Shown here: piece by piece, positions 1 through 64,000 of the stretch
How positions within the stretch are numbered: the stretch's first letter is position 1
How the letters are laid out: each line of letters opens with the position of its first letter
NCBI GenBank assembly: GCA_948471095.1
Contig: CAOKRG010000007.1
Location: 1 to 64,000, forward strand
Direction of reading: 5' to 3'
Length of the DNA stretch: 64,000 bases
DNA from: an uncultured Oscillospiraceae bacterium
Lineage (GTDB): Bacteria > Bacillota > Clostridia > Oscillospirales > Acutalibacteraceae
Program-made: the position numbers and the translations under genes
The notes under the pieces: model-generated
The model's database searches: none
The model's input: the letters and a program-made list of their open reading frames with translations, nothing else
Told to the model about the DNA's origin: nothing

Positions 1-1
1 A

Positions 2-1873
2 GATTCTACAAACCTTGTCTCTTTTTATTTTTGCGAAACTTATTTTACCTTATCTATCCAAGCTACGCAAACTGAAAATTATCCTATCATTCCGTTGCCA
101 CCAGATTATTTTAACGCTTTTTTTGCCATGAGCAACAATTTGCAGCGTGTTGCTACTGAAAACATAATGTTACAGAACCAACTATCTCAAAAGCAGCTTC
201 GTGAGGAAGCGTATACGAAGATTTTTATCAACAATGGAAGAACTTATACTCTGGGGAGATGCGGCAAATTTCTGGAACTTATTGATGCTGTTATCAACGC
301 AACTTATTATTATGAATATTCGGAACCACCGCTTCGCATCGATCCATATTATTCAATTGAAGTAGATAAACATGAGACGCTTAATATCAGTGAAAAGGAT
401 TTCTTCTCTGATGCGCGGCTTATCAATGCCTTTCAACGGCATGGTATCACCGTTCAACATCTGAGTACACAGAAGAACACTGCCAGACTCTTAAGAGATG
501 CAGTCACTAATCAGCTTGTTCCTAACCGCCGCCATTGCCCATTGGTTTTCTATGGCGGCTGGAGGGGAAATCAGGGTAAGACTGACATTTGGTATTTCAT
601 GTTCCAAAGTTTTGCAACCTGCCGACCCAACAACCAAACTGAAATGCTTACTTTACTTCCCAATCAATCCCCGGCAATCACTGCCACCGCCATTAGCCAA
701 TTTATGCCAGTATTTGAAATGATCCGAACCTCCTTCAAACGCCAACTAACGCTCCTTCTGTACCACGAGGCCGCCATCCACACCCTGCTTCAACAGCTGG
801 GTTATACATTCCCACTAGCCATTTGCTTCTTCTCGACCGAGCATAACATACTAACTTATTTTCGTAAACTGCTATCCTGGTTCAATACATCGCCGATCAT
901 TTTGGACACGCTTACCAATAATTTCTCCTGCGACCTTCTTGCACGCAAGGATCAACCACTCCTTGTAGAAGACAGCGGGCGGCTGAATGAAGCGGCAAAA
1001 AATGCGGAACTTCTTGAATCTGCCCTGCTTAACCATATTGTACCATGGAAAAATAAGCGTGAAACTTGGTCACTGCCGCTCCAGGCTCCGATTACGCTGC
1101 TTTCATCACGTGCATCAGCTTTAAGCTGCGCTCCAGAAGTTATGGTCCTTGATTTTGTTGCCGATGACTTTGATCGGGAAGTCTGGAAGGAATCTGCTGA
1201 TCAGGTCGGTCAGAACCGGGACTACTTGATCGCTTTTTGCGGCTATACCTCCACCCATATTCCTGAGTTAAAGGACGCATTGGCAGAGGGACAAAGGACC
1301 GCACGGAATCTTGATGAAGGTCAGTTGACAGATCCGTGTTTGCAGACATTGGGAATCCTCATAGGCCTTCGCAACTTCCTGGGAAGCTTTTTTGAATGTG
1401 CAGCGCTGAATTCTGTGCCGCTTCCTTCGAAGGACGGAGAATTATATGGTCAGCTTGTTAACCTCCTGGTACAGACTTCAGAAAAGGCCGAACGTGCCTC
1501 GCTTCCTGAGCTGTTTATTGAGATTGTCAGAAACATGATTCAGAAAGACATTCTACATGTACATCACAGGAACCGCTGCCCAGTGGACATGAGAGGTGTA
1601 GTCGCTTTTGATGAAGACCGGCTGCATTTCACATTAGACGCATTTACTCAAGTCTGTCAGTCGATGATGCAGTCTCGCCCGGTTATTGAGGCTGCGTTAT
1701 CCGAGGCAGGAATGTTTTCTGGCGCGAGGATCAACAAGACCACTCCTCTAACCAGAATTACTATCTGGAACGAGCATGGGATCCCTAAATTGACACGAGT
1801 TTTCTCCTTTGAGCGAGAGTTATTTGACGTTTATGGGGACCCCCTGATTCTGGAAGAGGAGGACGTGCAATGA
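2..1873 (+). CDS. Mobile-element protein of unknown function, 5' end outside window
   Basis: I do not recognise this family. The frame stays open to the first base of the window, so the true start is probably upstream; the first in-window candidate is a TTG at 95 with no convincing ribosome binding site. The visible part has about 620 residues. It has no signal peptide or membrane segment. The middle section (about residues 310-400 counted from the TTG) ends in short hydrophobic strands and conserved-looking acidic residues reminiscent of helicase/primase-like mobile-element proteins, but I see no Walker A motif. Its stop overlaps the next gene, a HerA/VirD4-like ATPase, by 4 bp (ATGA), so the two are co-translated and probably work together. 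Base composition is more AT-rich than the chromosome to the right, which fits a transferred element. Functional assignment is not possible from sequence alone. Confidence 0.6.
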   Translation, partial: DSTNLVSFYFCETYFTLSIQATQTENYPIIPLPPDYFNAFFAMSNNLQRVATENIMLQNQLSQKQLREEAYTKIFINNGRTYTLGRCGKFLELIDAVINATYYYEYSEPPLRIDPYYSIEVDKHETLNISEKDFFSDARLINAFQRHGITVQHLSTQKNTARLLRDAVTNQLVPNRRHCPLVFYGGWRGNQGKTDIWYFMFQSFATCRPNNQTEMLTLLPNQSPAITATAISQFMPVFEMIRTSFKRQLTLLLYHEAAIHTLLQQLGYTFPLAICFFSTEHNILTYFRKLLSWFNTSPIILDTLTNNFSCDLLARKDQPLLVEDSGRLNEAAKNAELLESALLNHIVPWKNKRETWSLPLQAPITLLSSRASALSCAPEVMVLDFVADDFDREVWKESADQVGQNRDYLIAFCGYTSTHIPELKDALAEGQRTARNLDEGQLTDPCLQTLGILIGLRNFLGSFFECAALNSVPLPSKDGELYGQLVNLLVQTSEKAERASLPELFIEIVRNMIQKDILHVHHRNRCPVDMRGVVAFDEDRLHFTLDAFTQVCQSMMQSRPVIEAALSEAGMFSGARINKTTPLTRITIWNEHGIPKLTRVFSFERELFDVYGDPLILEEEDVQ

Positions 1874-2556
1874 GTTTGAACCTAAATCCTGGTCATACTC
1901 TATCAGGAAGGAAAATAGTTTGGCTGGACGCAGATAATCCGCACATCTACATTTCAGGTCGGAGCGGAACAGGGAAGAGTTATCTCCTAAAAAAGCTGGC
2001 GATCCAAGCCATAGAGCAGGGTGCGCTTGTCCTAGTCATGGACTACACAGGCGATTTCCTGGACTATTCACCTCCGGAGTCATTGTGTTTTCAGCAGGTA
2101 GATGTTAGTTCCGCTGATTTTAGCCTCAACCCGCTCATTGGCCTGCCTGGTCAAAACCCAGATCTTCTTGCCCAGCAGTTGCTTGTGGCTATCCACTCTG
2201 TATTTCGTATGGGGTCAACGGCCACCCTCTCACTTCGTCGTGTCACGACTGCATATCAGAAAACGGATAAAAATCCCACTTTAGAAGGGCTTTTGAACTT
2301 TATTGCGCAACTGGAAGAACCGGATAGAGGCGTAAAATCTGCCAAGGAGTATCTGGAACTGTTGACCGGGATGGTCCACTGTGGCACTCGGCCAATCAGT
2401 CTTGATTTGGAGACATCAGGGCTAATTGTTCTGGATTATTCGCAAATCATTGACCCAAGTCTATGTAAATTGCTGGTTGAACTTATTCTCCAGGCCTTAT
2501 GGACTACGCACACTCCACAGCAGCCACCGCTAATTCTTAACAGAGCATTGTTTTAA
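1870..2556 (+). pseudogene. HerA/VirD4-like ATPase, C-terminally truncated
   Basis: The N-terminal 190 residues look like the ATP-binding core of a HerA/FtsK/VirD4-type motor. A Walker A motif GRSGTGKSYLL lies at about residues 31-41, followed by LVLVMDYTGDF, in the style of DNA-pumping ATPases that fetch an Asp-containing strand after helix 1. The protein stops at 228 residues, just after a PPLIL stretch where the Walker B strand and its acidic residues would be expected. The tail NRALF followed by a stop does not look like family sequence. I infer that the 3' half was lost when the end of the element was rearranged. It overlaps the preceding gene by 4 bp. A complete short ATPase is possible but less likely. 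Confidence 0.6.
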
Positions 2557-2575
2557 CAACTTTTTAGGAACCTAC

Positions 2576-2611
2576 AAAGAAACCTTGAGTTTTGAAACTC
2601 AGGGTTCCTTT
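2576..2611 (+). terminator. Stem-loop after the truncated ATPase gene
   Basis: AACCTTGAG at 2581-2589 pairs with CTCAGGGTT at 2598-2606 (nine pairs, one wobble). The stem can be extended by flanking AAAG/CTTT and is followed by a short T-rich run. It lies 25 bp after the stop of the broken ATPase frame. Confidence 0.5.
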
Positions 2612-3035
2612 GCTATATACATAAAATCGAACTGCTCCAACTATATCTAAAAATTTTAGGAGCAGAGCTGTTCTGGCGGGATCTCTTTTAACCCTATCAT
2701 AAAGCAACACGCAAATATCAGGAAGTTTTCAGCAGAAAAAGTGTTAGAAAAGATTCCAAGGCCACCTTGCGGCGAATATCCAAATAGTTCAGCAGGCCAG
2801 ATTCGCCTTAAAAAACTTCACCTAAGAGCAGATTCGAAGAAAAGCACAGATCTATTTGTGAGATATAGCTAAAATCCCAAAGGGGACTGCTTGAAAATTT
2901 TGTGTCCGAAAACTACTGAAAACTCAGGAAAACGTACTTTCCCAGACCCATAGAAGCACCTAAAACAGGGTCTTCCAAAAAAGTGTTAGAAAAGTGTTAG
3001 AAAGACCTTTGTTTTCCCTTTCGTAAACAAAAGGA
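2612..3035. other. Gene-free end region of a left-hand element
   Basis: No convincing coding frame was found in these 420 bp. The stretch is AT-rich and carries three copies of the short motif GTGTTAGAAA: one at 2741-2750 and a tandem pair at 2983-3004. Its position, immediately outside a terminator and tRNA 3' fragment, mirrors the space between integrase and tRNA at the right end of the neighbouring element. It is therefore read as the terminal region of another integrated element that has lost its integrase. Confidence 0.5.
2983..3004 (+). repeat. Tandem GTGTTAGAAA arm-type repeats
   Basis: Two 11-bp units, GTGTTAGAAAA and GTGTTAGAAAG, stand head to tail. A third copy with the same A-rich flanks lies at 2736-2752. 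The pair starts 81 bp before the tRNA-derived att copy at 3064. The TGGGTCAG pair of the other element starts 78 bp before its att copy at 21607. The likely role is binding of the arm domain of a tyrosine recombinase; this is inference. Confidence 0.5.
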
Positions 3036-3116
<81 letters not shown>

Positions 3117-3220
3117 TGTGGTGAGCCAGTTTTTCCAGCAGTTTTCAGGCATTTTTACTCCATTTTCCCGCAAAAATCCGAAGGTCTGCCCCTATCCGTT
3201 CCACTGAATTTTTTCGGTTC

Positions 3221-3240
3221 TGGGTCAGAAAATGGGTCAA
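3221..3240 (+). repeat. Left-end TGGGTCA direct-repeat pair
   Basis: TGGGTCAG at 3221-3228 and TGGGTCAA at 3233-3240 are spaced 12 bp start to start. The same pair with the same spacing lies at 21529-21548, beside the integrase. Paired repeats near both ends are typical arm-type binding sites for tyrosine integrases; the role is inferred. Confidence 0.7.
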
Positions 3241-3280
3241 ACACAGCGTGTGGAGGGGTAGGAGTGGGGGGGACTACATC

Positions 3281-3307
3281 AAAATTTGCGCCGCTAAACA
3301 AAGAAAA
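3281..3307 (+). repeat. Cargo-flanking repeat, copy A
   Basis: The core TTTGCGCCGCTAAACAAAG with its flanks matches copies at 16408 (B) and 20236 (C). Copy A shares the left flank AAAA with C but lacks the GACGGTTTT right flank present in B and C. It lies about 110 bp before the end of the cyuA-like gene, at the outer border of the cargo block. Confidence 0.6.
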
Positions 3308-3413
3308 GCTCCATCCGGTCCTGAGATTCGATTACGGTAGCCCGCTCATTGAGTTTTCAGATCATTTCCAGGCAGACCTCGTCCTGCTCCAATTTTCCAA
3401 AATATGCCTCCTG

Positions 3414-4694
3414 TCATTTGCACCGCTCAGTCATAATAGACAATATCGTCTGGTCCGTCTGCCGCATTCCCTGCTGAGCTAAAAGGCCCACATTCGCGAT
3501 CGTATCATCCACGCCTTTGGTCACGATGCCGTCGCCGCTTTTGAATTCCTGGTGGTTTTTATACATAGAGTAGCCCAATATCCCCGCGTCTACACTGGCG
3601 GCAATCTTGGCGGCGCAGGAGGGCTTTGCCCCATCGCAGATGGTTCCGCTGATGATAGCCACTGCGTTGACGATGGTGTGCGCTATGGCCTCGTAGCCGC
3701 CGTCCAGCAGATAGGCGATACCGGCCCCAGCCCCGACCCCGGCGCTGACCGCGCCACAGTAGGCCGAGAGACGGCCTATGCCGCTTTTCTGGTGGATGGT
3801 CACCAGGTCGCTGACCAGCAGCGCCCGGTACAGCTTTTCCTGGTTTGCCCCCAGGAACCTTGCGTACCGGACCACCGGCACGGAGGCTGTTATCCCCTGG
3901 TTGCCGGAGCCGGAGAGGATCACCACCGGTAGCTCGCAGCCGCTCATCCGGGCGTCGCTCCCTGCGGCGGCCCAGGCTTTCGCCTCGGTCTTGATGTCCC
4001 CGGGGTACTCCGCCAGCAGGACGGAGCCAATATTGGCGCCCCAGTTATTTTTCAGCCCTTCCGCCGCGATAGCCGTGTTGCAGTCGATCTGCCGCTGTAG
4101 TAGCGGTGCGATATCCCCAAGCTCCACCGTGTTCGCGAACTCCAGAATATCCGCCACATTCAGCACGCTCTTGTCCGTCAGGCTGTCCTCGGCGGAATCT
4201 GTCACCGGCTTTTCCAACAGGACTTCGCCGTTCTTTTCTTCTCTGACGATATTGCTGTGGCTGTTGGCGATATGTACACAGGCGGAATGCTCCCCAGCCC
4301 AGCCGGTGAGCCGGATGTCCAGCATCCGGGGGGTGTCGGCACAGACTATCTCAATGGGGGTATCCTGACAATAGGCCGCGATTGCCCCATGCCGGTCCGA
4401 CGGAACGGTGGAGATGACCTGCAGGATTTTCTCAGCGTCCCCCGCCGCTATCCCCGCCGCAATAGCCGCGGAGATGCCCTTTAGCCCTCCGGTGTTGGGG
4501 ACGACCACGCTTTTCACATTTTTGATGATATTGCCAGAGACCTCCGCCCGTATCCTTTCCGGCCATACTCCCAGGATATCCCGGAGCCGGGCAGCGGCAT
4601 AGGCTAGGGCGATGGGCTCCGTACAGCCTGTGGCGGGGACCAGTTCTTCCCTTAAAATGGACAGATACGCCTTTGTGGTTTCGGTAGTCAACAT
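3414..4694 (-). CDS. cyuA: L-cysteine desulfidase (UPF0597/CyuA family)
   Basis: The family splits L-cysteine into hydrogen sulfide, ammonia and pyruvate in the cytoplasm using an oxygen-sensitive [4Fe-4S] cluster. The protein has 426 residues, normal for the family. The N-terminal motif VPATGCTEPIALAYAAA carries Cys24, and the C-terminal motif SGTICDGAKPSCAAK carries Cys353 and Cys360; cysteines in these two regions are the ones expected to hold the cluster. Glycine-rich loops and the phrase SGSGNQGITASVPV are also family-typical. The ATG at 4694 has a clear GGAGG site 8 bp upstream. The gene is the last of a minus-strand set after the M16 protease and the YitT protein (15-bp gap to the latter). 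In this element it sits beside thioredoxin-type genes, which suggests a thiol theme. In other bacteria a cyuP permease usually accompanies it; none is seen here. Confidence 0.8.
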   Translation of the reverse strand: MLTTETTKAYLSILREELVPATGCTEPIALAYAAARLRDILGVWPERIRAEVSGNIIKNVKSVVVPNTGGLKGISAAIAAGIAAGDAEKILQVISTVPSDRHGAIAAYCQDTPIEIVCADTPRMLDIRLTGWAGEHSACVHIANSHSNIVREEKNGEVLLEKPVTDSAEDSLTDKSVLNVADILEFANTVELGDIAPLLQRQIDCNTAIAAEGLKNNWGANIGSVLLAEYPGDIKTEAKAWAAAGSDARMSGCELPVVILSGSGNQGITASVPVVRYARFLGANQEKLYRALLVSDLVTIHQKSGIGRLSAYCGAVSAGVGAGAGIAYLLDGGYEAIAHTIVNAVAIISGTICDGAKPSCAAKIAASVDAGILGYSMYKNHQEFKSGDGIVTKGVDDTIANVGLLAQQGMRQTDQTILSIMTERCK

Positions 4695-4709
4695 AAATTT
4701 TACCTCCTT

Positions 4710-5609
4710 TTATCGGGCGGGGATTTCGGGCGGCTCCACATAGACCCGTTCGCTGGAAAAGCCCTGCCCTCGAACCTCCTTGATCTGTGTGATGGTCAGG
4801 AACGCGTTAGGGTCAACGGATTGTATCAGCGACTGTGCGGCATAGAGCTTCCTGGGCGGGATCACGCACAGCACACCGCGCTGAGGTGACCTTGTCCTGC
4901 CGGTTTCGATTTGAACCATAGTGATACCGGCCTGCAGCTTTGTCAGGCATTTCTGCCGTATCTCCTCGTACCGTCTGGAAATCACAAAGAGCTGTATCTG
5001 TGACTGCCCTAAAAGCATCACCTTGTCCAGCACAATCGTCTCTACCACCAGCAACACAACGCCGTATAGGATTTGCTCCGGGTCAGAGAACACAGCCTGC
5101 GCGCCCATGATGACAATATCCGTCAGGTAGACCGCCACGGAGACCGGGATATGTGTCCACTTATGCAGTACCAGATTGACCACATCCGTGCCGCCGGTGG
5201 AGGAGCCCACCCGCATCACCAGCCCCACGGCTATCCCCACCAGCCCGCCGCCCAGCAGGGCCGACAGCAACGGGTCGGCAGTCAGTCCTTCGATACCCGG
5301 CACCCTCTGGGCCGCGCCCAGGAAGATGGGGTAGAGCAAGGAGCTGGCCACCGTAGCCAAAACGAACCTCCATCCCAGCACCGCCCAGCCCAGCGCCAGG
5401 GCCAGCAGGTTCACGCATAAAACAATCAGGGCGGTGTCCAGCGGGATGAACCTTGCCAGAACCACCCCAACGCCCGTGGCCCCGCCCATGATGACGCCGC
5501 TGGGCAGGATGAATGCCGCCACGGCGAACCCCAGCAGCATATTCCCGGCTATGATCGCAAAGCCAACCTCCGACGCTTTTTTCAAGCGCTTCCGATCAAG
5601 CCTTCTCAT
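4710..5609 (-). CDS. YitT family membrane protein (DUF161 plus DUF2179)
   Basis: YitT proteins are inner-membrane proteins of unsettled function, often proposed as transporters. This one has 299 residues. The first about 200 form several hydrophobic helices with the family-typical glycine-rich segments (for example SGVIMGGATGVGVVLARF and VMRVGSSTGGTDVV). The soluble tail after about residue 205 matches the DUF2179 pattern, with TKLQAGITMVQIETG and LCVIPPRKLYAA. The start ATG follows the M16 gene stop by a single base and has no good Shine-Dalgarno sequence, so translation is probably coupled. It is carried in the cargo between the protease and the cysteine desulfidase. The family call is firm; the substrate is unknown. 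Confidence 0.85.
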   Translation of the reverse strand: MRRLDRKRLKKASEVGFAIIAGNMLLGFAVAAFILPSGVIMGGATGVGVVLARFIPLDTALIVLCVNLLALALGWAVLGWRFVLATVASSLLYPIFLGAAQRVPGIEGLTADPLLSALLGGGLVGIAVGLVMRVGSSTGGTDVVNLVLHKWTHIPVSVAVYLTDIVIMGAQAVFSDPEQILYGVVLLVVETIVLDKVMLLGQSQIQLFVISRRYEEIRQKCLTKLQAGITMVQIETGRTRSPQRGVLCVIPPRKLYAAQSLIQSVDPNAFLTITQIKEVRGQGFSSERVYVEPPEIPAR

Positions 5610-5610
5610 A

Positions 5611-8502
5611 TCAGAGTACCACTATATTGTCCAGCCAACCGGCACAGGCGTCCACCTGCTGTCGGGAGCCGAGGACGCAGATGCTGCCCCGCGCTGTCAG
5701 GTCCTCCACGGGGCCGGCCAGAGCTTTCAGATCTTCCGGCACGGCGGCGAGCATCTCCCGGCGGACGCGGCACCGGTCCTCGTGGCTAATCTGCCGCCAG
5801 TAGAGAGCGTCTGCCATCCGGCCCTTCATGCGGGCTGTCAGAAGCGGGTCGGACTCCGCCGCCGCGCCGGTGATCATGCCGGTCAGGTCTATGTCAATGC
5901 CTCTCAGAAAGTCCGAGGAGGCACGGTAGCAGTCCAGCGTCCGGGCGGCGCTGGGGTCGCGGAAGGAGTAGAATCCAGCAAAGCCTGTGTCACGCAAAAC
6001 CATTCCCGTGCCGTAGGCCCCGCCTTGGACCCGTACCGTGTTCCAAAGGTGGGCAAGGGAGACGGTACGTCCCATGACCTTCGCCGAGCCGCTTCCGGTT
6101 CCCTGGAAAACGCCGCCCAGAGCCGCGTATGATACGCCGGATGGGATCACAAACCCCTCCCGACGGGGTTCCCAGGGCAGAACGGCCCCCGTGCAGGGCA
6201 GGGCAAAGCTGCCCTGCGGCAGGCTGGACGAAAGCAGTCGGGTGACAGTTTTGGCAGAAGCTTCATTCCCGGCAGTGACGCTGACCGTCATGCGTGCGCG
6301 GCAGAAAATGCGCTGGGCCAGAGATATAAGATCCTGCGCCAAAGCAGGAAAGCGGGCGGGGAAGTTCTGCTCCAGTTCCGTGAGCCACCGCAGGAAGGTG
6401 ATGCCCGACGCCTGCTCCTGGACGGCACCCTCGGCGGTTGAGCAGGCCAGGACCCTGGACATGGCGGCGCTGTGTCCTGCCGTGACCATCTGCTCCGCCA
6501 TCGCCGCCCGCCGCTGGCGCAGGAAGGTGAGCGCCTGCTGGGAGTTCTCCCACTGCTGTCCAACTAAAAGCTCTGTCAGGAGGGACAGGGCTTTTTCCAG
6601 TTTCGCGTCCAGAATACTGCAGGAAACGCACAGGAATGTCCGGCAGCGGTCCGGGGCGTTTTGCCGCCCATACGCTTCTACCGTGAACCAGATATTCCCG
6701 AACAGGGAGCGCATCTCCCGGCTCAGGTCTGCCAGACTGTACTTAGCCGTATCCAGACAGCCGAACAACTGGGCCATAAAGGATGCCTTAGCCAGTTCCT
6801 CTGGGGACAAGTCATCCAGCGCGAAATAGAGATTGCAATAGGTGATACCATTGGTGGGCAGCCGATGGCGGAGGAGCGCTATGCTGTCGGCGGTTTCTTC
6901 CTCTATAGGCAGCTTTTCCGGCTCCGCGGGGATCTGGTCAAGGCGAAGCCTGGGGATGGACGCCAGCTGCTCCGGCGTGTCCGGCATGTTCTGCCAGGCG
7001 GCGATAGCTTCCTGGAAGCGATGGACGCCGGCGGCTTCCTCGGTTCCCCAGCTGGATCGGACGGCACTGAGTCGAGCTGTCTCCTGGGCCTGGCGCTCCT
7101 GGCCTATGGTGTGGGAGGGCAGTGCAAGGATTCGGCAGTGATGGGGGTTCTCTAAAATGAGCTGCTTTAGAAGCTCCTCAAAATAGCCTGTCCCGCACTT
7201 GTCCCGCAAGCCGTCAAAGAGCGTACCGACGCTGAGATTTGCCGCAGGGTCGCCGCCGTAGAGCCAGCTCTCCATCACCTGGAAGCAGAGCATAAGCCCC
7301 TGGGGCATCTGCCCATAGTCCCGCTGCCGGGCCTCAAACTCCAGATTGTCCAGCGCCGCCAGGATCCGCCGGTGATCCAGCCCCTCCCGGGACAGCCGCT
7401 CCAGCTCATCCCGGAGGGCGGAGGACACCTCCTCGGACTTGTCCTCGGCAATGTCCCTGGCCTCCAGCAGGAGCCAGGGCTGCTGTACGCCGTCGTGAAG
7501 CTCTAAGCGGACGTCCTGAGCCAGGCCGCTTTCCAGAAGACGCCGCTTCAGGGGGGCCTGGTTGTCCCCACATAGTACATCCGATAAGGCTTGCAGCGCC
7601 ATTAACGTCTCCCTGTCCCGGAAGGTGCAGACAGCGTACCCATCTGCCAGCCGGGCGCGTCCCTCCAAGGATTCCTGTGCGGACAGCTCATAGCGTATAG
7701 CGGACAGGCCCGCCTCAACAGGCTTTTGCAGAGGTATCCCTTCCGGCGTGGGACAGCGCTCGTATGCACAAAGGTATTCACTGTCCAAAATCTCAAGAAC
7801 CTGCGCGATATCTACGCTGCCGTCCAGGAATATATAGGAATTTGATGGGTGGTAGAGACGGCTGTGGGCGGCAGCGAAGGCTTCGTAGGTCAGCTCCGGG
7901 ATATGCGCCGGGTCACCCCCAAAAACATAGCGGTAGCAGGTATCCGGGAACAGGCGGCGGGCCGCTTCCCGCTCCAGAAGGGCGTCCGGCGAGGAGAAGG
8001 CCCCCTTCATCTCGTTATACACCACGCCCTTGACGGAGAGCGCGCCGTCTTCGCCCAGCTCGTAGTGCCAGCCCTCCTGGCCGAAAATCTCCGGCTTGGA
8101 GTGTAGCAGCGGGTGCAGTACCGCGTCCATGTAGACCCGCAGGAGATTGATAAAATCCTGGCCGTTCCGGCTGGATACAGGGTAGACAGTTCTGTCAGGG
8201 AAGGTCATGGCGTTGAGGAAGGTGTTCATGGAGCTTTTCATCAGCTCCACAAAGGGCTCCTTCACCGGGTAGCGTTTTGAGCCGCACAGGACTGAGTGCT
8301 CCAGGATATGGAACACGCCTGTGTCGTCCCAGGGCTGGGTCTGGAAGGCGATGGCGAAGGTCTTGTTTTCCTCCGCCCGCTCCAGCCATACCAGCCGGGC
8401 GCCGGACTTTTGGTGCTCCATTTGCCAGAGGTCCGCCTCCAGCTCGTCAACACGTTGTTGATCTAGGACAATAAAACCTGAAAGGATACTGTTCTTTTCC
8501 AT
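5611..8502 (-). CDS. M16C family zinc metalloprotease (PreP/insulinase-like)
   Basis: This large peptidase of 963 residues matches the length of the presequence-protease branch of family M16, which degrades short unfolded peptides inside a closed chamber of four domains. The inverted zinc motif HILEH lies at residues 65-69 and supplies two zinc-binding histidines and the catalytic glutamate. It is followed by the family phrase LCGSKRYPVKEPFVEL and, near residue 165, YNEMKGAFSSPD, which carries the third zinc ligand (Glu). The C-terminal half has the usual degenerate M16 repeat. No signal peptide is seen, so it is cytoplasmic. It starts at an ATG with AAGGAGG upstream and a recognisable promoter at 8556-8584, and heads the minus-strand operon with yitT and cyuA. 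Next to an ABC exporter and small secreted proteins it may clear or mature peptides; that part is inference. Confidence 0.85.
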   Translation of the reverse strand: MEKNSILSGFIVLDQQRVDELEADLWQMEHQKSGARLVWLERAEENKTFAIAFQTQPWDDTGVFHILEHSVLCGSKRYPVKEPFVELMKSSMNTFLNAMTFPDRTVYPVSSRNGQDFINLLRVYMDAVLHPLLHSKPEIFGQEGWHYELGEDGALSVKGVVYNEMKGAFSSPDALLEREAARRLFPDTCYRYVFGGDPAHIPELTYEAFAAAHSRLYHPSNSYIFLDGSVDIAQVLEILDSEYLCAYERCPTPEGIPLQKPVEAGLSAIRYELSAQESLEGRARLADGYAVCTFRDRETLMALQALSDVLCGDNQAPLKRRLLESGLAQDVRLELHDGVQQPWLLLEARDIAEDKSEEVSSALRDELERLSREGLDHRRILAALDNLEFEARQRDYGQMPQGLMLCFQVMESWLYGGDPAANLSVGTLFDGLRDKCGTGYFEELLKQLILENPHHCRILALPSHTIGQERQAQETARLSAVRSSWGTEEAAGVHRFQEAIAAWQNMPDTPEQLASIPRLRLDQIPAEPEKLPIEEETADSIALLRHRLPTNGITYCNLYFALDDLSPEELAKASFMAQLFGCLDTAKYSLADLSREMRSLFGNIWFTVEAYGRQNAPDRCRTFLCVSCSILDAKLEKALSLLTELLVGQQWENSQQALTFLRQRRAAMAEQMVTAGHSAAMSRVLACSTAEGAVQEQASGITFLRWLTELEQNFPARFPALAQDLISLAQRIFCRARMTVSVTAGNEASAKTVTRLLSSSLPQGSFALPCTGAVLPWEPRREGFVIPSGVSYAALGGVFQGTGSGSAKVMGRTVSLAHLWNTVRVQGGAYGTGMVLRDTGFAGFYSFRDPSAARTLDCYRASSDFLRGIDIDLTGMITGAAAESDPLLTARMKGRMADALYWRQISHEDRCRVRREMLAAVPEDLKALAGPVEDLTARGSICVLGSRQQVDACAGWLDNIVVL

Positions 8503-8555
8503 GATAGCCTCCTTGTAGTGAGTTCCTTTTTGTTCGATCCGGCTTAGGTGCCAAT

Positions 8556-8584
8556 ATTATAGGAGCTTTTCCCCTCTGGCGCAA
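8556..8584 (-). promoter_or_regulatory. Sigma-A-type promoter of the M16-yitT-cyuA operon
   Basis: On the minus strand TTGCGC (8579-8584) and TATAAT (8556-8561) are separated by 17 bp, about 55 bp before the protease start. The rest of the divergent intergenic region (8585-8793) must also hold a plus-strand promoter for the flavoprotein operon, but I could not single out a good one. Confidence 0.6.
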
Positions 8585-8793
8585 GGTGCTATGCTTATTC
8601 TGTTCATTTTCCCGACCATTCTGTCCCATTCGTCAAAACTCCTTGCTTTTTCATACCGGCTTTGGACTGGGACAGAGCGTCCGCTATCTGTACAGAATAG
8701 ACCATTTCCGGGGCGGAATGAGCAAGTAGTATTGATTTTTTCGGAAAAAATGATATGGTTGCATCATAGAAAAAGCTGGGAGGGGTATGTCAA

Positions 8794-9654
8794 ATGTACG
8801 ACCTGCTTATTATCGGCAGCGGGCCCGCCGGTGTTTCCGCCGCGCTGAGCGCAAAGGCGCGGGGCTTGGATTTCCTGTGGTTCGGCTCCAGACAGTTGAG
8901 CCCTAAAATTGCGAAAGCTGAGCGCGTTATGAACTATCCGGGGCTTCCGGCGGTCACCGGGCCAGAGATGCGGGAAGCCTTTTTACATCAAGTAGACAGC
9001 CTGGGCATTTCTGTTTTAGAGGAACGGGTCAATTCCATCTACGGCATGGGCGGCTATTATACCGCCGTGGTCAACGACAAGATGTATGACGGCAGGACTG
9101 TCATCCTGGCCCCGGGGGTATCTAACAGCCGTGAGATACCCGGCGAGAGCCGGTTGCTGGGGAAGGGGGTCAGCTATTGCGCCACCTGTGATGGGGAGCT
9201 GTACCGGGGCAAACGTATAGCGGTGGTCTGCACGGACCCGTCCTTGGAGGAAGAAGTGGAGTTTCTGGCCGGGCTGGCTTCGGACGTGTTCCTGTGTACC
9301 AGCTATAAGGATTGCGGCGTCCAGCGGGACAATGTGCGGCATACGGTGGGCTATCCCGCGGAAATTTTGGGTGAGGACAGGGCCTCCGGCCTGATCTGCG
9401 GCGGAGAGACAGTAGCGGCGGACGGAGTCTTCTGTCTGCGTTCCTGCGTGGCACCGTCGGCGCTGCTGCCGGGACTGGCGGCAGAGGGCGGGCACATCCA
9501 GGTGGACCGGGGACAGCGGACCAACCTGCTGGGCTGTTTTGCCGCCGGGGACTGCACGGGACGGCCCTATCAGTACGCAAAAGCGGTGGGCGAGGGCAAC
9601 GTGGCTCTGCACAGCGTGGTGGAATACCTGAAAGAAATGGAGGCGTGTGAATGA
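8794..9654 (+). CDS. Thioredoxin-reductase-like flavoprotein without NADPH motif
   Basis: The protein has 286 residues with the FAD-binding GSGPAGVSAAL motif near the N terminus (residues 8-18), the redox CATC motif (Cys129, Cys132) followed by DG as in thioredoxin reductases, and the C-terminal FAD motif LLGCFAAGDCTGRPYQYAKA. In NADPH-dependent reductases the strand after the CxxC is followed by GGGNSA and later an HRR-type patch. Here the equivalent stretch is IAVVCTDPSLEEE, with no glycine-rich loop. The protein is also about 25 residues shorter than standard TrxB. It may therefore take electrons from ferredoxin or another donor, as described for flavin-type reductases in clostridia, or be an inactive relative. 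It overlaps the next gene by ATGA and lies two genes before a thioredoxin. The ribosome binding site GGGAGGGG is good. Confidence 0.75.
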   Translation: MYDLLIIGSGPAGVSAALSAKARGLDFLWFGSRQLSPKIAKAERVMNYPGLPAVTGPEMREAFLHQVDSLGISVLEERVNSIYGMGGYYTAVVNDKMYDGRTVILAPGVSNSREIPGESRLLGKGVSYCATCDGELYRGKRIAVVCTDPSLEEEVEFLAGLASDVFLCTSYKDCGVQRDNVRHTVGYPAEILGEDRASGLICGGETVAADGVFCLRSCVAPSALLPGLAAEGGHIQVDRGQRTNLLGCFAAGDCTGRPYQYAKAVGEGNVALHSVVEYLKEMEACE

Positions 9655-10571
9655 AATCAAGAATATTGAAGGTAAAGGACTACCGGGAGGTGGACGTGGA
9701 GCCTCTGCTCAGGCCCTTTGTGCCGGATGAGACAGCGCTGGAGGCGGAGCTGAGGCGGCTGACTAACCCATATATCCGCTGGGAACCCGGCGAGGAGGTT
9801 TCTGCCGGGGACCAGGTGGTGTGCCGGTTGCTTTCGGACTGCCCCCGGTACAATAAGGAGAAGGTTCGCTTCGTGGCAGGGAGCGGGATGTTTCAAAGGG
9901 AACTGGAAAATCTCTCCATCGGCATGAGGGTGGGCGAGACCCGGGAGGCCGGCCTGCCGGAGGGGAAGGTGTCCCTTACGCTGGCGGGGGTGATGAACCG
10001 CGTGGCCCCGGAACCCAGTGATGAGATGGTGGAGAAGCTGGAGCTGGACGGCGTGCATACTGTGGCGGAATACCGGGCCTACCTGCTGGAGCAGCAGCGG
10101 GAGGCCGCCTTCGGGCAGGACTCCTTTGAAGCGCTGAAGAAACTCACCCGGGAGGTGATAAGCGGCTCGGAGTTTATCCTATACAGGGAGGACTGGGCCG
10201 AAGCTATCAACCGGGAGCTGGACCGCTGCCGGACGCTGTGCCGCCAGGAGGGCATGGTCCTGGAGGAAATGACGCCGGAGCAGTTCCAGGGCCGCATCCC
10301 AGTGAAAAGCTACCATGAGCTGGTAGCCATGCTCCAATATGATGGTTGGGACAATCTCTGCCGCTATCTGCTGGGCCGCCGGTACGCCGAAACGGACAGT
10401 TTCCACTCCGGCGAGGCGGAGTACGAGGCGTTTATCGCGGACTATGCAAAAACCTGGCGCGTCTCAGAGGAAGGCGCCAGGGAGGCCAACCCGTTTGAGA
10501 ACTTCATTTTTAACGAATACACCGGGCACGCCTATACAGTGCTGAAAAACTATATCAGAGAATTTTATTAA
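9651..10571 (+). CDS. Trigger factor-like protein lacking the ribosome-binding domain
   Basis: The protein has 306 residues. The N-terminal part (residues 27-65: VPDETALEAELRRL, then IRWEPGEEVSAGDQV) corresponds to the end of the ribosome-binding domain and entry to the FKBP-like domain of trigger factor. Residues 65-125 resemble a shortened FKBP domain (GSGMFQRELENLSIGMRVGE). The remainder is helical like the trigger factor chaperone arm (EPSDEMVEKLELDGVHTVAEYR). The first about 110 residues, including the ribosome-contact loop, are missing, so it cannot dock on ribosomes in the usual way. It is translationally coupled to the flavoprotein before it (ATGA) and 14 bp from the thioredoxin after it. 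It probably acts as a folding helper for specific clients of this cassette, with or without prolyl isomerase activity. Confidence 0.65.
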   Translation: MKSRILKVKDYREVDVEPLLRPFVPDETALEAELRRLTNPYIRWEPGEEVSAGDQVVCRLLSDCPRYNKEKVRFVAGSGMFQRELENLSIGMRVGETREAGLPEGKVSLTLAGVMNRVAPEPSDEMVEKLELDGVHTVAEYRAYLLEQQREAAFGQDSFEALKKLTREVISGSEFILYREDWAEAINRELDRCRTLCRQEGMVLEEMTPEQFQGRIPVKSYHELVAMLQYDGWDNLCRYLLGRRYAETDSFHSGEAEYEAFIADYAKTWRVSEEGAREANPFENFIFNEYTGHAYTVLKNYIREFY

Positions 10572-10585
10572 GGGAGGAACCCATC

Positions 10586-10903
10586 ATGGCGATTCAAAAC
10601 GCGGACAAGACCAATTTCAAAGAACTGATCAGAGAGGACTTTGTGATTGCTGACTTCTACGGCACGACCTGCGTCCCCTGCAAGCTGTTTTCCAAGATAC
10701 TGGAGGACATTGAGGCGGAGATACCATTCCTGAACATCGTCAAGCTCAATACCACCGATAACCCGGAGCTGGCAGAGGAGTACGGGATAACCGCCGTGCC
10801 CACCGTCCACTTCTATAAGGACGGACAGCTGGTGGCAAGCCATGTGGGTGTTATGCAGCCCCAGGCGGTGAAGGAGGTTATCGCCCAGCATATGTATGCA
10901 TAA
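10586..10903 (+). CDS. Thioredoxin family protein with CVPC active site
   Basis: This is a 105-residue thioredoxin fold. The active-site phrase FYGTTCVPCK places the cysteines at residues 29 and 32; the canonical sequence is WCGPC, so both the Trp and Gly are replaced, which should shift redox potential and partner choice. The cis-proline element is present (GITAVPTVHFYKDG, residues 69-82). No signal peptide, so cytoplasmic. It follows the trigger factor-like gene by 14 bp with AAGGGAGG upstream. The nearby flavoprotein with a CATC motif is the obvious reducing partner. A terminator follows at 10929-10955. Confidence 0.9.
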   Translation: MAIQNADKTNFKELIREDFVIADFYGTTCVPCKLFSKILEDIEAEIPFLNIVKLNTTDNPELAEEYGITAVPTVHFYKDGQLVASHVGVMQPQAVKEVIAQHMYA

Positions 10904-10928
10904 AGCCGGACAGATTAAGCGGCTTTTC

Positions 10929-10955
10929 GGGCAAAATCGACATCTGCCCTTTTTT
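10929..10955 (+). terminator. Rho-independent terminator after thioredoxin gene
   Basis: GGGCA (10929-10933) pairs with TGCCC (10945-10949) and a run of six T follows. The stem is short but placed 26 bp after the stop codon. Confidence 0.55.
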
Positions 10956-10972
10956 CGATAATCCAAATATGC

Positions 10973-10978
10973 TATAAT
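10973..10978 (+). promoter_or_regulatory. Extended -10 promoter for the lipoprotein gene
   Basis: TATAAT preceded by TGC (extended -10, TGnTATAAT), 31 bp before the lipoprotein start. No clear -35 is visible, as expected for extended -10 promoters. It starts a new unit after the thioredoxin terminator. Confidence 0.5.
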
Positions 10979-11008
10979 CCATTCACCAATAAAAGGAGGC
11001 TCTGTCCC

Positions 11009-11488
11009 ATGAAAAAGACTGTAAAACGCATCATCTGCTCTCTGCTTGCACTGCTTTTAGTGTGCGGTCTCACCGCCTGCGGCGGAACAAAGAGCGTGGA
11101 CCCGAAAACCTGCACATACGATGAGATGGTGGACTATCTTACCGCCAAGGGCTACATTTCCAAGGATGCCGCTGCGGTGGACATGCTCACTACCGAGGGC
11201 TATATTACGGACAACACCGGCGGTGATATCCCCTATGCGCCATTTGCAGATAAAGCACATGACTATGACGGGCTATGGCTGATGTGGTGGGACTCTGCTA
11301 CCCCATCTGAGGCGTACACCAACTGTTTCAAGAACCTTGCCATGAACGAGGGTACTATCGTCTACATGGGCGGCGCGGCTGTTTTGGAGACAGCCGCCTA
11401 CAACGGCAATTTTGCCATCGCCTTTGGGGAGGGCTACGCCCAAAAGGACGCTGTCACAGCGGACTTTCAGGCGCTTTCCCAGAAATAA
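11009..11488 (+). CDS. Small lipoprotein, unknown function, paralogue of 15087-15566
   Basis: The protein has 159 residues with a lipoprotein signal: positively charged MKKTVKR, a hydrophobic core, and the lipobox LTAC with Cys27. The mature part has the pattern TYDEMVDYLTAKGYI, then WWDS, then EGTIVYMGGAAVL and NGNFAIAFGEGY. The same order of motifs occurs in the product of 15087-15566 (MDEVLAELAAQGLI, WWDLEN, DGIIDLYGSGHIL, NGPFAMWLDLYEG), so the two are paralogues. They bracket an ABC exporter pair, suggesting a surface role tied to the exporter, such as substrate capture, sensing or immunity. I know no characterised member of this family. A strong hairpin at 11497-11540 lies between this gene and the transporter. 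Confidence 0.75.
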   Translation: MKKTVKRIICSLLALLLVCGLTACGGTKSVDPKTCTYDEMVDYLTAKGYISKDAAAVDMLTTEGYITDNTGGDIPYAPFADKAHDYDGLWLMWWDSATPSEAYTNCFKNLAMNEGTIVYMGGAAVLETAAYNGNFAIAFGEGYAQKDAVTADFQALSQK

Positions 11489-11496
11489 GGACATAG

Positions 11497-11540
11497 AAAC
11501 GCCCCTACCCTATCCTATATGGGATAGGGTAGGGGCGTTT
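11497..11540. terminator. Long perfect hairpin between lipoprotein and ABC genes
   Basis: CGCCCCTACCCTATCC pairs perfectly with its complement around a TATA loop, flanked by AAA and TTT. It begins 9 bp after the lipoprotein stop and 34 bp before the transporter start. It may end most lipoprotein transcripts and let a fraction read into the transporter; no other promoter for the ABC genes is obvious. Confidence 0.75.
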
Positions 11541-11573
11541 CGCTGAAATGCACATAAGAGGAAGGAGAAAACC

Positions 11574-13313
11574 ATGGAAACAAACGCGATTTTCCGAAAA
11601 AATTACGGCAGCTTCCGCCGCTTCTTCTCCATGCTGGGCAAGGCAAATCTGCCCTATCTGTGGATCATCGGCTACTTGGTGGCAAGCGCCGTCATCGCCA
11701 ATGTGGGCGTCAGCTCTACTGAATACAGCGCCGCCCTCTTTGCGGGGAATGTGGGCCTGACCGCTGTGGTGCTGCCCTATCTTTTTTATCAGATCCTCTC
11801 CCTGATTCTCAGCTCCATCTCTGGGCTCATCAATAACCTCTGCACAGCCCGCATGGACAGGAATCTGCGGCGTATGGTCTGGCGCAAGACGGTAAGTCTG
11901 CCCCTGCGGTTCTATGAGAATAACAACCCCAAGGAGCTGCTCAGCCGTATCACCACCGACATCTCCAGCATCAGCAATCTGGTCATGAAGGTTTTCCTCC
12001 CCATCTTCACCACGGCCTATGCCAGCTTTGTCATCCTCCAGAAGGTCTCCAGCTATGACGGGGCGCTGATGTGGTCTTTAGTGGCGGCGCTGCCGGTGAA
12101 TATCCTCATCAGCTTTATTCTGGGCCGCCTGCAATTTGGCGTACAGGACCTTATCAACCGGCGCAATGCCGAGCTGACCGCCACTGTAGCGGAGCGTACC
12201 AATAACCTTATGCTGATAAAATCTATGAGCACCGAGGCAAAGGAGGCCGCTGCCGGAGGGGAGCGGATGAAGGCCAGCTACCGGGCCGCCGGGATGAATA
12301 TCTGGATCACCGGCACTGCCATCCCCATTAGGGCCATTGCCAGTGTCCTGCAGACTATCGTCATCATCCTGGTGGGCAGGGGCTACTATGCCTCCGGCGC
12401 GCTGAGCCTGACGGAGTGGATAGCCTATTACGGCTTTGCCATTCAACTGACCAATATCCTCAGCGCATACTGCGGATACTGGACCTCCTTCAAAAGCGCC
12501 CAGGGCGCGGTAGATCGGGTGAGCGAGATCATGGCCGAGCCTTCAGAAAATTTGAACGCCGGAAGCACCATGGAGTCACCGGCGGGAGGCATCCGCTTTG
12601 AGAAGGTGGATTTCTCCTTCGGGAGCGAGCCCCTTTTCCAGGGCTTAGACCTGGACATCCCCGCCGGGAGAATCACCGCCGTGGTAGGTCCTTCCGGGTC
12701 GGGGAAGACCACCCTGCTGAACCTGATCGACCGCCTTTACCCGCTGAACGGCGGCTTGATACAGATAGGCGGAAAGGACACCTCGGACTACTCCCTGACC
12801 AGCTTCCGACGCGCCCTGGGATACGTGACCCAGGAGAGCGTCATGTACGCGGGCACCATCCGGGACAACCTGCTCCACGGCCTGGGGCGCACGCCGTCGG
12901 ACGAGGAGCTGGACGAGGCCTGCGCCGCCGTGGGCATCCTTGACTATGTCCGCCGCCAGTCCCTGGGCTACGACGCCCCGGTAGGGGAAAGCGGGGCCAG
13001 TCTCTCCGGCGGGCAGCGGCAGCGTTTCTCTGTGGCCCGGGCCCTGTTGAAAAAGCCGGACTGCCTGCTGCTGGACGAGGCCACCGCCGCCATGGACATC
13101 GGCGGCAAGGCGGGCGTTTGGGCCAGCATCCGGCAGGTGATGGCGGGTAAAACCGTGGTCTATGTGGCCCACGACGCCCAGACCATACGCAACGCGGACT
13201 ACCTGATCGTCCTTCGGGACGGACAGGTGGAGGCCGCCGGGGAGCGGGAGGACGTTATGGCTTCCAATTCCTATTGTCGGGAAATGATGGAAAACGGAGA
13301 GGAGGGCCGCTGA
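11574..13313 (+). CDS. ABC exporter half-transporter (TMD-NBD), subunit 1
   Basis: The protein has 579 residues. About residues 1-310 are an exporter-type membrane domain with six hydrophobic segments. The nucleotide-binding domain follows, with Walker A GPSGSGKTTLL, Q-loop YVTQESVMYAG, signature LSGGQRQRFSVARALL, Walker B CLLLDEATAAMD and H-loop VYVAHD. All catalytic residues including the Walker B glutamate are present. There is no C39 peptidase domain, so leader cleavage during export is not indicated. The next gene starts 1 bp after its stop, which points to a heterodimer. The substrate is unknown. Nearby thiol genes make a CydDC-like thiol exporter worth considering, and the small exported proteins make a peptide exporter possible. 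Confidence 0.88.
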   Translation: METNAIFRKNYGSFRRFFSMLGKANLPYLWIIGYLVASAVIANVGVSSTEYSAALFAGNVGLTAVVLPYLFYQILSLILSSISGLINNLCTARMDRNLRRMVWRKTVSLPLRFYENNNPKELLSRITTDISSISNLVMKVFLPIFTTAYASFVILQKVSSYDGALMWSLVAALPVNILISFILGRLQFGVQDLINRRNAELTATVAERTNNLMLIKSMSTEAKEAAAGGERMKASYRAAGMNIWITGTAIPIRAIASVLQTIVIILVGRGYYASGALSLTEWIAYYGFAIQLTNILSAYCGYWTSFKSAQGAVDRVSEIMAEPSENLNAGSTMESPAGGIRFEKVDFSFGSEPLFQGLDLDIPAGRITAVVGPSGSGKTTLLNLIDRLYPLNGGLIQIGGKDTSDYSLTSFRRALGYVTQESVMYAGTIRDNLLHGLGRTPSDEELDEACAAVGILDYVRRQSLGYDAPVGESGASLSGGQRQRFSVARALLKKPDCLLLDEATAAMDIGGKAGVWASIRQVMAGKTVVYVAHDAQTIRNADYLIVLRDGQVEAAGEREDVMASNSYCREMMENGEEGR

Positions 13314-13314
13314 T

Positions 13315-15090
13315 ATGAAGCGCAACGGAAAAGACGGCAGTCAACAGCAAAAGCAGAAATTCTCTTTCCGCTCCTATATCTCGTTTTACACCCGGTTCCC
13401 CATTCCATGGTGGCTGTTTATCGCGTCCCTGGTCTTCGGCCTTGTCAATACCGAGGTGGTGCTGGCTATCTCCAAGTATGTGATCCAGATCAACAAGGGC
13501 GAGCTCTACAACGGCGTAATTATCGGCTACTCCCTGTTGACCGTGCTGAACGCCATAATAGCCATGTTCAGCAACCTCTGTGGGGAGTATGGCATCCAGA
13601 AAGTCACACTTAGGGCCAGGATGCTGCTGTGGAACAAGATACTCCATCTGCCAATGCGGGAGGTGGAGCGCCGCCAGCCCTCGTCCCTCATTTCCGGCGT
13701 TGTGAACGATATCACACAGGCCAGCGCGGTGATACATATGATATTCTCTACGGTGGCCTCGATCTATGGCTTTATCCGCTGCTGCGTGGAGATGGCCCGG
13801 TTCAACGCGAAGCTTTCCGCCTATATGCTGCTGCTTGTCCCTCTGGCTGTTGGCGTGTTCGCCCTGGTGGGACAGCTGCAGTACCGTATGATGCTGCGGC
13901 GGTATGAGAGCCTGGGTGCCATGACGGAGTTCTTCTCCGAGCATATCTCTGCCGCCAAGCACGTGAAGGCCCAGGCCATGGAGGGGTTGGAAGCAGAGGA
14001 GGGCCTTCGGGCCATTGATGAGCGGTACAAAGCGGACATCTATTATGCCTTTATGGAGGTTCTGCAGGTGTTCTCCAATACGCTTTATACCTCCATCGGC
14101 AGCATTGCCATCGCCTTGTTCGGCTCTGACATGATCCGCAAGGGCCAGATGCCTGATACCGGCATCAATGACTTTACCACCTATAAGGGTCGGGTGGACC
14201 AGTACCAGGCTGAGGTGCTGACCCATTACCAGACCCTAAAGGGCACCCAGGGTGCCCTGCAGTATGTGGGCGTCCTCCTGGATGGGCCGGAGGAGGACCC
14301 GGACGCCGGGTACGACCTGCCGGAGGGCTGGGCGAAGGAGGACATCGTGCTGGAACGGGTGAGCTTTGGTTACGACCCACGCCAGCCGGTGCTCCACGAC
14401 CTGAGCCTTACCATCCCCGCCGGGATAACCACTGCCATTATTGGTAACAACGGCTGCGGCAAGTCCACCCTGCTCAAGCTGCTCCAGGGCATATATCTGC
14501 CGGACAGCGGCCGGGTATGGCTGGGGGAGTCCGCGGTGGACAAGGTGAAGCTGTCCCAGCTGCGTCGGCGCTTTGGCTGTATCTTCCAGCATAACCCCTT
14601 GTTTTCCGGCTCCGTTCGTGATAACATAGCCTATGGAGAAAAGGGCGAAGTGTCGGATGAGGCTGTGGCCGGGGCCGCAAGGCTTGCGGACGCGGACGGC
14701 TTTATCAGCCAGCTGCCAGAAGGGTATGACTCTGATGTGGGCATGGGCGGGGCACTGCTCTCCGGCGGGCAGCGCCAGCGGGTGGCAATCGCCAGGACGC
14801 TGCTGTCCGACCCGGAGTATCTCCTTATGGACGAGGCAGGGGCCAGTCTGGACCATAAGAGCGACATGACCATCTTCCGCGCCGTCAGGGAACATATGAA
14901 GGGTCGGACGATCGTGGTGGTGGCCCATGATATGCGCACGGTGATGGAGGCGGATCATATCATCGTCCTCAACAGCGGCTCCCTGGAGGCTGCTGGCACC
15001 CACGAGGAACTGCTGAAAACCAGCCCGACTTACCGCGGTTATCTGGAGCTGCAGGGCTTTGCCCTGGCGGGAGAGGAGGCAGGACAATGA
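13315..15090 (+). CDS. ABC exporter half-transporter (TMD-NBD), subunit 2
   Basis: The protein has 591 residues, organised like subunit 1, with an N-terminal exporter membrane domain and a C-terminal NBD. Motifs: Walker A GNNGCGKSTLL, Q-loop CIFQHNPLF, signature LSGGQRQRVAIARTLL, Walker B YLLMDEAGASLD, H-loop VVVAHD. The site looks catalytically competent, so this pair does not show the one-dead-site pattern seen in the exporter at 55912-59574. It is tightly coupled on both sides: 1 bp after subunit 1, and its TGA overlaps the ATG of the exported protein gene. A positively charged, Gln-rich N terminus precedes the first membrane helix. Confidence 0.88.
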   Translation: MKRNGKDGSQQQKQKFSFRSYISFYTRFPIPWWLFIASLVFGLVNTEVVLAISKYVIQINKGELYNGVIIGYSLLTVLNAIIAMFSNLCGEYGIQKVTLRARMLLWNKILHLPMREVERRQPSSLISGVVNDITQASAVIHMIFSTVASIYGFIRCCVEMARFNAKLSAYMLLLVPLAVGVFALVGQLQYRMMLRRYESLGAMTEFFSEHISAAKHVKAQAMEGLEAEEGLRAIDERYKADIYYAFMEVLQVFSNTLYTSIGSIAIALFGSDMIRKGQMPDTGINDFTTYKGRVDQYQAEVLTHYQTLKGTQGALQYVGVLLDGPEEDPDAGYDLPEGWAKEDIVLERVSFGYDPRQPVLHDLSLTIPAGITTAIIGNNGCGKSTLLKLLQGIYLPDSGRVWLGESAVDKVKLSQLRRRFGCIFQHNPLFSGSVRDNIAYGEKGEVSDEAVAGAARLADADGFISQLPEGYDSDVGMGGALLSGGQRQRVAIARTLLSDPEYLLMDEAGASLDHKSDMTIFRAVREHMKGRTIVVVAHDMRTVMEADHIIVLNSGSLEAAGTHEELLKTSPTYRGYLELQGFALAGEEAGQ

Positions 15091-15566
15091 AACGCTTTAC
15101 GATTTTATTTTCCGTTCTTCTGGTGCTGGGCTTTGGCGGTGTGCTGGCCTATGTGGCGGCGTCACCGGAGTTTGTGCCGCCTGCGGCACTGATAGGCGAA
15201 GGGGAAGACCCTGACGCTCCCATCTGGGACATGACCATGGACGAGGTCCTGGCTGAATTGGCAGCCCAGGGGCTCATTGACGACCCGGCCTCCGCCATCT
15301 CTCTGTCAAGCGACGGCCTGTGTACCGATGCCCGCCAGGTCAGCGGCGCGGAATTTTACTGGTGGGACCTGGAGAACCTGAAAGAGGGCAGTCAGGAAGA
15401 AACTTCCTATAAGAGCCTGAAGTCAGACGGCATCATCGATCTCTATGGCTCCGGGCACATTTTGAGTTATGTTCACAACGGTCCCTTTGCGATGTGGCTG
15501 GACCTCTATGAGGGCGACCCGAGCGCGTTGGAGCAGGCGTTCAAGGATGTCGGACAGGCAGAGTAA
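15087..15566 (+). CDS. Small exported or membrane-anchored protein, paralogue of the lipoprotein
   Basis: The protein has 159 residues, the same length as the lipoprotein at 11009-11488. A short basic start (MKR) leads into a hydrophobic segment at residues 4-25, either an uncleaved anchor or a signal peptide. There is no lipobox cysteine, unlike the paralogue. The mature region repeats the motif order D-E-V-L-A-E-L, GLI, WWD, DGIIDLYG, NGPFAMW, EGD. It overlaps the preceding transporter gene (ATGA), so it is made together with it, and is 19 bp before the LytTR regulator. The function is unknown; membership of the export module is clear from context. Confidence 0.7.
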   Translation: MKRFTILFSVLLVLGFGGVLAYVAASPEFVPPAALIGEGEDPDAPIWDMTMDEVLAELAAQGLIDDPASAISLSSDGLCTDARQVSGAEFYWWDLENLKEGSQEETSYKSLKSDGIIDLYGSGHILSYVHNGPFAMWLDLYEGDPSALEQAFKDVGQAE

Positions 15567-15585
15567 AAACAGGGAGGAAACGGCG

Positions 15586-16350
15586 ATGGAGATGAAAGCT
15601 CTGCTGGTGGACAGCAACCAGCGTCTGCTGGGTGAGCTGACCGTTATGCTGCACGCGTTCCAGTGCTTCCGGGTGGTAGGAACGGCGCGGACATCAACGG
15701 AGGCCGTTGAATATGTCCAGTTCAATGATGTGGACGTGGTATTTGCCAGCCACCAGCCCGCTGATCCCCGCACTACCAGCGTGGGGGAGCATTTGTCCGC
15801 CGTTTTTGGGCAGAGCCATCCACATATCCAGGTGGTGGTCTATTCCGACTCGGAGGAGTGGGCTTTCAACGCTTTCCGCTGTCAGTGCGCCGGGTACCTG
15901 CTGACGCCTTTTGACCCCCTGACGCTCCAATCGCTGGTCAACAGGCTGAGCTATGTGTTCGACCTGCAGCAGGCCAAGCGGGAGGTGGCGAATCGCAGTA
16001 TCATGATCAAAACCCGAAACGGGTATCAGCTCACCCGCCTCAGTGATATTCTCTTCATCGAACGGAACAACCGCAAAAACAGCATCGTTACTACTGATGG
16101 GCAGGAAATAGCGCTGCTGGGATACACCATGAACCAGCTGGAAGAAATGCTGGAGGGCTGCGGGTTTTACCGCTGCTATCAGTCTTTCATCGTCAACCTC
16201 TCCCAGGTGGCGGCTGTCCGGGCGGACAATGAGGCGAAAAATTATACCATTCGTTTCAAAGGCTATGAGGGAGAGATTCTGCTCAGCCGGGAAAAATACG
16301 CGGAGCTGGTAACCCTTCTGAAGGGGCGGTACGCGAAGATCAATATCTGA
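15586..16350 (+). CDS. LytTR-type regulator with degenerate receiver domain
   Basis: The protein has 254 residues from the ATG at 15586, chosen because GGGAGG precedes it. Residues 1-125 are shaped like a response-regulator receiver and residues about 145-250 are a LytTR DNA-binding domain (SDILFIERNNRKNSIV, then FYRCYQSFIVNLSQV, then LSREKYAELVTLL). The receiver has lost its chemistry: the acidic pair is VDSN at residues 8-11, the phospho-acceptor position is Ser55 (FASHQP instead of FLDIQMP), and the conserved Lys is Thr107 (YLLTPF instead of YLLKPF). It cannot be phosphorylated in the usual manner and no histidine kinase lies nearby. It probably responds to a bound ligand or a protein partner, or is constitutive. 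It is last in the exporter operon and may autoregulate it. Confidence 0.85.
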   Translation: MEMKALLVDSNQRLLGELTVMLHAFQCFRVVGTARTSTEAVEYVQFNDVDVVFASHQPADPRTTSVGEHLSAVFGQSHPHIQVVVYSDSEEWAFNAFRCQCAGYLLTPFDPLTLQSLVNRLSYVFDLQQAKREVANRSIMIKTRNGYQLTRLSDILFIERNNRKNSIVTTDGQEIALLGYTMNQLEEMLEGCGFYRCYQSFIVNLSQVAAVRADNEAKNYTIRFKGYEGEILLSREKYAELVTLLKGRYAKINI

Positions 16351-16407
16351 TGCCACATCATAAATATAGTACGAAAAGGGGTATATTTACGCCAGTATGG
16401 GGATGAT

Positions 16408-16438
16408 TTTTGCGCCGCTAAGCAAAGAAGACGGTTTT
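16408..16438 (+). repeat. Cargo-flanking repeat, copy B
   Basis: TTTGCGCCGCTAAGCAAAG followed by AAGACGGTTTT. It shares its core with copies at 3281 and 20236, and its right flank GACGGTTTT with copy C. It lies between the regulator stop and the DUF6076 stop, at the inner border of the cargo. Confidence 0.65.
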
Positions 16439-16443
16439 CAAAA

Positions 16444-17412
16444 TCAGGAGTTGATTAGCCACTCCTTGAACTCCTCAAAAGACATTTTGCCTGCGGCACA
16501 CTCGTCACGCTTACCCTTTGCCGTGGCGCTCCAAGCATAGAACGCTCCGGGGCTTATCTTCCCGGCCTTTATCCAGTTAAAGCGTTTCTTGTACTCACGG
16601 CGATACTCCTTGAACAGCTCGTCCGAGTTTTTCTTCTCCGCCCAGCGCTTGACTGCGCCGACTTCTCTGCAAGTGTGCCCGTTCTCATCAACGGTCAAAT
16701 TGCAAAACTCCGCCGTGTTGCGTCGGGGAATAGCAAAATACTTGCCACAATATGAGCAGATACGCATACGCTGTTCCCGCTTGACGCACTCACGAATGGA
16801 AAACTCAACGAGGTCAGATAGGGAGGTTGGGTGCAACACCTCGGCAAAAGTACCGCTGCCGGTTCGCTCATAGGTAGTAAAGATTGGTCTGAACTGGTAG
16901 GCGTAGAGCGGTTCTCTTTTCTCTTTGTCCAGATACTCTTGCAACTTTTCACGAACAGGTTTCTTCTTTCCGTCATCGATGTCCAGGACATCTTCGAATA
17001 GGCGCATGATTTGTTTTTGCAGAGTGTCCAGGTCGCTGGGAATGTGCCGCAACTGCTTGTGCGGGAGAATCTCTTGAACATCGTCAGGATGGTGCTCCGC
17101 ATTGCGGAACCGTGACTGCCAGTCAAGACGCAGGAACTCAAAATAGATGTGTTTCTTCGCAAGCTCCTCCAAAGTACTCATCACAGCAGCCTGCGAATCA
17201 AAGTCGCGTTCCCGATAGAAATTCAGCAGGGCCTTGTCCATTTCCTTAAACAGACCTTCCATCGGCCAGATGTCCAAATAGGTAAACCGCAAGAGGCTTT
17301 CCAGAAATGGGAAGTCTTTTTCTTTTTTGTGCGAGCGCTCGAACGTCAAATCCTTGTAGACGAAATATTCGCGGCCATCTTCAAAGTAGGTGTAGAACAG
17401 GTAGTCAGCCAT
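16444..17412 (-). CDS. DUF6076-like protein with zinc-finger motif
   Basis: The protein has 322 residues and no signal peptide. A putative zinc site lies at about residues 220-250: CSYCGKYF, IPRRNTAEFCN and HTC supply four cysteines and a histidine. The same arrangement occurs in a family of proteins common on clostridial integrative elements and phages, annotated DUF6076. The rest is charged and helical. The ATG at 17412 has AAGGAG upstream. It is transcribed away from the excisionase gene with which it shares a 160-bp control region. Its role is unknown; a regulatory or nucleic-acid-binding role is plausible from the zinc finger and location. Confidence 0.6.
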   Translation of the reverse strand: MADYLFYTYFEDGREYFVYKDLTFERSHKKEKDFPFLESLLRFTYLDIWPMEGLFKEMDKALLNFYRERDFDSQAAVMSTLEELAKKHIYFEFLRLDWQSRFRNAEHHPDDVQEILPHKQLRHIPSDLDTLQKQIMRLFEDVLDIDDGKKKPVREKLQEYLDKEKREPLYAYQFRPIFTTYERTGSGTFAEVLHPTSLSDLVEFSIRECVKREQRMRICSYCGKYFAIPRRNTAEFCNLTVDENGHTCREVGAVKRWAEKKNSDELFKEYRREYKKRFNWIKAGKISPGAFYAWSATAKGKRDECAAGKMSFEEFKEWLINS

Positions 17413-17460
17413 TTTGATTGCTCCTTGCTTAGAAAGTTAAAAATATTTTTGTAATTGTCC

Positions 17461-17489
17461 TTGACAAACGTATTGCCATGTGTTACCAT
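17461..17489 (+). promoter_or_regulatory. Promoter of the excisionase-relaxase unit
   Basis: TTGACA (17461-17466), 17 bp, then TACCAT (17484-17489), about 85 bp before the excisionase start. A small hairpin GGGAATTAAACTCCC lies in the leader near 17500, a possible operator or attenuator. Confidence 0.55.
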
Positions 17490-17575
17490 AAGACGGTCGG
17501 GGAATTAAACTCCCAGTAAGAATAAGTCTACAGCAGACGGACGAAAAAGTCAAGACAATTTTTAGGAGGTGCGGA

Positions 17576-17788
17576 GTGGTTCAATCAAAGTTCAAAAGCT
17601 ATGATGAACTGCCACTGTTTCTCAACGCGAAAACAGTGGCAGAAATTTTGGGGATTTCAGTTGCGGGGGCATATGAGTTGCTGCACCAGGAAGACTTTCC
17701 TGTGCTGAGAATCGGTTCGCGCCTGGTGGTTCCCAAGGAGAAATTCCTCTCGTGGATTGAGAGTCAGACAGGAGGTAATGAGATATGA
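17576..17788 (+). CDS. Excisionase-like helix-turn-helix protein (Xis/AlpA type)
   Basis: A 70-residue protein of the HTH_17/MerR-like winged-helix type. FLNAKTVAEILGISVAGAYELLHQEDFPVLRIGSR shows the recognition helix and the turn leading to the wing; LVVPKEKFLSWIE closes the domain. Such proteins act as recombination directionality factors or regulators for tyrosine integrases. The start is GTG at 17576 with TTTTAGGAGG upstream. Its TGA overlaps the ATG of the next gene. Confidence 0.8.
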   Translation: MVQSKFKSYDELPLFLNAKTVAEILGISVAGAYELLHQEDFPVLRIGSRLVVPKEKFLSWIESQTGGNEI

Positions 17789-18147
17789 ATACTTTCTTGA
17801 GAGAGTCATGCAGCGGAGCAAAGAATTTCTTTCCTCTGCCTAACGCTATTTTCACTTTAGGATTGTCAGCAGGTGAACTGGCTGTCTACGCCTACCTCAT
17901 GTATTGCGAGGACAGGAAGTCGCACAAATGCTGGCCAAGCTACAAAACTATTGGCATTGCCGTTGGCATGAGCGAAAATACGGTGAGGAAATATGTGCGG
18001 GAGCTTGAGTGCAAGACACTCATACTGACGGAGCCGACAACGTATGAGTGTGCCAGTGGGCAGGTTCGGAATGGCAACTTGGTTTTCACGATTCTTCCCA
18101 TTTATGGGGCGGTCAAATACCGCAATGAGTGCCAAACAGCGAGGTAA
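17785..18147 (+). CDS. Winged helix-turn-helix protein (HTH_36, replication-initiator-like)
   Basis: The protein has 120 residues. LSAGELAVYAYLMYCEDRKSHKCWPSYKTIGIAVGMSENTVRKYVRELE is the HTH_36 pattern found in plasmid and integrative-element replication or regulatory proteins. It overlaps the excisionase gene by ATGA. It is shorter than full RepA-like initiators, so it may be a regulator or an initiator that supports brief circular replication of the excised element. Confidence 0.65.
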   Translation: MNTFLRESCSGAKNFFPLPNAIFTLGLSAGELAVYAYLMYCEDRKSHKCWPSYKTIGIAVGMSENTVRKYVRELECKTLILTEPTTYECASGQVRNGNLVFTILPIYGAVKYRNECQTAR

Positions 18148-18149
18148 GC

Positions 18150-18468
18150 GTTTATGGCCCCTGTGAGGGCCGTGTCAGGCGATTTGGGCCGGGGTCGAGG
18201 GAAGTGAGTGGCAACCGGCTCAGAACGCCATTCTGGGGCATTTGTGACGATTTGTGAGGGCAGCAGCCACCATATCAAAGCAAGGAGAAATATGCAGGAT
18301 TGTGGAATAATATCCAGCCAAATAGGACACTGAAAACGGTCAAAAAGACAAGCAGGTTAAAGCGCGGGGTCTACCGCGCAGTTCACATCGTCCGGCAGAG
18401 CCGGTCGTTGGGGAAAAATCAGGGATTACCGGCCTCTGAAATCAGGGGTCGGTCGGAAAGGAGCGCTT
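18150..18468 (+). other. Non-coding region with inverted repeats, candidate oriT
   Basis: Between the HTH gene and the relaxosome genes lie 320 bp without a credible gene. The stretch holds several small inverted repeats: CGCGG/CCGCG around GGTCTA near 18362-18377, CCGG/CCGG around CAGAG near 18391, and CCTCTGA/TCAGGGG near 18432-18447. The location directly upstream of an RHH protein and relaxase is where the transfer origin of mobilizable elements usually lies. The nick site cannot be told by eye. Confidence 0.45.
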
Positions 18469-18876
18469 TTGAGCGAAAAAAAGCAAAAATATGCGTACTG
18501 GATGCGGCCATCGATGGTCGCAGAGATAGAGGAAATGCTGGCGGCGGCAAACGCCACCTCGAAAGGGGACTTCGTTTGCAAGGCGATTGAGTTCTACATC
18601 GGTTATCTCAGGCAGCAGAAAAACATCAATTACTTGGCTCCGATGTTGGCAGGGGCAATCAAGAGCGAGGTGCGTTCCCTCGGCAGAGATGTGTGCGAAA
18701 TACTGTTCAAGCTGGCGGTGGAAATTGGAATCAACAGCAATATCACGGCGGCGGTCAATGATATTTCCGATGAATCTCTGGACACGGTGCGGCTCAATGT
18801 TGCCCAGGAAGTAGCGCGGACAAATGGGATTCTGACCTTTGAGGATGCCGATGAGTGGCAGAACGGGGGCGACTGA
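18469..18876 (+). CDS. Relaxosome accessory protein, ribbon-helix-helix-like (MobC-type)
   Basis: The protein has 135 residues. The start is TTG at 18469 with GGAAAGGAG upstream. The N-terminal 50 residues (YWMRPSMVAEIEEMLAAANATSKGDFVCKAIEFYIGYL) have the ribbon-helix-helix pattern typical of proteins that bind oriT and recruit the relaxase. The C-terminal half is helical. It ends 2 bp before the relaxase ATG. Specific assignment to the MobC family is by context. Confidence 0.65.
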   Translation: MSEKKQKYAYWMRPSMVAEIEEMLAAANATSKGDFVCKAIEFYIGYLRQQKNINYLAPMLAGAIKSEVRSLGRDVCEILFKLAVEIGINSNITAAVNDISDESLDTVRLNVAQEVARTNGILTFEDADEWQNGGD

Positions 18877-18878
18877 TT

Positions 18879-20228
18879 ATGGCAAAAATAATTGTTACCA
18901 GCAGGTATATGCGGAACTCTCCGAAACGCTCGGCGACAAATCTTGTGAAATATATGGGTACTCGTGAGGGGGTGGAAAAGGTAGCTGAGGGCATTGACAA
19001 CGCTCCTGCCACTGTTCGTCAGCAACGATTAGTGCAGGACATCCTCAAGTTTGACTCGTCTGCCAAGGACTATGGTGAGTACCATGACTACGAGAGTTCT
19101 CCCACCAGGAGCAACGCAAGCGAGTTCATCGATGCTTTTATTGAGCGCAACGCTGACCGCATTGGCGAACTGGACAAGCTGGTCAGCTATATGGCAGAGC
19201 GCCATGGGGTGGAAAAGCTTGGAAGTCATGGCCTTTTTAGTCAGACCGATGACAAAATAGATTTGGATTCGGTCGCCGAGGAAGTGGGCCAGCACAAGGG
19301 CATCATCTGGACACACGTCATCAGCTTACACCGTGAGGATGCGGAGCGGTTGGGCTATAACAGGGCCGAGGCATGGCGTGAATTGGTGCGGCGCAATGTC
19401 ACCGAGTTGGCCGAGGCTCAGAAAATCGACATCAGTAACCTGCAGTGGTATGGAGCATTTCACAATACCACACACCACCCACATATGCACTTGCTGGTCT
19501 ATTCCAGGGACGCTAAACAGGGTTGGCTGACGAAAAAGGGGATAGATTCGCTGCGGAGTGCGCTGGGCAATGACATTTTTCGGCTGGAGCAGTACAAGCT
19601 ATTCTCGATGGAAACAGACCTCCGCGACCGGTTGAAGAAGGAGAGCCGGGAGGAAATAGAAAAGCTGCTTACGAAAATCCGCGACTCATGTGCGCCCACT
19701 TCTGAAGTGGAGATGTTGTTTCTGAAACTGGCTTCACAGCTAAAGACCTGCAAAGGGCGAAAGCAGTATGGTTATCTGCCGAAGGATGTTAAGGATACTG
19801 TCAACAAAATTGTAGCTGAGCTTGCAAAAGACGATGACATTGCAAAGCTCAATTCTGAGTGGAATAAGGTGAACCGAGAGAAATTATCACTCTATCATGA
19901 GAATAAAAAGCTCGATGTTCCGCTGGAAGATAACCCGGAGTTCCGAAGTATCAAGAACATTATTGTGCGAAGTGCGGCGCTGGCTATGAGGATTATGGAT
20001 GCGGAGCCTACCCAAAATTATGATGTAGGGTCAGCAATGAGGTCGGTGGTAAGCGCCTTATGCAAATTGGTTTCAAAGAGTTACGACAAGAAACTGTCCC
20101 GTCTTAATGCTCAGATAGACAGCAAACTCAGAAGTAAAATCGAGCAGAAGAAGGCGGCGCATGGGTTGAAAACAGAGCGTGGCGTCCGGCAGGATATAGA
20201 TGATGAGAGTTATTCAATGAGGATGTAG
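18879..20228 (+). CDS. MobP3-type relaxase
   Basis: The protein has 449 residues from the ATG at 18879. It nicks oriT and leads the transferred strand through a tyrosine link. The N-terminal MAKIIVTSRYMRNSP and KYMGTREGVEKV are family hallmarks; Tyr10 or Tyr25 would be the nucleophile candidates. The metal-binding three-histidine motif is visible at about residues 195-210 (FHNTTHHPHMHLLVYSRD). The C-terminal 200 residues are helical and lysine-rich, suited to DNA binding or coupling-protein contact. No coupling protein or type IV secretion genes occur in the element, so it must borrow a pore from a co-resident conjugative element. Confidence 0.85.
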   Translation: MAKIIVTSRYMRNSPKRSATNLVKYMGTREGVEKVAEGIDNAPATVRQQRLVQDILKFDSSAKDYGEYHDYESSPTRSNASEFIDAFIERNADRIGELDKLVSYMAERHGVEKLGSHGLFSQTDDKIDLDSVAEEVGQHKGIIWTHVISLHREDAERLGYNRAEAWRELVRRNVTELAEAQKIDISNLQWYGAFHNTTHHPHMHLLVYSRDAKQGWLTKKGIDSLRSALGNDIFRLEQYKLFSMETDLRDRLKKESREEIEKLLTKIRDSCAPTSEVEMLFLKLASQLKTCKGRKQYGYLPKDVKDTVNKIVAELAKDDDIAKLNSEWNKVNREKLSLYHENKKLDVPLEDNPEFRSIKNIIVRSAALAMRIMDAEPTQNYDVGSAMRSVVSALCKLVSKSYDKKLSRLNAQIDSKLRSKIEQKKAAHGLKTERGVRQDIDDESYSMRM

Positions 20229-20235
20229 GCTCTCA

Positions 20236-20266
20236 AAATTTGCGTCGCAAAACAAAGAAGACGGTT
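20236..20266 (+). repeat. Cargo-flanking repeat, copy C
   Basis: AAAATTTGCGTCGCAAAACAAAG followed by AAGACGGTTTT, lying between the relaxase stop and the integrase start. It combines the left flank of copy A and the right flank of copy B, so it may be the parental form of the site. Confidence 0.6.
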
Positions 20267-20356
20267 TTGAACGAAACCGGAAAAAGTAAGAAAAATGTCA
20301 GTGGACATATGCGGGGACTATGTGGTAGTGTTGGTGTCAAGAAAGGGGGCCAATTT

Positions 20357-21505
20357 ATGGCAAAACGCAGAGCAAATGGTGAAGGAAACATACGCAAGCG
20401 TAAGGACGGTCGCTGGGAGGGGCGCTATACAGCAGGCCGTGATCCTGAGTCCGGCAAGGTAATTTATAAGAACGTGCTTGGGAAAACTCAGGCTGAGGTC
20501 AAAGAAAAGCTGGCCAGAGCCATTGAGGACAACAAGGGCTTGGATATCGTCAAAGCAGGCCAGTATACGGTAGGCCAGTGGATGGACGTATGGTTTGAGA
20601 ACTACGCCAAAATCAAAGTGCGGCCATCTTCGCACAAAACCTATAAGGGTTATATTGAAAATCATATCAAGCCAAGCATCGGTAAGATACCTCTTGGCAA
20701 GCTAACAACGCTGGAAGTGCAGACTCTTTACAAAAAGCTGCTGACCAGCGGTAGGGTTGAGCGGACAGAATCTCAACAGCAGCCCAAGGGATTGAGCGCC
20801 AAAACAATACGCAACATCAATCAGGTGATTTCATCCGCTATGAAATTGGCTAAAAGCCAGAAACTTATTTCTACCAACCCCACAGATGGCTGTGCCCTGC
20901 CAAAGGTAGAACATCAGGAGATGAAAACGCTGAACGCTGACCAGTTGGCCGCATTCTTCCGAGAGGCCAAGAACAGCGGCATATTCGAAATGTACTACCT
21001 GGAGTTAGCGACAGGCTTGCGCCGGGGCGAACTGTTGGGCCTAAAGTGGGACGATATCAACCTGGAGACAGGCGTTATCCAAGTGAAACGGCAGGTAGCG
21101 AGAATCAATGGGGAAGTGGTGGAGGCCCCACTAAAGACAAAAAATTCCTACCGCACGCTGTCCATAGGGGAAGATGCGATAGAAATTCTCAGAGAGCAGA
21201 GGAGCAAAGTGGCTGGTGAGTATGTGTTCCCATCACCCAACGGCGGGCCAATTTCGCCCGACAGCATCCTGCATATGCTACATCGGGTACTTGGGAGGGC
21301 AGGGTTACCCAAGATACGGTTCCATGATCTCCGCCACACGTTTTCGACCCTGGCACTCCAAAACGGTGTAGACATCAAGACGGTGTCAGGTATGCTTGGT
21401 CACTACAGCGCAGGGTTCACCCTGGACACCTACGCCCATGTCACCACCGCAGCACAGAAAGAGGCAGCCAAGACGATGGACAACTTACTATCCGGCAGCG
21501 TTTAG
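20357..21505 (+). CDS. int: Tyrosine recombinase (Tn916/phage-type integrase)
   Basis: The protein has 382 residues from the ATG at 20357, chosen for the GAAAGGGGG site upstream; the frame is open further 5' but without support. It has an N-terminal AP2-like arm-binding segment (NGEGNIRKRKDGRWEGRYTAG), a SAM-like core-binding domain, and a catalytic domain with Arg (ATGLRRGELLGLKW), the box HDLRHTFSTLAL and the second His/Tyr box MLGHYSAGFTLDTYAHV. The arm-type repeats TGGGTCAG begin 24 bp after its stop and the tRNA target follows. It catalyses integration into, and with the excisionase excision from, the initiator tRNA gene. Confidence 0.93.
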   Translation: MAKRRANGEGNIRKRKDGRWEGRYTAGRDPESGKVIYKNVLGKTQAEVKEKLARAIEDNKGLDIVKAGQYTVGQWMDVWFENYAKIKVRPSSHKTYKGYIENHIKPSIGKIPLGKLTTLEVQTLYKKLLTSGRVERTESQQQPKGLSAKTIRNINQVISSAMKLAKSQKLISTNPTDGCALPKVEHQEMKTLNADQLAAFFREAKNSGIFEMYYLELATGLRRGELLGLKWDDINLETGVIQVKRQVARINGEVVEAPLKTKNSYRTLSIGEDAIEILREQRSKVAGEYVFPSPNGGPISPDSILHMLHRVLGRAGLPKIRFHDLRHTFSTLALQNGVDIKTVSGMLGHYSAGFTLDTYAHVTTAAQKEAAKTMDNLLSGSV

Positions 21506-21528
21506 AAGTACCCGGTCGTTTCCCCGTA

Positions 21529-21548
21529 TGGGTCAGCGCATGGGTCAG
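21529..21548 (+). repeat. Right-end TGGGTCAG direct-repeat pair
   Basis: TGGGTCAG at 21529-21536 and 21541-21548, spaced 12 bp start to start exactly as at 3221-3240. It lies between the integrase and the att core and is the likely arm-type integrase binding sites. Confidence 0.7.
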
Positions 21549-21578
21549 GTAAGAGAAACAAAGGGAAAATGCAAAATG

Positions 21579-21606
21579 AAATCCCCGGAAACCCTAGTGT
21601 TTCCGG

Positions 21607-21612
<6 letters not shown>
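21579..21612 (-). terminator. Terminator of the initiator tRNA
   Basis: AAATCCCCGGAAAC (21579-21592) pairs perfectly with GTTTCCGGGGATTT (21599-21612). On the minus strand it begins 2 bp beyond the tRNA CCA end and is followed by a T-rich stretch. It can also stop integrase transcripts on the plus strand. Confidence 0.8.
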
Positions 21613-21690
<78 letters not shown>

Positions 21691-21720
21691 ATATTGTACT
21701 GTCTCGCTTGCGACTCTGTA

Positions 21721-21749
21721 AGTATAACACAGGGCGCAGGAAAAAGCAA
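21721..21749 (-). promoter_or_regulatory. Promoter of the initiator tRNA
   Basis: On the minus strand TTGCTT (21744-21749), 17 bp, TATACT (21721-21726), about 30 bp before the tRNA 5' end. Confidence 0.65.
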
Positions 21750-22072
21750 GCCCTTTTTCTAATTTTGCCAGTTTTTTTTATGTAGCCGGAACAGCCTCTT
21801 TTTAAGAGATATAATAGTATAATTATATTCAATACAGAAGCGCAAAATCGTACAAATTGTTCTATGGATATATTTGGTTGTTGCCAATCTCACCAAGGTG
21901 GGGCCAAAGGCCGGAGGGGTGATGCGGGCACGAAGACGCCTCGCGGTTTGCAGGACCAAGAGTGCATTATGAGAGTATATCCGAGGAGGACTGCTGGGCG
22001 TTACAAGAGCCGACTGCTTGCCATACCGCAAATGTTCGGACCGGCCGCGCCCAACCGGCACGCGCTGACGAA
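21750..22072. other. Unassigned intergenic stretch
   Basis: No supported gene. 21790-21835 is AT-rich with a TATAAT-like string near 21811 reading right. From about 21880 the DNA becomes GC-rich and holds short palindromes (GGGGCCAAAGGCC near 21900). It could hide a small RNA, but no family was recognised. Confidence 0.3.
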
Positions 22073-22102
22073 AAACCGGGCGGCGCAGCGAACGCGCCGC
22101 CC
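22073..22102 (-). terminator. Terminator of the SpoVB-like flippase gene
   Basis: GGGCGGCGC pairs with GCGCCGCCC around AGCGAAC. On the minus strand the stem is followed by GGTTTTT, directly after the stop codon at 22103. Confidence 0.8.
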
Positions 22103-23632
22103 TCAGCCCTTCCGGGGCTTTCCTCCACTTTCCGGCAAAGCTTCCATCAGCCGCCCCAGCCCTCCGTAGCAGGCCGCAAAGACGCCGCCGGAGAGGACGG
22201 TCTGGAAAAACACCAGAACAAAGCCGTTCAGGCCATCGGCGTTTTGAAGCAGCCGCCCCGCAAGGAAGACCCCCAGGGCCGCGCTAAACAGGGGCATAAG
22301 GATGTGCCGGGGCAGGGAGATTTGCAGATGGCTTACCTTCATCAGCCGGTGCAGGCTCAAAGCGGCGTTGAAGATGGTGCTGAAGAACAGGATGCCAACG
22401 TAGCTCTCCATGCCGGAAAAGCGCAGGACGCACAGCACCAGGATCACCCGGATCAGGGAGTCGGCGAAATTGTACTTCATGGAGTTAAACTGTTCGTCCA
22501 TACCCTTGAGCAGGCTGTCCACCACCACGTCCAGGTAGGTGAGGGGCACCAGGGGGGCCAGCACCCGCAGGTAGGCTCCAGCGCTGCCGCTGTGGTAAAA
22601 GGCGCTGCCCCAGCTGTCCCCAAAGGCCGCGAACAGGGCGGCGAAGAAAATGCCGAAGGCCAGGGCCGCCTGGACCGCCCGGCCGGAGATGTAAGCCACC
22701 GCCTTTTTGTGGCTCAGCTCCCGCTCCCGGGCGATTTTGGGAATGAGCAGGGAGGCAAAGGAGGACAAAAAGGAGGAGGGAAAGTAGAGCATAGGCATGG
22801 CCATGCCTTGCAAAAGGCCGTATTGGGAGAGGGCCTGGTCATAGTTCAGCCCAAACATTTGCAGCTCCCGGGGGATGAGCAGATTTTCCCCGGTGTTCAA
22901 AAGGCTGCGGGCGGCGGAGCTCAGGGTGCATGGCAGGGCGATGTGCCTTAAGCCCCGCAGGACCCCCCGGCTCTTTTCTTTTTGGGCGGGGGTGTTGCGC
23001 CGCAGGCTCCGGCGGTAGGCGCACCAGCTGGTGAGGAAGGAGGTTGCCTCGCCCAGGGTGGAGGCAGCCATGGCCCAAAGGCAGGCCTGCTCGATCCCCG
23101 CCGGGGCCTTCCACCAGAAGAGGAAGACTGTGGCCCCGATGGTGAGGACCTGTTCCAAAGCGTCGGACAAGGCGGTGTTAAGGGATTCGTCCACGGCCAG
23201 GAAGTAGCCCTTCATGCAGGTGCACAGGGACATGAAAGGGAGCCCCAGCCCCAAAATGCGCAGGCAGGGCGCGGCGGCGGGATTGCCCAAAAACAGGGAG
23301 GCGGCGGGCTGGGCCAAAAAGAAAAGACACAGGGCAATGCCCAAGCTGACGCACAGGCAGAAGCCAAAGCAGCGGGCCACCACCGACCGCACCGTCTGGG
23401 GCCGGCCCCCGGCCAGGGCGGCGGTGACCATGCGGGTGACGGCCAGGCTGATGCCCGAGGTGGAGAGAGTGACGGTGAGCATAAAGATAGAGAAGATCAG
23501 CTGGTAGAGCCCCATGCCCTCCGGGCCGGTTTTTTGAGAGAGATAGGAGCGGTACCCCATATTGGCCACGCGCAGGAAGAGGGAGATCAGGGTAAGGGCC
23601 GCGCCCTGGATAAAAAAGGCTTTTTTCGTCAT
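22103..23632 (-). CDS. Oligosaccharide flippase, SpoVB/MurJ-like (MOP superfamily)
   Basis: The protein has 509 residues from the ATG at 23632, preceded by AAGGAG. It is an integral membrane protein with about 12-14 hydrophobic segments in the MOP flippase arrangement; FIQGAALTLISLFLRVANMGYRSYLSQKTGPEGMGLYQLIFSIFML is the conserved first part of SpoVB-type proteins. In spore formers this branch flips lipid-linked precursors for spore cortex or wall polymers. It has its own terminator and is monocistronic. Whether it is the true SpoVB or one of the related paralogues cannot be told here. Confidence 0.8.
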   Translation of the reverse strand: MTKKAFFIQGAALTLISLFLRVANMGYRSYLSQKTGPEGMGLYQLIFSIFMLTVTLSTSGISLAVTRMVTAALAGGRPQTVRSVVARCFGFCLCVSLGIALCLFFLAQPAASLFLGNPAAAPCLRILGLGLPFMSLCTCMKGYFLAVDESLNTALSDALEQVLTIGATVFLFWWKAPAGIEQACLWAMAASTLGEATSFLTSWCAYRRSLRRNTPAQKEKSRGVLRGLRHIALPCTLSSAARSLLNTGENLLIPRELQMFGLNYDQALSQYGLLQGMAMPMLYFPSSFLSSFASLLIPKIARERELSHKKAVAYISGRAVQAALAFGIFFAALFAAFGDSWGSAFYHSGSAGAYLRVLAPLVPLTYLDVVVDSLLKGMDEQFNSMKYNFADSLIRVILVLCVLRFSGMESYVGILFFSTIFNAALSLHRLMKVSHLQISLPRHILMPLFSAALGVFLAGRLLQNADGLNGFVLVFFQTVLSGGVFAACYGGLGRLMEALPESGGKPRKG

Positions 23633-23689
23633 GGGATGGCTCCTTTCTGGTTTGACAAGCGGCTTGCGGGGGGATATAATTGAAACAAT

Positions 23690-23995
23690 ACCCCGCCATT
23701 TAAACAGTAAGCAAAATACGCGGTCCAGGGGCTTACAACGTTCGCTGGCGAAGTTGATGTTCGCTGCGCGAAGTTGCGGCCTCTTGCAGGGGGTGGGGGG
23801 AGTGTCCGAAACACGTGTTTTATATGGAGAAAACTTCTTGAGCGCAACAGTAAAAGTTTTGTCCACTTTTTCAAAAGTGGCGGGGTTCTTAGGGGGTGAG
23901 CGTCTGCCAGTGGCAGACATGCTGCGAACCGACCGAGCCGACAGGCGAGACCCAGAGCCCCTAAGCCGCCGGAGGCCACTCCGTAACACTCCCAT
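23690..23995. repeat. Mosaic palindromic repeat, divergent copy
   Basis: It contains the family terminus in diverged form (ACAGTAAGCAAAATACGCGGTC near 23704), then CCAGGGGCTTACAACGTTCGC, the module GACCGAGCCGACAGGCGAGAC near 23932, and GCCCCTAAGCCGCCGGAGGCC near 23956. An interior hairpin TCTGCCAGTGGCAGA lies near 23907. Other copies: 34156, 35990, 38590, 44930, 45165, 49050. It fills the gap between the flippase gene and prmA. Confidence 0.7.
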
Positions 23996-24055
23996 GAAAA
24001 ATGCGCCCTTTAGACACACCCACTTTTCGCCCCAACAAAGAGGAGAGAGAATTTT

Positions 24056-24979
24056 ATGAATGACAACTGGACGGAAATTAAAATCACCGTGCCCGCCTCA
24101 AGCGCCGGGACTGCCGGGGATATCGCCAATATGACCGTGCCACATGGTATCTATATTGAGGATTATTCCGATTTAGAAGAAGGGGCCATGGAAATCGCCC
24201 ACATCGACTTAATCGACGAGGCCCTGCTGCAAAAGGACCGCACCAAGGCCATCATCCACGTCTACATCAGCCCCGAGGACAACCCGGCGGAGGCCGTTTC
24301 CTTTTTGGAGGAGCGCCTCTCCGCCTGCGGCATTCCCTATGAGGTGGAGCTGGCGGGCTGCCGGATGGAGGACTGGATCAACAACTGGAAGCAGTACTTT
24401 AAACCCATCCCGGTGGGGGAGAAGCTGCTGATCCGCCCCATCTGGGAGGAGGACTTCGACCCCCGGGGCCGCACCGTGCTGAACCTGGAGCCCGGGCTGG
24501 CCTTTGGCACCGGGACCCACGAGACCACCCGGCTGTGCATGGAGCTCATTGAGAAATACCTCCCAGAGGGCGCGGACTTTTTGGACATGGGCTGCGGCAG
24601 CGGGATTCTCTCCGTGGCGGCGCTGCTGCTGGGCGCCCGGTCCGCCGTGGGGGTGGACATCGACCCGCTGGCGGTAAAGACCGCCGTGGAAAACGCCCGG
24701 CTCAACGGGGTGGAGGGCCGCTTTACCGGCGTCTGCGGCAACCTGGCGGAAAAGGTGACGGGACAATACCAGCTCATTGCCGCCAATATCGTGGCGGACG
24801 TGGTGATCCTCCTCTCCCAGGACGCGCCGGACTTTTTGGCTCCCGGCGGGGTATACGTCATCAGCGGGATCATCGACTCCCGGGAGCGGGACGTGCTGGA
24901 CGCGCTGGCGGGCCGCTTCCAGGTGGTGGAGCGCCGGGAGGACCGGGGCTGGGTGGCCATGGCCCTCCGGCTGGTCTAG
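24056..24979 (+). CDS. prmA: Ribosomal protein L11 methyltransferase
   Basis: PrmA trimethylates ribosomal protein L11 at several amino groups using S-adenosylmethionine. The protein has 307 residues, normal length. The N-terminal 110 residues form the L11-binding domain. The conserved phrase GLAFGTGTHETTRLCMELIEKY precedes the SAM motif I FLDMGCGSGILSVAALLLGA, then GVDIDPLAV and the catalytic-loop phrase IAANIVADV. The ATG has AGAGGAGAG upstream. It is followed by a GTG-start ATPase gene 3 bp after its stop. Confidence 0.92.
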   Translation: MNDNWTEIKITVPASSAGTAGDIANMTVPHGIYIEDYSDLEEGAMEIAHIDLIDEALLQKDRTKAIIHVYISPEDNPAEAVSFLEERLSACGIPYEVELAGCRMEDWINNWKQYFKPIPVGEKLLIRPIWEEDFDPRGRTVLNLEPGLAFGTGTHETTRLCMELIEKYLPEGADFLDMGCGSGILSVAALLLGARSAVGVDIDPLAVKTAVENARLNGVEGRFTGVCGNLAEKVTGQYQLIAANIVADVVILLSQDAPDFLAPGGVYVISGIIDSRERDVLDALAGRFQVVERREDRGWVAMALRLV

Positions 24980-24982
24980 GCC

Positions 24983-25714
24983 GTGGACGGGCTGTTCATC
25001 CGGGAGGCCGCCATCCGCTGGGAGAAAATCCCCGCCCACAGCTACCTGCGGGAGGTCCCCGGCCTCCGTGGGCTGGAACGGCTGCGCTTTGCCCGGAACG
25101 TCACCTTTTTCGTGGGGGAGAACGGCAGCGGCAAGTCCACCCTTTTAGAGGCCATGGCCGTGGCCTGCGGCTTCAACCCGGAGGGCGGCACCCGAAACTA
25201 CCGTTTCTCCACCCGGGACACCCACTCCGGCCTGTATGAGGCCCTCCGCCTGGTGAAGGGCGCGCGCCGGGCCATGCACGGCTATTTCCTCCGGGCCGAG
25301 AGCTTTTACAATGTGGCCACCCAAGAGGAAGACTACGCGGATGCGGCCCACCCCTCCCGGCGCTACCACGAGAAGTCCCACGGGGAGAGCTTTTTGGCCA
25401 TTGCCCAGGACTACCTGCGCCCCGGCGGCCTCTATTTTCTGGACGAGCCGGAAGCCGCCCTCTCCCCCCAGCGCCAGCTGGTTCTGCTGTTGGAGATCCA
25501 CCGCTGCGCCCAGGCCGGGGCCCAGTTCTTCCTTGTCAGCCATTCGCCCATTCTGCTGGCCCTGCCCGGGGCGGAGCTTTTGGAGTTCGGCCAGGGTCCG
25601 GTCCATCCCTGCGCCTATGAGGAGACGGAGAGCTATCGGATTACAAAAATGTTCGTGAACGGCCGGGAGAAAATTTTAAAGGAGCTTTTCGGGGAGGCGG
25701 AAGCGTCCCCGTAA
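24983..25714 (+). CDS. AAA family ATPase, RecF/ABC-like
   Basis: The protein has 243 residues with a GTG start just after prmA. Walker A is VGENGSGKSTLLEAMAVA; the Walker B region is GGLYFLDEPEAALSPQRQ, followed by a switch-type VSHSPILLAL. This is the stand-alone single-domain type related to YhaN/RecF-like ABC ATPases annotated AAA_15/AAA_23. The absence of transporter partners and of a full ABC signature suggests a role in DNA or RNA metabolism, but the cellular function of this small group is not known. Confidence 0.8.
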   Translation: MDGLFIREAAIRWEKIPAHSYLREVPGLRGLERLRFARNVTFFVGENGSGKSTLLEAMAVACGFNPEGGTRNYRFSTRDTHSGLYEALRLVKGARRAMHGYFLRAESFYNVATQEEDYADAAHPSRRYHEKSHGESFLAIAQDYLRPGGLYFLDEPEAALSPQRQLVLLLEIHRCAQAGAQFFLVSHSPILLALPGAELLEFGQGPVHPCAYEETESYRITKMFVNGREKILKELFGEAEASP

Positions 25715-25733
25715 GGGAAAAGGAGGCCCCAAG

Positions 25734-26120
25734 ATGGAGCTGATTCAGAAAGAGGACATACAGGTATTCGCCAATCCCGGGGTGGTCTCCCGGCAGCTGC
25801 TGAACCCGGACAACTCCCAGAGCCGGAGAATCACCCTTACCGAGGTGCGGCTGGAGCCGGGGGCCTGCCAGCCCCGGCATACCCACGAGCGCTCCGAGCA
25901 GATTTGGTACGCGGTGCGGGGCGTGGGAAAGCTGCTTTTGGCAGAGGGGCAGGAGAGGGAGTTCCGGGCAGGAGACGTAGCGCGCTTTGAAGAGGGAGAC
26001 GTGCATGGCCTGGAAAACAGCGCACAGGAAGAGTTCGTATATATTTCCGTTACAGCGCCGCCCATTCATTTTGGGTATGCGTATCACGAAAAAGAGGAAA
26101 AGGGGAATGAGAAAATATGA
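25734..26120 (+). CDS. Cupin domain protein
   Basis: A 128-residue single cupin barrel. Motif 1 is CQPRHTHERSEQIWYAVRGVGKL with the metal-binding HTH...E pattern; motif 2 is RFEEGDVHGLENSAQEEFVYI, carrying the final histidine. It is a cytoplasmic, probably metal-binding protein of unknown substrate. It is preceded by AAAAGGAGG and overlaps the acetyltransferase gene by 4 bp (ATGA). Confidence 0.85.
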   Translation: MELIQKEDIQVFANPGVVSRQLLNPDNSQSRRITLTEVRLEPGACQPRHTHERSEQIWYAVRGVGKLLLAEGQEREFRAGDVARFEEGDVHGLENSAQEEFVYISVTAPPIHFGYAYHEKEEKGNEKI

Positions 26121-27190
26121 ACAGAATAGAAACCCCGCGCCTGATCCTGCGGGACTGGCGCATGGAGGACCTAAATGATTTTTACGCCTACTGCAAGAAT
26201 CCTGACGTGGGCCCCTGGGCGGGCTGGAAGCCCCACGAGACCGTGGAGGAGTCCCGGGAGATTCTGTCCCGCTGGGTCCAGGGGGAAGAGGGGGACTTAA
26301 AGCTGGCCGTGGAGGAAAAGGCCAGCGGCAGGGTGATCGGCTCCCTGGGCGTGGAGGAGGACGGCCACCGGGACAAGAAGGTCCCCGGGTGCAAAAACCT
26401 GGGCTATGTGCTGGGCAAACCCTACTGGGGCCGGGGCTATATGACCGAGGCGGTCCGCGCCGCCATTGACTACGCCTTCCGGCAGATGAAGCTGCGGCTG
26501 CTGACCGTCACCCATTACCCCGCAAACCAGCGGTCCAAGCGGGTGATTGAGAAGGCTGGCTTTGTATACGAGGGAAGGCTGCGGGACGCGGTGACCATCT
26601 ACAACGGAGAGCTGCGGGATCTGTGCTGCTACTCCCTGCGGGCCTGGGAGTACTGGCTCATGCGGGCCAAGGAGGCCGGGCTCTCCCTGGCCCTGCCCGA
26701 GGAGCTGCCTCAAGCGGAGATGGAGGCCCTGCAACGGGAGTTTGTGGAGGTGGACAAGGACGTGACCCCCATGACGGTGGACCCCAAAACCTTGGACTAC
26801 CGCCGTTGGCTGGAGCGCAACGTGGCCTGGCGCACGGTGGTGCCCGAGGGCTATGCCCGCTCCACCCTGTACATATTGACCAGCTCCCAGACCGGCCCCG
26901 CCGGGGCCCTGGACCTGCGCCACGATCTGACCCCCCGGCTGCGGGCGGGCGGCGGGCACATCGGGTATGGAATCCGCCCCTGCCGGCGGGGAAACCATTA
27001 TGCCCCCTACATGCTGGCCCTGGGGCTGGAAAAGGCCCGGGAGAAGGGCATTGAGAGCGCCCTGCTGGCCTGCGATGAGGACAACCCGGCCTCGGCCCGC
27101 ACCATCGAGGCCTGCGGCGGCGTTCTGGACAATGTGACGGACGGCCTGCGCCAGTACTGGATTGCCCTGGGCCCGCAAGTAAGGTCCTAG
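26117..27190 (+). CDS. Tandem GNAT acetyltransferase
   Basis: The protein has 357 residues made of two GNAT-like units. Residues 1-185 resemble RimJ/RimL-type N-acetyltransferases (IETPRLILRDWRMEDLNDFYAYC, then LGKPYWGRGYMTEAVRAAIDYAF with the acetyl-CoA loop). Residues about 215-355 form a second domain of the kind in YjgM-like proteins (GHIGYGIRPCRRGNHYAPYMLALGLEKAREKG and DEDNPASARTIEACGG). Both acyl-CoA loops look intact. Fusions like this are uncommon; the substrate is unknown. It is coupled to the cupin gene. Confidence 0.85.
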   Translation: MNRIETPRLILRDWRMEDLNDFYAYCKNPDVGPWAGWKPHETVEESREILSRWVQGEEGDLKLAVEEKASGRVIGSLGVEEDGHRDKKVPGCKNLGYVLGKPYWGRGYMTEAVRAAIDYAFRQMKLRLLTVTHYPANQRSKRVIEKAGFVYEGRLRDAVTIYNGELRDLCCYSLRAWEYWLMRAKEAGLSLALPEELPQAEMEALQREFVEVDKDVTPMTVDPKTLDYRRWLERNVAWRTVVPEGYARSTLYILTSSQTGPAGALDLRHDLTPRLRAGGGHIGYGIRPCRRGNHYAPYMLALGLEKAREKGIESALLACDEDNPASARTIEACGGVLDNVTDGLRQYWIALGPQVRS

Positions 27191-27265
27191 TTTTAAAAAG
27201 GCCGGTCCTATCCTTTTTTGAAAATGTGAAGTAGAATAAGAGTGATTTTGAAAGGAGCGCTTTGC

Positions 27266-27640
27266 ATGAATCCAGCCGGTTTTGAACCTTTAATCCAGGC
27301 CGCCCGGGAGGTGCTGGGCCACCGGGAAATCTCGGAGGACGTGTCCTGCGGAGGCGTGGCCGCAGCCCTTTTGACGGACAAAGGCAACATTTTCCGGGGC
27401 GTGTGCATCGACACCGCGTGCAGCATGGGCTTCTGCGCCGAGCACGCCGCCGTCTCCGCCATGCTTACGGCGGGGGAGAGCCGGGTAAAGGCCATTGTGG
27501 CCGTGGGCGGCGATCAAAAAGTTTGGTCCCCCTGCGGCCGGTGCCGGGAGCTTTTGTGGCAGCTGGGCGCGTTGGACTGCCAGGTCCTGGTCAACGAGGA
27601 TACCGTCGTTTCTGTCAGGGAGCTGCTTCCCTACCGATAA
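27266..27640 (+). CDS. Cytidine/blasticidin deaminase-like protein
   Basis: The protein has 124 residues from the ATG at 27266 with AAAGGAG upstream. The zinc deaminase motifs are FCAEHAAVSAM (Cys-Ala-Glu, with Glu as proton shuttle) and SPCGRCRELLWQ (PCxxC). Length and motif order fit homotetrameric cytidine deaminases, which convert cytidine to uridine in salvage. The CAEH spelling is closer to blasticidin-S-deaminase-like members than to classic Cdd (CAER), so the substrate may differ. The rhamnosidase gene follows 25 bp later and may be co-transcribed. Confidence 0.8.
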   Translation: MNPAGFEPLIQAAREVLGHREISEDVSCGGVAAALLTDKGNIFRGVCIDTACSMGFCAEHAAVSAMLTAGESRVKAIVAVGGDQKVWSPCGRCRELLWQLGALDCQVLVNEDTVVSVRELLPYR

Positions 27641-27665
27641 AAAACACAGAGAAAGGATCGCCGTT

Positions 27666-30407
27666 ATGAAACTCACCCATTTGCGCACCAACCATGTTTC
27701 TGCCCCGCTGGGCCTCCTGATGGACCGCCCCGTCTTTTCCTGGGTCGCGGAGGACGCCGCCGGAAAGCGGCAGGCCGCCGCTCAGGTCACGGTTTCCATC
27801 GCGGGAAAGGTCGTGTACGACTCCGGCAGGCGGGAGGACATTTCCTCCCTGGGCTTCGAGGCCCCGGTGGACCTGGCCCCCCGCGCCCGCTATGACTGGA
27901 CCGTGTCCGTCTGGGACGAGGCCGGAGACGGCGCCAGCGCCTCTTCCTGGTTCGAGACCGCCAAGATGGACGAGCCCTGGCAGGCCAAGTGGATTGCCGC
28001 CGCCCCCTCCGCCCCGGACTTCCGGGACAAGGAGCGCCAGCCCCTCTTGTTCAGGGACTTCTCCATCAGCGGGGAGATTGCCAGCGCCCGGGCCTATGTG
28101 TGCGGCCTGGGCATTTACGAGCTGGAGGTCAACGGCCAAAAGGCCGGGGACGAGTACCTCCTGCCCGGCTACCACTGCTATGACTTCGCCCTGGAATATC
28201 AGACCTTTGACCTGACCGGCCTGCTCCGGTCCGGGGCGAACCGGGTGGGCCTGGCCCTGGGCCCCGGCTGGTACAAGGGGGACATTGTATTCGACCGCTA
28301 CCACGACCTGTACGGCGACACCATGAAGGCCATCTGCGAGCTGCACGTCACCCTCGCGGACGGCTCCGAGACCGTGGTATGCTCCGATGGCTCTTGGAAC
28401 GCCTATCCCTCGCCGGTCACCTTCTCCAACATTTATGACGGCGAGCGCTATGACACCAGCCTGGCCGTTCCCGGCTGGTCCTGTCCCGGCTGCGGGGCGG
28501 AGGGCTTCGGGACCGTGGAGCTGGAGGAGCCAACGCCCTTGGTGGCCCGCCGGGGCCCGAAGATCGTAAAAAAGGCGGAGTTCGCCCCGGTGGAGGTCAT
28601 CCGCACCCCCAAGGACGAGGTGGTGCTGGACTTTGGCCAGAACATGACCGGCTGGGTGGAGTTCAACGTGGACGCCCCCGCCGGGCAGACCGTGAAGCTC
28701 ACCTATGGCGAGGTGATGCAGAACGGCTGCTTCTACCGGGACAACCTGCGCACGGCCAAAGCCGAGTACGTCTATCTCTCCGACGGCGCGCCCTGCCGGG
28801 TCCGGCCCCGGTTCACCTTCTACGGCTTCCGCTTCGTGAAGGTGGAGGGCGTGGAGGAGGTCCGCCCCGGGGACTTCACCGCCTGCCACATCCGTTCGGA
28901 TATTGACCCCATCGGCCATATCGAGACGGACAACCCCCTGGTGAACCAGCTCTTCCACAACGCCATGTGGGGCCAGTTCGACAATTTCCTGGACCTGCCC
29001 ACGGACTGCCCCCAGCGGGACGAGCGCCTGGGCTGGACCGGCGACGCGGCCATCATCAGCGCCACCGCCTGCAAAAACATCTATATGCCCGCCTTCTTCC
29101 ATCACTTTATCGAAAACGTCCGGCAGGAGCAGGAATACTTTAAGGGAGCCGTGCCCCTCTATGTGCCCGCGCCCAAAAAGGCCAAGCCCGGGTCCACCGG
29201 GATCACCGTGGACCCGGCGGATTTCGTCCGGCTTCAGCCGGACGACCAGGAGGGCCTTGCCGCAGCTTTGGAGAAATACCCCCAGCTGAAAGCCGCGATG
29301 GAGCAGAGGCCCGAGGCCGAGCGGGAAAAGTTCTTCCGGGCGGTGATGGAGGAAAATATTTCCTTCGAACGCTTCAACGACCGGGGCTGCGCCATTTGGA
29401 GCGATGTGGCCACCATGATGCCCTGGGCCGTGTACGAGAACTATGGGGATCTGAACCTGCTGCGGCGGGAATATCCGGTCATGCGGGACTGGGTGGAGCG
29501 CATCCGCCAAGACGATGAGGCGGACGGAGGCCGGGGCCTGTGGCTGCGGGGCAACCAGCTGGGCGACTGGCTGGCCCTGGATAAGCCGGACCCCAAGGAC
29601 GCGGAGAACCCCTTTGGGGCCACGGACCTGCAATATACGGCCAGCATGTTCTATTATTATTCCGCCAGCCTGACCGCCAAAGCCGCCAAGGCCTTGGGCT
29701 ATGAAGCGGACGCGGCGGGCTATGAGGCTCTGTGCGGGAAGATCGAGTCCGCCATTGTGGGCGAGTACTTTAACGAGGACGGCAGCTTCAAAATCGAGGG
29801 TACCCAGACCGCCTGCGTCTTGAGCCTGCATTTCGGGGTCTATCCCGAGGGCAGAAAGGACGCGGTTTTAAGCCAGCTGCTCTCCCGGCTGGAGGCCAAA
29901 AACTGGCACCTGGACACCGGTTTCTGCGGCACGCCCTTCCTGTGCCGGGCCCTCTCGGACAACGGCGCCAACGCTGCCGCCTATACCCTGTTCCTCAACA
30001 GCGATTTCCCCAGCTGGCTCTACGAGGTGAAGCTGGGGGCCACCACCGTGTGGGAGCGCTGGAACTCCCTGCTGCCCGACGGCTCCATCAGCGGCACGGG
30101 CATGAACAGCCTGAACCACTATGCCTATGGGTCCATTGTGGACTGGATGTACCGGAACATGATCGGCTTTAACCCAGTGGAGGAGGCCCCCGGCTACAAG
30201 CGGGCCACCATCTGCCCCATGCCGGACCCCCGCCTGCGCCGGGCCGGTATGACCATGGACACGGCCTCGGGCCGTTACCGGGTAAGCTGGCGTTACGATG
30301 GGGAGGACCTGCGCTATGCCGTTTCCGTGCCCTTTGACTGCACCGCCCAGCTGGTCCTGCCGGACGGCCGGGTGGAGGAGCTGGAAGCGGGAGAGTACGA
30401 GTTTTAG
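27666..30407 (+). CDS. Alpha-L-rhamnosidase, GH78
   Basis: GH78 enzymes release terminal alpha-L-rhamnose from plant glycosides and polysaccharides by an inverting mechanism. The protein has 913 residues from the ATG at 27666. Layout: an N-terminal fibronectin-like domain (RTNHVSAPLGLLMDRPVFSW), the Bac_rhamnosid_N region at about 150-310, and an (alpha/alpha)6 barrel with the signature DLPTDCPQRDERLGWTGDA holding the catalytic acids. A C-terminal beta domain ends the protein. There is no signal peptide, so the enzyme is cytoplasmic and must be fed by a transporter. A strong terminator follows. Confidence 0.93.
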   Translation: MKLTHLRTNHVSAPLGLLMDRPVFSWVAEDAAGKRQAAAQVTVSIAGKVVYDSGRREDISSLGFEAPVDLAPRARYDWTVSVWDEAGDGASASSWFETAKMDEPWQAKWIAAAPSAPDFRDKERQPLLFRDFSISGEIASARAYVCGLGIYELEVNGQKAGDEYLLPGYHCYDFALEYQTFDLTGLLRSGANRVGLALGPGWYKGDIVFDRYHDLYGDTMKAICELHVTLADGSETVVCSDGSWNAYPSPVTFSNIYDGERYDTSLAVPGWSCPGCGAEGFGTVELEEPTPLVARRGPKIVKKAEFAPVEVIRTPKDEVVLDFGQNMTGWVEFNVDAPAGQTVKLTYGEVMQNGCFYRDNLRTAKAEYVYLSDGAPCRVRPRFTFYGFRFVKVEGVEEVRPGDFTACHIRSDIDPIGHIETDNPLVNQLFHNAMWGQFDNFLDLPTDCPQRDERLGWTGDAAIISATACKNIYMPAFFHHFIENVRQEQEYFKGAVPLYVPAPKKAKPGSTGITVDPADFVRLQPDDQEGLAAALEKYPQLKAAMEQRPEAEREKFFRAVMEENISFERFNDRGCAIWSDVATMMPWAVYENYGDLNLLRREYPVMRDWVERIRQDDEADGGRGLWLRGNQLGDWLALDKPDPKDAENPFGATDLQYTASMFYYYSASLTAKAAKALGYEADAAGYEALCGKIESAIVGEYFNEDGSFKIEGTQTACVLSLHFGVYPEGRKDAVLSQLLSRLEAKNWHLDTGFCGTPFLCRALSDNGANAAAYTLFLNSDFPSWLYEVKLGATTVWERWNSLLPDGSISGTGMNSLNHYAYGSIVDWMYRNMIGFNPVEEAPGYKRATICPMPDPRLRRAGMTMDTASGRYRVSWRYDGEDLRYAVSVPFDCTAQLVLPDGRVEELEAGEYEF

Positions 30408-30435
30408 TTGAGGCGGGCTCCCAGAGCGCAGCAGG

Positions 30436-30475
30436 AAAAGTTTCGCCGGCCTTTGAAAAGGCCGGCGAAACTTTT
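30436..30475. terminator. Bidirectional-looking terminator after GH78 gene
   Basis: AAAAGTTTCGCCGGCCTT pairs perfectly with AAGGCCGGCGAAACTTTT around a four-base loop, so it has A and T tracts on both sides. Confidence 0.85.
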
Positions 30476-30531
30476 AGTGGCTCACTGCCTCCGCCTGTGT
30501 GTGAATCAGCCACCTTTTTTGCCGTACCCCC

Positions 30532-30559
30532 TTGACATTTCGACTATATATGGTATAAT
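30532..30559 (+). promoter_or_regulatory. Promoter of the rpsF-ssb-rpsR operon
   Basis: TTGACA (30532-30537), 16 bp, TATAAT (30554-30559) preceded by TGG, giving both consensus boxes and an extended -10. It lies about 95 bp before rpsF. Confidence 0.85.
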
Positions 30560-30653
30560 GTTCTAGTTGTTTGAGACAGAGTTTCAAACTTCCTTGCCCC
30601 GGGGCGGAAAAAAAGCGCCCGGGGCCATAAGGCCAAAAGGAGGTGCAATACAA

Positions 30654-31070
30654 ATGGCAGAAGGAAAGAACCTCTACGAGACCGTCATCGTCACGTCCGC
30701 CAAGCTGGGCGAGGAGGGCAGCGCGGCTCTGGTGGAGCGCTTCAAGAATCTCATCGCGGAGCACGGCACGGTGAAGACCGTGGACGACTGGGGCAAGCGG
30801 CGCTTCGCCTACCCCATCCAGAAGCAGACCGAGGGCTATTATACCCTGATCAACTTCGAGAGCGGCCCGGAGTTCACCGCGGAGCTGGACCGGCGGTACA
30901 AGATCACCGACGGCATTCTCCGTACGCTGATCGTCAAGCTGGACCCCCGCCACCTGGTGGAGCGCAAGCCCCAGAAGGCCCAGAAAGCGGAGGAGGGCGC
31001 TATCGACGTGGAGGCCATTGCCCAGGAGGCAATGGGCGTGGTAGCCGAGCCCGCTCCGGCGCAAGACTGA
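30654..31070 (+). CDS. rpsF: 30S ribosomal protein S6
   Basis: The protein has 138 residues from the ATG at 30654, chosen for AAAAGGAGG just before it. NLYETVIVTSAKLGEEGSAALVERFKNLI and VDDWGKRRFAYPIQKQTEGYYTLINFE are S6 hallmarks (the latter includes the conserved WGKRRLAYPI region). S6 binds S18 on the small-subunit platform. A C-terminal extension rich in Lys, Ala and Glu (about residues 103-138) is longer than in model species. The order rpsF-ssb-rpsR is the conserved bacterial arrangement. Confidence 0.95.
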   Translation: MAEGKNLYETVIVTSAKLGEEGSAALVERFKNLIAEHGTVKTVDDWGKRRFAYPIQKQTEGYYTLINFESGPEFTAELDRRYKITDGILRTLIVKLDPRHLVERKPQKAQKAEEGAIDVEAIAQEAMGVVAEPAPAQD

Positions 31071-31129
31071 GCGAAAGTTAGGGAAAGGGGCCTAGAAGCC
31101 CCGCCCAAAGAAAGGAAGGTCGTCCTTTT

Positions 31130-31615
31130 ATGCTGAACGTAGCCGTGATTATGGGCCGGCTTACCGCCGATCCGGAGCTGCGGCATACTCCCAACGGGTA
31201 CGCCGTCACTTCGTTTACCTTGGCGGTGGACCGCTCCTTTGCCAACAAGGAGACGGGCGAGCGCCAGTGCGACTTCATCGACGTGGTGGCTTGGCGGGGT
31301 ACGGCGGAGTTTGTGTGCCGGTACTTTACCAAGGGCCAGATGATGGCCGTGGACGGCAGCATCCAGACCCGGACCTATGAGGACAAGCAGGGGAATAAGC
31401 GCAAGGCCGTGGAGATCCAGGCCAACAACGTGAGCTTTACCAGCTCCAAGCGGGAAAGCGAGGGGGGCCGGAGCGGCGCTTACGGCGGCGACTCCTATTA
31501 TGACCGTCCCGCCCCCGCCCAGGCGCCGGCTTTCAAGGAGCCCGCGCCCGCCTATTCCAGCGGCAGCGCCGAGGATTTCGAGGAGATCTTAGGCGACGAC
31601 GACCTCCCCTTCTAA
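31130..31615 (+). CDS. ssb: Single-stranded DNA-binding protein
   Basis: The protein has 161 residues. The OB fold covers residues 1-110 ([35 protein letters not shown], then [28 protein letters not shown]). It has a Gly/Pro/Tyr-rich disordered tail and the acidic tip [11 protein letters not shown] that recruits replication and repair partners. It lies between rpsF and rpsR. Confidence 0.96.
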
Positions 31616-31643
31616 CCAATTGACGAGAAGGAGGTTTCCAGCT

Positions 31644-31892
31644 ATGGCAGATCGGCCCGAGAGAGAGATTCGCCGGGGGCGCAAGGGGCGCAAGAAGGTT
31701 TGCAGCTTCTGCGTAGACCGGGCGGAGTTTATCGATTACAAAGACGTTGCCAAACTGCGCCGGTTCATTTCCGAGCGGGGCAAGATTCTCCCCCGCCGTG
31801 TGACCGGCACCTGCGCCCGCCATCAGCGCGCGCTGACCATCGCGATCAAGCGCGCCCGTCATCTGGCGCTGCTCCCCTACACCAGCGACTGA
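31644..31892 (+). CDS. rpsR: 30S ribosomal protein S18
   Basis: The protein has 82 residues from the ATG at 31644 with GAAGGAGG upstream. RKVCSFC-type zinc-ribbon-like start ([63 protein letters not shown]) is diagnostic. Three cysteines (CSFC, TC) are retained as in zinc-binding C+ forms, with the fourth ligand position less clear. Confidence 0.96.
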
Positions 31893-31913
31893 TCCCGCTG
31901 GCATACCGTATGA

Positions 31914-31946
31914 AAAAAGGCCTCCCGCGGCAGCGGGGGGCTTTTT
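31914..31946 (+). terminator. Terminator of the rpsF operon
   Basis: AAAAAGGCCTCCCGC pairs with GCGGGGGGCTTTTT (a few mismatches) around GGCA, followed by T-rich sequence, 20 bp after rpsR. Confidence 0.75.
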
Positions 31947-32070
31947 CTCGTTGCGCTTCCCGCGCCGTTTTTTCCGGAGAGAAATTCAAAAAAATTTCTC
32001 ATATTTTCCCTTGCCTTTTCCCTCGGCCTCTTGTATAATAGCCGTGATAAACGGAGCGGAGGTCAAAATC

Positions 32071-34083
32071 ATGCCTAACATCAAAAAAGTTTTCGTCATT
32101 CACAAAACCCATCTGGACATCGGCTTCACCGATTCCGCCGCCGCCGTGCTCCACCGCTATATGGAGACCTTCATCCCCGGGGCCATCGCCACCGCCCGGG
32201 CCTGCAACCAGAACGGCAAAAAGAATTTCGTCTGGACCGTGGGCTCCTTCCTCATCGAGCTCTATCTGGAAAGGGGCCGGGACCCGGAGCTGCTGCGGCA
32301 GGCCATCCGGGACGGGGTCATTGCCTGGCACGGCCTGCCCCTGACCACCCACACGGAGCTGATGGACGGCAAGCTCTTCCAGTATGGCCTGAGCATCTCC
32401 CAGCGGCTGGACCGGGAGTTCGGCCGGCACACCATTGCCGCCAAAATGACCGATGTGCCCAGCCACACCCACGCCATGGTCCCCTACCTGGCCAAGGCCG
32501 GAGTTAAGTACCTGCACATCGGCATCAACGGCTCCTCCAAAATGGTGAAGCTGCCGCCCCTGTGCCGCCTGCGCTATGGGGAGGACGAGGTCATTCTGGA
32601 CTATGCCGCCCTGTACGGCGCGTCCAGCGTGTGCGGGGAGTACGCCATGGAGTTCGCCCACACCCCGGACAACAGCGGCCCCCCCTCCCCGGAAAGCGTG
32701 GCCGCCGAGATGGAGCGCCTGGCGGAGAAATACCCCGGCGCGGAGATCGTCTCCGGCACTATGGACGAGTTCGCGGAGATTGTGCTGGCGCACAAGGACG
32801 AGCTGCCCGTGGTCACGGAGGAGCTGGGCGACACCTGGATTCACGGCGTGTCCACCGACCCCTATAAGACCGCCGCCTACTATGAGCTGCTTCGGGTGCG
32901 GGACCAGTGGGAGCGGGAGGACCCGGCGGCTGTGGACTCCCCCGCCTGGCGGGAGCTGTGCCGGAACCTGCTGCTGGTGGCGGAGCACTCCTGGGGCCGG
33001 GACGTGAAGCGCTGGCTTTCCGACTGGCGCAACTGGGAGAAGAAGGACTTTTACGCCGCCCGGGAGCGGGACCACATCACCCCCGAGGACGTGATGCCCG
33101 CCGGGGAGGAGCTGCGGGAGTTCACCCTGCGCCACGAGCCCACCTTTGTAGCCGGTCTGTGCAGCTACCAGAAGATGGAGTCCTCCTGGGAGGAGCAGCG
33201 GGAGTATGTGGAAAACGCGGTGAACGCCCTGCCCCAGCCCTGGCAGGATGAGGCCCGCCAGCGTCTTGCCGCCCTGCGGCCGGAGAGCGCCCCTGCCTGC
33301 GCTGAGCCCGTTGCTCAGCGGGACTTCCCCCTTAATGGCTGGCATGTGCAGGTGCAGGAGGACGGCAGCCTGCGCCTGTTGGAGAAAGACGGCAGGGCCT
33401 ACCAGAACGCCTGGCTGGGCCGGCTGGTCTATGAGGTCTACAGCGCCAAAACCGTGTTCGACAACCTGGAAGCCTACAACCGGGACCTGGAGCATACCCG
33501 GGTCTGGGCCGAGGGCGACTTTGCCAAGCCCGGTCTGGACAAGGTGGCAAACCTGACGGACGAGGCCTATGCCTACTCCGTAACCGGAGTGGAGCGGCAG
33601 GGGAACACTCTGCGCGTCTGCCTGCGGGCCAACGAGACCGCCGGGGAGCGCTTTGGGGCCCCCCGCGTTGCCGTGGCTTCCTACACCTTTGGAGACGCTC
33701 TGGACATGGAGCTCTGCTGGTACCAGAAGGACGCCAGCCGCATTCCCGAAGGGCTGTTCTTTGGGGTCAGCCTGGACTTCCAGGAGGGGCAGGCCTTCAC
33801 CCTCAGCAAGCTGGACCAGCCCGTCGACCCCTACCGGGTCCGGGAGGGCGGCAACCGGAAGCTCCACGCTTCCCCGGCCATCCGCTGGGAGGGCGGCGAG
33901 CTGCATAGCTGGCACGCGCCGCTGGTGTCCGTAGGCGGACGGCACCTTTACGATGAAAACGAGGCCTATGGCAGCGCCGGGGACGGCATGTATTACCTGC
34001 TGTGCAACAACCGCTGGGGGACCAACTTCCCCCTGTGGTATGGGGAGAACGCCCGCTTCGCGTTCACCCTGAAACTGAACTGA
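32071..34083 (+). CDS. DUF5054 protein, GH38-like glycoside hydrolase
   Basis: The protein has 670 residues from the ATG at 32071. The start FVIHKTHLDIGFTDSAAAV matches the HxxxDxGFT metal/nucleophile strand of family GH38 alpha-mannosidase-like proteins. WTVGSFLIELYLERG and AWHGLPLTTHTELMD continue the barrel, and DVPSHTHAMVPYLAKAGVKYLHIGIN supplies further histidines. The C-terminal half is a beta-sandwich as in GH38. There is no signal peptide. The exact substrate is unknown; a mannoside- or host-glycan-directed hydrolase is likely. It stands alone, with the ribosomal terminator upstream and a repeat element downstream. Confidence 0.75.
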   Translation: MPNIKKVFVIHKTHLDIGFTDSAAAVLHRYMETFIPGAIATARACNQNGKKNFVWTVGSFLIELYLERGRDPELLRQAIRDGVIAWHGLPLTTHTELMDGKLFQYGLSISQRLDREFGRHTIAAKMTDVPSHTHAMVPYLAKAGVKYLHIGINGSSKMVKLPPLCRLRYGEDEVILDYAALYGASSVCGEYAMEFAHTPDNSGPPSPESVAAEMERLAEKYPGAEIVSGTMDEFAEIVLAHKDELPVVTEELGDTWIHGVSTDPYKTAAYYELLRVRDQWEREDPAAVDSPAWRELCRNLLLVAEHSWGRDVKRWLSDWRNWEKKDFYAARERDHITPEDVMPAGEELREFTLRHEPTFVAGLCSYQKMESSWEEQREYVENAVNALPQPWQDEARQRLAALRPESAPACAEPVAQRDFPLNGWHVQVQEDGSLRLLEKDGRAYQNAWLGRLVYEVYSAKTVFDNLEAYNRDLEHTRVWAEGDFAKPGLDKVANLTDEAYAYSVTGVERQGNTLRVCLRANETAGERFGAPRVAVASYTFGDALDMELCWYQKDASRIPEGLFFGVSLDFQEGQAFTLSKLDQPVDPYRVREGGNRKLHASPAIRWEGGELHSWHAPLVSVGGRHLYDENEAYGSAGDGMYYLLCNNRWGTNFPLWYGENARFAFTLKLN

Positions 34084-34155
34084 CCGCGTGACGGACCGAA
34101 ATGGGCGTTGGCGGGCTGGGAAGCGGCCCGCGCAAAACGCCCATTTCCGTTATAT

Positions 34156-34315
34156 GATCTCTTGCGAATAGATTTATGTTGAGTAATAGATGGCCTCCGG
34201 GTGCAAAAAGCGCACCCTGCGGCAAGGCCGTGGGGCTCTGCCCCACACCCTGCAAGGGGCCTAACGCCCCTTGACCGCGTATGTTGTCTGGCTCTCGGCT
34301 ATTTCGCAAGAGGTC
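34156..34315. repeat. MITE-like element with 16-bp terminal inverted repeats
   Basis: GATCTCTTGCGAATAG (34156-34171) is the inverted copy of CTATTTCGCAAGAGGTC (34299-34315) with one wobble and one extra base. The inside holds hairpins GTGGGGCTCTGCCCCAC near 34230 and AAGGGGCCTAACGCCCCTT near 34255, the latter shared over 31 identical bases with 49181-49211. No coding capacity. It lies just upstream of the DUF4091 gene. Confidence 0.7.
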
Positions 34316-34338
34316 TATTCATAGAAGGAGGGAGAATC

Positions 34339-35973
34339 ATGGATTTTCAATATACTCTGGCGTCTTCTTTGTGCAAAATTTTCCCAAACGGCCAAAACCT
34401 GCGCCCGCTGAAGGCCCGGCGGCTTACCGGGCTGCGGGGGGAGACGGTTTCCTTCCAGCTGGCCTACCGCTGGGACGAGTGGGGCCGGGAGTACGGCCAG
34501 GCAGAGGTGGTTTCGCCCCGCCGGGACCAGGTGCGGGTGCGGACCGTGGAGCTGGTCCCCTGCCGCTACCCCTGCCACCAGCGCCGGGACGCGGACTACC
34601 TGGCCGCCGGGCCCGGGCTGTACCCCGACCTGCTCCGGGATCTGGGCCCGGCCGGCTTCCCGCTGGTCTCCGGCCAGTGGCGGAGCCTTTGGGTGGACGT
34701 AAATCTGGACGGCCCCGCCGGGGAGTTCCCGGTGGAGCTGTGCCTGCGGGCTGGGGGAGAGGAGCTCTGCCGGGTGGAGCTGGCCTGCGAAACCCTGGAT
34801 ATGGACCTGCCCCGCCTGCCCATTCCCCACACCGAGTGGTTCCATGGCGACTGCCTGGCTAACTATTACAATGTAGAGGTTTTCTCCCCGCGCTGGTGGG
34901 AGCTGGTGGAGGCCTTTGTGCGCACCGCCGCCCAGCGCCGCTGCAACATGCTGCTGACGCCGGTCTTCACCCCGCCGCTGGACACCGCCCCCGGGGGAGA
35001 GCGCCGGACCGTCCAGCTGGTGGACGTGGAGGACTTGGGCGGCACATACCGCTTTGGCTTTGAGAAGCTCCGCCGCTGGGTCCAAATGGCCTTGGACTGC
35101 GGCATGGAATATATTGAGATTTCCCACCTGTTCAGCCAATGGGGTGCCAAGGCCGCGCCCAAAATTATGGGGACGAAGAACGGCCAATACCAGCGGCTTT
35201 TCGGCTGGGAGACCCCGGCGGCGGGGCAAGAGTACCGGGCGTTTCTGCATCAGTTTTTGACCGCCCTCAAGCCGGAGCTGGAAGCCCTGGGCGTGGCCGG
35301 CCGGACCTATTTCCACATTTCGGACGAGCCCACCATGGAGCAGCTGGATTCCTACCGCCAGGCCTATGAGGCGGTGGCGGAGGATTTGGCCGGATACCCC
35401 TTGCTGGACGCCCTCTCGGACCATGCTTTCTACCGGGAGGGCCTGGTGCAGCAGCCCGTGTGCGCCCTGGACCACATCAAGCCGTTCTTAGAAGACCGGC
35501 CCAAGAAGCTGTGGGGCTATTACTGCACCGCCCAAAGTGTAGACGTGTCCAATCGCTTTGTGGTCATGCCGGGACAGCGCACCCGCATCTTGGGGGCTCT
35601 GCTGTACCAGCACCAGCTGGCTGGGTTCCTCCATTGGGGTTATAATTTCTATAATTCGCAGTTTTCCCGCTACCCCGTCGACCCCTACCAGGTCACCGAC
35701 GCGGACCAGGCCTTCCCCTCCGGGGACCCCTTCCTGGTCTATCCGGGCCCGGAGGGACAACCGGAAGAGTCCCTGCGCCTGATGCACATGGACCAGGCCA
35801 TGAGCGACTACTGCGCCCTGACCGCCCTGGAAGAGCTGGCAGGCCGGGAAAAGGTCATGGAATATATTGCGCAAGACCTAAAGTTTGACCGGTACCCCCG
35901 GGAAGAGGACTTCCTGCTGGACCTGCGGGAGCGGGTCAATGAGGCCATCCGCGCCAAGGTGGCGGAAAAATGA
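34339..35973 (+). CDS. DUF4091 protein, GH123-like
   Basis: The protein has 544 residues from the ATG at 34339 with GAAGGAGGG upstream. Residues 1-150 form a beta-rich N-terminal domain, then a TIM-barrel follows. The motif TYFHISDEPTMEQLDSYRQAYE contains the neighbouring Asp-Glu pair used by GH123 N-acetyl-beta-galactosaminidases in a substrate-assisted mechanism. LHWGYNFYNSQFSRYPVDPY and FPSGDPFLVYPGPEG are typical of the DUF4091 part. No signal peptide. The substrate is probably an N-acetyl sugar glycan, but catalytic assignment is by family only. Confidence 0.8.
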   Translation: MDFQYTLASSLCKIFPNGQNLRPLKARRLTGLRGETVSFQLAYRWDEWGREYGQAEVVSPRRDQVRVRTVELVPCRYPCHQRRDADYLAAGPGLYPDLLRDLGPAGFPLVSGQWRSLWVDVNLDGPAGEFPVELCLRAGGEELCRVELACETLDMDLPRLPIPHTEWFHGDCLANYYNVEVFSPRWWELVEAFVRTAAQRRCNMLLTPVFTPPLDTAPGGERRTVQLVDVEDLGGTYRFGFEKLRRWVQMALDCGMEYIEISHLFSQWGAKAAPKIMGTKNGQYQRLFGWETPAAGQEYRAFLHQFLTALKPELEALGVAGRTYFHISDEPTMEQLDSYRQAYEAVAEDLAGYPLLDALSDHAFYREGLVQQPVCALDHIKPFLEDRPKKLWGYYCTAQSVDVSNRFVVMPGQRTRILGALLYQHQLAGFLHWGYNFYNSQFSRYPVDPYQVTDADQAFPSGDPFLVYPGPEGQPEESLRLMHMDQAMSDYCALTALEELAGREKVMEYIAQDLKFDRYPREEDFLLDLRERVNEAIRAKVAEK

Positions 35974-35989
35974 CCACCTGTATTCATAA

Positions 35990-36275
35990 TTACTGAGCCA
36001 AGAACAATCGGGACGCTTGGGTCGGGACTGCGTCCCGATGAGGCCTACGGCCTTGATAAGTACGTTTTGGAGTCTCGCCTGCCGGCTCGGTCGGCGCTGG
36101 ACGGTCGCCACTGGCGACCAGCGCCCTCCGGCGGCCAAGTTCATCTCCGATGAACTTGCGGGGCTTATGACATTGGCTTCGCCAAGTCCCCCTAAGAACC
36201 CCACCAGGTGCCAACTTCGCGAAGCGAATGTTGTAAGCTCCTGGACTGCGTATATTTCATACTATTAGCTGTCAG
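35990..36275. repeat. Mosaic palindromic repeat
   Basis: It begins near TCGGGACTGCGTCCCGA, contains GAGGCCTACGGCC, the module GAGTCTCGCCTGCCGGCTCGG, an interior hairpin GGTCGCCACTGGCGACC, the block CCACCAGGTGCCAACTTCGC and ends with the shared terminus (inverted) GACTGCGTATATTTC...GCTGTCAGAGTAAT. The last about 60 bp match 45185-45250 in opposite orientation. It sits between DUF4091 and GH3 genes. Confidence 0.75.
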
Positions 36276-36300
36276 AGTAATCGTTCTAAGGAGGCTTTCT

Positions 36301-38559
36301 ATGCTGTTTCAAGAGAAAAACCAGCCGCCCCGCCGGCGGGCGGAGGACCTGCTCTCCCGGCTGACCCTGCTGGAAAAGGTAGGCCAGGTGAACCAGCGGC
36401 TCTATGGCTTCGCCGTCTATGCCCGGCACGGCGAGAGCTTGGAGCTGACTCAAGAGTTCCGGGACGAGGTGGAGCGCTATGGCGGGCTGGGTCTGCTCTA
36501 TGGCCTGTACCGGGCCGATCCCTGGTCCCAGAAGGACTTTGAAACCGGCCTGCACGGCCAGTGGGTGAAACGGGCCTATAACCAGGTCCAGCGCCATGTG
36601 GTGGAGCACTCCCGGTTCGGCGTCCCCGCCCTGATGAGCAGCGAATGCCCCCACGGCCACCAGGCCTTGGATGGCTACCTGCTCCCCGTGAACCTGGCCC
36701 TGGGCGCGGCCGCTTCGCCAGAACTGACCCGGGAGGCCTTCCGGATCTGCGGCCGGCAGCTCAAGGAGCTGGGCGTGGACTATGCCCTCATCTCCATGCT
36801 GGACGTGCTCCGGGACCCCCGCTGGGGCCGCTGCGAAGAGTGCTACTCCGAGGATCCCTACCTGGCCGCTTCCCTGGCAAAAAGCGCCGTAACCGGCTGC
36901 CAGGAGGCGGGCGTGCCCGTGGTGGCCAAGCATTTCTGCGCCCAGGGGGAGGGCACCGGCGGGGTCAACGCCAGCGCCGCCCGCATTGGGGAGCGGGAGC
37001 TGCGGGAGATTCATCTGCCCCCCATGAAGGCCGCGGTAGAGGCCGGGGTCCACGGCGTTATGGCGGCTTATAATGAGATTGACGGGGTCTACTGCCACGC
37101 CAACCCCTGGCTGCTCCAAAAGGTCCTGCGGGAGGAGATGGGCTTCTCCGGCCTGGTCATGGCCGATGGCACCGCCATCGACCGCCTGGACGGCCTGACC
37201 GGGGACCCGGCGGCTTCCGGGGCCCTGGCCCTGCGCTCCGGGGTGGACGCGAGCCTCTGGGACCGGGGTTTCTCCCACCTGGAGGAGGCGGTAAACCGGG
37301 GCCTGGTCTCGGAGGAGCGCCTGGACCAGGCTGTGCTGCGGGTGCTGGAGATGAAATTCGCCCAAGGCCTGTTTGAGCACCCCTATTTGGACGAGGAGCC
37401 GCCCAAGCGCTACACCTACCAGGACTTCCCCCAGAGCCTGGAGCTGGCCCGCCAAAGCCCGGTACTGCTGAAAAACGAGGGCCTGCTGCCCTTGCGCGGC
37501 GCGGGACAGAAGATCGCCTTAATCGGCCCTGCCGGGGACGATGTTTACGGCATGCTGGGCGACTACACCCCGCCCCAGCGGGAGGGGGCCTGCGTCACTT
37601 TGCGGGAGGGGCTGCGCCAGGTGCTGGGCCAGGAACTGCCTTTCGCCCAGGGCTGCTCCTTCTGCGGCCCGGAGGACGGCGGCATCGCCCAGGCGGAGGC
37701 CCTGGCCCGGGAGAGCGGCCTGGTGATCTTGGCCCTGGGCGGCTCATCCAGCCGGTTCTCCGGGGCCCGGTTCGACATAAACGGCGCGGCGGTGATGGAC
37801 GGCCCGGTGCAGATGGACTGCGGCGAGGGCGTGGACGTGTCCACCCTGCGCCTGCCCGGCTGTCAGGAGGCCCTGGCCCGGGCGGTGTTCGCGGCGGGGA
37901 AGCCGGTCGTCACCGTGGTGGTGGCGGGCCGTCCCTATGCGATCCCGGAGATCGTGGAGCGCTCCCAGGCGGTGCTGTACGCCTTTTACCCAGGCCCCAG
38001 GGGGGGCCTGGCCTTGGCCGAGCTGCTGGCGGGGCGGTACTCGCCCTCGGGCCGCCTGCCCGCCTCCCTGCCCCGAAGCGCGGGCCAGCTGCCCTGCTAC
38101 TACAATCCCAAAGCCTCCTACCAGCCCGCCCACTACAGCGACCTGCCGGACGGAGCGCTCTATCCCTTCGGTTTTGGGCTTTCCTACACCAGCTTTGAGG
38201 TTGCGGACGTGGAGTTCCCCGCCCCTGTTTCCCGCCAAGCCCTAAAAGAGGGCCGGCGGGTCCAGGTGCGCTTTACCCTGAAGAATACCGGCTCCATGGA
38301 CGCCTACGCCGTGCCCCAGCTCTATATCCACGACGTGCAGGCCAGCACCGTGCGCCGGGTGAGGGAGCTGAAAGCCTTTGAGAAGGTTTTCCTCCGGGCC
38401 GGGGAGGCCAAGGCCTGCGCCCTGTCCCTGGGCTGGGACGAGCTGGCTCTGTACGGCGCGGCTATGGAATGCACCGTGGAGCCGGGCGGCTTTCAGCTGT
38501 TCCTGTGCGAGGGCGGCAGGGAGTACGCGGAGGGCTTGCTGGAAGTGGCGGCGCCGTAA
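36301..38559 (+). CDS. Beta-glucosidase-like glycoside hydrolase, GH3
   Basis: The protein has 752 residues from the ATG at 36301 with AAGGAGG upstream. The GH3 N-terminal barrel is followed by the alpha/beta sandwich and a C-terminal fibronectin III domain (FTLKNTGSMDAYAVPQLYIHD). The nucleophile strand reads GFSGLVMADGTAID, with the Asp in the expected place (usually SDW; here ADG, a variation). RDPRWGRCEECYSEDPYLA and GVPVVAKHFCAQGEG are family hallmarks. There is no signal peptide, so it acts on imported oligosaccharides. The variation near the nucleophile suggests a less common specificity. Confidence 0.9.
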   Translation: MLFQEKNQPPRRRAEDLLSRLTLLEKVGQVNQRLYGFAVYARHGESLELTQEFRDEVERYGGLGLLYGLYRADPWSQKDFETGLHGQWVKRAYNQVQRHVVEHSRFGVPALMSSECPHGHQALDGYLLPVNLALGAAASPELTREAFRICGRQLKELGVDYALISMLDVLRDPRWGRCEECYSEDPYLAASLAKSAVTGCQEAGVPVVAKHFCAQGEGTGGVNASAARIGERELREIHLPPMKAAVEAGVHGVMAAYNEIDGVYCHANPWLLQKVLREEMGFSGLVMADGTAIDRLDGLTGDPAASGALALRSGVDASLWDRGFSHLEEAVNRGLVSEERLDQAVLRVLEMKFAQGLFEHPYLDEEPPKRYTYQDFPQSLELARQSPVLLKNEGLLPLRGAGQKIALIGPAGDDVYGMLGDYTPPQREGACVTLREGLRQVLGQELPFAQGCSFCGPEDGGIAQAEALARESGLVILALGGSSSRFSGARFDINGAAVMDGPVQMDCGEGVDVSTLRLPGCQEALARAVFAAGKPVVTVVVAGRPYAIPEIVERSQAVLYAFYPGPRGGLALAELLAGRYSPSGRLPASLPRSAGQLPCYYNPKASYQPAHYSDLPDGALYPFGFGLSYTSFEVADVEFPAPVSRQALKEGRRVQVRFTLKNTGSMDAYAVPQLYIHDVQASTVRRVRELKAFEKVFLRAGEAKACALSLGWDELALYGAAMECTVEPGGFQLFLCEGGREYAEGLLEVAAP

Positions 38560-38589
38560 ACGCGCTTATTGTCATTACTCCGGCAATAA

Positions 38590-38705
38590 ATTGTAGAAAA
38601 GGATGTTCCGGGATTACGTCCCGGGGGGCCTAACGGCCCAAAGGAGGATGTTACGGCCCCTGGGCCGCGCATTGTTTTCCTACTTTTTACTGTCGGGATG
38701 ATAAC
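38590..38705. repeat. Mosaic palindromic repeat, short copy
   Basis: It contains GGGATTACGTCCCGG, GGGGCCTAACGGCCC and GGCCCCTGGGCCGCGC. Its two ends resemble each other as degenerate inverted repeats, and the right end (inverted) reads CCCGACAGTAAAAAGTAGG, matching the family terminus. The remaining 38706-38861 carries a hairpin GAAAGCCGG/CCGGCTTTC near 38783-38816 that may end the dockerin gene transcript. Confidence 0.6.
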
Positions 38706-38861
38706 ACAGTTTAAAAGATCAACAATTTTGCGTTTCTGAACTTAATAAACTTTGCTTTCAAACAATATATGAAGTAATCAGAGAAAGCCGGGAGAGGACA
38801 TGCCTCTTCCGGCTTTCCGGCTTTTGCGGCCCGCAAGGGGTATGGCCCAGCCCCCTTCGTC

Positions 38862-40283
38862 TTAGAACGCATCGCCCGCCAGCTGTTGGGCAAACAGCAG
38901 CAGGTCCTTAAGGCTTAGGACCTCGTCCCCGTCCTGGTCCAGCGCCAAGGCTTGCGGGCCGTCCAGCTCTTTCCGCAGCAGAAGGTCCAGGCCCGCCAGC
39001 ATGTCCTGTTGGTCCACCCGGCCGTTCCCGTCCGCGTCGCCGGGAACGATCAGGGTGTATTTCCGCGCGGTCATGCCGGTCCCGGCCAGGCCCTCTGAAA
39101 CGGGACGGCCCGCCATGCTGTAAAAGACCACTGGGTCCGGCCAGAAGAGCTGCCGCAGTTCTTCCAGGGAAGTGCCCGGGGAGACATACAGCCAGGAGCC
39201 GCGAACCTCCACCGGCGGCGTAGGCGAAGGGCTGGGGGAATCCGTTGGCGGGGAGGAGGGGGCCAGACTGGGCAAGAGGGAGGGGCTGGGTTCCGGAGAA
39301 GGGCAAGGGCTGGGCTCCGGCGAGGGCGCGGGAGAGACGGAAGGAGAGGGGGAGGGCTCCTCTTCCGGCGGAGGCTCGGGCGTGGGCTCTGGCTGAAAGT
39401 CGTGGAGGACCAAACGGTATCCACCGTCCGACTGTACCAGGGCGAAGCCGTCCGTCACGGCGGACACTTCCCCTTCGGCCTGGTACGAACCAATGGGCGC
39501 GCCGTCCCAGCCATAGGCAGCGGCTTGGCTTCCGCCGAAGGCCAGCAGGGCGCTGCCGCCCCAATAGGTCAGGGCGGGGTCCGCCTCCAGGACAGGCTGG
39601 GCGCCGGCTTCGGTTAGGCGGAAGATGGTCCCGTCTGCCGAGAGAAAAGCGCCGCCGCCCAGAAAGAGGCGGGGCTCCTCCCGCGCAGCGGCTACCGCCT
39701 CTCCGCCGGACAGCCGGTAGAGGACGTCCCCGGTCCAGGCAAACGCCTCTCCGTCCGGAGCGGTGAAAAGCCGGCCCTGGATGGACAGGGAGAGGGGGTC
39801 GCTCCCATCTGGCGGGTAAGCGGCAATGTTCTCGGAGGTTTCCGCATACAGCCAGCCGCCTGCGCAGGCGTAGGAGGCGGGTAGGTCCGCAAAGAATATG
39901 GCGGCGTCCGTTTCCGCCGCGTTCAGGTCCAGGTCCGGGCCCACGGTCAACAGCGTCCCAAAATCGCTGTAGGCGTAAAAGAGGCAGAGGTTTCCATCTT
40001 CCCCATAGGCCAGGCTGGGCGGGGAGGCCAATTGGGCGCTGGCGGGCTCGCTCTGGTCAGGGCTATCGAAGCGGCAGGCCCAGGCGGACTCCCCATCGCC
40101 GCAGAGGAAAAGGGCTCCGCCCTCCGGGCCGGGCACGAGCAGGGAGGTATGGAGCCCGCCAGGAAGTCCGGCCGTGGCCCGCGCGCCGTCTCCGTGGGAG
40201 CTGAGGGAGACCCAAAAGGCCAGCAGTCCGAGGAAGAGCACGGGAAGCCACACAGAAGAAGGGCGGACGCGGGGAAGCTTCAC
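38862..40283 (-). CDS. Exported dockerin-containing protein with Pro/Ser-rich linker
   Basis: The protein has 473 residues. A basic start and hydrophobic segment (VWLPVLFLGLLAFWVSL, residues 12-28) give a signal peptide or anchor. Residues 40-300 are a repetitive beta-rich region that looks like a propeller-type WD/YVTN fold (repeated GDGESAW, SYACAGGWLYAET, FLGGGAFLSADG units). A long linker of Pro, Ser and Glu follows at about 300-350. The end has two dockerin-type calcium loops: DADGNGRVDQQDMLAGLDLLL and DQDGDEVLSLKDLLLFAQQL. Dockerins bind cohesins on scaffold or cell-surface proteins; no cohesin gene is present in the window. The propeller reading is tentative. Confidence 0.75.
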   Translation of the reverse strand: MKLPRVRPSSVWLPVLFLGLLAFWVSLSSHGDGARATAGLPGGLHTSLLVPGPEGGALFLCGDGESAWACRFDSPDQSEPASAQLASPPSLAYGEDGNLCLFYAYSDFGTLLTVGPDLDLNAAETDAAIFFADLPASYACAGGWLYAETSENIAAYPPDGSDPLSLSIQGRLFTAPDGEAFAWTGDVLYRLSGGEAVAAAREEPRLFLGGGAFLSADGTIFRLTEAGAQPVLEADPALTYWGGSALLAFGGSQAAAYGWDGAPIGSYQAEGEVSAVTDGFALVQSDGGYRLVLHDFQPEPTPEPPPEEEPSPSPSVSPAPSPEPSPCPSPEPSPSLLPSLAPSSPPTDSPSPSPTPPVEVRGSWLYVSPGTSLEELRQLFWPDPVVFYSMAGRPVSEGLAGTGMTARKYTLIVPGDADGNGRVDQQDMLAGLDLLLRKELDGPQALALDQDGDEVLSLKDLLLFAQQLAGDAF

Positions 40284-40557
40284 GAGGGATCGTCTCCTTA
40301 AAAAGGGTTCGGTGGAGCTTTTTTATAGAGCGGAGCTTTGTTTCTCTTAAAATATACCACATTTTCCCCAAAAATTCCAGACTTTTCTCAAATTTGACCG
40401 CGCCTTGCTTGTTTTTCTGGCCTCGAACTTACACGCAGAGCCGGCGAGCGCCGCCGGGGCGGGGGTTCCCTTGCTGGAGCCCAGGCGTTGGGACCGTCCC
40501 GCAAATTTTGTGAACCATGAAAAAGCCTCTCGCATTTCCCCCTAGAATATGGTATAA

Positions 40558-40900
40558 TGTACACGGCAGAAAGCTGGATGGGCAAGGCTGGCTTCTCCGG
40601 CCGTGTACTGGAAGTTTCTCTCTTCGCGCGAAGCGCTCGTTTTTGCTGCGCAAAAATGCAGAGAAACTTCCCCAGCCTTTGGGAGAGAATGTATACGGCA
40701 GAAACCTGGATGGGCAAGACAAGCTTCTTCGGCCGTGTACTGGAAGTTTCTCTCTTCGCGCGAAGCGCTCGTTTTTGCTGCGCAAAAATGCAGAGAAACT
40801 TCCCCAGCCTTTGGGAGAGAATGTATACGGCAGAAACCTGGATGGGCAAGACAAGTTTCTTCGGCCGTGTACTGGAAGTTTCTCTCTGTGCGCGAAGGCC
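40558..40900. repeat. 132-bp structured tandem repeat, about 2.6 copies
   Basis: Units start at 40558, 40690 and 40822 with constant 132-bp period; the third breaks off near 40892. Each unit has two stems. The first is GTACACGGC/GCCGTGTAC (GTATACGGC in units 2 and 3, keeping pairing by wobble). The second is GGAAGTTTCTCT/AGAGAAACTTCC enclosing two small hairpins, CTTCG-CG-CGAAG and TTTTGC-TGC-GCAAAA. Frames are open through the repeat on both strands only because 132 is a multiple of three. A TATAAT with TGG before it (40553-40558) overlaps the first unit edge. It lies between the dockerin gene and pyruvate kinase; 40284-40557 and 40901-41021 hold nothing else I can name. Confidence 0.85.
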
Positions 40901-41021
40901 GTCCTTCCCTTCTTGATCCCGCCCCTCTCGGGGCTTGCGCTTTTATCTTAAATTTGGTAACCCATAAAAATTAATAATTTTTTTATTATTATTCTTTGAA
41001 AATAGGAAAGGAGCTTCCACC

Positions 41022-42767
41022 ATGACCAGAAAAACGAAGATCATCTGCACCCTCGGCCCTGCCACAGAGGACGAAAACGTCCTGCGCCGCCTGATGCTGG
41101 GCGGGATGAATGCCGCCCGTTTCAACTTTTCCCACCTGGACCACGATGACGCCCGCCGCAAGCTGGACGTGGTGGAGCGCCTGCGCGGCGAGCTGAATCT
41201 GCCCATCGCCACCATTCTGGACACGAAGGGTCCGGAGATCCGGGTGGGCAATTTCCAGAACGGGCCCATTGAGCTCCACGCCGGGGATACGTTTACGCTG
41301 ACCACCCGGGACGTGCCGGGGGACGGCCAGGCGGTCTCCATCAGCTATCAGGGCCTGCCCGCCGACTTGAAGCCCGAGGCCCGGGTCCTCATCGACGACG
41401 GCCTGGTGGAGATGCGCGCCGAGCACATCACCGAGACGGACATTGTCTGCACTGTGATCAACGGCGGCCGGGTTTCCAACCACAAGGGCATCAATGTGCC
41501 TGGAACCAAGCTTTCCATGCCCTTTATCAGCGAACGGGACCGCTCCGACATCGTTTTCGGCATTGAAAACGGCTTCGATTTCATTGCCGCCTCCTTTACC
41601 CGCTCGGCGGAGGATATTTTGGAGATCCGCCGCATATTAAAGGAGTACAAATGCCACACGGTCAACATCATTGCCAAAATTGAGAACATGGAGGGCGTGC
41701 GGAACATCGATGAGATTCTGCGGGTTGCCGACGGCATCATGGTAGCCCGGGGCGACATGGGAGTGGAGATTCCCTTCCAGGACGTGCCCGTGCTGCAAAA
41801 GCAGCTGATTATGAAGTCTTACATGGCCGGCAAGCAGGTGGTCACGGCCACCCAAATGCTGGACTCCATGATGAAGAACCCCCGTCCCACCCGGGCCGAG
41901 GCCACGGACGTGGCCAACGCCATCTACGATGGCACCAGCTGCATCATGCTCTCCGGCGAGACCGCCGCGGGCCTGTACCCGGTAGAGGCCCTGGAGACCA
42001 TGGTCCACATTGCGGAAAAGGCGGAGGAAAGCATTGATTACATCCACCGGTTCAACTCCCGGGATAACAGCGACATCGCCTTTGACGTGACCAACGCCAT
42101 CTCCCACGCCACCTGCACCACCGCCCACGACCTGGGGGCCAAGGCCATCATCACCGTGACCAAGTCTGGGGTGACGGCCCGGCAGCTCTCCAAATTCCGC
42201 CCCCTCTATCCCATTGTGGGCTGCACCACCGAGGAAAACGTCTGCCGCCAGCTGAACCTATCTTGGGGCGTAACCCCCTTGCTCATCGCCGAGGAGAGCG
42301 ACACGGACGCCCTCTTCGACCACGCGGTGGACGCGGCCCAGCAGGCCGGCGTGGTGGAAAGCGGCGACATTGTGGTCATCACCGCGGGAATGCCCCTGGG
42401 GGTTTCCGGCACCACCAACATGATGAAGGTCCACGTGGTGGGCCATGTGCTGCTCACCGGCCAGGGGGTGACGGAAAAGTCCGTGTCCGCCCGGCTCTGC
42501 GTATGCAAGCATTTGGAGGATGTGCCGGAGCGCTTCCGGGAGGGGGACATTCTGGTGGTCCCTGAGACGGACAACAGCATCGTGTCCTATCTGCGGCGCT
42601 GCGGGGGGATCATCACCGAGGCGGAGGGCCAGAACACCCACGCGGCCATCGCGGGCCTGGCCATGGACAAGCCCGTGATCACCGGCGCCAAGCATGCTAC
42701 CCGAATCCTCAAAGGCGGCGCGGTGGTCACCTTGGACGCGAAAACCGGCCGGGTGTGCGCGTGCTGA
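41022..42767 (+). CDS. pyk: Pyruvate kinase with C-terminal PEP-utiliser domain
   Basis: Pyruvate kinase transfers phosphate from phosphoenolpyruvate to ADP in the last glycolytic step. The protein has 581 residues, about 110 longer than E. coli enzymes, because it carries the extra C-terminal PEP-utilising mobile domain typical of Bacillus and clostridia (FREGDILVVPETDNSIVSYLRRCGGIITEAEGQNTHAAIAG). Motifs: TKIICTLGPAT, TILDTKGPEIRVG, IIAKIENMEGVRNIDEIL (catalytic Lys), MVARGDMGVEIPF, and KQVVTATQMLDSM with the ATP/Mg region. The ATG has GGAAAGGAG upstream. The long AT-rich leader and the structured repeats upstream may control it. Confidence 0.96.
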   Translation: MTRKTKIICTLGPATEDENVLRRLMLGGMNAARFNFSHLDHDDARRKLDVVERLRGELNLPIATILDTKGPEIRVGNFQNGPIELHAGDTFTLTTRDVPGDGQAVSISYQGLPADLKPEARVLIDDGLVEMRAEHITETDIVCTVINGGRVSNHKGINVPGTKLSMPFISERDRSDIVFGIENGFDFIAASFTRSAEDILEIRRILKEYKCHTVNIIAKIENMEGVRNIDEILRVADGIMVARGDMGVEIPFQDVPVLQKQLIMKSYMAGKQVVTATQMLDSMMKNPRPTRAEATDVANAIYDGTSCIMLSGETAAGLYPVEALETMVHIAEKAEESIDYIHRFNSRDNSDIAFDVTNAISHATCTTAHDLGAKAIITVTKSGVTARQLSKFRPLYPIVGCTTEENVCRQLNLSWGVTPLLIAEESDTDALFDHAVDAAQQAGVVESGDIVVITAGMPLGVSGTTNMMKVHVVGHVLLTGQGVTEKSVSARLCVCKHLEDVPERFREGDILVVPETDNSIVSYLRRCGGIITEAEGQNTHAAIAGLAMDKPVITGAKHATRILKGGAVVTLDAKTGRVCAC

Positions 42768-42810
42768 AGAGAGAAACAAATAAAAGAAGGAAAAAGGAGC
42801 GGGAACAGCG

Positions 42811-43272
42811 ATGAACGAACAGATGATTTTGGATCAGCTGCAAAAATTAAACGACAATGTGACGAAGGGGTTCCAGGCAGTCGATGAAAAGATGGAAGCC
42901 CTGGAACAGCGCATGGCGGAGAAGATCGATGATGTTGAACGGCGCATGACGGAGAAGATCGAAGGCGTTGAGCAGCGCATGACAGAGCGCCAAAGCCAGT
43001 TTGAAGAGCATATGCAGGAAGAGTTCCAAAAAGTGCTGGACACCATGGACGCCAAATTCGCCGAGCAGGATCGGAAGCTGGCTGAGTCCATTCACGACGT
43101 CAAGGTGTACATGGAGCTGGCCGTGGGCAACCGGGTCACCGCGCTGTATGAAGGATATGAGATCGAGCATTCCCACCGGGTCTCTTTGGAGCGCAACGCG
43201 AGATGGGTGGAAAAGCAGCTGGAAGACATCCAGGTGCGTCTGGCGGTGCTGGAAAAGAAGGCAACCGCCTAA
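42811..43272 (+). CDS. Coiled-coil protein of unknown function
   Basis: The protein has 153 residues, nearly all helical, with a run of related 11-residue units (EKMEALEQRMA, EKIDDVERRMT, EKIEGVEQRMT) between residues 25 and 60. This gives a long coiled coil, with shorter coiled segments to the end. There is no signal peptide or membrane segment. It lies 43 bp after pyruvate kinase with no terminator between them and 24 bp before the SPFH gene, so all may be co-transcribed. Such proteins are common but uncharacterised in Oscillospiraceae. Confidence 0.75.
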   Translation: MNEQMILDQLQKLNDNVTKGFQAVDEKMEALEQRMAEKIDDVERRMTEKIEGVEQRMTERQSQFEEHMQEEFQKVLDTMDAKFAEQDRKLAESIHDVKVYMELAVGNRVTALYEGYEIEHSHRVSLERNARWVEKQLEDIQVRLAVLEKKATA

Positions 43273-43296
43273 AACATAACGGAAAGGAGCAGAATC

Positions 43297-44226
43297 ATGT
43301 CGTTTTTTCAAAGAAAAAGCACCTACACCGATCCGGAGGGCCGGGTGGTCAAAAGGGGGATTCCCAAATTTGTCCCCGTCCTTGCGGTCGTGATTGTGGC
43401 GCTGGTTTTCGCCTCCTCCTGCTTCACGGTGGTCAGCGCCGGACACACGGGAGTGGTTTCCACCTTTGGCAAGGTCAGTGAAAACGTGCTGCAAGAGGGC
43501 TTCCACATAAAGCTGCCCTGGCAGAAGGTCACGAAGATGGACAACCGCATTGTCAAGCTGGAGGTTTCCACCGAGGCTTTCAGCTCCGACCTGCAGACCG
43601 TAAACGTGAACCTGGCCGTGAACTACCGGGTGGACACCAGCAAGTCCTATTCCATTGTGAAAAACGTGGGAACCAACTACGAGAGCGTGCTCATGACCCC
43701 GGCGGTCAACGAGGTAATGAAGTCCATTATGGCACAGTATACGGCGGAGCAGAGCATCACCAACCGCAACATGATCTCCACCGCCCTGCTGGACGAGCTC
43801 AATGAGAAGCTGGCCGACAGCGGCATCTTCGTCTCGGACATTAACATCATCGATTTTGATTTCAGCGACGTGTACGTGGCCGCCATCGAGGCCAAGCAGG
43901 TGGCGGAACAGGAGAAGCTGCGGGCCAAGATCGAGCAGGACCAGCTGACCATGGAAAAGGAGGCGGAGGCCTCCCGCCGGGTTATTGACGCGGAAGCCGC
44001 CGCCGAGGTGGCCCGCATCGAGGCCGAGGCCGCCGCCTACGCGGGGGAAAAGGAGGCTGTGGCCAACGAGAAGATCGCGGCCTCCATCACGCAGCCCCTG
44101 ATCGATTACTACAAAATCCAGCAGTGGGACGGCAAGCTGCCCACCGTAACGGGAGCCGACACCATTATCCGGATGGAGGACGGCCCCCAGTCCAGCGCCG
44201 CGCCGTCCTCCCCGGCCGGTGAGTGA
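43297..44226 (+). CDS. SPFH/prohibitin family membrane protein
   Basis: The protein has 309 residues. One membrane segment is at about residues 24-46 (FVPVLAVVIVALVFASSCFTVVSA), followed by the SPFH domain (GHTGVVSTFGKVSENVLQEGFHIKLPWQKVTKMDNRIVKLEV) and then a long Ala/Glu-rich coiled coil (KQVAEQEKLRAKIEQDQLTMEKEAEASRRV and following). Members form large ring assemblies on the cytoplasmic membrane, often guarding membrane proteases such as FtsH. The GGAAAGGAG site precedes its ATG. Confidence 0.88.
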   Translation: MSFFQRKSTYTDPEGRVVKRGIPKFVPVLAVVIVALVFASSCFTVVSAGHTGVVSTFGKVSENVLQEGFHIKLPWQKVTKMDNRIVKLEVSTEAFSSDLQTVNVNLAVNYRVDTSKSYSIVKNVGTNYESVLMTPAVNEVMKSIMAQYTAEQSITNRNMISTALLDELNEKLADSGIFVSDINIIDFDFSDVYVAAIEAKQVAEQEKLRAKIEQDQLTMEKEAEASRRVIDAEAAAEVARIEAEAAAYAGEKEAVANEKIAASITQPLIDYYKIQQWDGKLPTVTGADTIIRMEDGPQSSAAPSSPAGE

Positions 44227-44239
44227 AGGGAGTGACGCC

Positions 44240-44812
44240 ATGCGCCGGGACGCGTTTACGGGCGGAGTGGACCCGGGAGGGCTCTGGGTCCAGAACGATG
44301 TCCGGATTTTGATCTGTTACATTTTGGCCAGCGTGCAGGCGCCTTTGGCTCAGGAGGACCTATGCCGCATTGTGCAGGGCAAGGGGCTGGCCAATTATTT
44401 TGAAACCGGCGACGCTCTGGCCGCTCTGGAAAGGTTGGGCCATGTGCGCCGGGAGGGCGAGGGCTACACCGTGACCGAGACCGGCCGGGAGATTGCCGCC
44501 CGGCTGGACGCGGAACTGCCGGTGGCCGTGCGGGACAAGGCCCTGGAAGCGGCCTTGTCCCTGTTGGCCGAGGCCCAGGCCCGCCGGGAGCACAAGGTGG
44601 AGGTGGAAGACCTGCCCAACGGCTGCCAGACCACCTGCCGGATTGGCGGCGGCGGGGGCACGGACCTGCTGCGGGTGAGCCTGTACGTGCCGGACCGGGC
44701 CCAGGCCCAGCTGGTGGAGGAGCGCTTTTACCAGAACCCTGACCGGATCTACCGGCTGGTGCTGGCCGCGCTGACCGGCGACCTGGATTATGCGGAAGAG
44801 CTGCTGCGGTAA
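44240..44812 (+). CDS. DUF4364 family protein, winged-helix-like
   Basis: The protein has 190 residues from the ATG at 44240; an upstream in-frame GTG at 44219 would overlap the SPFH gene, but GAAGGGAG before the ATG favours the shorter form. The first about 80 residues look like a winged helix (DVRILICYILASVQAPLAQEDLCRIVQ, then AALERLGHVRREGEGYTVTETGREIA). The second half has beta-strand pattern. The family is widespread in clostridia and thought to be regulatory, but no target is known. Confidence 0.85.
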   Translation: MRRDAFTGGVDPGGLWVQNDVRILICYILASVQAPLAQEDLCRIVQGKGLANYFETGDALAALERLGHVRREGEGYTVTETGREIAARLDAELPVAVRDKALEAALSLLAEAQARREHKVEVEDLPNGCQTTCRIGGGGGTDLLRVSLYVPDRAQAQLVEERFYQNPDRIYRLVLAALTGDLDYAEELLR

Positions 44813-44860
44813 AAAGCGGGAGGCACAGAGGGCGCGGCCAAGCGCCTCCAAACAAAGAAC

Positions 44861-44894
44861 GGCGCGGTCCGGGGGCAATACCCTGGACCGCGCC
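44861..44894 (+). terminator. Stem-loop after the DUF4364 gene
   Basis: GGCGCGGTCC (44861-44870) pairs perfectly with GGACCGCGCC (44885-44894), followed by a GT-rich tail. It lies 48 bp after the stop. Confidence 0.6.
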
Positions 44895-44929
44895 GCTGTT
44901 GTTCATTTGGGGGGTAAAGAACAGTTTGG

Positions 44930-45150
44930 AGAGTTTTACGGAGTGGAGTCTCGCCTACCGGCTCGGTCGGTTCGCGGCATAGTCTTCTGTACTTGGCAGG
45001 CCAAGTACCCGGCAGAAGCTCACCCTCCGGCGGCTTAGGGACTCCGTCCCTAAGAACCCTGCCACCTTTGAAAAGGGCGATAATCGCCACTGGCGATTGT
45101 CCAGCGCCGACCGAGACGGCAGTCGAGAATGACGAAACTTTTAATGTTGC
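44930..45150. repeat. Mosaic palindromic repeat, GAGTCTCGCC type
   Basis: It contains GAGTCTCGCCTACCGGCTCGG, the interior hairpin GTACTTGGCAGGCCAAGTAC near 44988, CTCCGGCGGCTTAGGG, then GGGACTCCGTCCC, an inverted partner CGCCGACCGAGACGGCAGTC near 45106 and the hairpin ATCGCCACTGGCGAT near 45085. The same modules occur at 36070-36130 and 23900-23970 with different interior hairpins. Confidence 0.7.
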
Positions 45151-45164
45151 GCTTAAGAGGCTCT

Positions 45165-45340
45165 CTTAAATTTGTTACACTGACAGCTAAAAGTAGGCAA
45201 TATTCGCGGTCCAGGAGCTTACAACATTCGCTTCGCGAAGTTGGCACCTGGTGGGGTTTTTAGGGGCAACGCCCCTAAGCCGCCGGAGGCCATTCACTAC
45301 ACAAAGGGCCGTAGGCCTCATAGGGACGCAGTCCCGACTC
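45165..45340. repeat. Mosaic palindromic repeat, CCAGGAGCTTAC type
   Basis: The left end ACTGACAGCTAAAAGTAGGC and GCAATATTCGCGGTC is the family terminus, then CCAGGAGCTTACAACATTCGC, TTCGCGAAGTTGGCACC, TGGTGGGGTTTTTAGGGGC, CCTAAGCCGCCGGAGGCC, AAGGGCCGTAGGCCTC and GGGACGCAGTCCC. Inverted relative to 35990-36275, which has the same two ends with an extra middle block. Confidence 0.75.
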
Positions 45341-45344
45341 AAGC

Positions 45345-46334
45345 TTACCTCTCTCCTCGGGCCGATTGGTAAATATCCAGCATCAGCTCCACCGTGTCCC
45401 GCACTCCGGCAATATCATTGAGGAAGGGCTCCCCTGTCTCCAAAGAGCGGTAGAAGGCCTGGATGCACCGCCCGTGGCTGCTGCCCCAGTAGGCCTTGCC
45501 CGCCACGGCGTTTTCCTGGGCGAAGTCCCGGCGCTCCTTCCGGCCGTCCGGATGGGTTACGGTGACTTCCTCCCCCTCGATGCGCAGGGCCCCGTCCCGG
45601 CAGGCCAGCTCTAAGAGAATGGGGGCGTCGGCGGCATGGGCAGTGGTGGCGTAAAAGACCCCGCTGCCCGCCTCAAAACGGATGTAGGCCGCCAAAGTGT
45701 CCTCTACCTCGATAACTCCGGGCAGGTGGAAGTTGGCCAGCATGGCCTGGGCCGAGGAGGCCGGACCCATGAAGCGCACCATCAGGTCCAGGGTGTGGAT
45801 GGCCTGGTTGATCAAGGCCCCGCCGCCCTCAGTGGCCAGAGCCCCCCGCCAGCCGCTCTCCGTGTAATAGGGGGACTCCCGCCGCCAGGTGACGAAGGCC
45901 CGGGCCCCCAGAATGGGCCCCAGAGCGCCTCCCTCCAGCAGCTCCCGCGCATAGGCCGCGCTGGGGTTGAAACGGTTTTGAAAGCAGACTCCCACCGGGC
46001 CGGGGAGGGCCTGGAATTCCTGCCATTGGGCCCGGCTAATCACCGGGGGCTTCTCCGTAAACACGGCGATGCCCCGGCTGGCCGCCGCCTGGGCCATGGG
46101 GAGGTGGAGGAAATGGGGGGTGCAGATGTGCAGCACGTCAAGGGCTTCCTGGTCCAGCAGGGCGTCCAGGGAGGCATAGGCCCGGCCTCCGTACTGGCCG
46201 GCCAGGGCTTGGGCCCGCTCAGGCTTCACATCGGCATAAGCGGCCAGCTGGACGTTCTCCATTTGGGAAAGCGCCCGGGCGTGGACCTGGGCGATGCCGC
46301 CGCAGCCCACAATGGCGGAACGAAAACGGTTCAT
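45345..46334 (-). CDS. Gfo/Idh/MocA family sugar oxidoreductase
   Basis: The protein has 329 residues. The N-terminal Rossmann fold has AIVGCGGIAQVHARAL; the motif FTEKPPVIS corresponds to the conserved E-K-P of this family, which carries the lysine near the cofactor. GGALINQAIHTLDLMVRFMG includes the conserved substrate-side H-x-x-D pattern. It uses NAD(P) to oxidise a sugar or polyol; the substrate is unknown. The start has AAAGGAG. It is downstream of, and probably co-transcribed with, the isomerase-like gene at 46409. Confidence 0.9.
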   Translation of the reverse strand: MNRFRSAIVGCGGIAQVHARALSQMENVQLAAYADVKPERAQALAGQYGGRAYASLDALLDQEALDVLHICTPHFLHLPMAQAAASRGIAVFTEKPPVISRAQWQEFQALPGPVGVCFQNRFNPSAAYARELLEGGALGPILGARAFVTWRRESPYYTESGWRGALATEGGGALINQAIHTLDLMVRFMGPASSAQAMLANFHLPGVIEVEDTLAAYIRFEAGSGVFYATTAHAADAPILLELACRDGALRIEGEEVTVTHPDGRKERRDFAQENAVAGKAYWGSSHGRCIQAFYRSLETGEPFLNDIAGVRDTVELMLDIYQSARGER

Positions 46335-46408
46335 GGATGTATTCTCCTTTCAGCTTCGGCAGGGCAGTGGGGACTGGTTTGAACCCGCCTTTCACAGCGG
46401 CGCTGGCG

Positions 46409-47263
46409 CTACCCCGCTTCTGGGATGGTGGACAGAATATCCCGCAGGGCGGTTAGGGCGGTGTGCCAGGCGGTTTTGCCGTCCATGGCGGCGCGCTTTT
46501 GGGGGTCCCGCTCCAAAGCGGCCAGGCCCGCGAAGTCCACCAGGTGGGGCTCCAGGGAGAGGAAGCCCTCCCAGCCTGCCGCCGCCAGGTCCGCCAAAAT
46601 GTCCTGGACGCGGCCCTCGCCCCGGCCCGCCGGGACGATTTTTTTCTCCCCGTCCGCGTCCTTAATGTGAATATACTGAATATACGGCCTCATCTTTTGG
46701 TAGGCCTCCCAGGTGGGCTGGCCTACCTCTAGGAAATTGGCGAAGTCGAACACCGCCCGGAAACGGGGGCCGCCCAGGGCCTCCATCAGGTCCAGGCAAC
46801 GGGGGGCCGTGTCGCCATAGATGCCCTTCTCGTTCTCGTGCAGCAGGACCGCGTCCCAGCGCCCGGCCTCTTCCAGCAGGGCGGAGAGCCGCTCCAGTAC
46901 CTGTGAGCGGCATTCTTCCGGCCTGCGGCCCTGGGGCGGATAAAAGCTGAACATGCGCAGGTAAGGCGCGCCCAGCTCCTTCTGGACTTCCAGACAGCGC
47001 TTCAGCCGCTCCATGTGGGGCTGAAAGGGCTCGTCCAGGGGAATTTTTCCAATGGGGGACCCGATGGAGGATACCCGCACGCCGGCGGCCAGCAGCTTCT
47101 CCCGGACCTCCCGGCGCTTCTGGGGCGTAAAGTCCGACACATTGACCCCGTCCGCGGCCCGGAGCTCCACCCATTCCACGCCGAATTCCGCCAAAGCCTC
47201 CAACTGCCGGTCCAAGGATGGGTCGATCTCGTCCGCAAAACCGGAAATGAACCATTTACTCAT
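46409..47263 (-). CDS. Sugar phosphate isomerase/epimerase, xylose isomerase-like barrel
   Basis: The protein has 284 residues forming one TIM barrel (AP endonuclease 2 fold). FISGFADEIDPSLDRQLEALAEFGVEWVELR is a typical start; ENEKGIYGDTAPRCLDLMEAL and FDFANFLEVGQPTWEAY carry the metal-binding Glu and Asp; YIHIKDADGEKKIVPAGRGEG carries the His and later residues. The enzyme probably interconverts a keto and aldo sugar or inosose. It pairs with the oxidoreductase at 45345 in a common two-gene catabolic arrangement. The start has GAGGAGG upstream. Confidence 0.88.
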   Translation of the reverse strand: MSKWFISGFADEIDPSLDRQLEALAEFGVEWVELRAADGVNVSDFTPQKRREVREKLLAAGVRVSSIGSPIGKIPLDEPFQPHMERLKRCLEVQKELGAPYLRMFSFYPPQGRRPEECRSQVLERLSALLEEAGRWDAVLLHENEKGIYGDTAPRCLDLMEALGGPRFRAVFDFANFLEVGQPTWEAYQKMRPYIQYIHIKDADGEKKIVPAGRGEGRVQDILADLAAAGWEGFLSLEPHLVDFAGLAALERDPQKRAAMDGKTAWHTALTALRDILSTIPEAG

Positions 47264-47537
47264 AATCTTAGCCTCCTCTCTGGCAACATTATAGCAAACT
47301 GCCCGAAAAAGTCAAGCGGCTAAGCTTATGCAGGAAGAAAATTGTGTATAGGAAAAATGAAAAGGCTCCTAGGAATTGCCCTAGAAGCCCTTATTAACGA
47401 TGGAATTTAAACTGTCTCTTTGAAATCATTCATAGCCCATTGGACTTGTTTCCTTTTCCGGCACATCGTTACCGTCTCGCCAGTCCGCCTTCAAAACCCT
47501 CTTGGGCAAGCTTTAATAAGCCACATAAATAGCGGTG

Positions 47538-47711
47538 CTACAACAGATCCGCGCCTGTTTGATCCAATAGCTTACGAAATTTCTTCAGATCAGCGACCTT
47601 CCTTTCTGTTGTGCCTCGTTTTGACGCAAACTTGAGAACGGATGGTACCATCTATATGAAGATGCGGGTCTGAGCCCGCCGGTCTATTGGAAGCGTTTCA
47701 ATTGTGTCCAT
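47538..47711 (-). pseudogene. Possible decayed small reading frame with in-frame stop
   Basis: From an ATG at 47711 the minus strand reads MDTIETLPIDRRAQTRIFI, then a TAG, then continues in the same frame with MVPSVLKFASKRGTTER and KVADLKKFRKLLDQTGADLL before a second stop. The second part has the amphipathic look of a real protein. It could be the remnant of a transposase or other mobile gene; I do not recognise it. Confidence 0.35.
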
Positions 47712-47719
47712 GGGACTCA

Positions 47720-48315
47720 CCCGCCTTTCCGACTTTGTTTTTCGAACCTACGCGAGTCATCTGCCGAATATTTCCACGATCTCACTTTCCCGTTTTTTAT
47801 TTGTCCGCTACTCTTTCCGCTCCCTCGAGCGTTGAAATTTCACTGCGATTTACTCGCTTTTTCAATGGAAAGTTTCCTGCCGTGGCTTTTCGGCCTCTCG
47901 TAAATTCTCCCCACCGTTTTCATCCCGGCTGTCCGGTCCGTACTTTTGGAAAGTTCCTGCTCCTTTGGACGTTTCTCTTCCGCCCTCCGGCTCTTCCCAC
48001 CGGTTTCCGGCCTACCGCTTACTTCCGGCCCCGCGTTCTCGTTCGATTCTGTCTTCTCAGGATTTTTTGTCTGTTCTCTCCTGCTATGTCTGTATTATAC
48101 ACGGCTTGTTCTGGTTTGTCAATAGGTTTTTTGAAAAAAATTGAATTTTTTTCTACAAAATTTCCAGCTCCCCTTTTTCCTGGACTTTCCGGGCTTTTTT
48201 CTGCTTTTTTCGGGCAAAATGAAAAATAGGCGCAATCAGATATTGACTTTCCACCTGGTTTTCGGTACAATAGGGGAGGAACAGGACGGCAGCGTCCGCC
48301 CGACCTTGTGGAAAG
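47720..48315. other. Gene-free AT-rich region
   Basis: No supported coding region. The composition differs from the flanks, with many TTCC and TTTCG tracts and a T-rich stretch (48118-48200). It may be decayed foreign DNA together with the upstream control region of the DUF1292 gene. Confidence 0.4.
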
Positions 48316-48329
48316 GAGCGATCAGAGCA

Positions 48330-48626
48330 TTGGACAACGGTTTTGAGGCCGACCTGATCACCCTCATCGATGACGAGGGCCAGGAGCATGAATTCGAGAT
48401 CATTGATGAATTGGACAACGACGACGGTCACTTTATGGCCTTGGTGCCCACCCAGCCGGACCCGGAAGACGCCTCCGCCGAGGCGGAGACCTACTACATT
48501 TTCGAAGTGGTGGACGAGGACGGCGAGGAGCAGCTCCAGGAGGTGGAGGACGACGCCCTTCTGGACGAGTTGGCCGATATCTTCGAGAGCCGCTTTAACG
48601 AGGCTTTTTACGATGGGGCTGAGTAG
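48330..48626 (+). CDS. DUF1292 family protein (YrzB-like)
   Basis: The protein has 98 residues from a TTG start at 48330, preceded by GAAAGGAG. It is very acidic, with the family pattern LITLIDDEGQEHEFEIIDELDNDDGHFMALVP, then YYIFEVVDEDGEEQLQEVEDDALLDELADIFESRF. Small cytosolic proteins of this family are usually found near alaS-yrzL-ruvX in Firmicutes; that context is absent here. The role is unknown. A probable 6S RNA follows directly. Confidence 0.85.
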   Translation: MDNGFEADLITLIDDEGQEHEFEIIDELDNDDGHFMALVPTQPDPEDASAEAETYYIFEVVDEDGEEQLQEVEDDALLDELADIFESRFNEAFYDGAE

Positions 48627-48647
48627 GCCCGCTTTTGTCTAAAAAAG

Positions 48648-48865
48648 AGGAACCGTCTGCCCGATTCGCGGACTGTGCACATATAACCCTACACTCATCA
48701 AATTGGGAGCCCCCCTCCGCCTGCGGATTGCAGACCTCCCGGCCCGGCGCGCTTTGCGCGGCCTGGTTGGACGAAGGGAGCGTGAACCATGCGGGAGGGC
48801 ACCCACCTGTCTTTTCTGTAGGCAGGTTATTGAGCTGCACATTACGGTCGGGCGGGCTAACTGAA
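48648..48865 (+). ncRNA. ssrS: Probable 6S RNA (SsrS)
   Basis: 6S RNA binds the housekeeping RNA polymerase holoenzyme by imitating an open promoter. The ends pair (GTCTGCCCGA near 48656 with TCGGGCGGGC near 48848), giving a long closed rod of about 200 nt with a central region. The 3' side carries CCCACCTGTCTTTTCTG, close to the pRNA template of Bacillus subtilis 6S-1 (CCACCTAGTTTTGACC). The strong terminator at 48871-48911 ends the transcript. There is no coding frame of merit. Exact ends are estimates. Confidence 0.6.
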
Positions 48866-48870
48866 CATTC

Positions 48871-48911
48871 AGCCGCCGGAGGCGCTATGCCCCGGCGGCT
48901 TTTCTGTTTTT
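48871..48911 (+). terminator. Terminator after the probable 6S RNA
   Basis: AGCCGCCGG (48871-48879) pairs with CCGGCGGCT (48892-48900), followed by TTTCTGTTTTT. Confidence 0.8.
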
Positions 48912-49049
48912 GGGATGGGGGAGAGGGGGGCGCCCGCGCGCCTCTCTTGGCCCGAGGCCGCAGCGCTTTGCGCCAAAAAGCCAGCCGTCCGGTTCAACCC
49001 CGAACGGCTGGCAATGTTTTATTGTTTTAGCTATGGCTGTATTAGCCCG

Positions 49050-49240
49050 CCAATAAGCAACGGGGATGCTTTGGTCGGGACTTATGACGTTGGCTTCGCC
49101 AAGTCGTCCCGAAGGGGGCCTACGGCCCTTTAAAAGAGTTGTTTGGCCTCCGGCGGCTTAAGGCTCCGCCTTAAGAATCCGCAAGGGGCCTAACGCCCCT
49201 TGACCGCGTATATTGCTTACTTAGGGCTGTCGGGGTAATT
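49050..49240. repeat. Mosaic palindromic repeat
   Basis: It contains TTGGCTTCGCCAAG, GGGGGCCTACGGCCC, GGCCTCCGGCGGCTTAAGG, GGCTCCGCCTTAAG, GCAAGGGGCCTAACGCCCC, then TTGACCGCGTATATTGC and the inverted terminus ending CTGTCGGGGTAAT. The stretch 49181-49211 is identical to 34252-34282. Confidence 0.75.
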
Positions 49241-49255
49241 CTTTGTGGGCCCCGC

Positions 49256-50167
49256 TCAAGCGCCTGGACTAGCTAATTTGGCGAACAGGTCCGTAAACAG
49301 CGCGTCCCGGTTGATGTGGTACACATAGCGCATTAGGGGCGCGTCCGGACGCAGGGTGTAGTGGTTGTCATAGGCGGGCAGCGGGGTATGCTCCAGGCGG
49401 GACAGCATGAACCGGTCCCCCTGGTTCAGCAGCCAGGCCACCGCCGTCACGTCCCAGACCGCCCGTGTCCAGGCCGTGCCTTTGGCATAGCTCTCGGCGG
49501 CGGCAATGGTGTTCTCCGCCAGGTAGTCCGCCAGAGGATTTTTCTCCTTCAGCCAATATTCCAGCTCCGGCCGGGAGGTGGTGAACCCGTCTACCACTCC
49601 GTAGCAGGGCAGCTGCACAAAGGGGACCCCGCTGCCCATCACCACCCGGGCGGCGGCAATGTCCTGCATCATGTTGAACTCCTGGGTATCGCTCCAGTGC
49701 AGGGCGTGACCGCCCAGCCAGACCACCACGGTGTTTTCCACCATCTTGGGCTCTAGGAGGATGGCGGAGGCCACGTTGGTAATGGCTCCAATGGCTACCA
49801 CATAGAGGGGTTTTTCCGGGGAATACTCCCGGGCCCGCCGGGCCAGGTCCTCCGCCGCGGGGGAGCAGACCGGGGTGCGCTCATCCGGCAGATACCGGGC
49901 CGAGCCCTTAAAAACGGGAAGCTCCTCGCTCAGCAGCCTGAGGACCTTGAAAATCTCCTCATAGCTTTTCAGCATGCCGTCCTCGGGGCCGGTGGAGTTC
50001 TCATTGAAAAAGGGCGCGGCGTAAATGGCCTGGGGATGCAGAAGGTCTTTGGAGCGCATCATATAGGCCAGAGCGAACTGGTCGTCGATCTCGTTATAGG
50101 TGTCCGTGTCCAGCACCACGTCCACCGGGCCTTGCGGTACGCTGAGGTTATGCAGCCGCTTATTCAA
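49256..50167 (-). CDS. Inosine/uridine-preferring nucleoside hydrolase
   Basis: The protein has 303 residues. The calcium-binding signature VVLDTDTYNEIDDQFALAYMM is the DTDxxxDD motif of ribonucleoside hydrolases, which cut the N-glycosidic bond of nucleosides. VVWLGGHALHW and the region VAWLLNQGDRFMLSRLEH fit the remainder of the fold. The start is TTG at 50167, overlapping the stop of the oxidoreductase gene by 8 bp, so translation is coupled. In this company the substrate might be a nucleoside-like glycoside rather than a normal nucleoside. Confidence 0.88.
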   Translation of the reverse strand: MNKRLHNLSVPQGPVDVVLDTDTYNEIDDQFALAYMMRSKDLLHPQAIYAAPFFNENSTGPEDGMLKSYEEIFKVLRLLSEELPVFKGSARYLPDERTPVCSPAAEDLARRAREYSPEKPLYVVAIGAITNVASAILLEPKMVENTVVVWLGGHALHWSDTQEFNMMQDIAAARVVMGSGVPFVQLPCYGVVDGFTTSRPELEYWLKEKNPLADYLAENTIAAAESYAKGTAWTRAVWDVTAVAWLLNQGDRFMLSRLEHTPLPAYDNHYTLRPDAPLMRYVYHINRDALFTDLFAKLASPGA

Positions 50168-51281
50168 AGTCTACCACGATTCCCTTCTCATCGGACTCCA
50201 GCGCGGCCTCCATCAGCCGCAGGATGCGCAGGGCCTCCTCGTTCTTCACGATCTGCTCCGCCTCGCCGTTGATCACGTCGCATAGGTTGGAGTACAGGGC
50301 GTTGCGGTCATATTGGATGTCCGGCAGGGGCAGGTCGTCCATGGTGTCCTCGTTCCGGGGGGCCATGGTCTTGGAGAGGCCCTCGCCCATCAAGATGGGG
50401 GTGGCGTCCTTGTCCTCCCAGCTGCGCAGCAGCACCATGTGGCCCAGATCCTGGAAGTCGTTGATGGTCGCGGTGCCCTTGGTGCCGGCCATGTACCAGT
50501 GGGGCAGGTTGATGAAGTTGCAGGTGCCCACCTCCACCGTGGCGGTGACGCCGTTTTCAAAGGTCATGTTCATGATGAAGCCGTCGTCCACCTCGTCGTT
50601 GGTGACGTGGGTCATTTTGGCATAGACCTTCTTGATCTTGCCGGGGATCATCATCACCATCCGGTCCAGCAGGTGCACGCCCCAGTCGAACATCATGCCG
50701 CCGCCCATGGCCTTGATGCCCCGCCAGTCGCCGGGAATGCCCCGGGAGCCGTGGTAGCGGGACTCGATGTGGAACACCTCGCCCAGGGTCTTCTCCTCAT
50801 AGAGCTTCTTCATGATCAGGTAGTCCTTGTCCCAGCGGCGGTTCTGCCGGGGATAGAACACCTTGCCGGTCTCCTTGGCAACCTCCAGCACGTCCACCAG
50901 GTCCTGGCTGTTCATCATCACGGGCTTTTCGCACAGCACATGCTTGCCCGCCCGCATGGCGCGGATGGCCAGGTCCTTGTGGCTGTCGTTGGGGGTGGCC
51001 ACCAGCACCACGTCCACCTGGGGGTCGTCCAGAATCTCCTCAAAGCTGCCATAGGTGTGGAAGCCCTGCTTGCGGGCCCACTCCTGGCGCTCCTCCTTCA
51101 CGTCGAAGGTGCCGGAAAGCGTCATTTTTGTCTTCAAGTCGGTGTCGCCCGGGGCCAGCTCCCGGCCCTTGGAGCCGTCGGTCATCCACAGAGCCTGTCC
51201 GCTGCCCGTAGCGATTGCAACCGCGTGTCCGCCGCCCATGCCGCCGCAGCCCACCACAGCAACATTGATAATCTTTGCCAT
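50160..51281 (-). CDS. Gfo/Idh/MocA family oxidoreductase
   Basis: The protein has 373 residues from the ATG at 51281 with GGAGG upstream. The Rossmann motif is VAVVGCGGMGGGHAVAI. The conserved CEKPVMM segment carries the family lysine, and GGGMMFDWGVHLLDRMVMM supplies the D-x-x-x-H-x-x-D catalytic neighbourhood. NAD(P)-dependent sugar or inositol-type oxidation is likely. It is coupled to the nucleoside hydrolase gene, which hints at a pathway that cleaves a glycoside and oxidises the released sugar. Confidence 0.9.
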   Translation of the reverse strand: MAKIINVAVVGCGGMGGGHAVAIATGSGQALWMTDGSKGRELAPGDTDLKTKMTLSGTFDVKEERQEWARKQGFHTYGSFEEILDDPQVDVVLVATPNDSHKDLAIRAMRAGKHVLCEKPVMMNSQDLVDVLEVAKETGKVFYPRQNRRWDKDYLIMKKLYEEKTLGEVFHIESRYHGSRGIPGDWRGIKAMGGGMMFDWGVHLLDRMVMMIPGKIKKVYAKMTHVTNDEVDDGFIMNMTFENGVTATVEVGTCNFINLPHWYMAGTKGTATINDFQDLGHMVLLRSWEDKDATPILMGEGLSKTMAPRNEDTMDDLPLPDIQYDRNALYSNLCDVINGEAEQIVKNEEALRILRLMEAALESDEKGIVVDFE

Positions 51282-51505
51282 CTTGTTTCCTCCATATTTG
51301 TTTATTTTTGTCCTAGGGCTCCTCCTGTTTGAGGGAACCCGCGAATAGTCTATACATAACAAATTGTAACATCTTTTTATGAAATATGCAAGGGGGAAAG
51401 CGGGAGTTTTTTTACGGGAGGAGACGGCCGGTGTTTGCCGCCCTATTTTTTTCCGCGCCGCCTTTTTATGGCCGCCTCCGGCGGCTTAAGAATCTTCAAA
51501 GACTT

Positions 51506-52348
51506 TTATTGTTTCGCTGTTTGGGCTGGGCGCGTGAGCTGGTAGAAGGCCACGGCGCTGGCGGCCGCCACGTTTAGGGAGTCCACCCCATGGGACATGG
51601 GGATGCGTACCGTGTAGTCGCATTGGGCGATGGTCTGGGGGGCCAGGCCGTCTCCCTCCGTGCCCAAGACAATGGCCAAACGCTCTTCCCGCAGCAGGCG
51701 GGGGTCGGCAATGTCCAGGGAGTCCGCCCGCAGGGCCATGGCGGCGGTGGAAAAGCCCAGCCGCCTTAAAAAGTCCGGCCAATCTTCCGGCAGATAGGCC
51801 CAAGGAACCAAAAACACGTTGCCCATGCTGACCCGCAGGGCCCGCCGGTAGAGGGGGTCGCTGCCCTGGGCGGTAAGGAGCACCGCGTCGATGTCCAGCG
51901 CGGCGGCGGAGCGGAAAATGGCCCCCAGGTTGGTGGGGTTCATTACGTTTTCCAGCACGGCCACCCGGCGCGCGCCCTGGCAGGCCTGTTCCGGCGGGAG
52001 CGGGGCCGGCCTCCGCATGGCGCACAGCATGCCCCGGGTCAGGTGGAAGCCGGTGAGCTGGCACAGCACCTCTTCCGAGGCAACATACACCGGCACGGGG
52101 CCGCAGCGTTCCAACAGAGGGCGGCCCTTGCCCAGGGCGTGCTTTTTCTCCATAAGGAAGGATACCGGCACGCATCCCGCGTCCAGGGCCCGGCCAATGA
52201 CCAGGGGGCTTTCGCCGATGAAGAGGGCGTTGGCCGGGTCCGCCCGGTTTACCAGCTGGTTTTCCGTCAGGCGGGCGTAAACGTCCAGCTCCGGCGCGCA
52301 AAAGTCCGTAATTTCGATCAAGTGAAATGCATCCATACAATTCGCCAT
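51506..52348 (-). CDS. TrmH/SpoU family RNA methyltransferase
   Basis: The protein has 280 residues. The SPOUT knot motifs are visible: ENVMNPTNLGAIFRSAAALDIDAVLL (motif 1), LAIVLGTEGDGLAPQ (motif 2) and RIPMSHGVDSLNVAAASAVAFYQL (motif 3). An N-terminal substrate-binding domain of about 120 residues precedes them. The family 2'-O-methylates ribose in tRNA or 23S rRNA. Which RNA is modified cannot be told. It is monocistronic. Confidence 0.88.
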   Translation of the reverse strand: MANCMDAFHLIEITDFCAPELDVYARLTENQLVNRADPANALFIGESPLVIGRALDAGCVPVSFLMEKKHALGKGRPLLERCGPVPVYVASEEVLCQLTGFHLTRGMLCAMRRPAPLPPEQACQGARRVAVLENVMNPTNLGAIFRSAAALDIDAVLLTAQGSDPLYRRALRVSMGNVFLVPWAYLPEDWPDFLRRLGFSTAAMALRADSLDIADPRLLREERLAIVLGTEGDGLAPQTIAQCDYTVRIPMSHGVDSLNVAAASAVAFYQLTRPAQTAKQ

Positions 52349-52546
52349 CCTTTGCCCTCAGTATAGCCCATTTGCGCAAAAAGAGCAACCTTGAGAACGC
52401 GCCCCGCAAGATATTCATATATATTGCTGAGCAAAGAAAAAATATTTTTTATTTTTCCGTAAAAGAAACAAAACACAAGAGCTGCGTGTTAAAACATCTT
52501 ATAAGAAAGGTAAACCCGGCCCGCGGCGAACCAAAATGGGGCTGTC

Positions 52547-53809
52547 ATGCTGCTTTGCGCGGCGCTTTCCGCCGGCGCGGCGGAGGAGCCTCCCATGCCG
52601 GAGGGCGGCGTGGAGCTGACGGAAGACGATTTTATCGTACCGGAGGCAGCGGCGGCTTACATCGCGGAGTTTTTTGTGGAGGACATGGCGGAGTCCGGCC
52701 ACACCAGATGGAACAGCGGGACCAAGGCGGTGAACACGGTGGTCATGTATGACGAGACCGGCCTTGCGCCCTCCGCCTACGCGGTGGAGTTGACCGAGGG
52801 CTATGTGGTGGTCTCGGCCTATGCGGATGTACCCAGCTTGGTTTTGGAGTGGGCCGACGAGGGGGAGCCGGTGTACAGCGGGGCGTCCCTGGCGGCGGAG
52901 GAAGATCTGATCTACACCAGTCCCCTGGACTATTATGTGACGGATGGGGAAGCGGTGGAGACCCTCCAAGGGGAAGAGGTGGACGCGGAAGAAATTCCCA
53001 CGCCGCTGCAAGACTGCCGCAGCCAGGAGAACGTGGCCCCGGCCCTGCGGGAGACCATAGCGGAGGAAAAGACCGCCTGGTTGGAAGACCATCCGTTTGC
53101 GGCGTATGCGGGGACGGATTCCAATAAAGGGGATTATATTACGGATCCATTCGTATATGCACATAATGCATATACGCAAAGAGGAGAATGGAAATGCACC
53201 GACTGGAAGAATTATTGGGAAAACTACACAGGCTATGCCTTGAGAGATGAGCAAATTCCTGGGTGTAAGAATCCTTGCGTTCCAGTATCAATAACAAACT
53301 TGATGAGACTCTATGGAAATAGGTATGGTACAACAAGTGCAATAGCAATTAAGAATACTTCTAATACTTCGATTTTCAAAAGTATTATCGAGTTGAAATA
53401 TTGGGCTGGTCCTTTTCAGCATTACTATTATAAACCGGATAGCAAAGGAACGACTGGAGATTTGGCTGATGATTTCGCCCGGGATGCTTTTGCAAAATAC
53501 AACATAAATGCGGTCGTGGGGAATATGAGCCACCTCTATGTAAGCCAGGTAAAAGAAGCACTGTCACATACGCACAAAGTGGTGCAAATACACCTGGGGG
53601 CGGATGATGCCAATCCGTACAGAGTGGATGATATTGGTCATGTAGTCGTTGGCTATGCGTACACTGAGCTATGGAATGACTACAGTAATGAGATTTACAC
53701 ATTTATTAAAATATTAGATGGACAGAATACGGGCAATCGTTTCATTGATGCCTCATTTGTCGCGGAACAAGGAACAAGCAGTTTTGCAGTGGTTGATTTT
53801 GCGGGATAA
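52547..53809 (+). CDS. Exported papain-like (C10/streptopain-type) cysteine peptidase, mosaic gene
   Basis: The protein has 420 residues. Likely catalytic residues are Cys in GCKNPCVPVSITNLMRLYG (about residue 248) and His in DIGHVVVGYAY (about residue 367), with an Asp/Asn in ILDGQNTG. This resembles the streptopain fold with an N-terminal inhibitory propeptide (ELTEGYVVVSAYADVPSLVLEW). The start is weak: the residues after the ATG at 52547 look like the end of a signal peptide, and there is no ribosome binding site nearby. The first 570 bp are GC-rich like the host; from about 53120 to the end the gene becomes clearly AT-rich. This suggests that the catalytic half was exchanged by recombination or acquired. 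The 5' end may be damaged. Confidence 0.6.
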   Translation: MLLCAALSAGAAEEPPMPEGGVELTEDDFIVPEAAAAYIAEFFVEDMAESGHTRWNSGTKAVNTVVMYDETGLAPSAYAVELTEGYVVVSAYADVPSLVLEWADEGEPVYSGASLAAEEDLIYTSPLDYYVTDGEAVETLQGEEVDAEEIPTPLQDCRSQENVAPALRETIAEEKTAWLEDHPFAAYAGTDSNKGDYITDPFVYAHNAYTQRGEWKCTDWKNYWENYTGYALRDEQIPGCKNPCVPVSITNLMRLYGNRYGTTSAIAIKNTSNTSIFKSIIELKYWAGPFQHYYYKPDSKGTTGDLADDFARDAFAKYNINAVVGNMSHLYVSQVKEALSHTHKVVQIHLGADDANPYRVDDIGHVVVGYAYTELWNDYSNEIYTFIKILDGQNTGNRFIDASFVAEQGTSSFAVVDFAG

Positions 53810-53831
53810 CATTTTTCCACGGAGGTCTCCC

Positions 53832-54383
53832 ATGAAAAAGAAAAAACCTCTCAAGCGCCTCATTCTGCTCCTACTGGCCGTCCTCATTCTAGCCGGGGCC
53901 GCGTACATAGGCTATGACTATGGCGTTGCCCCCCGGCTGGAATCAAGCCGCTTGGTCTTCGAGCCCTTCTCCGGGAAGCTGTTTAACGTGAACCCCAAAA
54001 GCATTGTGTTCGCTTGGCTTGTAAGACCAGGGAAAGAGAACCTCGAATATAGACGCGATATTTCCGGCAGGAACGGGCCTGCCCGTATCACGAAATTCGC
54101 CGAAGCTCTCAACAACTACCGCTATTCCTTCTGGCTTCCCTGTGGGTGGAACCCGATGGGCTCCTGGACTCCAATGGGCTCCGAAGCCGGGGAGATCGCA
54201 AGCTTCAATTTGTCTTTTTCTGATGGAGATGACTTATACCGATGCTTTTTTGATGAAAACCGCATTTGGGTAGGCCGTCTGTGGAACAACCTGGAGAAGG
54301 GCAAAGAGCCTGTGCGTTGGGTAGAGGGAGCCTGGTACTACGGGGGCCGGGACCTATACGACGCGCTGATGGCGCTGGAATAA
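53832..54383 (+). CDS. Small membrane-anchored protein of unknown function
   Basis: The protein has 183 residues from the ATG at 53832 with GGAGG upstream. A lysine-rich start (MKKKKPLKR) and a hydrophobic stretch at residues 10-30 give a single N-terminal anchor or signal peptide. The rest is soluble, with many Trp, Arg and Tyr and no motif known to me. It starts 22 bp after the protease gene and may be its partner, for example an inhibitor or immunity-type protein; this rests only on position. Confidence 0.65.
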   Translation: MKKKKPLKRLILLLLAVLILAGAAYIGYDYGVAPRLESSRLVFEPFSGKLFNVNPKSIVFAWLVRPGKENLEYRRDISGRNGPARITKFAEALNNYRYSFWLPCGWNPMGSWTPMGSEAGEIASFNLSFSDGDDLYRCFFDENRIWVGRLWNNLEKGKEPVRWVEGAWYYGGRDLYDALMALE

Positions 54384-54392
54384 GGAAAAACA

Positions 54393-54420
54393 AAAGCCGC
54401 GGGGGAAACCCGGCGGCTTT
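54393..54420. terminator. Bidirectional terminator
   Basis: An inverted repeat of AAAGCCGC-GGG type, with GGAAA loop and CCCGGCGGCTTT, with A and T tracts at its ends, lies between the convergent genes ending at 54383 and 54430. Confidence 0.6.
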
Positions 54421-54429
54421 CTCGTTTGA

Positions 54430-55806
54430 TCAGGACCGCTTCCGGTCCTTCTTTTTTCCAAAATTTTCCGGGTCCTTGAACCAGAGGCTTAGGTAGAGGA
54501 AGGAGGGGATCAGCCCCAGCACCCAGCCAATGGGCGCGGCCAGCCAGATGCCCACATAGCCGATGGCCAAAGGCAGCAGCACGGAGATGCCGATCTTCGA
54601 AACCAGCTCCACGATGCTGGAGACCAGCGTCACCTTAACCGCGCCAATGCCCCGTAGGGCGGAGTTCACGGTCCAGATGGCTCCCAGGGCCACAAAGCAG
54701 GCTGCCTCCACCCGGATCATGCTCACCGCCGCGTCCAGCACGTACTGGCTGGGGTTCTCCATGAAGACCAAGGCCAGGGGGCGGGCAAAAAGCAGCATCA
54801 CAACCGTGGAGAGCAGAGCCAGCCCGCCCACAATGCCGACGCCCTTTTTTAGGCCCTCCTGAATGCGGCCGTACTGCTTCGCGCCGAAGTTTTGGCCAGC
54901 GTAGACGGAGAAGGAAAAGGCCACGTTGGAGAAGGAGATGGTGGCCAGCTGCTCCACCTTGCCGCCCACCGTGTAGGCCGCCACAATGTCGGAGCCAAAG
55001 GAGTTGATGACCGCGGTGATGACGAACATGCCCACGCACAGCACCATGCTTTGGAAGCACATGGGCAGGCCGATGCGCAGGTACTCCCGGATCATCGCGC
55101 CGTCAAACCGCCAGGCCTCCCGGCCGGGCTTGAGGCGGGGGTGCTTTTTCAGCATATAGCCGATGCACAGCACCGCCGAGGCGGTCTGGGAGATTACCGT
55201 GGCAAAGGCCACGCCCGCCACGCCGCCCTGGAAGGCCAGCACGAAGAGCAGGTCCAGGCCCACGTTCAGCAGGGAGCTGAAGATCAGGAAATAGAGGGGC
55301 GTTTTGGAGTCCCCGATGGCCCGCAGCACGGAGGTGGCCCCATTGTAGGCGAGCAGGGCGATGGTCAGGCCGCAGGTAATCTGGATGTAGGTGACGGACT
55401 GGTCTATGATGTTTTCCGGCGTGCCCAGCAGGAGCATGACCGGCCGGGCCCCAAAGAGGGACAGTAGGCCCAACGCCACCCCGCCCGCCAGCACCAGGTA
55501 GGCCGCGTGGGTCACGGCCTTGTGGAGGCGGTCCGCCTGCCGGGCCCCCTCGGCCTGGGAGACAATGACCGACAGGCCGTTGGTCAGGCCGTTGCCCATG
55601 AACATGATGAAGGAGAAGGTGGAGCCCGTGGCCCCGATGGCCGCCAGGGCGTCGATGCTGACAAAGCGGCCGACCACAATGGTGTCCACCATGTTGTACA
55701 TCAGTTGGAACACGCCGCCAATCCACATGGGTATGGCGAACAGAATCAACAGCTTCGCGGGGGAGCCCTCGGTCATGTCCAGGTTCGCCGCTTTTGTTTT
55801 TGCCAT
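54430..55806 (-). CDS. MATE family efflux transporter
   Basis: The protein has 458 residues with twelve membrane segments. The start MTEGSPAKLLILFAIPMWIGGVFQLMYNMVDTIVVGRFVSIDALAAIGATG is the standard MATE opening, and the pseudo-symmetric second half begins near residue 235 (REYLRIGLPMCFQSMVLCVG). Such pumps export cationic or drug-like compounds in exchange for sodium or protons. Substrate is unknown. It appears to be alone on the minus strand, with the ABC genes of the same orientation upstream after a gap of about 100 bp. Confidence 0.92.
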   Translation of the reverse strand: MAKTKAANLDMTEGSPAKLLILFAIPMWIGGVFQLMYNMVDTIVVGRFVSIDALAAIGATGSTFSFIMFMGNGLTNGLSVIVSQAEGARQADRLHKAVTHAAYLVLAGGVALGLLSLFGARPVMLLLGTPENIIDQSVTYIQITCGLTIALLAYNGATSVLRAIGDSKTPLYFLIFSSLLNVGLDLLFVLAFQGGVAGVAFATVISQTASAVLCIGYMLKKHPRLKPGREAWRFDGAMIREYLRIGLPMCFQSMVLCVGMFVITAVINSFGSDIVAAYTVGGKVEQLATISFSNVAFSFSVYAGQNFGAKQYGRIQEGLKKGVGIVGGLALLSTVVMLLFARPLALVFMENPSQYVLDAAVSMIRVEAACFVALGAIWTVNSALRGIGAVKVTLVSSIVELVSKIGISVLLPLAIGYVGIWLAAPIGWVLGLIPSFLYLSLWFKDPENFGKKKDRKRS

Positions 55807-55911
55807 AACGGTCTCACGCTTTCCAAATATAAATTTCTACCATTCGAGCCGGAAGGGAGAGGGTCAAAACGCCCGGCAGCGGCCTGCGGCCTCACAAAGA
55901 GAAGCCGCCCC

Positions 55912-57798
55912 CTAAGCCTGCTTTTGAAGCTGCTCCTTGTTGTATTGCAGGGTGTACAGGTTGTAGTACCGGCCCTTCTGGTGGAGCAGCTCCTGGTGGG
56001 TGCCCTGCTCCAGGATCTGGCCGTGGCTGAGCAGAATGATGTTGTCCGCGTGCTGGATGGTGGAGAGCCGGTGGGCCACGATCAGCATGGTGCCGATGTT
56101 CTTCATCTTTTCCAGGGAGTCCTGAATCAGCAGCTCGGTCTCCGTGTCGATGTTGGCGGTGGCCTCGTCCAGAATCATCACGGCGGGCTTATGGATGATG
56201 GTGCGGGCAAAGGAGAGCAGCTGCCGTTGGCCAGCCGAGAAGTTGTTGCCCCGCTCCCGGACCACCTCGTCCAGGCCGTTGTCCAGGCGGTAGATGAAGC
56301 TGTCGGCGTTCACGTACTCGCAGGCCCGGCGGATGTCCTCGTTGGGGAATTCGTCCCGCAGCACAATGTTGCTGCGGATGGTGCCGGAGAACAGGAACAC
56401 ATCCTGAAGCATCTGGCCGAAGTGCCGGCGCAGGGAAGAGAGTGTGATGCTCTTAATATCCATCCCATCAATGAGGATCTGGCCCTTCTGAATGTCATAG
56501 TTCCGGCAGATGAGGGAGAGGATGGTGGACTTGCCCGAGCCCGTGGAGCCCACGAAGGCCACGGTCTGCTTGGGGTCGATGTGGAAGCTGACGCCCTTTA
56601 GGACCCACTCGCCGGGGTTGTAGGCGAACCACACGTCCCGGAACTCGATCTCGCCCCGGATGGTTTCAACGTCCTTGGCCTCCGGGCCGTCCACGATCTC
56701 CGGAACCATGTCCATCACGGTGAAGATTTTCTCCGCCGCCGCAAAGGAGCGCTGCAGCATGTCGAACTGTTCGGCCAGCTGCTGGATGGGGTTGAAGAAC
56801 TTGGAGATGTACATGTAAAAGGAGACGATCAGGCCGCTGGACACGGTCTGGCCCAAAAAGTTCCAGCCGCCGATGTAGCCCCGGCCGCCCAGGTACATCA
56901 GGCACATCACGGAGGAGATGTACAGCATATACACCATGGGCTGGAAGATGCCGAAGACGAACATCCGGCTGCGCTTGGCCTTTTCCAGGGTGCGGGACTT
57001 TTCCAAAAAGTCCTGCATCTTCCGGTCCTCCCGGTTAAAGATCTGGGTGATTTTAATGCCGGAAAGGTTCTCGGAAAGGTAGGTGTTGATGTCCGTGGTG
57101 GCGTCGTTGACCCGCAGATGGACGCTGCGGGAGAAGCGCCGGAAAATGATGGTGAACAGCACCACAAAGGGCACGAAGCACAGGATCATCAGGGTAAGCA
57201 TGTAGTTGAGCATCAGCATGGCCGCCAGCACGCCGAAGATTACCATCACGTTTTTGGCCAGGGTCACAATGATGTTGGTGAACATGAAGGAGATGGCGTT
57301 GGGGTCGTTGCTGACGCGGGTGACCAGCTTGCCCACAGGGATGTTGTTCAACTGCTCGTGGGACAGGCTTTCGATGTGGGTGAACACGTCCTGGCGCATG
57401 GCCGAGAGGATCTTCTGGCCCACCTTTTGCAGCACCATGGCCTGGATGTAGGTGCACACCAGGGACACCAGCAGGACCGCCACATAGACGCCCACAACCG
57501 AGAGCAGATAGGACATTGTAAAGTCGCCCACCACGGTCTCTTCAATGTGGCCCACCAGCAGCGGCGAGACCACCTCATAGCCGATGGACAGCAGCATTAC
57601 AAAGAACACCAGCACGAACTGCCATTTATAGGGTTTCGCGTAGTGGAGTAGCCGCTGGATGATCTCCGAGTCCGGCATGCTGCGCTCCCGGTTTTCCAGG
57701 GCGTTTTTCCGCTTGGCGGTGAAAAAGGCCGCCAAAAACAGAAGCGAGAAGGTCCCAATGATGCCGCCCACAATCAGGACGGGTAAAATATCACGCAT
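55912..57798 (-). CDS. Heterodimeric ABC exporter, subunit with canonical Walker B
   Basis: The protein has 628 residues from the ATG at 57798, chosen for AAGGAGCGG upstream; an earlier ATG at 57819 lies inside the partner gene. The exporter-type membrane domain spans about residues 1-340. NBD motifs: Walker A GSTGSGKSTILSL, signature FSAGQRQLLSFARTII (the usual LSGGQ is altered), Walker B AVMILDEATANID with the catalytic Glu, H-loop IVAHR. Overlap with the upstream subunit by 8 bp indicates a heterodimer. Signature and Walker B patterns are complementary to the partner. Confidence 0.9.
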   Translation of the reverse strand: MRDILPVLIVGGIIGTFSLLFLAAFFTAKRKNALENRERSMPDSEIIQRLLHYAKPYKWQFVLVFFVMLLSIGYEVVSPLLVGHIEETVVGDFTMSYLLSVVGVYVAVLLVSLVCTYIQAMVLQKVGQKILSAMRQDVFTHIESLSHEQLNNIPVGKLVTRVSNDPNAISFMFTNIIVTLAKNVMVIFGVLAAMLMLNYMLTLMILCFVPFVVLFTIIFRRFSRSVHLRVNDATTDINTYLSENLSGIKITQIFNREDRKMQDFLEKSRTLEKAKRSRMFVFGIFQPMVYMLYISSVMCLMYLGGRGYIGGWNFLGQTVSSGLIVSFYMYISKFFNPIQQLAEQFDMLQRSFAAAEKIFTVMDMVPEIVDGPEAKDVETIRGEIEFRDVWFAYNPGEWVLKGVSFHIDPKQTVAFVGSTGSGKSTILSLICRNYDIQKGQILIDGMDIKSITLSSLRRHFGQMLQDVFLFSGTIRSNIVLRDEFPNEDIRRACEYVNADSFIYRLDNGLDEVVRERGNNFSAGQRQLLSFARTIIHKPAVMILDEATANIDTETELLIQDSLEKMKNIGTMLIVAHRLSTIQHADNIILLSHGQILEQGTHQELLHQKGRYYNLYTLQYNKEQLQKQA

Positions 57799-59574
57799 TG
57801 TGCTCCGCTCCTTCCTCATCCAGTTTTTGCAGGTCCACCATTTTTTGGTAGTCGGGGCAGTTCTGGTAGAGCTCCTGGTGGGTTCCCACGGCTACCAATT
57901 TCCCCTGGTCGATAAAGAGAATCTTGTCCATCTGCTCAATGGTGGAGATGCGGTGGGCGATCAAAATGGTGGTCTTTCCGGCCCGGGTCTTCCGCAGGTT
58001 GCCCAGAATGGCCCGCTCGGTGCGGGTGTCCACCGCGGAGACCGAGTCGTCCAAGATCAGAATGGGCGCCTCCTTCATCAGGGCCCGGGCAATGGAGATG
58101 CGCTGCTTCTGTCCGCCGGACACAGTCACACCCCGTTCGCCCAGCACGGTCTCGTAGCCCTGCTGAAAGTCCTCCACGTCCCCGGCCACGTCCGCCATTT
58201 GGGCATATTCCCGCACGGCCTCCCGGTTCCATTCCTGCACGCCGAAGGCGATGTTCCGCTCGATGGTGTCGGAGAAGAGGAAGTTGTCCTGGGGCACATA
58301 GGCGCAGCCCTCCCGCAGGGACCGGATGGTCACGTCGTTCACGTCCTTGCCGTCCACGAAGATGGAGCCGTCCCTCACGTTGTAGGTGCGCAGAATCAGG
58401 TCCACCAAGGTGGTCTTGCCGGAGCCGGTCTTGCCCACCAGGCCCACGTTTTCCCCGGCCTCGATTTTAAAGGAGACGTTTTCCAAAGCGTCGTATTCCC
58501 CGTCCGGGTAGCGGAAGGTCAGGTTCCGGAACTCGATGGAGCCCTTGATCTGGGGCAGATCCTGGGCCCCGGGCCGGTCCACCACCGTTACCTTGGCGTC
58601 CAGCAGCTCGCTGACCCGGTTGAGGGAGGCCTTGCCCCGGCTGGTCATGTCGATGAGCTCGCTGACCGCCATAATGGGCCACACTACCGCGTTAAAGTAG
58701 CCGATGAACTCCACCAGCTGCCCAGCGTTAAAATAGCCCTGATACACCAGGTAGCCGCCGTAGCCCAAAATGACGCAGATCACGCTTTCAATAAACAGAG
58801 TGACAAAAATGCGGAACAGCACCACGGTCTTGGTGTGGTCTATGTTGGCAATTTCGTTTTCCCGGTTCAGCTTTTTAAAAGCCAGCAGCTCCTTGGATTC
58901 CTTTACAAAGGCCTTGATCACCGCGATGCCGGAGAAGCTCTCCTGGGCAAAGTCCGAGAGGTTGGAAAAAGCTTCCTGGCGGATATCCCATTTTTTCATC
59001 ATGCGCTTGCCCACCATGGTGGCCATGGCCAACAGAAGCGCCATGGGAATCATGGAGAAGACCGTGAGCAGGCGGTTCATGTTCCACATCTTGATCACGG
59101 CCAAAGAGCCCATAAACAGCGCGTCGAAGAACATGAGCACGCCCCAGCCGAAGCAGTCCTGCACCGTGTCCAGGTCGTTGGTGAAAAGGCTCATCAGGTT
59201 GCCCACCTTGTTCACCTGGTAGTAGTCCCGGGAGAGGTTTTTGGCGTTGTCAAACATGCGGTTGCGCAGGTCCGCCTCCAGCTTGACCGCCGAGCCCATA
59301 AAGGCGATGCGCCACACAAAGCGGCCGGCCACAATGGCCAAAATCACCCCCACCATGGGCATGCAGATCCGGTCCAGCAGGAAGTCCATGTCAAAGGGCA
59401 CGGTGGCGCCGTCCACCTCCACGAAGCCGTGGTTGACGCCGTTGATGACCATCTGGTACAGGTTGGGGATCACCAGCTGGAAGTAGTCCACCACGATGAG
59501 CGAACACAGGCCCAGCAGCAGGACCCAGCCGAAGCGTATGTAGTACCGGTTGATGTGTCTGCCAAATATCACGG
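57791..59574 (-). CDS. Heterodimeric ABC exporter, subunit with degenerate Walker B
   Basis: The protein has 594 residues from a GTG at 59574 preceded by AGGAGG at good spacing; ATGs at 59599 and 59593 lack a site. It is an exporter-type membrane domain followed by an NBD: Walker A GKTGSGKTTLVDLI, signature VSGGQKQRISIARALM, Walker B ILILDDSVSAVD with Asp in place of the catalytic Glu. This one-weak-site layout is known from TM287/288 and BmrCD, which export drugs or lipids. It is first of the two-gene operon. Confidence 0.9.
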
Positions 59575-59914
59575 GTCTTTCCTCCTTTTTCATCTTCATA
59601 AATTTATATCCACAAGGCAGTATTATAGCACAGTTTTTCCGTTTTTTCCAGCCCCTTTATAAAGATTTCCCCTGCTTTTTATAAAAAATTCCGAATCTCG
59701 GAAGCGCGGGAAAGACGGTTTATAAAGTTTATAAACCTAACCGGGACGCAGGGCGCGGCCGCTCCCGCCGCGCTCGTTGGCTGCGAAATCCGCCTCGTCC
59801 CCCCTTGGCCGTGCCCCGCGCCCCACCTATTCCCCGCACAAAAAAACCGCCCCTTCCGCATTCCCGGCTAGGAAAGCAGGAGGGGCGGGAATCCGGCCGG
59901 GCCGAAAAGGACCG

Positions 59915-59951
59915 CCCAGACCGCGTTTACAGGCTGGAAACGCGGTCTGGG
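59915..59951 (-). terminator. Terminator of the YesM-YesN operon
   Basis: CCCAGACCGCGTTT pairs perfectly with AAACGCGGTCTGGG around a nine-base loop. On the minus strand it lies 28 bp after the regulator stop and is followed by CGGTCCTTTT. The stretch 59600-59914 is otherwise gene-free, being the leader of the ABC operon and this terminator. Confidence 0.7.
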
Positions 59952-59979
59952 TGGCCGCGCGTCCTGAAAGCGGGCCCCC

Positions 59980-61506
59980 TCAATCCGGAGGCTGGGGCGG
60001 GTTCCTTCTGCGGAACTCCGAGGGAGAGAGGGAAAAGTGGTCCCGGAACAGCTGGGAGAAATAAGAAAAATTGCCGTACCCCAGCTCAGCGGCGATCTGG
60101 CTGACCGGTTTGTCCGAGTGGGTCAGCATCTCCTTGGCGGCGTTCATTTTGACATCCGTAATATACTCCACCAGGGATTGGCCGGTTTTTTGGCGGAAGA
60201 CCCGGGAGAGGTATTCCGGGCTCACATGGATGCTCTCCGAAACCTGGTTGCGGCTGATCTCGCCTAAAGCATGGCTTTTCACATAGGCTTTGGCCCGCTC
60301 GACCACCGTGGCGTCGTCTCCCAGCTCCAGCAGGCGGCAGACCTGCCGGTTGACGCCATCCACCCAGGCAAGCAGCTGCGGCAGGGAGTGGGCGGCGTCC
60401 TCCTGAAAGAAGCCTTCCAGCTTTTGGAAGGGGATCTGCTTCTGGTTCAGGAAAATTCCCAGCATTTGGAGATAGTGCTGATAGAACCGGGAGAGGAAGT
60501 CCCGGTTGAGCTGGGAACAGGACTCCAGGTACCGTTTCACGTGGGCGGTAGCTCCTTTCGGTTCCCCCTGGCCCAGCAGGATGGTCCACAGCGGGAAGTC
60601 CGGCTTCGGCTCCGCCCAGGCGGGGGGCCCGCCCTCCCGCTGGGAGGGAAAGAAAAAGACTCCCGAGGATTTTACGATGTTCCGCTCTGTCTGCAAAAGC
60701 GTGAGAATCTCCGGCCGCAGCCCCTCCAGCGGGACCTCCCGGCCCGCGCAGAGAAGGAACTCGGCCAATAGGGCGGCGGCCGCCGTTTCCAGAAAGGACC
60801 AGAGGGCCTGGGAAAGGGCCTCCCGGGGCATGCCGCCCGGGAAGAGGAGCAGGATTTGGCGGGACAGAAGCAGGGGGCGGCAGAGGAGCTGGGGGAAGGA
60901 GTCCGCCGCGATATTGACCACCGCCGGCCTGGTGTCCCAGAAGCTGTTCTCCTCCTGTTTTTGAAAATCCGTCTTGCTGGCGGCCAGCACGGGGACGCAG
61001 GCGTATTCCGGCGTGATGGACACATGGAGCCGGTGGGCGGCGCGCCGGATGGAATCCGGCAGGGGGAGGACCTCCCCTTGGACCAGCTGGCGGAAAAAGG
61101 CCAGCTGCCGGTCTCCCTTTTCCGATTGCATGTCCTTTAGGCGGGCGGCGGCCTTGCCTACCGCCTGTTTGACCTCCTCGAAGGAAACCGGCTTTAGGAT
61201 GTATTCCATGGTTTCCAGGGAGAGGGCCTCCTTGGCGTAGGCAAAGTTGGCATGGCCGGTGAGAAAAATGCTGATGGTGCCGTAGCCCCGCTCCCGCATC
61301 CAGTGCAGCAGCTCCAGGCCGCTGCCCGCGGGCATTTCTATATCGCAGAGCATAATGTCGACCCGCTCCTTGCCAAAGACCTTTTGCGCCTGGCTCATGC
61401 TGAATGCGGTGAACACCCGCGTGACGCCCAGGGAGCCCCAGTCGATGGAATCCCGCAGGCGCTTTACGGTAAGGTCCTCGTCGTCAACGATCAAAAGATG
61501 CGCCAT
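59980..61506 (-). CDS. AraC-type response regulator (YesN-like)
   Basis: The protein has 508 residues. The N-terminal receiver is intact: LLIVDDEDL (acidic pair), IMLCDIEMPAGSG (phospho-Asp at about residue 54), and EYILKPVSF (Lys). A middle region of about 250 residues has no named domain. The C-terminal AraC domain has VSESIHVSPEYLSRVFRQKTGQS and IAAELGYGNFSYFSQLFRDHFSLSPSEFRR. It lies 12 bp after the sensor kinase gene, forming a two-component pair that usually activates the adjacent sugar ABC transporter. GAGGAGG precedes its ATG. Confidence 0.92.
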   Translation of the reverse strand: MAHLLIVDDEDLTVKRLRDSIDWGSLGVTRVFTAFSMSQAQKVFGKERVDIMLCDIEMPAGSGLELLHWMRERGYGTISIFLTGHANFAYAKEALSLETMEYILKPVSFEEVKQAVGKAAARLKDMQSEKGDRQLAFFRQLVQGEVLPLPDSIRRAAHRLHVSITPEYACVPVLAASKTDFQKQEENSFWDTRPAVVNIAADSFPQLLCRPLLLSRQILLLFPGGMPREALSQALWSFLETAAAALLAEFLLCAGREVPLEGLRPEILTLLQTERNIVKSSGVFFFPSQREGGPPAWAEPKPDFPLWTILLGQGEPKGATAHVKRYLESCSQLNRDFLSRFYQHYLQMLGIFLNQKQIPFQKLEGFFQEDAAHSLPQLLAWVDGVNRQVCRLLELGDDATVVERAKAYVKSHALGEISRNQVSESIHVSPEYLSRVFRQKTGQSLVEYITDVKMNAAKEMLTHSDKPVSQIAAELGYGNFSYFSQLFRDHFSLSPSEFRRRNPPQPPD

Positions 61507-61518
61507 AAGAACGCCTCC

Positions 61519-63207
61519 TCATTGAATTGGGATGATGATGGTGGTCTGGGCCCCTCCGCCGGGAGGGTTGGACAGGGTCAGGCTGGCCTGGTCCTGGTAG
61601 AGCAGCGCCAGCCTCCTGCGCACGTTCTCTATGCCCACATGGGAGTCCCCGGGGGAGTCCGGCTGCGCCCCGCTCAAAATATGGGCGGGATAGCCGGGGC
61701 CGTTGTCCCGAATGGTCACCGTCAGCCTGTTTCTGGGGCCGAGGCGGGCGTCGACCGCCACCTGTACGGAGTTCTCCCCGGTAAACGCGTACTTCATGGA
61801 GTTTTCCACAAAGGTCTGCAACAAAAACAAGGGGACCCGCTGTTCGGTCAGCTCCTGGGGAATCCGGCAGCAAACCGAAAGCCGGTTGCTGTAGCGCAGC
61901 TTTTGTATGGCCACATAGCTCTCCATATGCTGAATCTCGTCCCGCAGGGGCACCAGGTCCGAGTGGGATTTTAACGAGTAGCGGAAATACTTTGTCAAGG
62001 CCAGCACCATTTTCTGTATGGTGGGAAAGTCCGAGACCTGGGCCAGGCTGTAGATCACATTGAGGCTGTTGATGTAGAAATGGGGGGTCAGCTGCAGCCG
62101 CAGAAACTGCATTTCCGTCCGCTGGGCGTCCAGCTGCTTTTCATAGGCGGAGATTTTCAGCTGGCTGATCTCCGAGGCCATCCGGTTAAAGGTAGCGCCG
62201 ATCAGCTGGAACTCCTTATAGACTCGGGGCTGCTGAAAGCGGATGGACAGGTTTCCGTGGCCGAAGTCCTGCATCACGGAGCAGATCTGCCGGGTGGGGG
62301 CCACCACCCGGCGGTGGATCAGGAGCAGGAAGAGGGGAGCCGCCAGGGCCAGGAGGACCGTGACCAGGGCGGTTACGTCCTGGAAGGTGTCGAGCCCCTT
62401 TAGGATGCTGGTGGTGTGCAGCAGGGCCACCAGGGACAGTTCCCCGCTGTCCAGGGAGGCGGCGATGGTGTTATAGGTTTCCCCGTCAAAGCGGCAGGAG
62501 CCAAAAGACCGCTGGCTTTTTTGCAGGTCGAACTGCTGGGCGAACTGCGGGTAGCCGGAGAACAGGGGCGCGCCCGACTGGGACACCAGCCCCACGTAGT
62601 CCAGCTTCTGAATTTCCGGCTCCCCGAGGTAGCTTAAGAATTTGGTGATGTCGATCCAGACCCCTATGTCATAGCTGCCGCGCCGCAAAATGCGCAGAAG
62701 GCAGAAATCCTTCCCGATCTGGATTCCGGTCCAGCCGGAAAGCCCGCCGCTTTCAAACTCCTGGGCGTAGGCCTTCGTCTGGGACACCAGGGCCTGTTTT
62801 TTGGCCAGGTTGTCGTAGCTTACCATGCTGGCGGTCAGCTGGTCCCGCTTTGGGCTGTAGGTGAACACCCCGTCCAAAAAATCATACGTCCCCAAGATCT
62901 CTCCCAAGGTGTTGCGTACCCGCATCTGGCTCAATACCTGTTCGTCCTGGGAGGAGAGGCCGGGAGAGTCCGGCGCGTCCTTCACGTCCGTGTTCAGCAG
63001 GTTCTTCTCGATCATCCCCAAAATGGAGTCCACCTGGTTGCCAAACAAGGAGATGGTATTCCGCCCCAGGCTTGCCGCCTGGCTTTGCAGCAGCCAGGCG
63101 GAGTAGACGTTGCTGACCACCAGCAGGGCAAGCAGCGGAAGAATGACCGATGCCAGCAAAAGCGGGATGCCGGTCCGGATGCTGTTGGAAAAGGAAAATT
63201 TCTTCAT
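61519..63207 (-). CDS. Sensor histidine kinase (YesM-like)
   Basis: The protein has 562 residues from the ATG at 63207 with GAGGTGAT upstream. It has two membrane segments (about residues 13-35 and 270-300) with an extracellular cache-like sensor between them, then HAMP (RRVVAPTRQICSVMQDFGHGNLSIRFQ). The His-kinase box is LRLQLTPHFYINSLNVIYSLAQ, the N box FVENSMKYAF and the G box IRDNGPGYP. It senses extracytoplasmic sugar, probably through the lipoprotein encoded divergently from it, and phosphorylates the YesN-like regulator. Confidence 0.92.
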   Translation of the reverse strand: MKKFSFSNSIRTGIPLLLASVILPLLALLVVSNVYSAWLLQSQAASLGRNTISLFGNQVDSILGMIEKNLLNTDVKDAPDSPGLSSQDEQVLSQMRVRNTLGEILGTYDFLDGVFTYSPKRDQLTASMVSYDNLAKKQALVSQTKAYAQEFESGGLSGWTGIQIGKDFCLLRILRRGSYDIGVWIDITKFLSYLGEPEIQKLDYVGLVSQSGAPLFSGYPQFAQQFDLQKSQRSFGSCRFDGETYNTIAASLDSGELSLVALLHTTSILKGLDTFQDVTALVTVLLALAAPLFLLLIHRRVVAPTRQICSVMQDFGHGNLSIRFQQPRVYKEFQLIGATFNRMASEISQLKISAYEKQLDAQRTEMQFLRLQLTPHFYINSLNVIYSLAQVSDFPTIQKMVLALTKYFRYSLKSHSDLVPLRDEIQHMESYVAIQKLRYSNRLSVCCRIPQELTEQRVPLFLLQTFVENSMKYAFTGENSVQVAVDARLGPRNRLTVTIRDNGPGYPAHILSGAQPDSPGDSHVGIENVRRRLALLYQDQASLTLSNPPGGGAQTTIIIPIQ

Positions 63208-63423
63208 TTTTATCACCTCGCAGATGACAGCTCTTTTTATCATAATAACGGAGAAAACCGCCGGTGTCAAGCCGTATGCCGGCGGGGGAAGGGCGCGTTT
63301 CGGAGAAGAATGGCATAAAATCGACAATTCAGGTTATAAAAACGGCAGTTTTGGGCAGAGTTTTTTGGCTATAATACAGTTGTCCGGAAGGATGGGATTT
63401 CAAAAACAGAAGGAGGAAACACG

Positions 63424-64000
63424 ATGAAACGTACATGGAAATGGGCCGGCAGGATGTTGGCCCTGTGCCTGGCGGCGGCCCTGCTGTGCTCCATCAGCGC
63501 CTGCGGGGGCAAGCCGCAGGAGAGCGGCGCCGTGGACAGCGGCGGCAGCGCCAGCAGCAAGCGGGAGGAAGCTTCCGCCTCTCAGCCCGAGGAGACCCAG
63601 GGCGGGGGCGGGGAGGAGCCGGTGGAGCTGGTCATGTCCTTTTGGGCCTCTACCGAGCCCGCTGGTCTGAACCAGGTGTTCGAGGCGCTCAGCGAGTACA
63701 CGAAGGAGAAGATCGGCGTAACCGTAAAGCCCTTTACGGTCAACATGTCCAACTATCCCCAGCAGATCAACCTGATGCTTTCCAGCGGGGAACAAATCGA
63801 CCTGATGTGCTGTTATTATCAGTGGTTCCAGAGCCTATATTCCAAGGGGCACTTGAAAGAGCTGGAATCTCTGGTGGAGTCGGAGGGCCAGGGAATCGTC
63901 GACGCCATTGGGTGGGACTTCTTGAATGCCGGGCGCATCGGCACGGGCCTCTACGGCCTGACCACCAACCGGGACTTGGCCAAGGAATACGGCTTCCTCA
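63424..64000 (+). CDS. ABC sugar-binding lipoprotein, 3' end outside window
   Basis: It starts at the ATG at 63424 after GAAGGAGG and remains open to the window end (192 residues seen). Lipoprotein signal: MKRTWKWAGRMLALCLAAALLCSISACGG with the lipobox around Cys27. A Ser/Gly/Glu-rich linker follows (about residues 30-60), then the extracellular solute-binding fold (VELVMSFWASTEPAGLNQVFEAL, INLMLSSGEQIDLMCCYYQW). It binds an oligosaccharide for import and probably serves the YesM/YesN pair divergent from it; a TATAAT at 63370-63375 is the likely -10. Confidence 0.85.
   Translation, partial: MKRTWKWAGRMLALCLAAALLCSISACGGKPQESGAVDSGGSASSKREEASASQPEETQGGGGEEPVELVMSFWASTEPAGLNQVFEALSEYTKEKIGVTVKPFTVNMSNYPQQINLMLSSGEQIDLMCCYYQWFQSLYSKGHLKELESLVESEGQGIVDAIGWDFLNAGRIGTGLYGLTTNRDLAKEYGFL

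Follow-up and report, generated by a model that had tools for sequence, protein, structure and literature searches.

The window, a stretch of 64,000 nucleotides from an uncultured Oscillospiraceae bacterium, contains at positions 3414-16350 a cassette of 11 genes that lies within an 18.6-kb integrative element encoding a MobL relaxase and a tyrosine integrase. All named genes (desulfidase, reductase, TigL, CVPC thioredoxin, M16C, YitT, ABC pair, two paralogues and LytTR) are present with open reading frames, as listed in an initial annotation of this DNA. The features are:

3036..3116, no strand: left att-like repeat, an 81-nt direct repeat (88% to 21579-21659), copy of the tRNA-Met 3' end and downstream hairpin
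3285..3305, +: 21-nt repeat at the left cassette edge, TTTGCGCCGCTAAACAAAGAA, one mismatch to the copy at 16409
3414..4694, -: CyuA, L-cysteine desulfidase (SDH_alpha family); PF03313 1.2e-60; PDB 9he0/9fsl
4710..5609, -: YitT + DUF2179 membrane protein; PF02588, PF10035
5611..8502, -: M16C presequence-protease-like oligopeptidase; PF08367, PF22516; PDB 2fge, 6xos; HILEH
8794..9654, +: FFTR-like flavin thioredoxin reductase; CATC, second nucleotide motif absent
9651..10571, +: TigL, trigger-factor-like chaperone; TIGR00115 matched at positions 106-380 only
10586..10903, +: thioredoxin (Trx), CVPC; PF00085
11009..11488, +: lipoprotein with an unnamed domain; LTAC lipobox
11496..11541, +: strong RNA hairpin between lipoprotein and ABC1; z -8.6
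11574..13313, +: ABC1 half-transporter; domain matches, motifs, tree
13315..15090, +: ABC2 half-transporter; domain matches, motifs, tree
15087..15566, +: exp, paralogous to the lipoprotein domain, exported or membrane-anchored; 1, 2 or 3 domain copies by genus
15586..16350, +: LytTR regulator with degenerate receiver, under cut-off and without acceptor Asp
16409..16429, +: 21-nt repeat at the right cassette edge, partner of 3285..3305
16444..17412, -: backbone DUF6076; same position in 6/6 other elements read
17576..18147, +: backbone HTH_17 and HTH_36 proteins; domain matches
18469..18876, +: backbone small protein before the relaxase; in 6/6 other elements read
18879..20228, +: MobL relaxase; PF18555 2.5e-29
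20360..21505, +: tyrosine integrase; PF00589 7.4e-29
21579..21659, no strand: right att-like repeat, inside the 3' part of tRNA-Met 21614-21690(-)

The tight overlaps described earlier are found between FFTR and TigL and between ABC2 and exp (4 nt each). Gaps of 1 nt separate YitT from M16C and ABC1 from ABC2, and short gaps lie between TigL and Trx and between CyuA and YitT (14-15 nt) and between exp and LytTR (19 nt), while larger gaps are found between M16C and FFTR (291 nt, divergent), Trx and the lipoprotein (105 nt) and the lipoprotein and ABC1 (85 nt). The LytTR start most likely lies at 15586, 3' of AGGGAGG, instead of at 15469. The hairpin occupies the same place 3' of the lipoprotein gene in 4/4 loci folded and would be expected if more lipoprotein than transporter is made; a hairpin 3' of an early gene also fits a peptide-export operon.

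The mobile element and the conserved gene module

The element ends are copies of the 3' end of tRNA-Met. G152 aligns with window positions 3035-21659 as a single 18.6-kb block at 96.2% and G165 with positions 3071-21758 at 94.5%, and the left att-like repeat lies close to the end of the block common to these two genomes and the window. The 21-nt repeats occur on both cassette sides in the window, G152, G165 and G151 with at most two mismatches. The relaxase, the integrase, the att repeats and the block common to several species identify, by genes and sequence alone, an integrative mobilizable element, which bears out the mobility claimed initially. Since six other elements carry other cargo on the same backbone and no element genes were seen beside the set outside the window's genus, the mobile element is no part of the system.

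The unrelated cargo of these six elements and the occurrence of CyuA and M16C as a pair alone (G000:C3 and G245) would suit a random or loosely accreted assembly. We consider this hardly credible, as a gene-neighbourhood survey contradicts it: the set genes are clustered in six genera of the window's order and in two rabbit-gut MAGs, with differing gene order and flanks, so that the genes travel together, contrary to the refuting outcome named initially, and the proposed set joining thiol redox, folding and transport is kept together across genera. Moreover, dN/dS of the 11 cassette genes between the window and G151 is low (0.062-0.162), which argues for more than chance, and the co-occurrence statistics given below also stand against random cargo. 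The system is rare (7/394 genomes of the order), and the sequences make a real conserved gene module very probable.

The module core comprises the ABC1-ABC2 pair, one to three TigL without ribosome-binding domain and usually thioredoxins, to which several genera add a surface protein, or two from the same domain family, as well as LytTR, M16C and CyuA. In each of the 15 systems in which the pair was read, a trigger-factor-like chaperone adjoins it; TigL is mostly followed by a thioredoxin, and in L155, L157 and L161 TigL-Trx pairs stand in tandem behind the ABC pair. Two rabbit loci, L160 and, at a contig end, L153, hold a TigL without adjoining Trx or ABC. In a tree of the 15 systems, one split (99/96) divides ABC1 from ABC2 rows with nearly equal branching order on both sides, and in another tree 24 system ABC rows cluster away from five other ABC proteins (99/98); by these trees, the ABC1-ABC2 pairs are of common ancestry.

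M16C was found in 11/12 system genomes, all 11 at 1e-108 or better, and in 11/115 other genomes at 1e-60 (G000 and G211 removed from this comparison set); by lineage it is 6/7 (p 2e-5). CyuA was found in 11/12 system genomes (all at 1e-105 or better) versus 20/115 others. In G211 and two rabbit MAGs, both genes lie away from the core copies read, and a genome-wide search of G348, which has core and lipoprotein, found neither. The system M16C copies form more than one clade, and M16C was attached to the system more than once.

Redox, folding and digestion genes

The initial annotation had described a thioredoxin-reductase-like protein without NADPH motif and a trigger factor without ribosome-binding domain, and both descriptions hold. 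The best PDB matches of the reductase are 6gnc, 6gna and 6gnd (3.4e-71 or better), which we take to be FFTR-type entries, and the next reductase follows at 2.3e-36, 35 orders of magnitude behind. TIGR01292, an NADPH-enzyme model, was matched over the full length with a score under the model cut-off. Together with CxxC, the predicted thioredoxin-reductase fold lacking the NAD(P)H motif, the second nucleotide-binding motif, has both features of FFTR, and the window reductase is predicted to be an FFTR-like, ferredoxin-type reductant of thioredoxin. The match of TigL to TIGR00115 covers the model from position 106 on, with its central and C-terminal part, and a profile search with TigL (A4) pulls out proteins of trigger-factor length. 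A separate tig gene above cut-off is present in 12/12 system genomes (in G918 with only positions 1-322 matched); the 29 trigger-factor matches besides this main gene are all below the family cut-off, and some rabbit TigL copies match NF045969 (trigger factor-related chaperone). The thioredoxin CxxC is kept in 11/11 copies checked.

Many copies of the module have a reductase gene nearby. The FFTR-like type occurs in the genus of the window and in G505 and G465, the latter two of which also have the YitT + DUF2179 protein. G375, G211 and four rabbit-MAG loci encode a 66-aa six-Cys protein instead, which directly follows a thioredoxin in all but G375. Its six invariant cysteines form three CxC pairs, with a spacing that differs from what we take to be that of the textbook ferredoxin-thioredoxin reductase. 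One of six members reaches 20.1 bits against PF02943, below the cut-off of 22, and a PDB search gave no ferredoxin-thioredoxin reductase match; tentatively, we assign it as the catalytic chain of such a reductase. The Scatolibacter, L008 and G348 loci showed no reductase, and neither did L156 and L162. A reductase adjoining thioredoxin points to reduction, so the set does not appear to be built for disulfide formation. A general oxidative-stress repair set that incidentally includes a transporter is very unlikely, as it leaves the tandem TigL-Trx pairs, the paired surface proteins and CyuA unexplained and copies without any nearby reductase exist.

The sole PDB matches of CyuA are the L-cysteine desulfidase entries 9he0 (5.8e-27) and 9fsl, which places it in this family, and in 10/10 sequences four cysteines keep the same spacing and a further one lies close to the N-terminus. 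The M16C protein has the HxxEH zinc motif (HILEH) and the M16C domains of M16C/PreP enzymes, and no signal peptide was seen in its sequence.

Transport, surface proteins and proposed function

In both ABC half-transporters, Walker A, LSGGQ and Walker B are intact, and ABCB-type, a-factor exporter and BmrA structures are among the ABC2 PDB matches listed; by its sequence, the pair may export or import. Export of thiols or cysteine with sulfide control, similar to CydDC, could draw on CyuA and the thioredoxin and on matches to the CydD/CydC models TIGR02857/TIGR02868. These scores (ABC1 200/199 bits, ABC2 212/177) are far below the cut-offs of 435/329, at least eight other ABC models score higher, and small thiols need neither a trigger-factor-like chaperone nor M16C, which makes this explanation quite improbable.

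Lipoprotein and exp are paralogous, as stated initially (hhalign E 1.8e-10; BLASTP 3e-6). Each has its own N-terminal export signal, and no common conserved cysteine beyond the lipobox was found in the copies compared. Of 257 small ORFs in the neighbourhood of 14 core loci, those of the six-Cys protein alone form a family that matches credibly across genera; a dedicated export substrate is thus not apparent, and no credible cross-genus precursor-peptide gene was found there. The earlier proposal that the cassette exports and folds a cysteine-containing peptide is weakened by the missing precursor and the missing conserved cysteine, and the reductase points to reduction. Moreover, the ABC proteins contain only ABC_membrane and ABC_tran besides generic ATPase matches, and no C39 peptidase domain, which is frequent but not universal on bacteriocin-export ABC proteins.

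The main rival to uptake is the export of a reduced, unfolded client, for which TigL would serve as dedicated holdase and thioredoxin would keep cysteines reduced until secretion by the ABC pair, with M16C clearing unexported chains and the client encoded elsewhere or being lipoprotein/exp. The exporter fold, the chaperone beside the ABC pair in 15/15 systems, the hairpin and the ABC2-exp overlap are consistent with it. We regard it as possible but doubtful, since no client gene was found beside the core, lipoprotein and exp have their own export signals and no conserved cysteine beyond the lipobox, neither was found at the G211 core or six rabbit core loci (L155, L156, L157, L158, L161, L162; G375/G348 lipoproteins included as queries) and the genome-wide M16C and CyuA co-occurrence is unexplained.

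The LytTR receiver reaches 22.4 bits versus a cut-off of 30.2 and lacks the acceptor Asp at the expected position, in agreement with the phosphorylation-dead regulator proposed earlier; in G375 and rabbit L155, a GHKL kinase adjoins LytTR. Lipoprotein, ABC pair and LytTR with such a kinase resemble immunity against antimicrobial peptides, in which the lipoprotein would bind the peptide, the ABC pair would expel it from the membrane and the cytosolic parts would perform repair; LanI and LanFEG confer immunity by extruding antimicrobial peptides from the membrane. We consider this unlikely, as it gives no clear role to the tandem TigL-Trx pairs, the neighbouring reductases, M16C and CyuA. PADLOC matched 0/9 proteins, a weak test as its library covers anti-phage defence.

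Our preferred reading, a plausible one that we hold with reserve, is a pathway that takes up disulfide-containing peptides, reduces and unfolds them and then digests them. The surface proteins would bind such peptides outside the cell and the ABC heterodimer, an exporter fold working as importer, would bring them in. Electrons would pass from ferredoxin via the reductase to thioredoxin, which would reduce the disulfides of the polypeptide client, TigL would keep it unfolded in the cytosol, the M16C chamber would digest it and CyuA would convert the freed cysteine to pyruvate, ammonia and sulfide. LytTR would control the set via the GHKL kinase if encoded adjacent; in the window genus it would do so without phosphorylation. 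In favour of this reading are the gene maps, the ABC trees, the neighbouring reductases and tandem TigL-Trx pairs, the genome-wide M16C and CyuA co-occurrence, the lack of a visible export substrate near the core, the varying number of surface-domain copies, the ABC2-exp overlap and the hairpin. Against uptake it counts that most ABC proteins with this fold export, that G348 lacks M16C and CyuA, that core copies without lipoprotein/exp or without reductase exist, that the CyuA-M16C pair also exists alone, that L160 and L153 have TigL by itself and that the six-Cys protein stays under the PF02943 cut-off without such a PDB match. Rather unlikely in all its particulars is the specific version, in which ferredoxin powers reductive uptake by gut bacteria of disulfide-bonded peptides, host defensins for example, through the exporter-fold ABC heterodimer. 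A private thioredoxin and a trigger factor free of the ribosome would reduce and unfold them for digestion to carbon, nitrogen and sulfide, tandem TigL-Trx pairs would give differing client specificities, and a mobile element would spread the system.

Sublancin/glycocin bacteriocin operons also combine an ABC transporter with a thioredoxin-fold thiol-disulfide oxidoreductase, but they contain a precursor peptide, which was not found near the cassette core loci, and disulfides are formed. The Sap permease complex is of another type than exporter-fold half-transporters, and the accessory genes of YbtPQ/IrtAB differ from those of the cassette. Capture outside the cell, ABC import and cytoplasmic peptide digestion are described as the proposed logic of Sap antimicrobial peptide uptake in Haemophilus (PMC3207918), as in the reading preferred here for the cassette; Sap has the periplasmic binding protein SapA, and the cassette has exporter-fold half-transporters, thioredoxin and chaperone. 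YbtPQ and IrtAB are described as importers of the type IV exporter fold, with siderophores as substrates, unlike the peptides proposed here (PMC10967856, PMC10246721). Clostridial FFTR/Trx pairs share the motif-less reductase beside thioredoxin: the C. difficile trxA2-trxB4 region is described with such a reductase in an operon with thioredoxin and also with an ABC transporter, a likeness by description only; the main text of that report does not contain 'Trigger factor', and its section 10 does not name M16C, CyuA or a surface-protein pair (PMC10880999). We found no known system in which an ABC heterodimer is combined with a thioredoxin reduction chain of its own and with a trigger factor free of the ribosome.

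Uptake, if true, would be a new reductive route to eat or disarm disulfide peptides in the gut, and export, if true, a new secretion route with private holdase and reductant. The unnamed surface domain and the ribosome-free trigger factor gain a concrete context, and because candidate reductases of two kinds lie near the same thioredoxin, the path of electrons from ferredoxin to thioredoxin can be tested directly.

The cassette and its carrier

The window is the beginning of contig C7 in the 2.5-Mb draft genome G000, and the gene content proposed for 3414-16350 in the initial annotation was borne out, as all 11 genes were confirmed:

Minus strand: CyuA, L-cysteine desulfidase
Minus strand: YitT protein
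Minus strand: M16C, PreP-like oligopeptidase
Plus strand, first: FFTR-like flavin thioredoxin reductase, lacking the second nucleotide motif
Plus strand, second: TigL, trigger-factor-like chaperone lacking the ribosome-binding domain
Plus strand, third: thioredoxin (Trx)
Plus strand, fourth: lipoprotein (lipo)
Plus strand, fifth and sixth: half-transporters ABC1 and ABC2
Plus strand, seventh: exported protein (exp)
Plus strand, eighth: LytTR regulator

Three groups are tightly spaced (CyuA-YitT-M16C, FFTR-TigL-Trx and ABC1-ABC2-exp-LytTR), and dN/dS between the window and genome G151 ranges across the 11 genes from 0.062 (LytTR) to 0.162 (Trx). Phage-protein families (PHROGs, 0/4) and PADLOC (none of nine proteins) gave no match, promoter and terminator scans stayed at chance level, and the retinol-binding-protein matches of the TigL profile in the PDB (E 0.004) are regarded as chance. 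A 47-aa ORF without a clear ribosome site (8586-8729; 87% to G151) occurs within the window genus and was not seen in other genera.

The cassette has a G+C content of 54-63%, the backbone to its right 46-52%. The 3' end of a tRNA-Met lies inside an 81-nt repeat present at 3036-3116 and 21579-21659, and the block between the two copies, ending near them, is common to G152 (96.2%, 18.6 kb) and G165 (94.5%), the tRNA being intact in the latter; G151 holds the cassette at 90-92%, surrounded by backbone remnants only. The MobL relaxase was matched in 12 of the 29 genus genomes (E 1e-60), with at least 81% identity in 10 of them. Six further elements have the same backbone with different cargo behind DUF6076, in four types of which one is common to three elements:

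Three elements: another ABC pair
One element (L150:7724-9986): MATE pump and APH-family kinase (Pfam)
One element: putative sugar-kinase-like protein
One element: gene set with a putative lipoprotein

Because these six elements hold other cargo, the element is a carrier whose slot can be refilled, and the cassette is one of its loads. The view of the cassette as a property of the mobile element was rejected on this ground and because no gene of the element was seen next to the set in Scatolibacter, the rabbit-gut locus L008, G505, G465, G375 or G348. A 21-nt repeat, which may mark the site of cargo exchange, is found on both sides of the cassette in the window, G152, G165 and G151 (4/4). Its sequence, TTTGCGCCGCTAAACAAAGAA, stands in the window at 3285-3305 and 16409-16429 (the cassette edges) and at 20239-20259 (before the integrase); a copy with up to four mismatches adjoins DUF6076 in all six other elements and lies near the far cargo end in three of them (L147, L150, L151). 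Part of a second element seems to lie directly against the left att site (window 1-3036), with an ORF at 95-1873 without Pfam match and a HerA/TrwB-like gene at 1870-2556; G152 has att-like copies, which suggest that elements stack in tandem at this site.

Occurrence and inheritance of the gene set

TigL is rare (2/150 family genomes), and a five-row TigL profile at E 1e-3 matched 18 of 394 order genomes, seven of which contain the gene set (G000, G095, G505, G465, G375, G348 and G211); in the other 11, weak loci, neither a Trx nor an ABC neighbour was found within flanks of about 1.5 kb on each side. Close ABC2 relatives occur in 4/29 genus genomes, and a scan of genome contigs yielded five loci, in B35, B59, two rabbit MAG contigs and Scatolibacter rhodanostii. 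The neighbourhood survey proposed earlier gave gene maps in which genes of the set travel together across several genera.

Gene maps of the set in other genomes
Scatolibacter (G095): TigL-Trx-CyuA-M16C-lipo-ABC1-ABC2-exp-LytTR
G505, G465: FFTR-YitT-TigL-Trx-ABC1-ABC2-exp-LytTR, with CyuA-M16C opposite; exp truncated in G465 (108 aa)
Rabbit L008: TigL-Trx-lipo-ABC1-ABC2-exp-LytTR
G375: kinase-LytTR-ABC1-ABC2-TigL-Trx-two lipoproteins-M16C-CyuA-six-Cys protein
G348: ABC1-ABC2-TigL-Trx-lipo
G211: ABC1-ABC2-TigL-Trx-six-Cys protein

The rabbit genomes G917 (5.8 Mb, possibly a mixed bin) and G918 contain more copies, of which some carry two or three TigL genes in tandem with thioredoxins; diverged copies at L155, L157 and L161 form tandem TigL-Trx pairs behind a single ABC pair. 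Core genes were not found beside two other rabbit TigL genes, L160 and L153, the latter at a contig end. A TigL search of the whole class for the system in other orders (199 of 391 matches listed) was followed by screening 28 of 30 loci, the other two being those of G000 and G211, with about 1.5 kb on each side; among these 28 none had both Trx and ABC neighbours and two had a lone ABC match. Among viral contigs none of 46 pattern matches was a relative, and no relative was found on plasmids. Other trigger-factor-like proteins, at G505:C49:64894-65757 and G465:C23:175159-176094, are matched from position 108 or 66 with 163 and 153 bits, below the trigger-factor cut-off; the 19 kb read around them held a single ABC-ATPase match each and otherwise no core genes. 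A GGDEF protein (L010:3894-4985) lies directly downstream of the Scatolibacter cassette.

ABC1 and ABC2 of 15 systems are separated by one well-supported split (99/96) with near-identical branching order on each side, and once five other ABC proteins are added to the tree, the 24 system rows used group together (99/98), the ABC1 rows as a clade (97/92) and the ABC2 rows not resolved as one. The split, the matching order and the joint grouping fit a single ancestral ABC pair, which would have been passed on as a unit.

M16C is present in 11 of the 12 genomes with the core (all but G348) vs 13/117 genomes of an order sample, and CyuA in 11/12 vs 22/117; both baselines include G000 and G211, which were removed for the comparison. 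Thresholds were 1e-40 and 1e-20 for system genomes, whose matches also pass the 1e-60 used for the baselines. Counted by seven lineages (window genus; Scatolibacter; G505 with G465; G375; G348; G211; rabbit MAGs), M16C occurs in 6/7 (p 2e-5) and CyuA in 6/7 (p 3e-4), rough values as G375 and G348 belong to one genus and the baseline is uncollapsed; for the three lineages without linkage M16C stands at 2/3 (p 0.03), rough for the same reasons. The system copies of M16C do not form one clade: those of the window genus are sister to a standalone copy on G000:C3 (100/100), that of G375 groups with the non-system genomes G285 and G185 (100/99), and the Scatolibacter position is unsure. M16C appears to have attached more than once, which would be hard to explain without a function shared with the system. 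The CyuA tree was unresolved, with long branches. Outside the system, CyuA and M16C are neighbours in two (G000:C3, G245) of the nine loci read from 16 other M16C matches; the standalone pair in the window's own genome (L091:9706-14008, on G000:C3) shows 76% and 62% identity.

Thioredoxin partners and surface proteins

The closest PDB matches of the window reductase are 6gnc, 6gna and 6gnd (2.7e-77 to 3.4e-71), which we take to be the FFTR-type structures of Buey et al. (2018), and the next thioredoxin reductase is 4zn0 (2.3e-36). The 257 small ORFs located around 14 core loci yielded a single family with credible between-genus matches, a protein of 66 aa that carries three CxC pairs (the six-Cys protein; G375, G211, rabbit L155, L157, L158 and L161), whose gene directly follows Trx, save in G375, where it follows CyuA. 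Since PF02943 (ferredoxin-thioredoxin reductase catalytic chain) matched one of the six members below cut-off (20.1 bits, cut-off 22) and a PDB search returned no ferredoxin-thioredoxin reductase, its assignment to this enzyme is tentative. No locus was found to contain both an FFTR-like and a six-Cys gene. That two different candidate reductases lie near the same thioredoxin argues for a reducing rather than an oxidising protein; against this counts that no reductase was seen in the Scatolibacter, L008, G348, L156 and L162 loci.

The lipoprotein and exp, which has one, two or three domain copies, belong to one domain family (hhalign E 1.8e-10), and the G375 and G348 lipoproteins match the lipoprotein group (7.7e-7) and failed to match the exp group alone (E 0.065). 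Pfam gave nothing credible for this domain up to E 1, and apart from the lipobox no conserved cysteine was found. Both proteins went undetected in G211 and in six of the rabbit core loci, and distant lipoproteins in G000:C43, G101, G054, G103 and G125 have no set genes alongside. A hairpin between lipoprotein and ABC1 was found in 4/4 folded loci (z -8.6, -6.7, -6.2 and -3.7).

Direction of transport and regulation

M16C/PreP enzymes enclose short unfolded peptides. As predicted from their families, the cytosolic parts make up a consistent line for handling an incoming disulfide-containing peptide, which on reaching the cytosol would be reduced, then held unfolded, and then cut and its cysteine removed. 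This line, the peptide enclosure by M16C/PreP enzymes, the surface domains and the lack of a visible substrate gene lead us to favour import, as a tentative reading that falls somewhat short of probable. Export is favoured a priori by the transporter fold; importers with an exporter fold are reported, namely YbtPQ (PMC10967856) and IrtAB (PMC10246721), and a study on Sap of Haemophilus describes import of antimicrobial peptides followed by cytoplasmic degradation (PMC3207918). The nearest published arrangement found is the trxA2-trxB4 region of C. difficile (PMC10880999), a putative parallel to the set. The proteins of the set, judged by sequence, belong to or resemble known families, with the surface domain as exception. 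Full-text searches, covering few subscription journals, found no paper that joins trigger factor and thioredoxin with LytTR and an ABC transporter in an operon, or with an ABC exporter in a gene cluster; we rate the combination as new in kind, with a mechanism predicted from sequence.

The initial annotation had called the LytTR regulator phosphorylation-dead. This holds for the window genus, G505, G465, L008 and Scatolibacter, where the acceptor Asp is absent, and not for G375, L155 and L161, whose receivers score above cut-off, with a GHKL kinase adjoining in G375 and L155; because these three pass, the dead state would be a trait of only part of the family. A search for LytTR sites upstream revealed nothing common to different genera. 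LytTR was not found in the L156 and L162 loci, and a YheO-like PAS/HTH_22 protein (Pfam on the L156 protein) lies near the core copies there, at L156:6242-6889 and L162:6489-7118.
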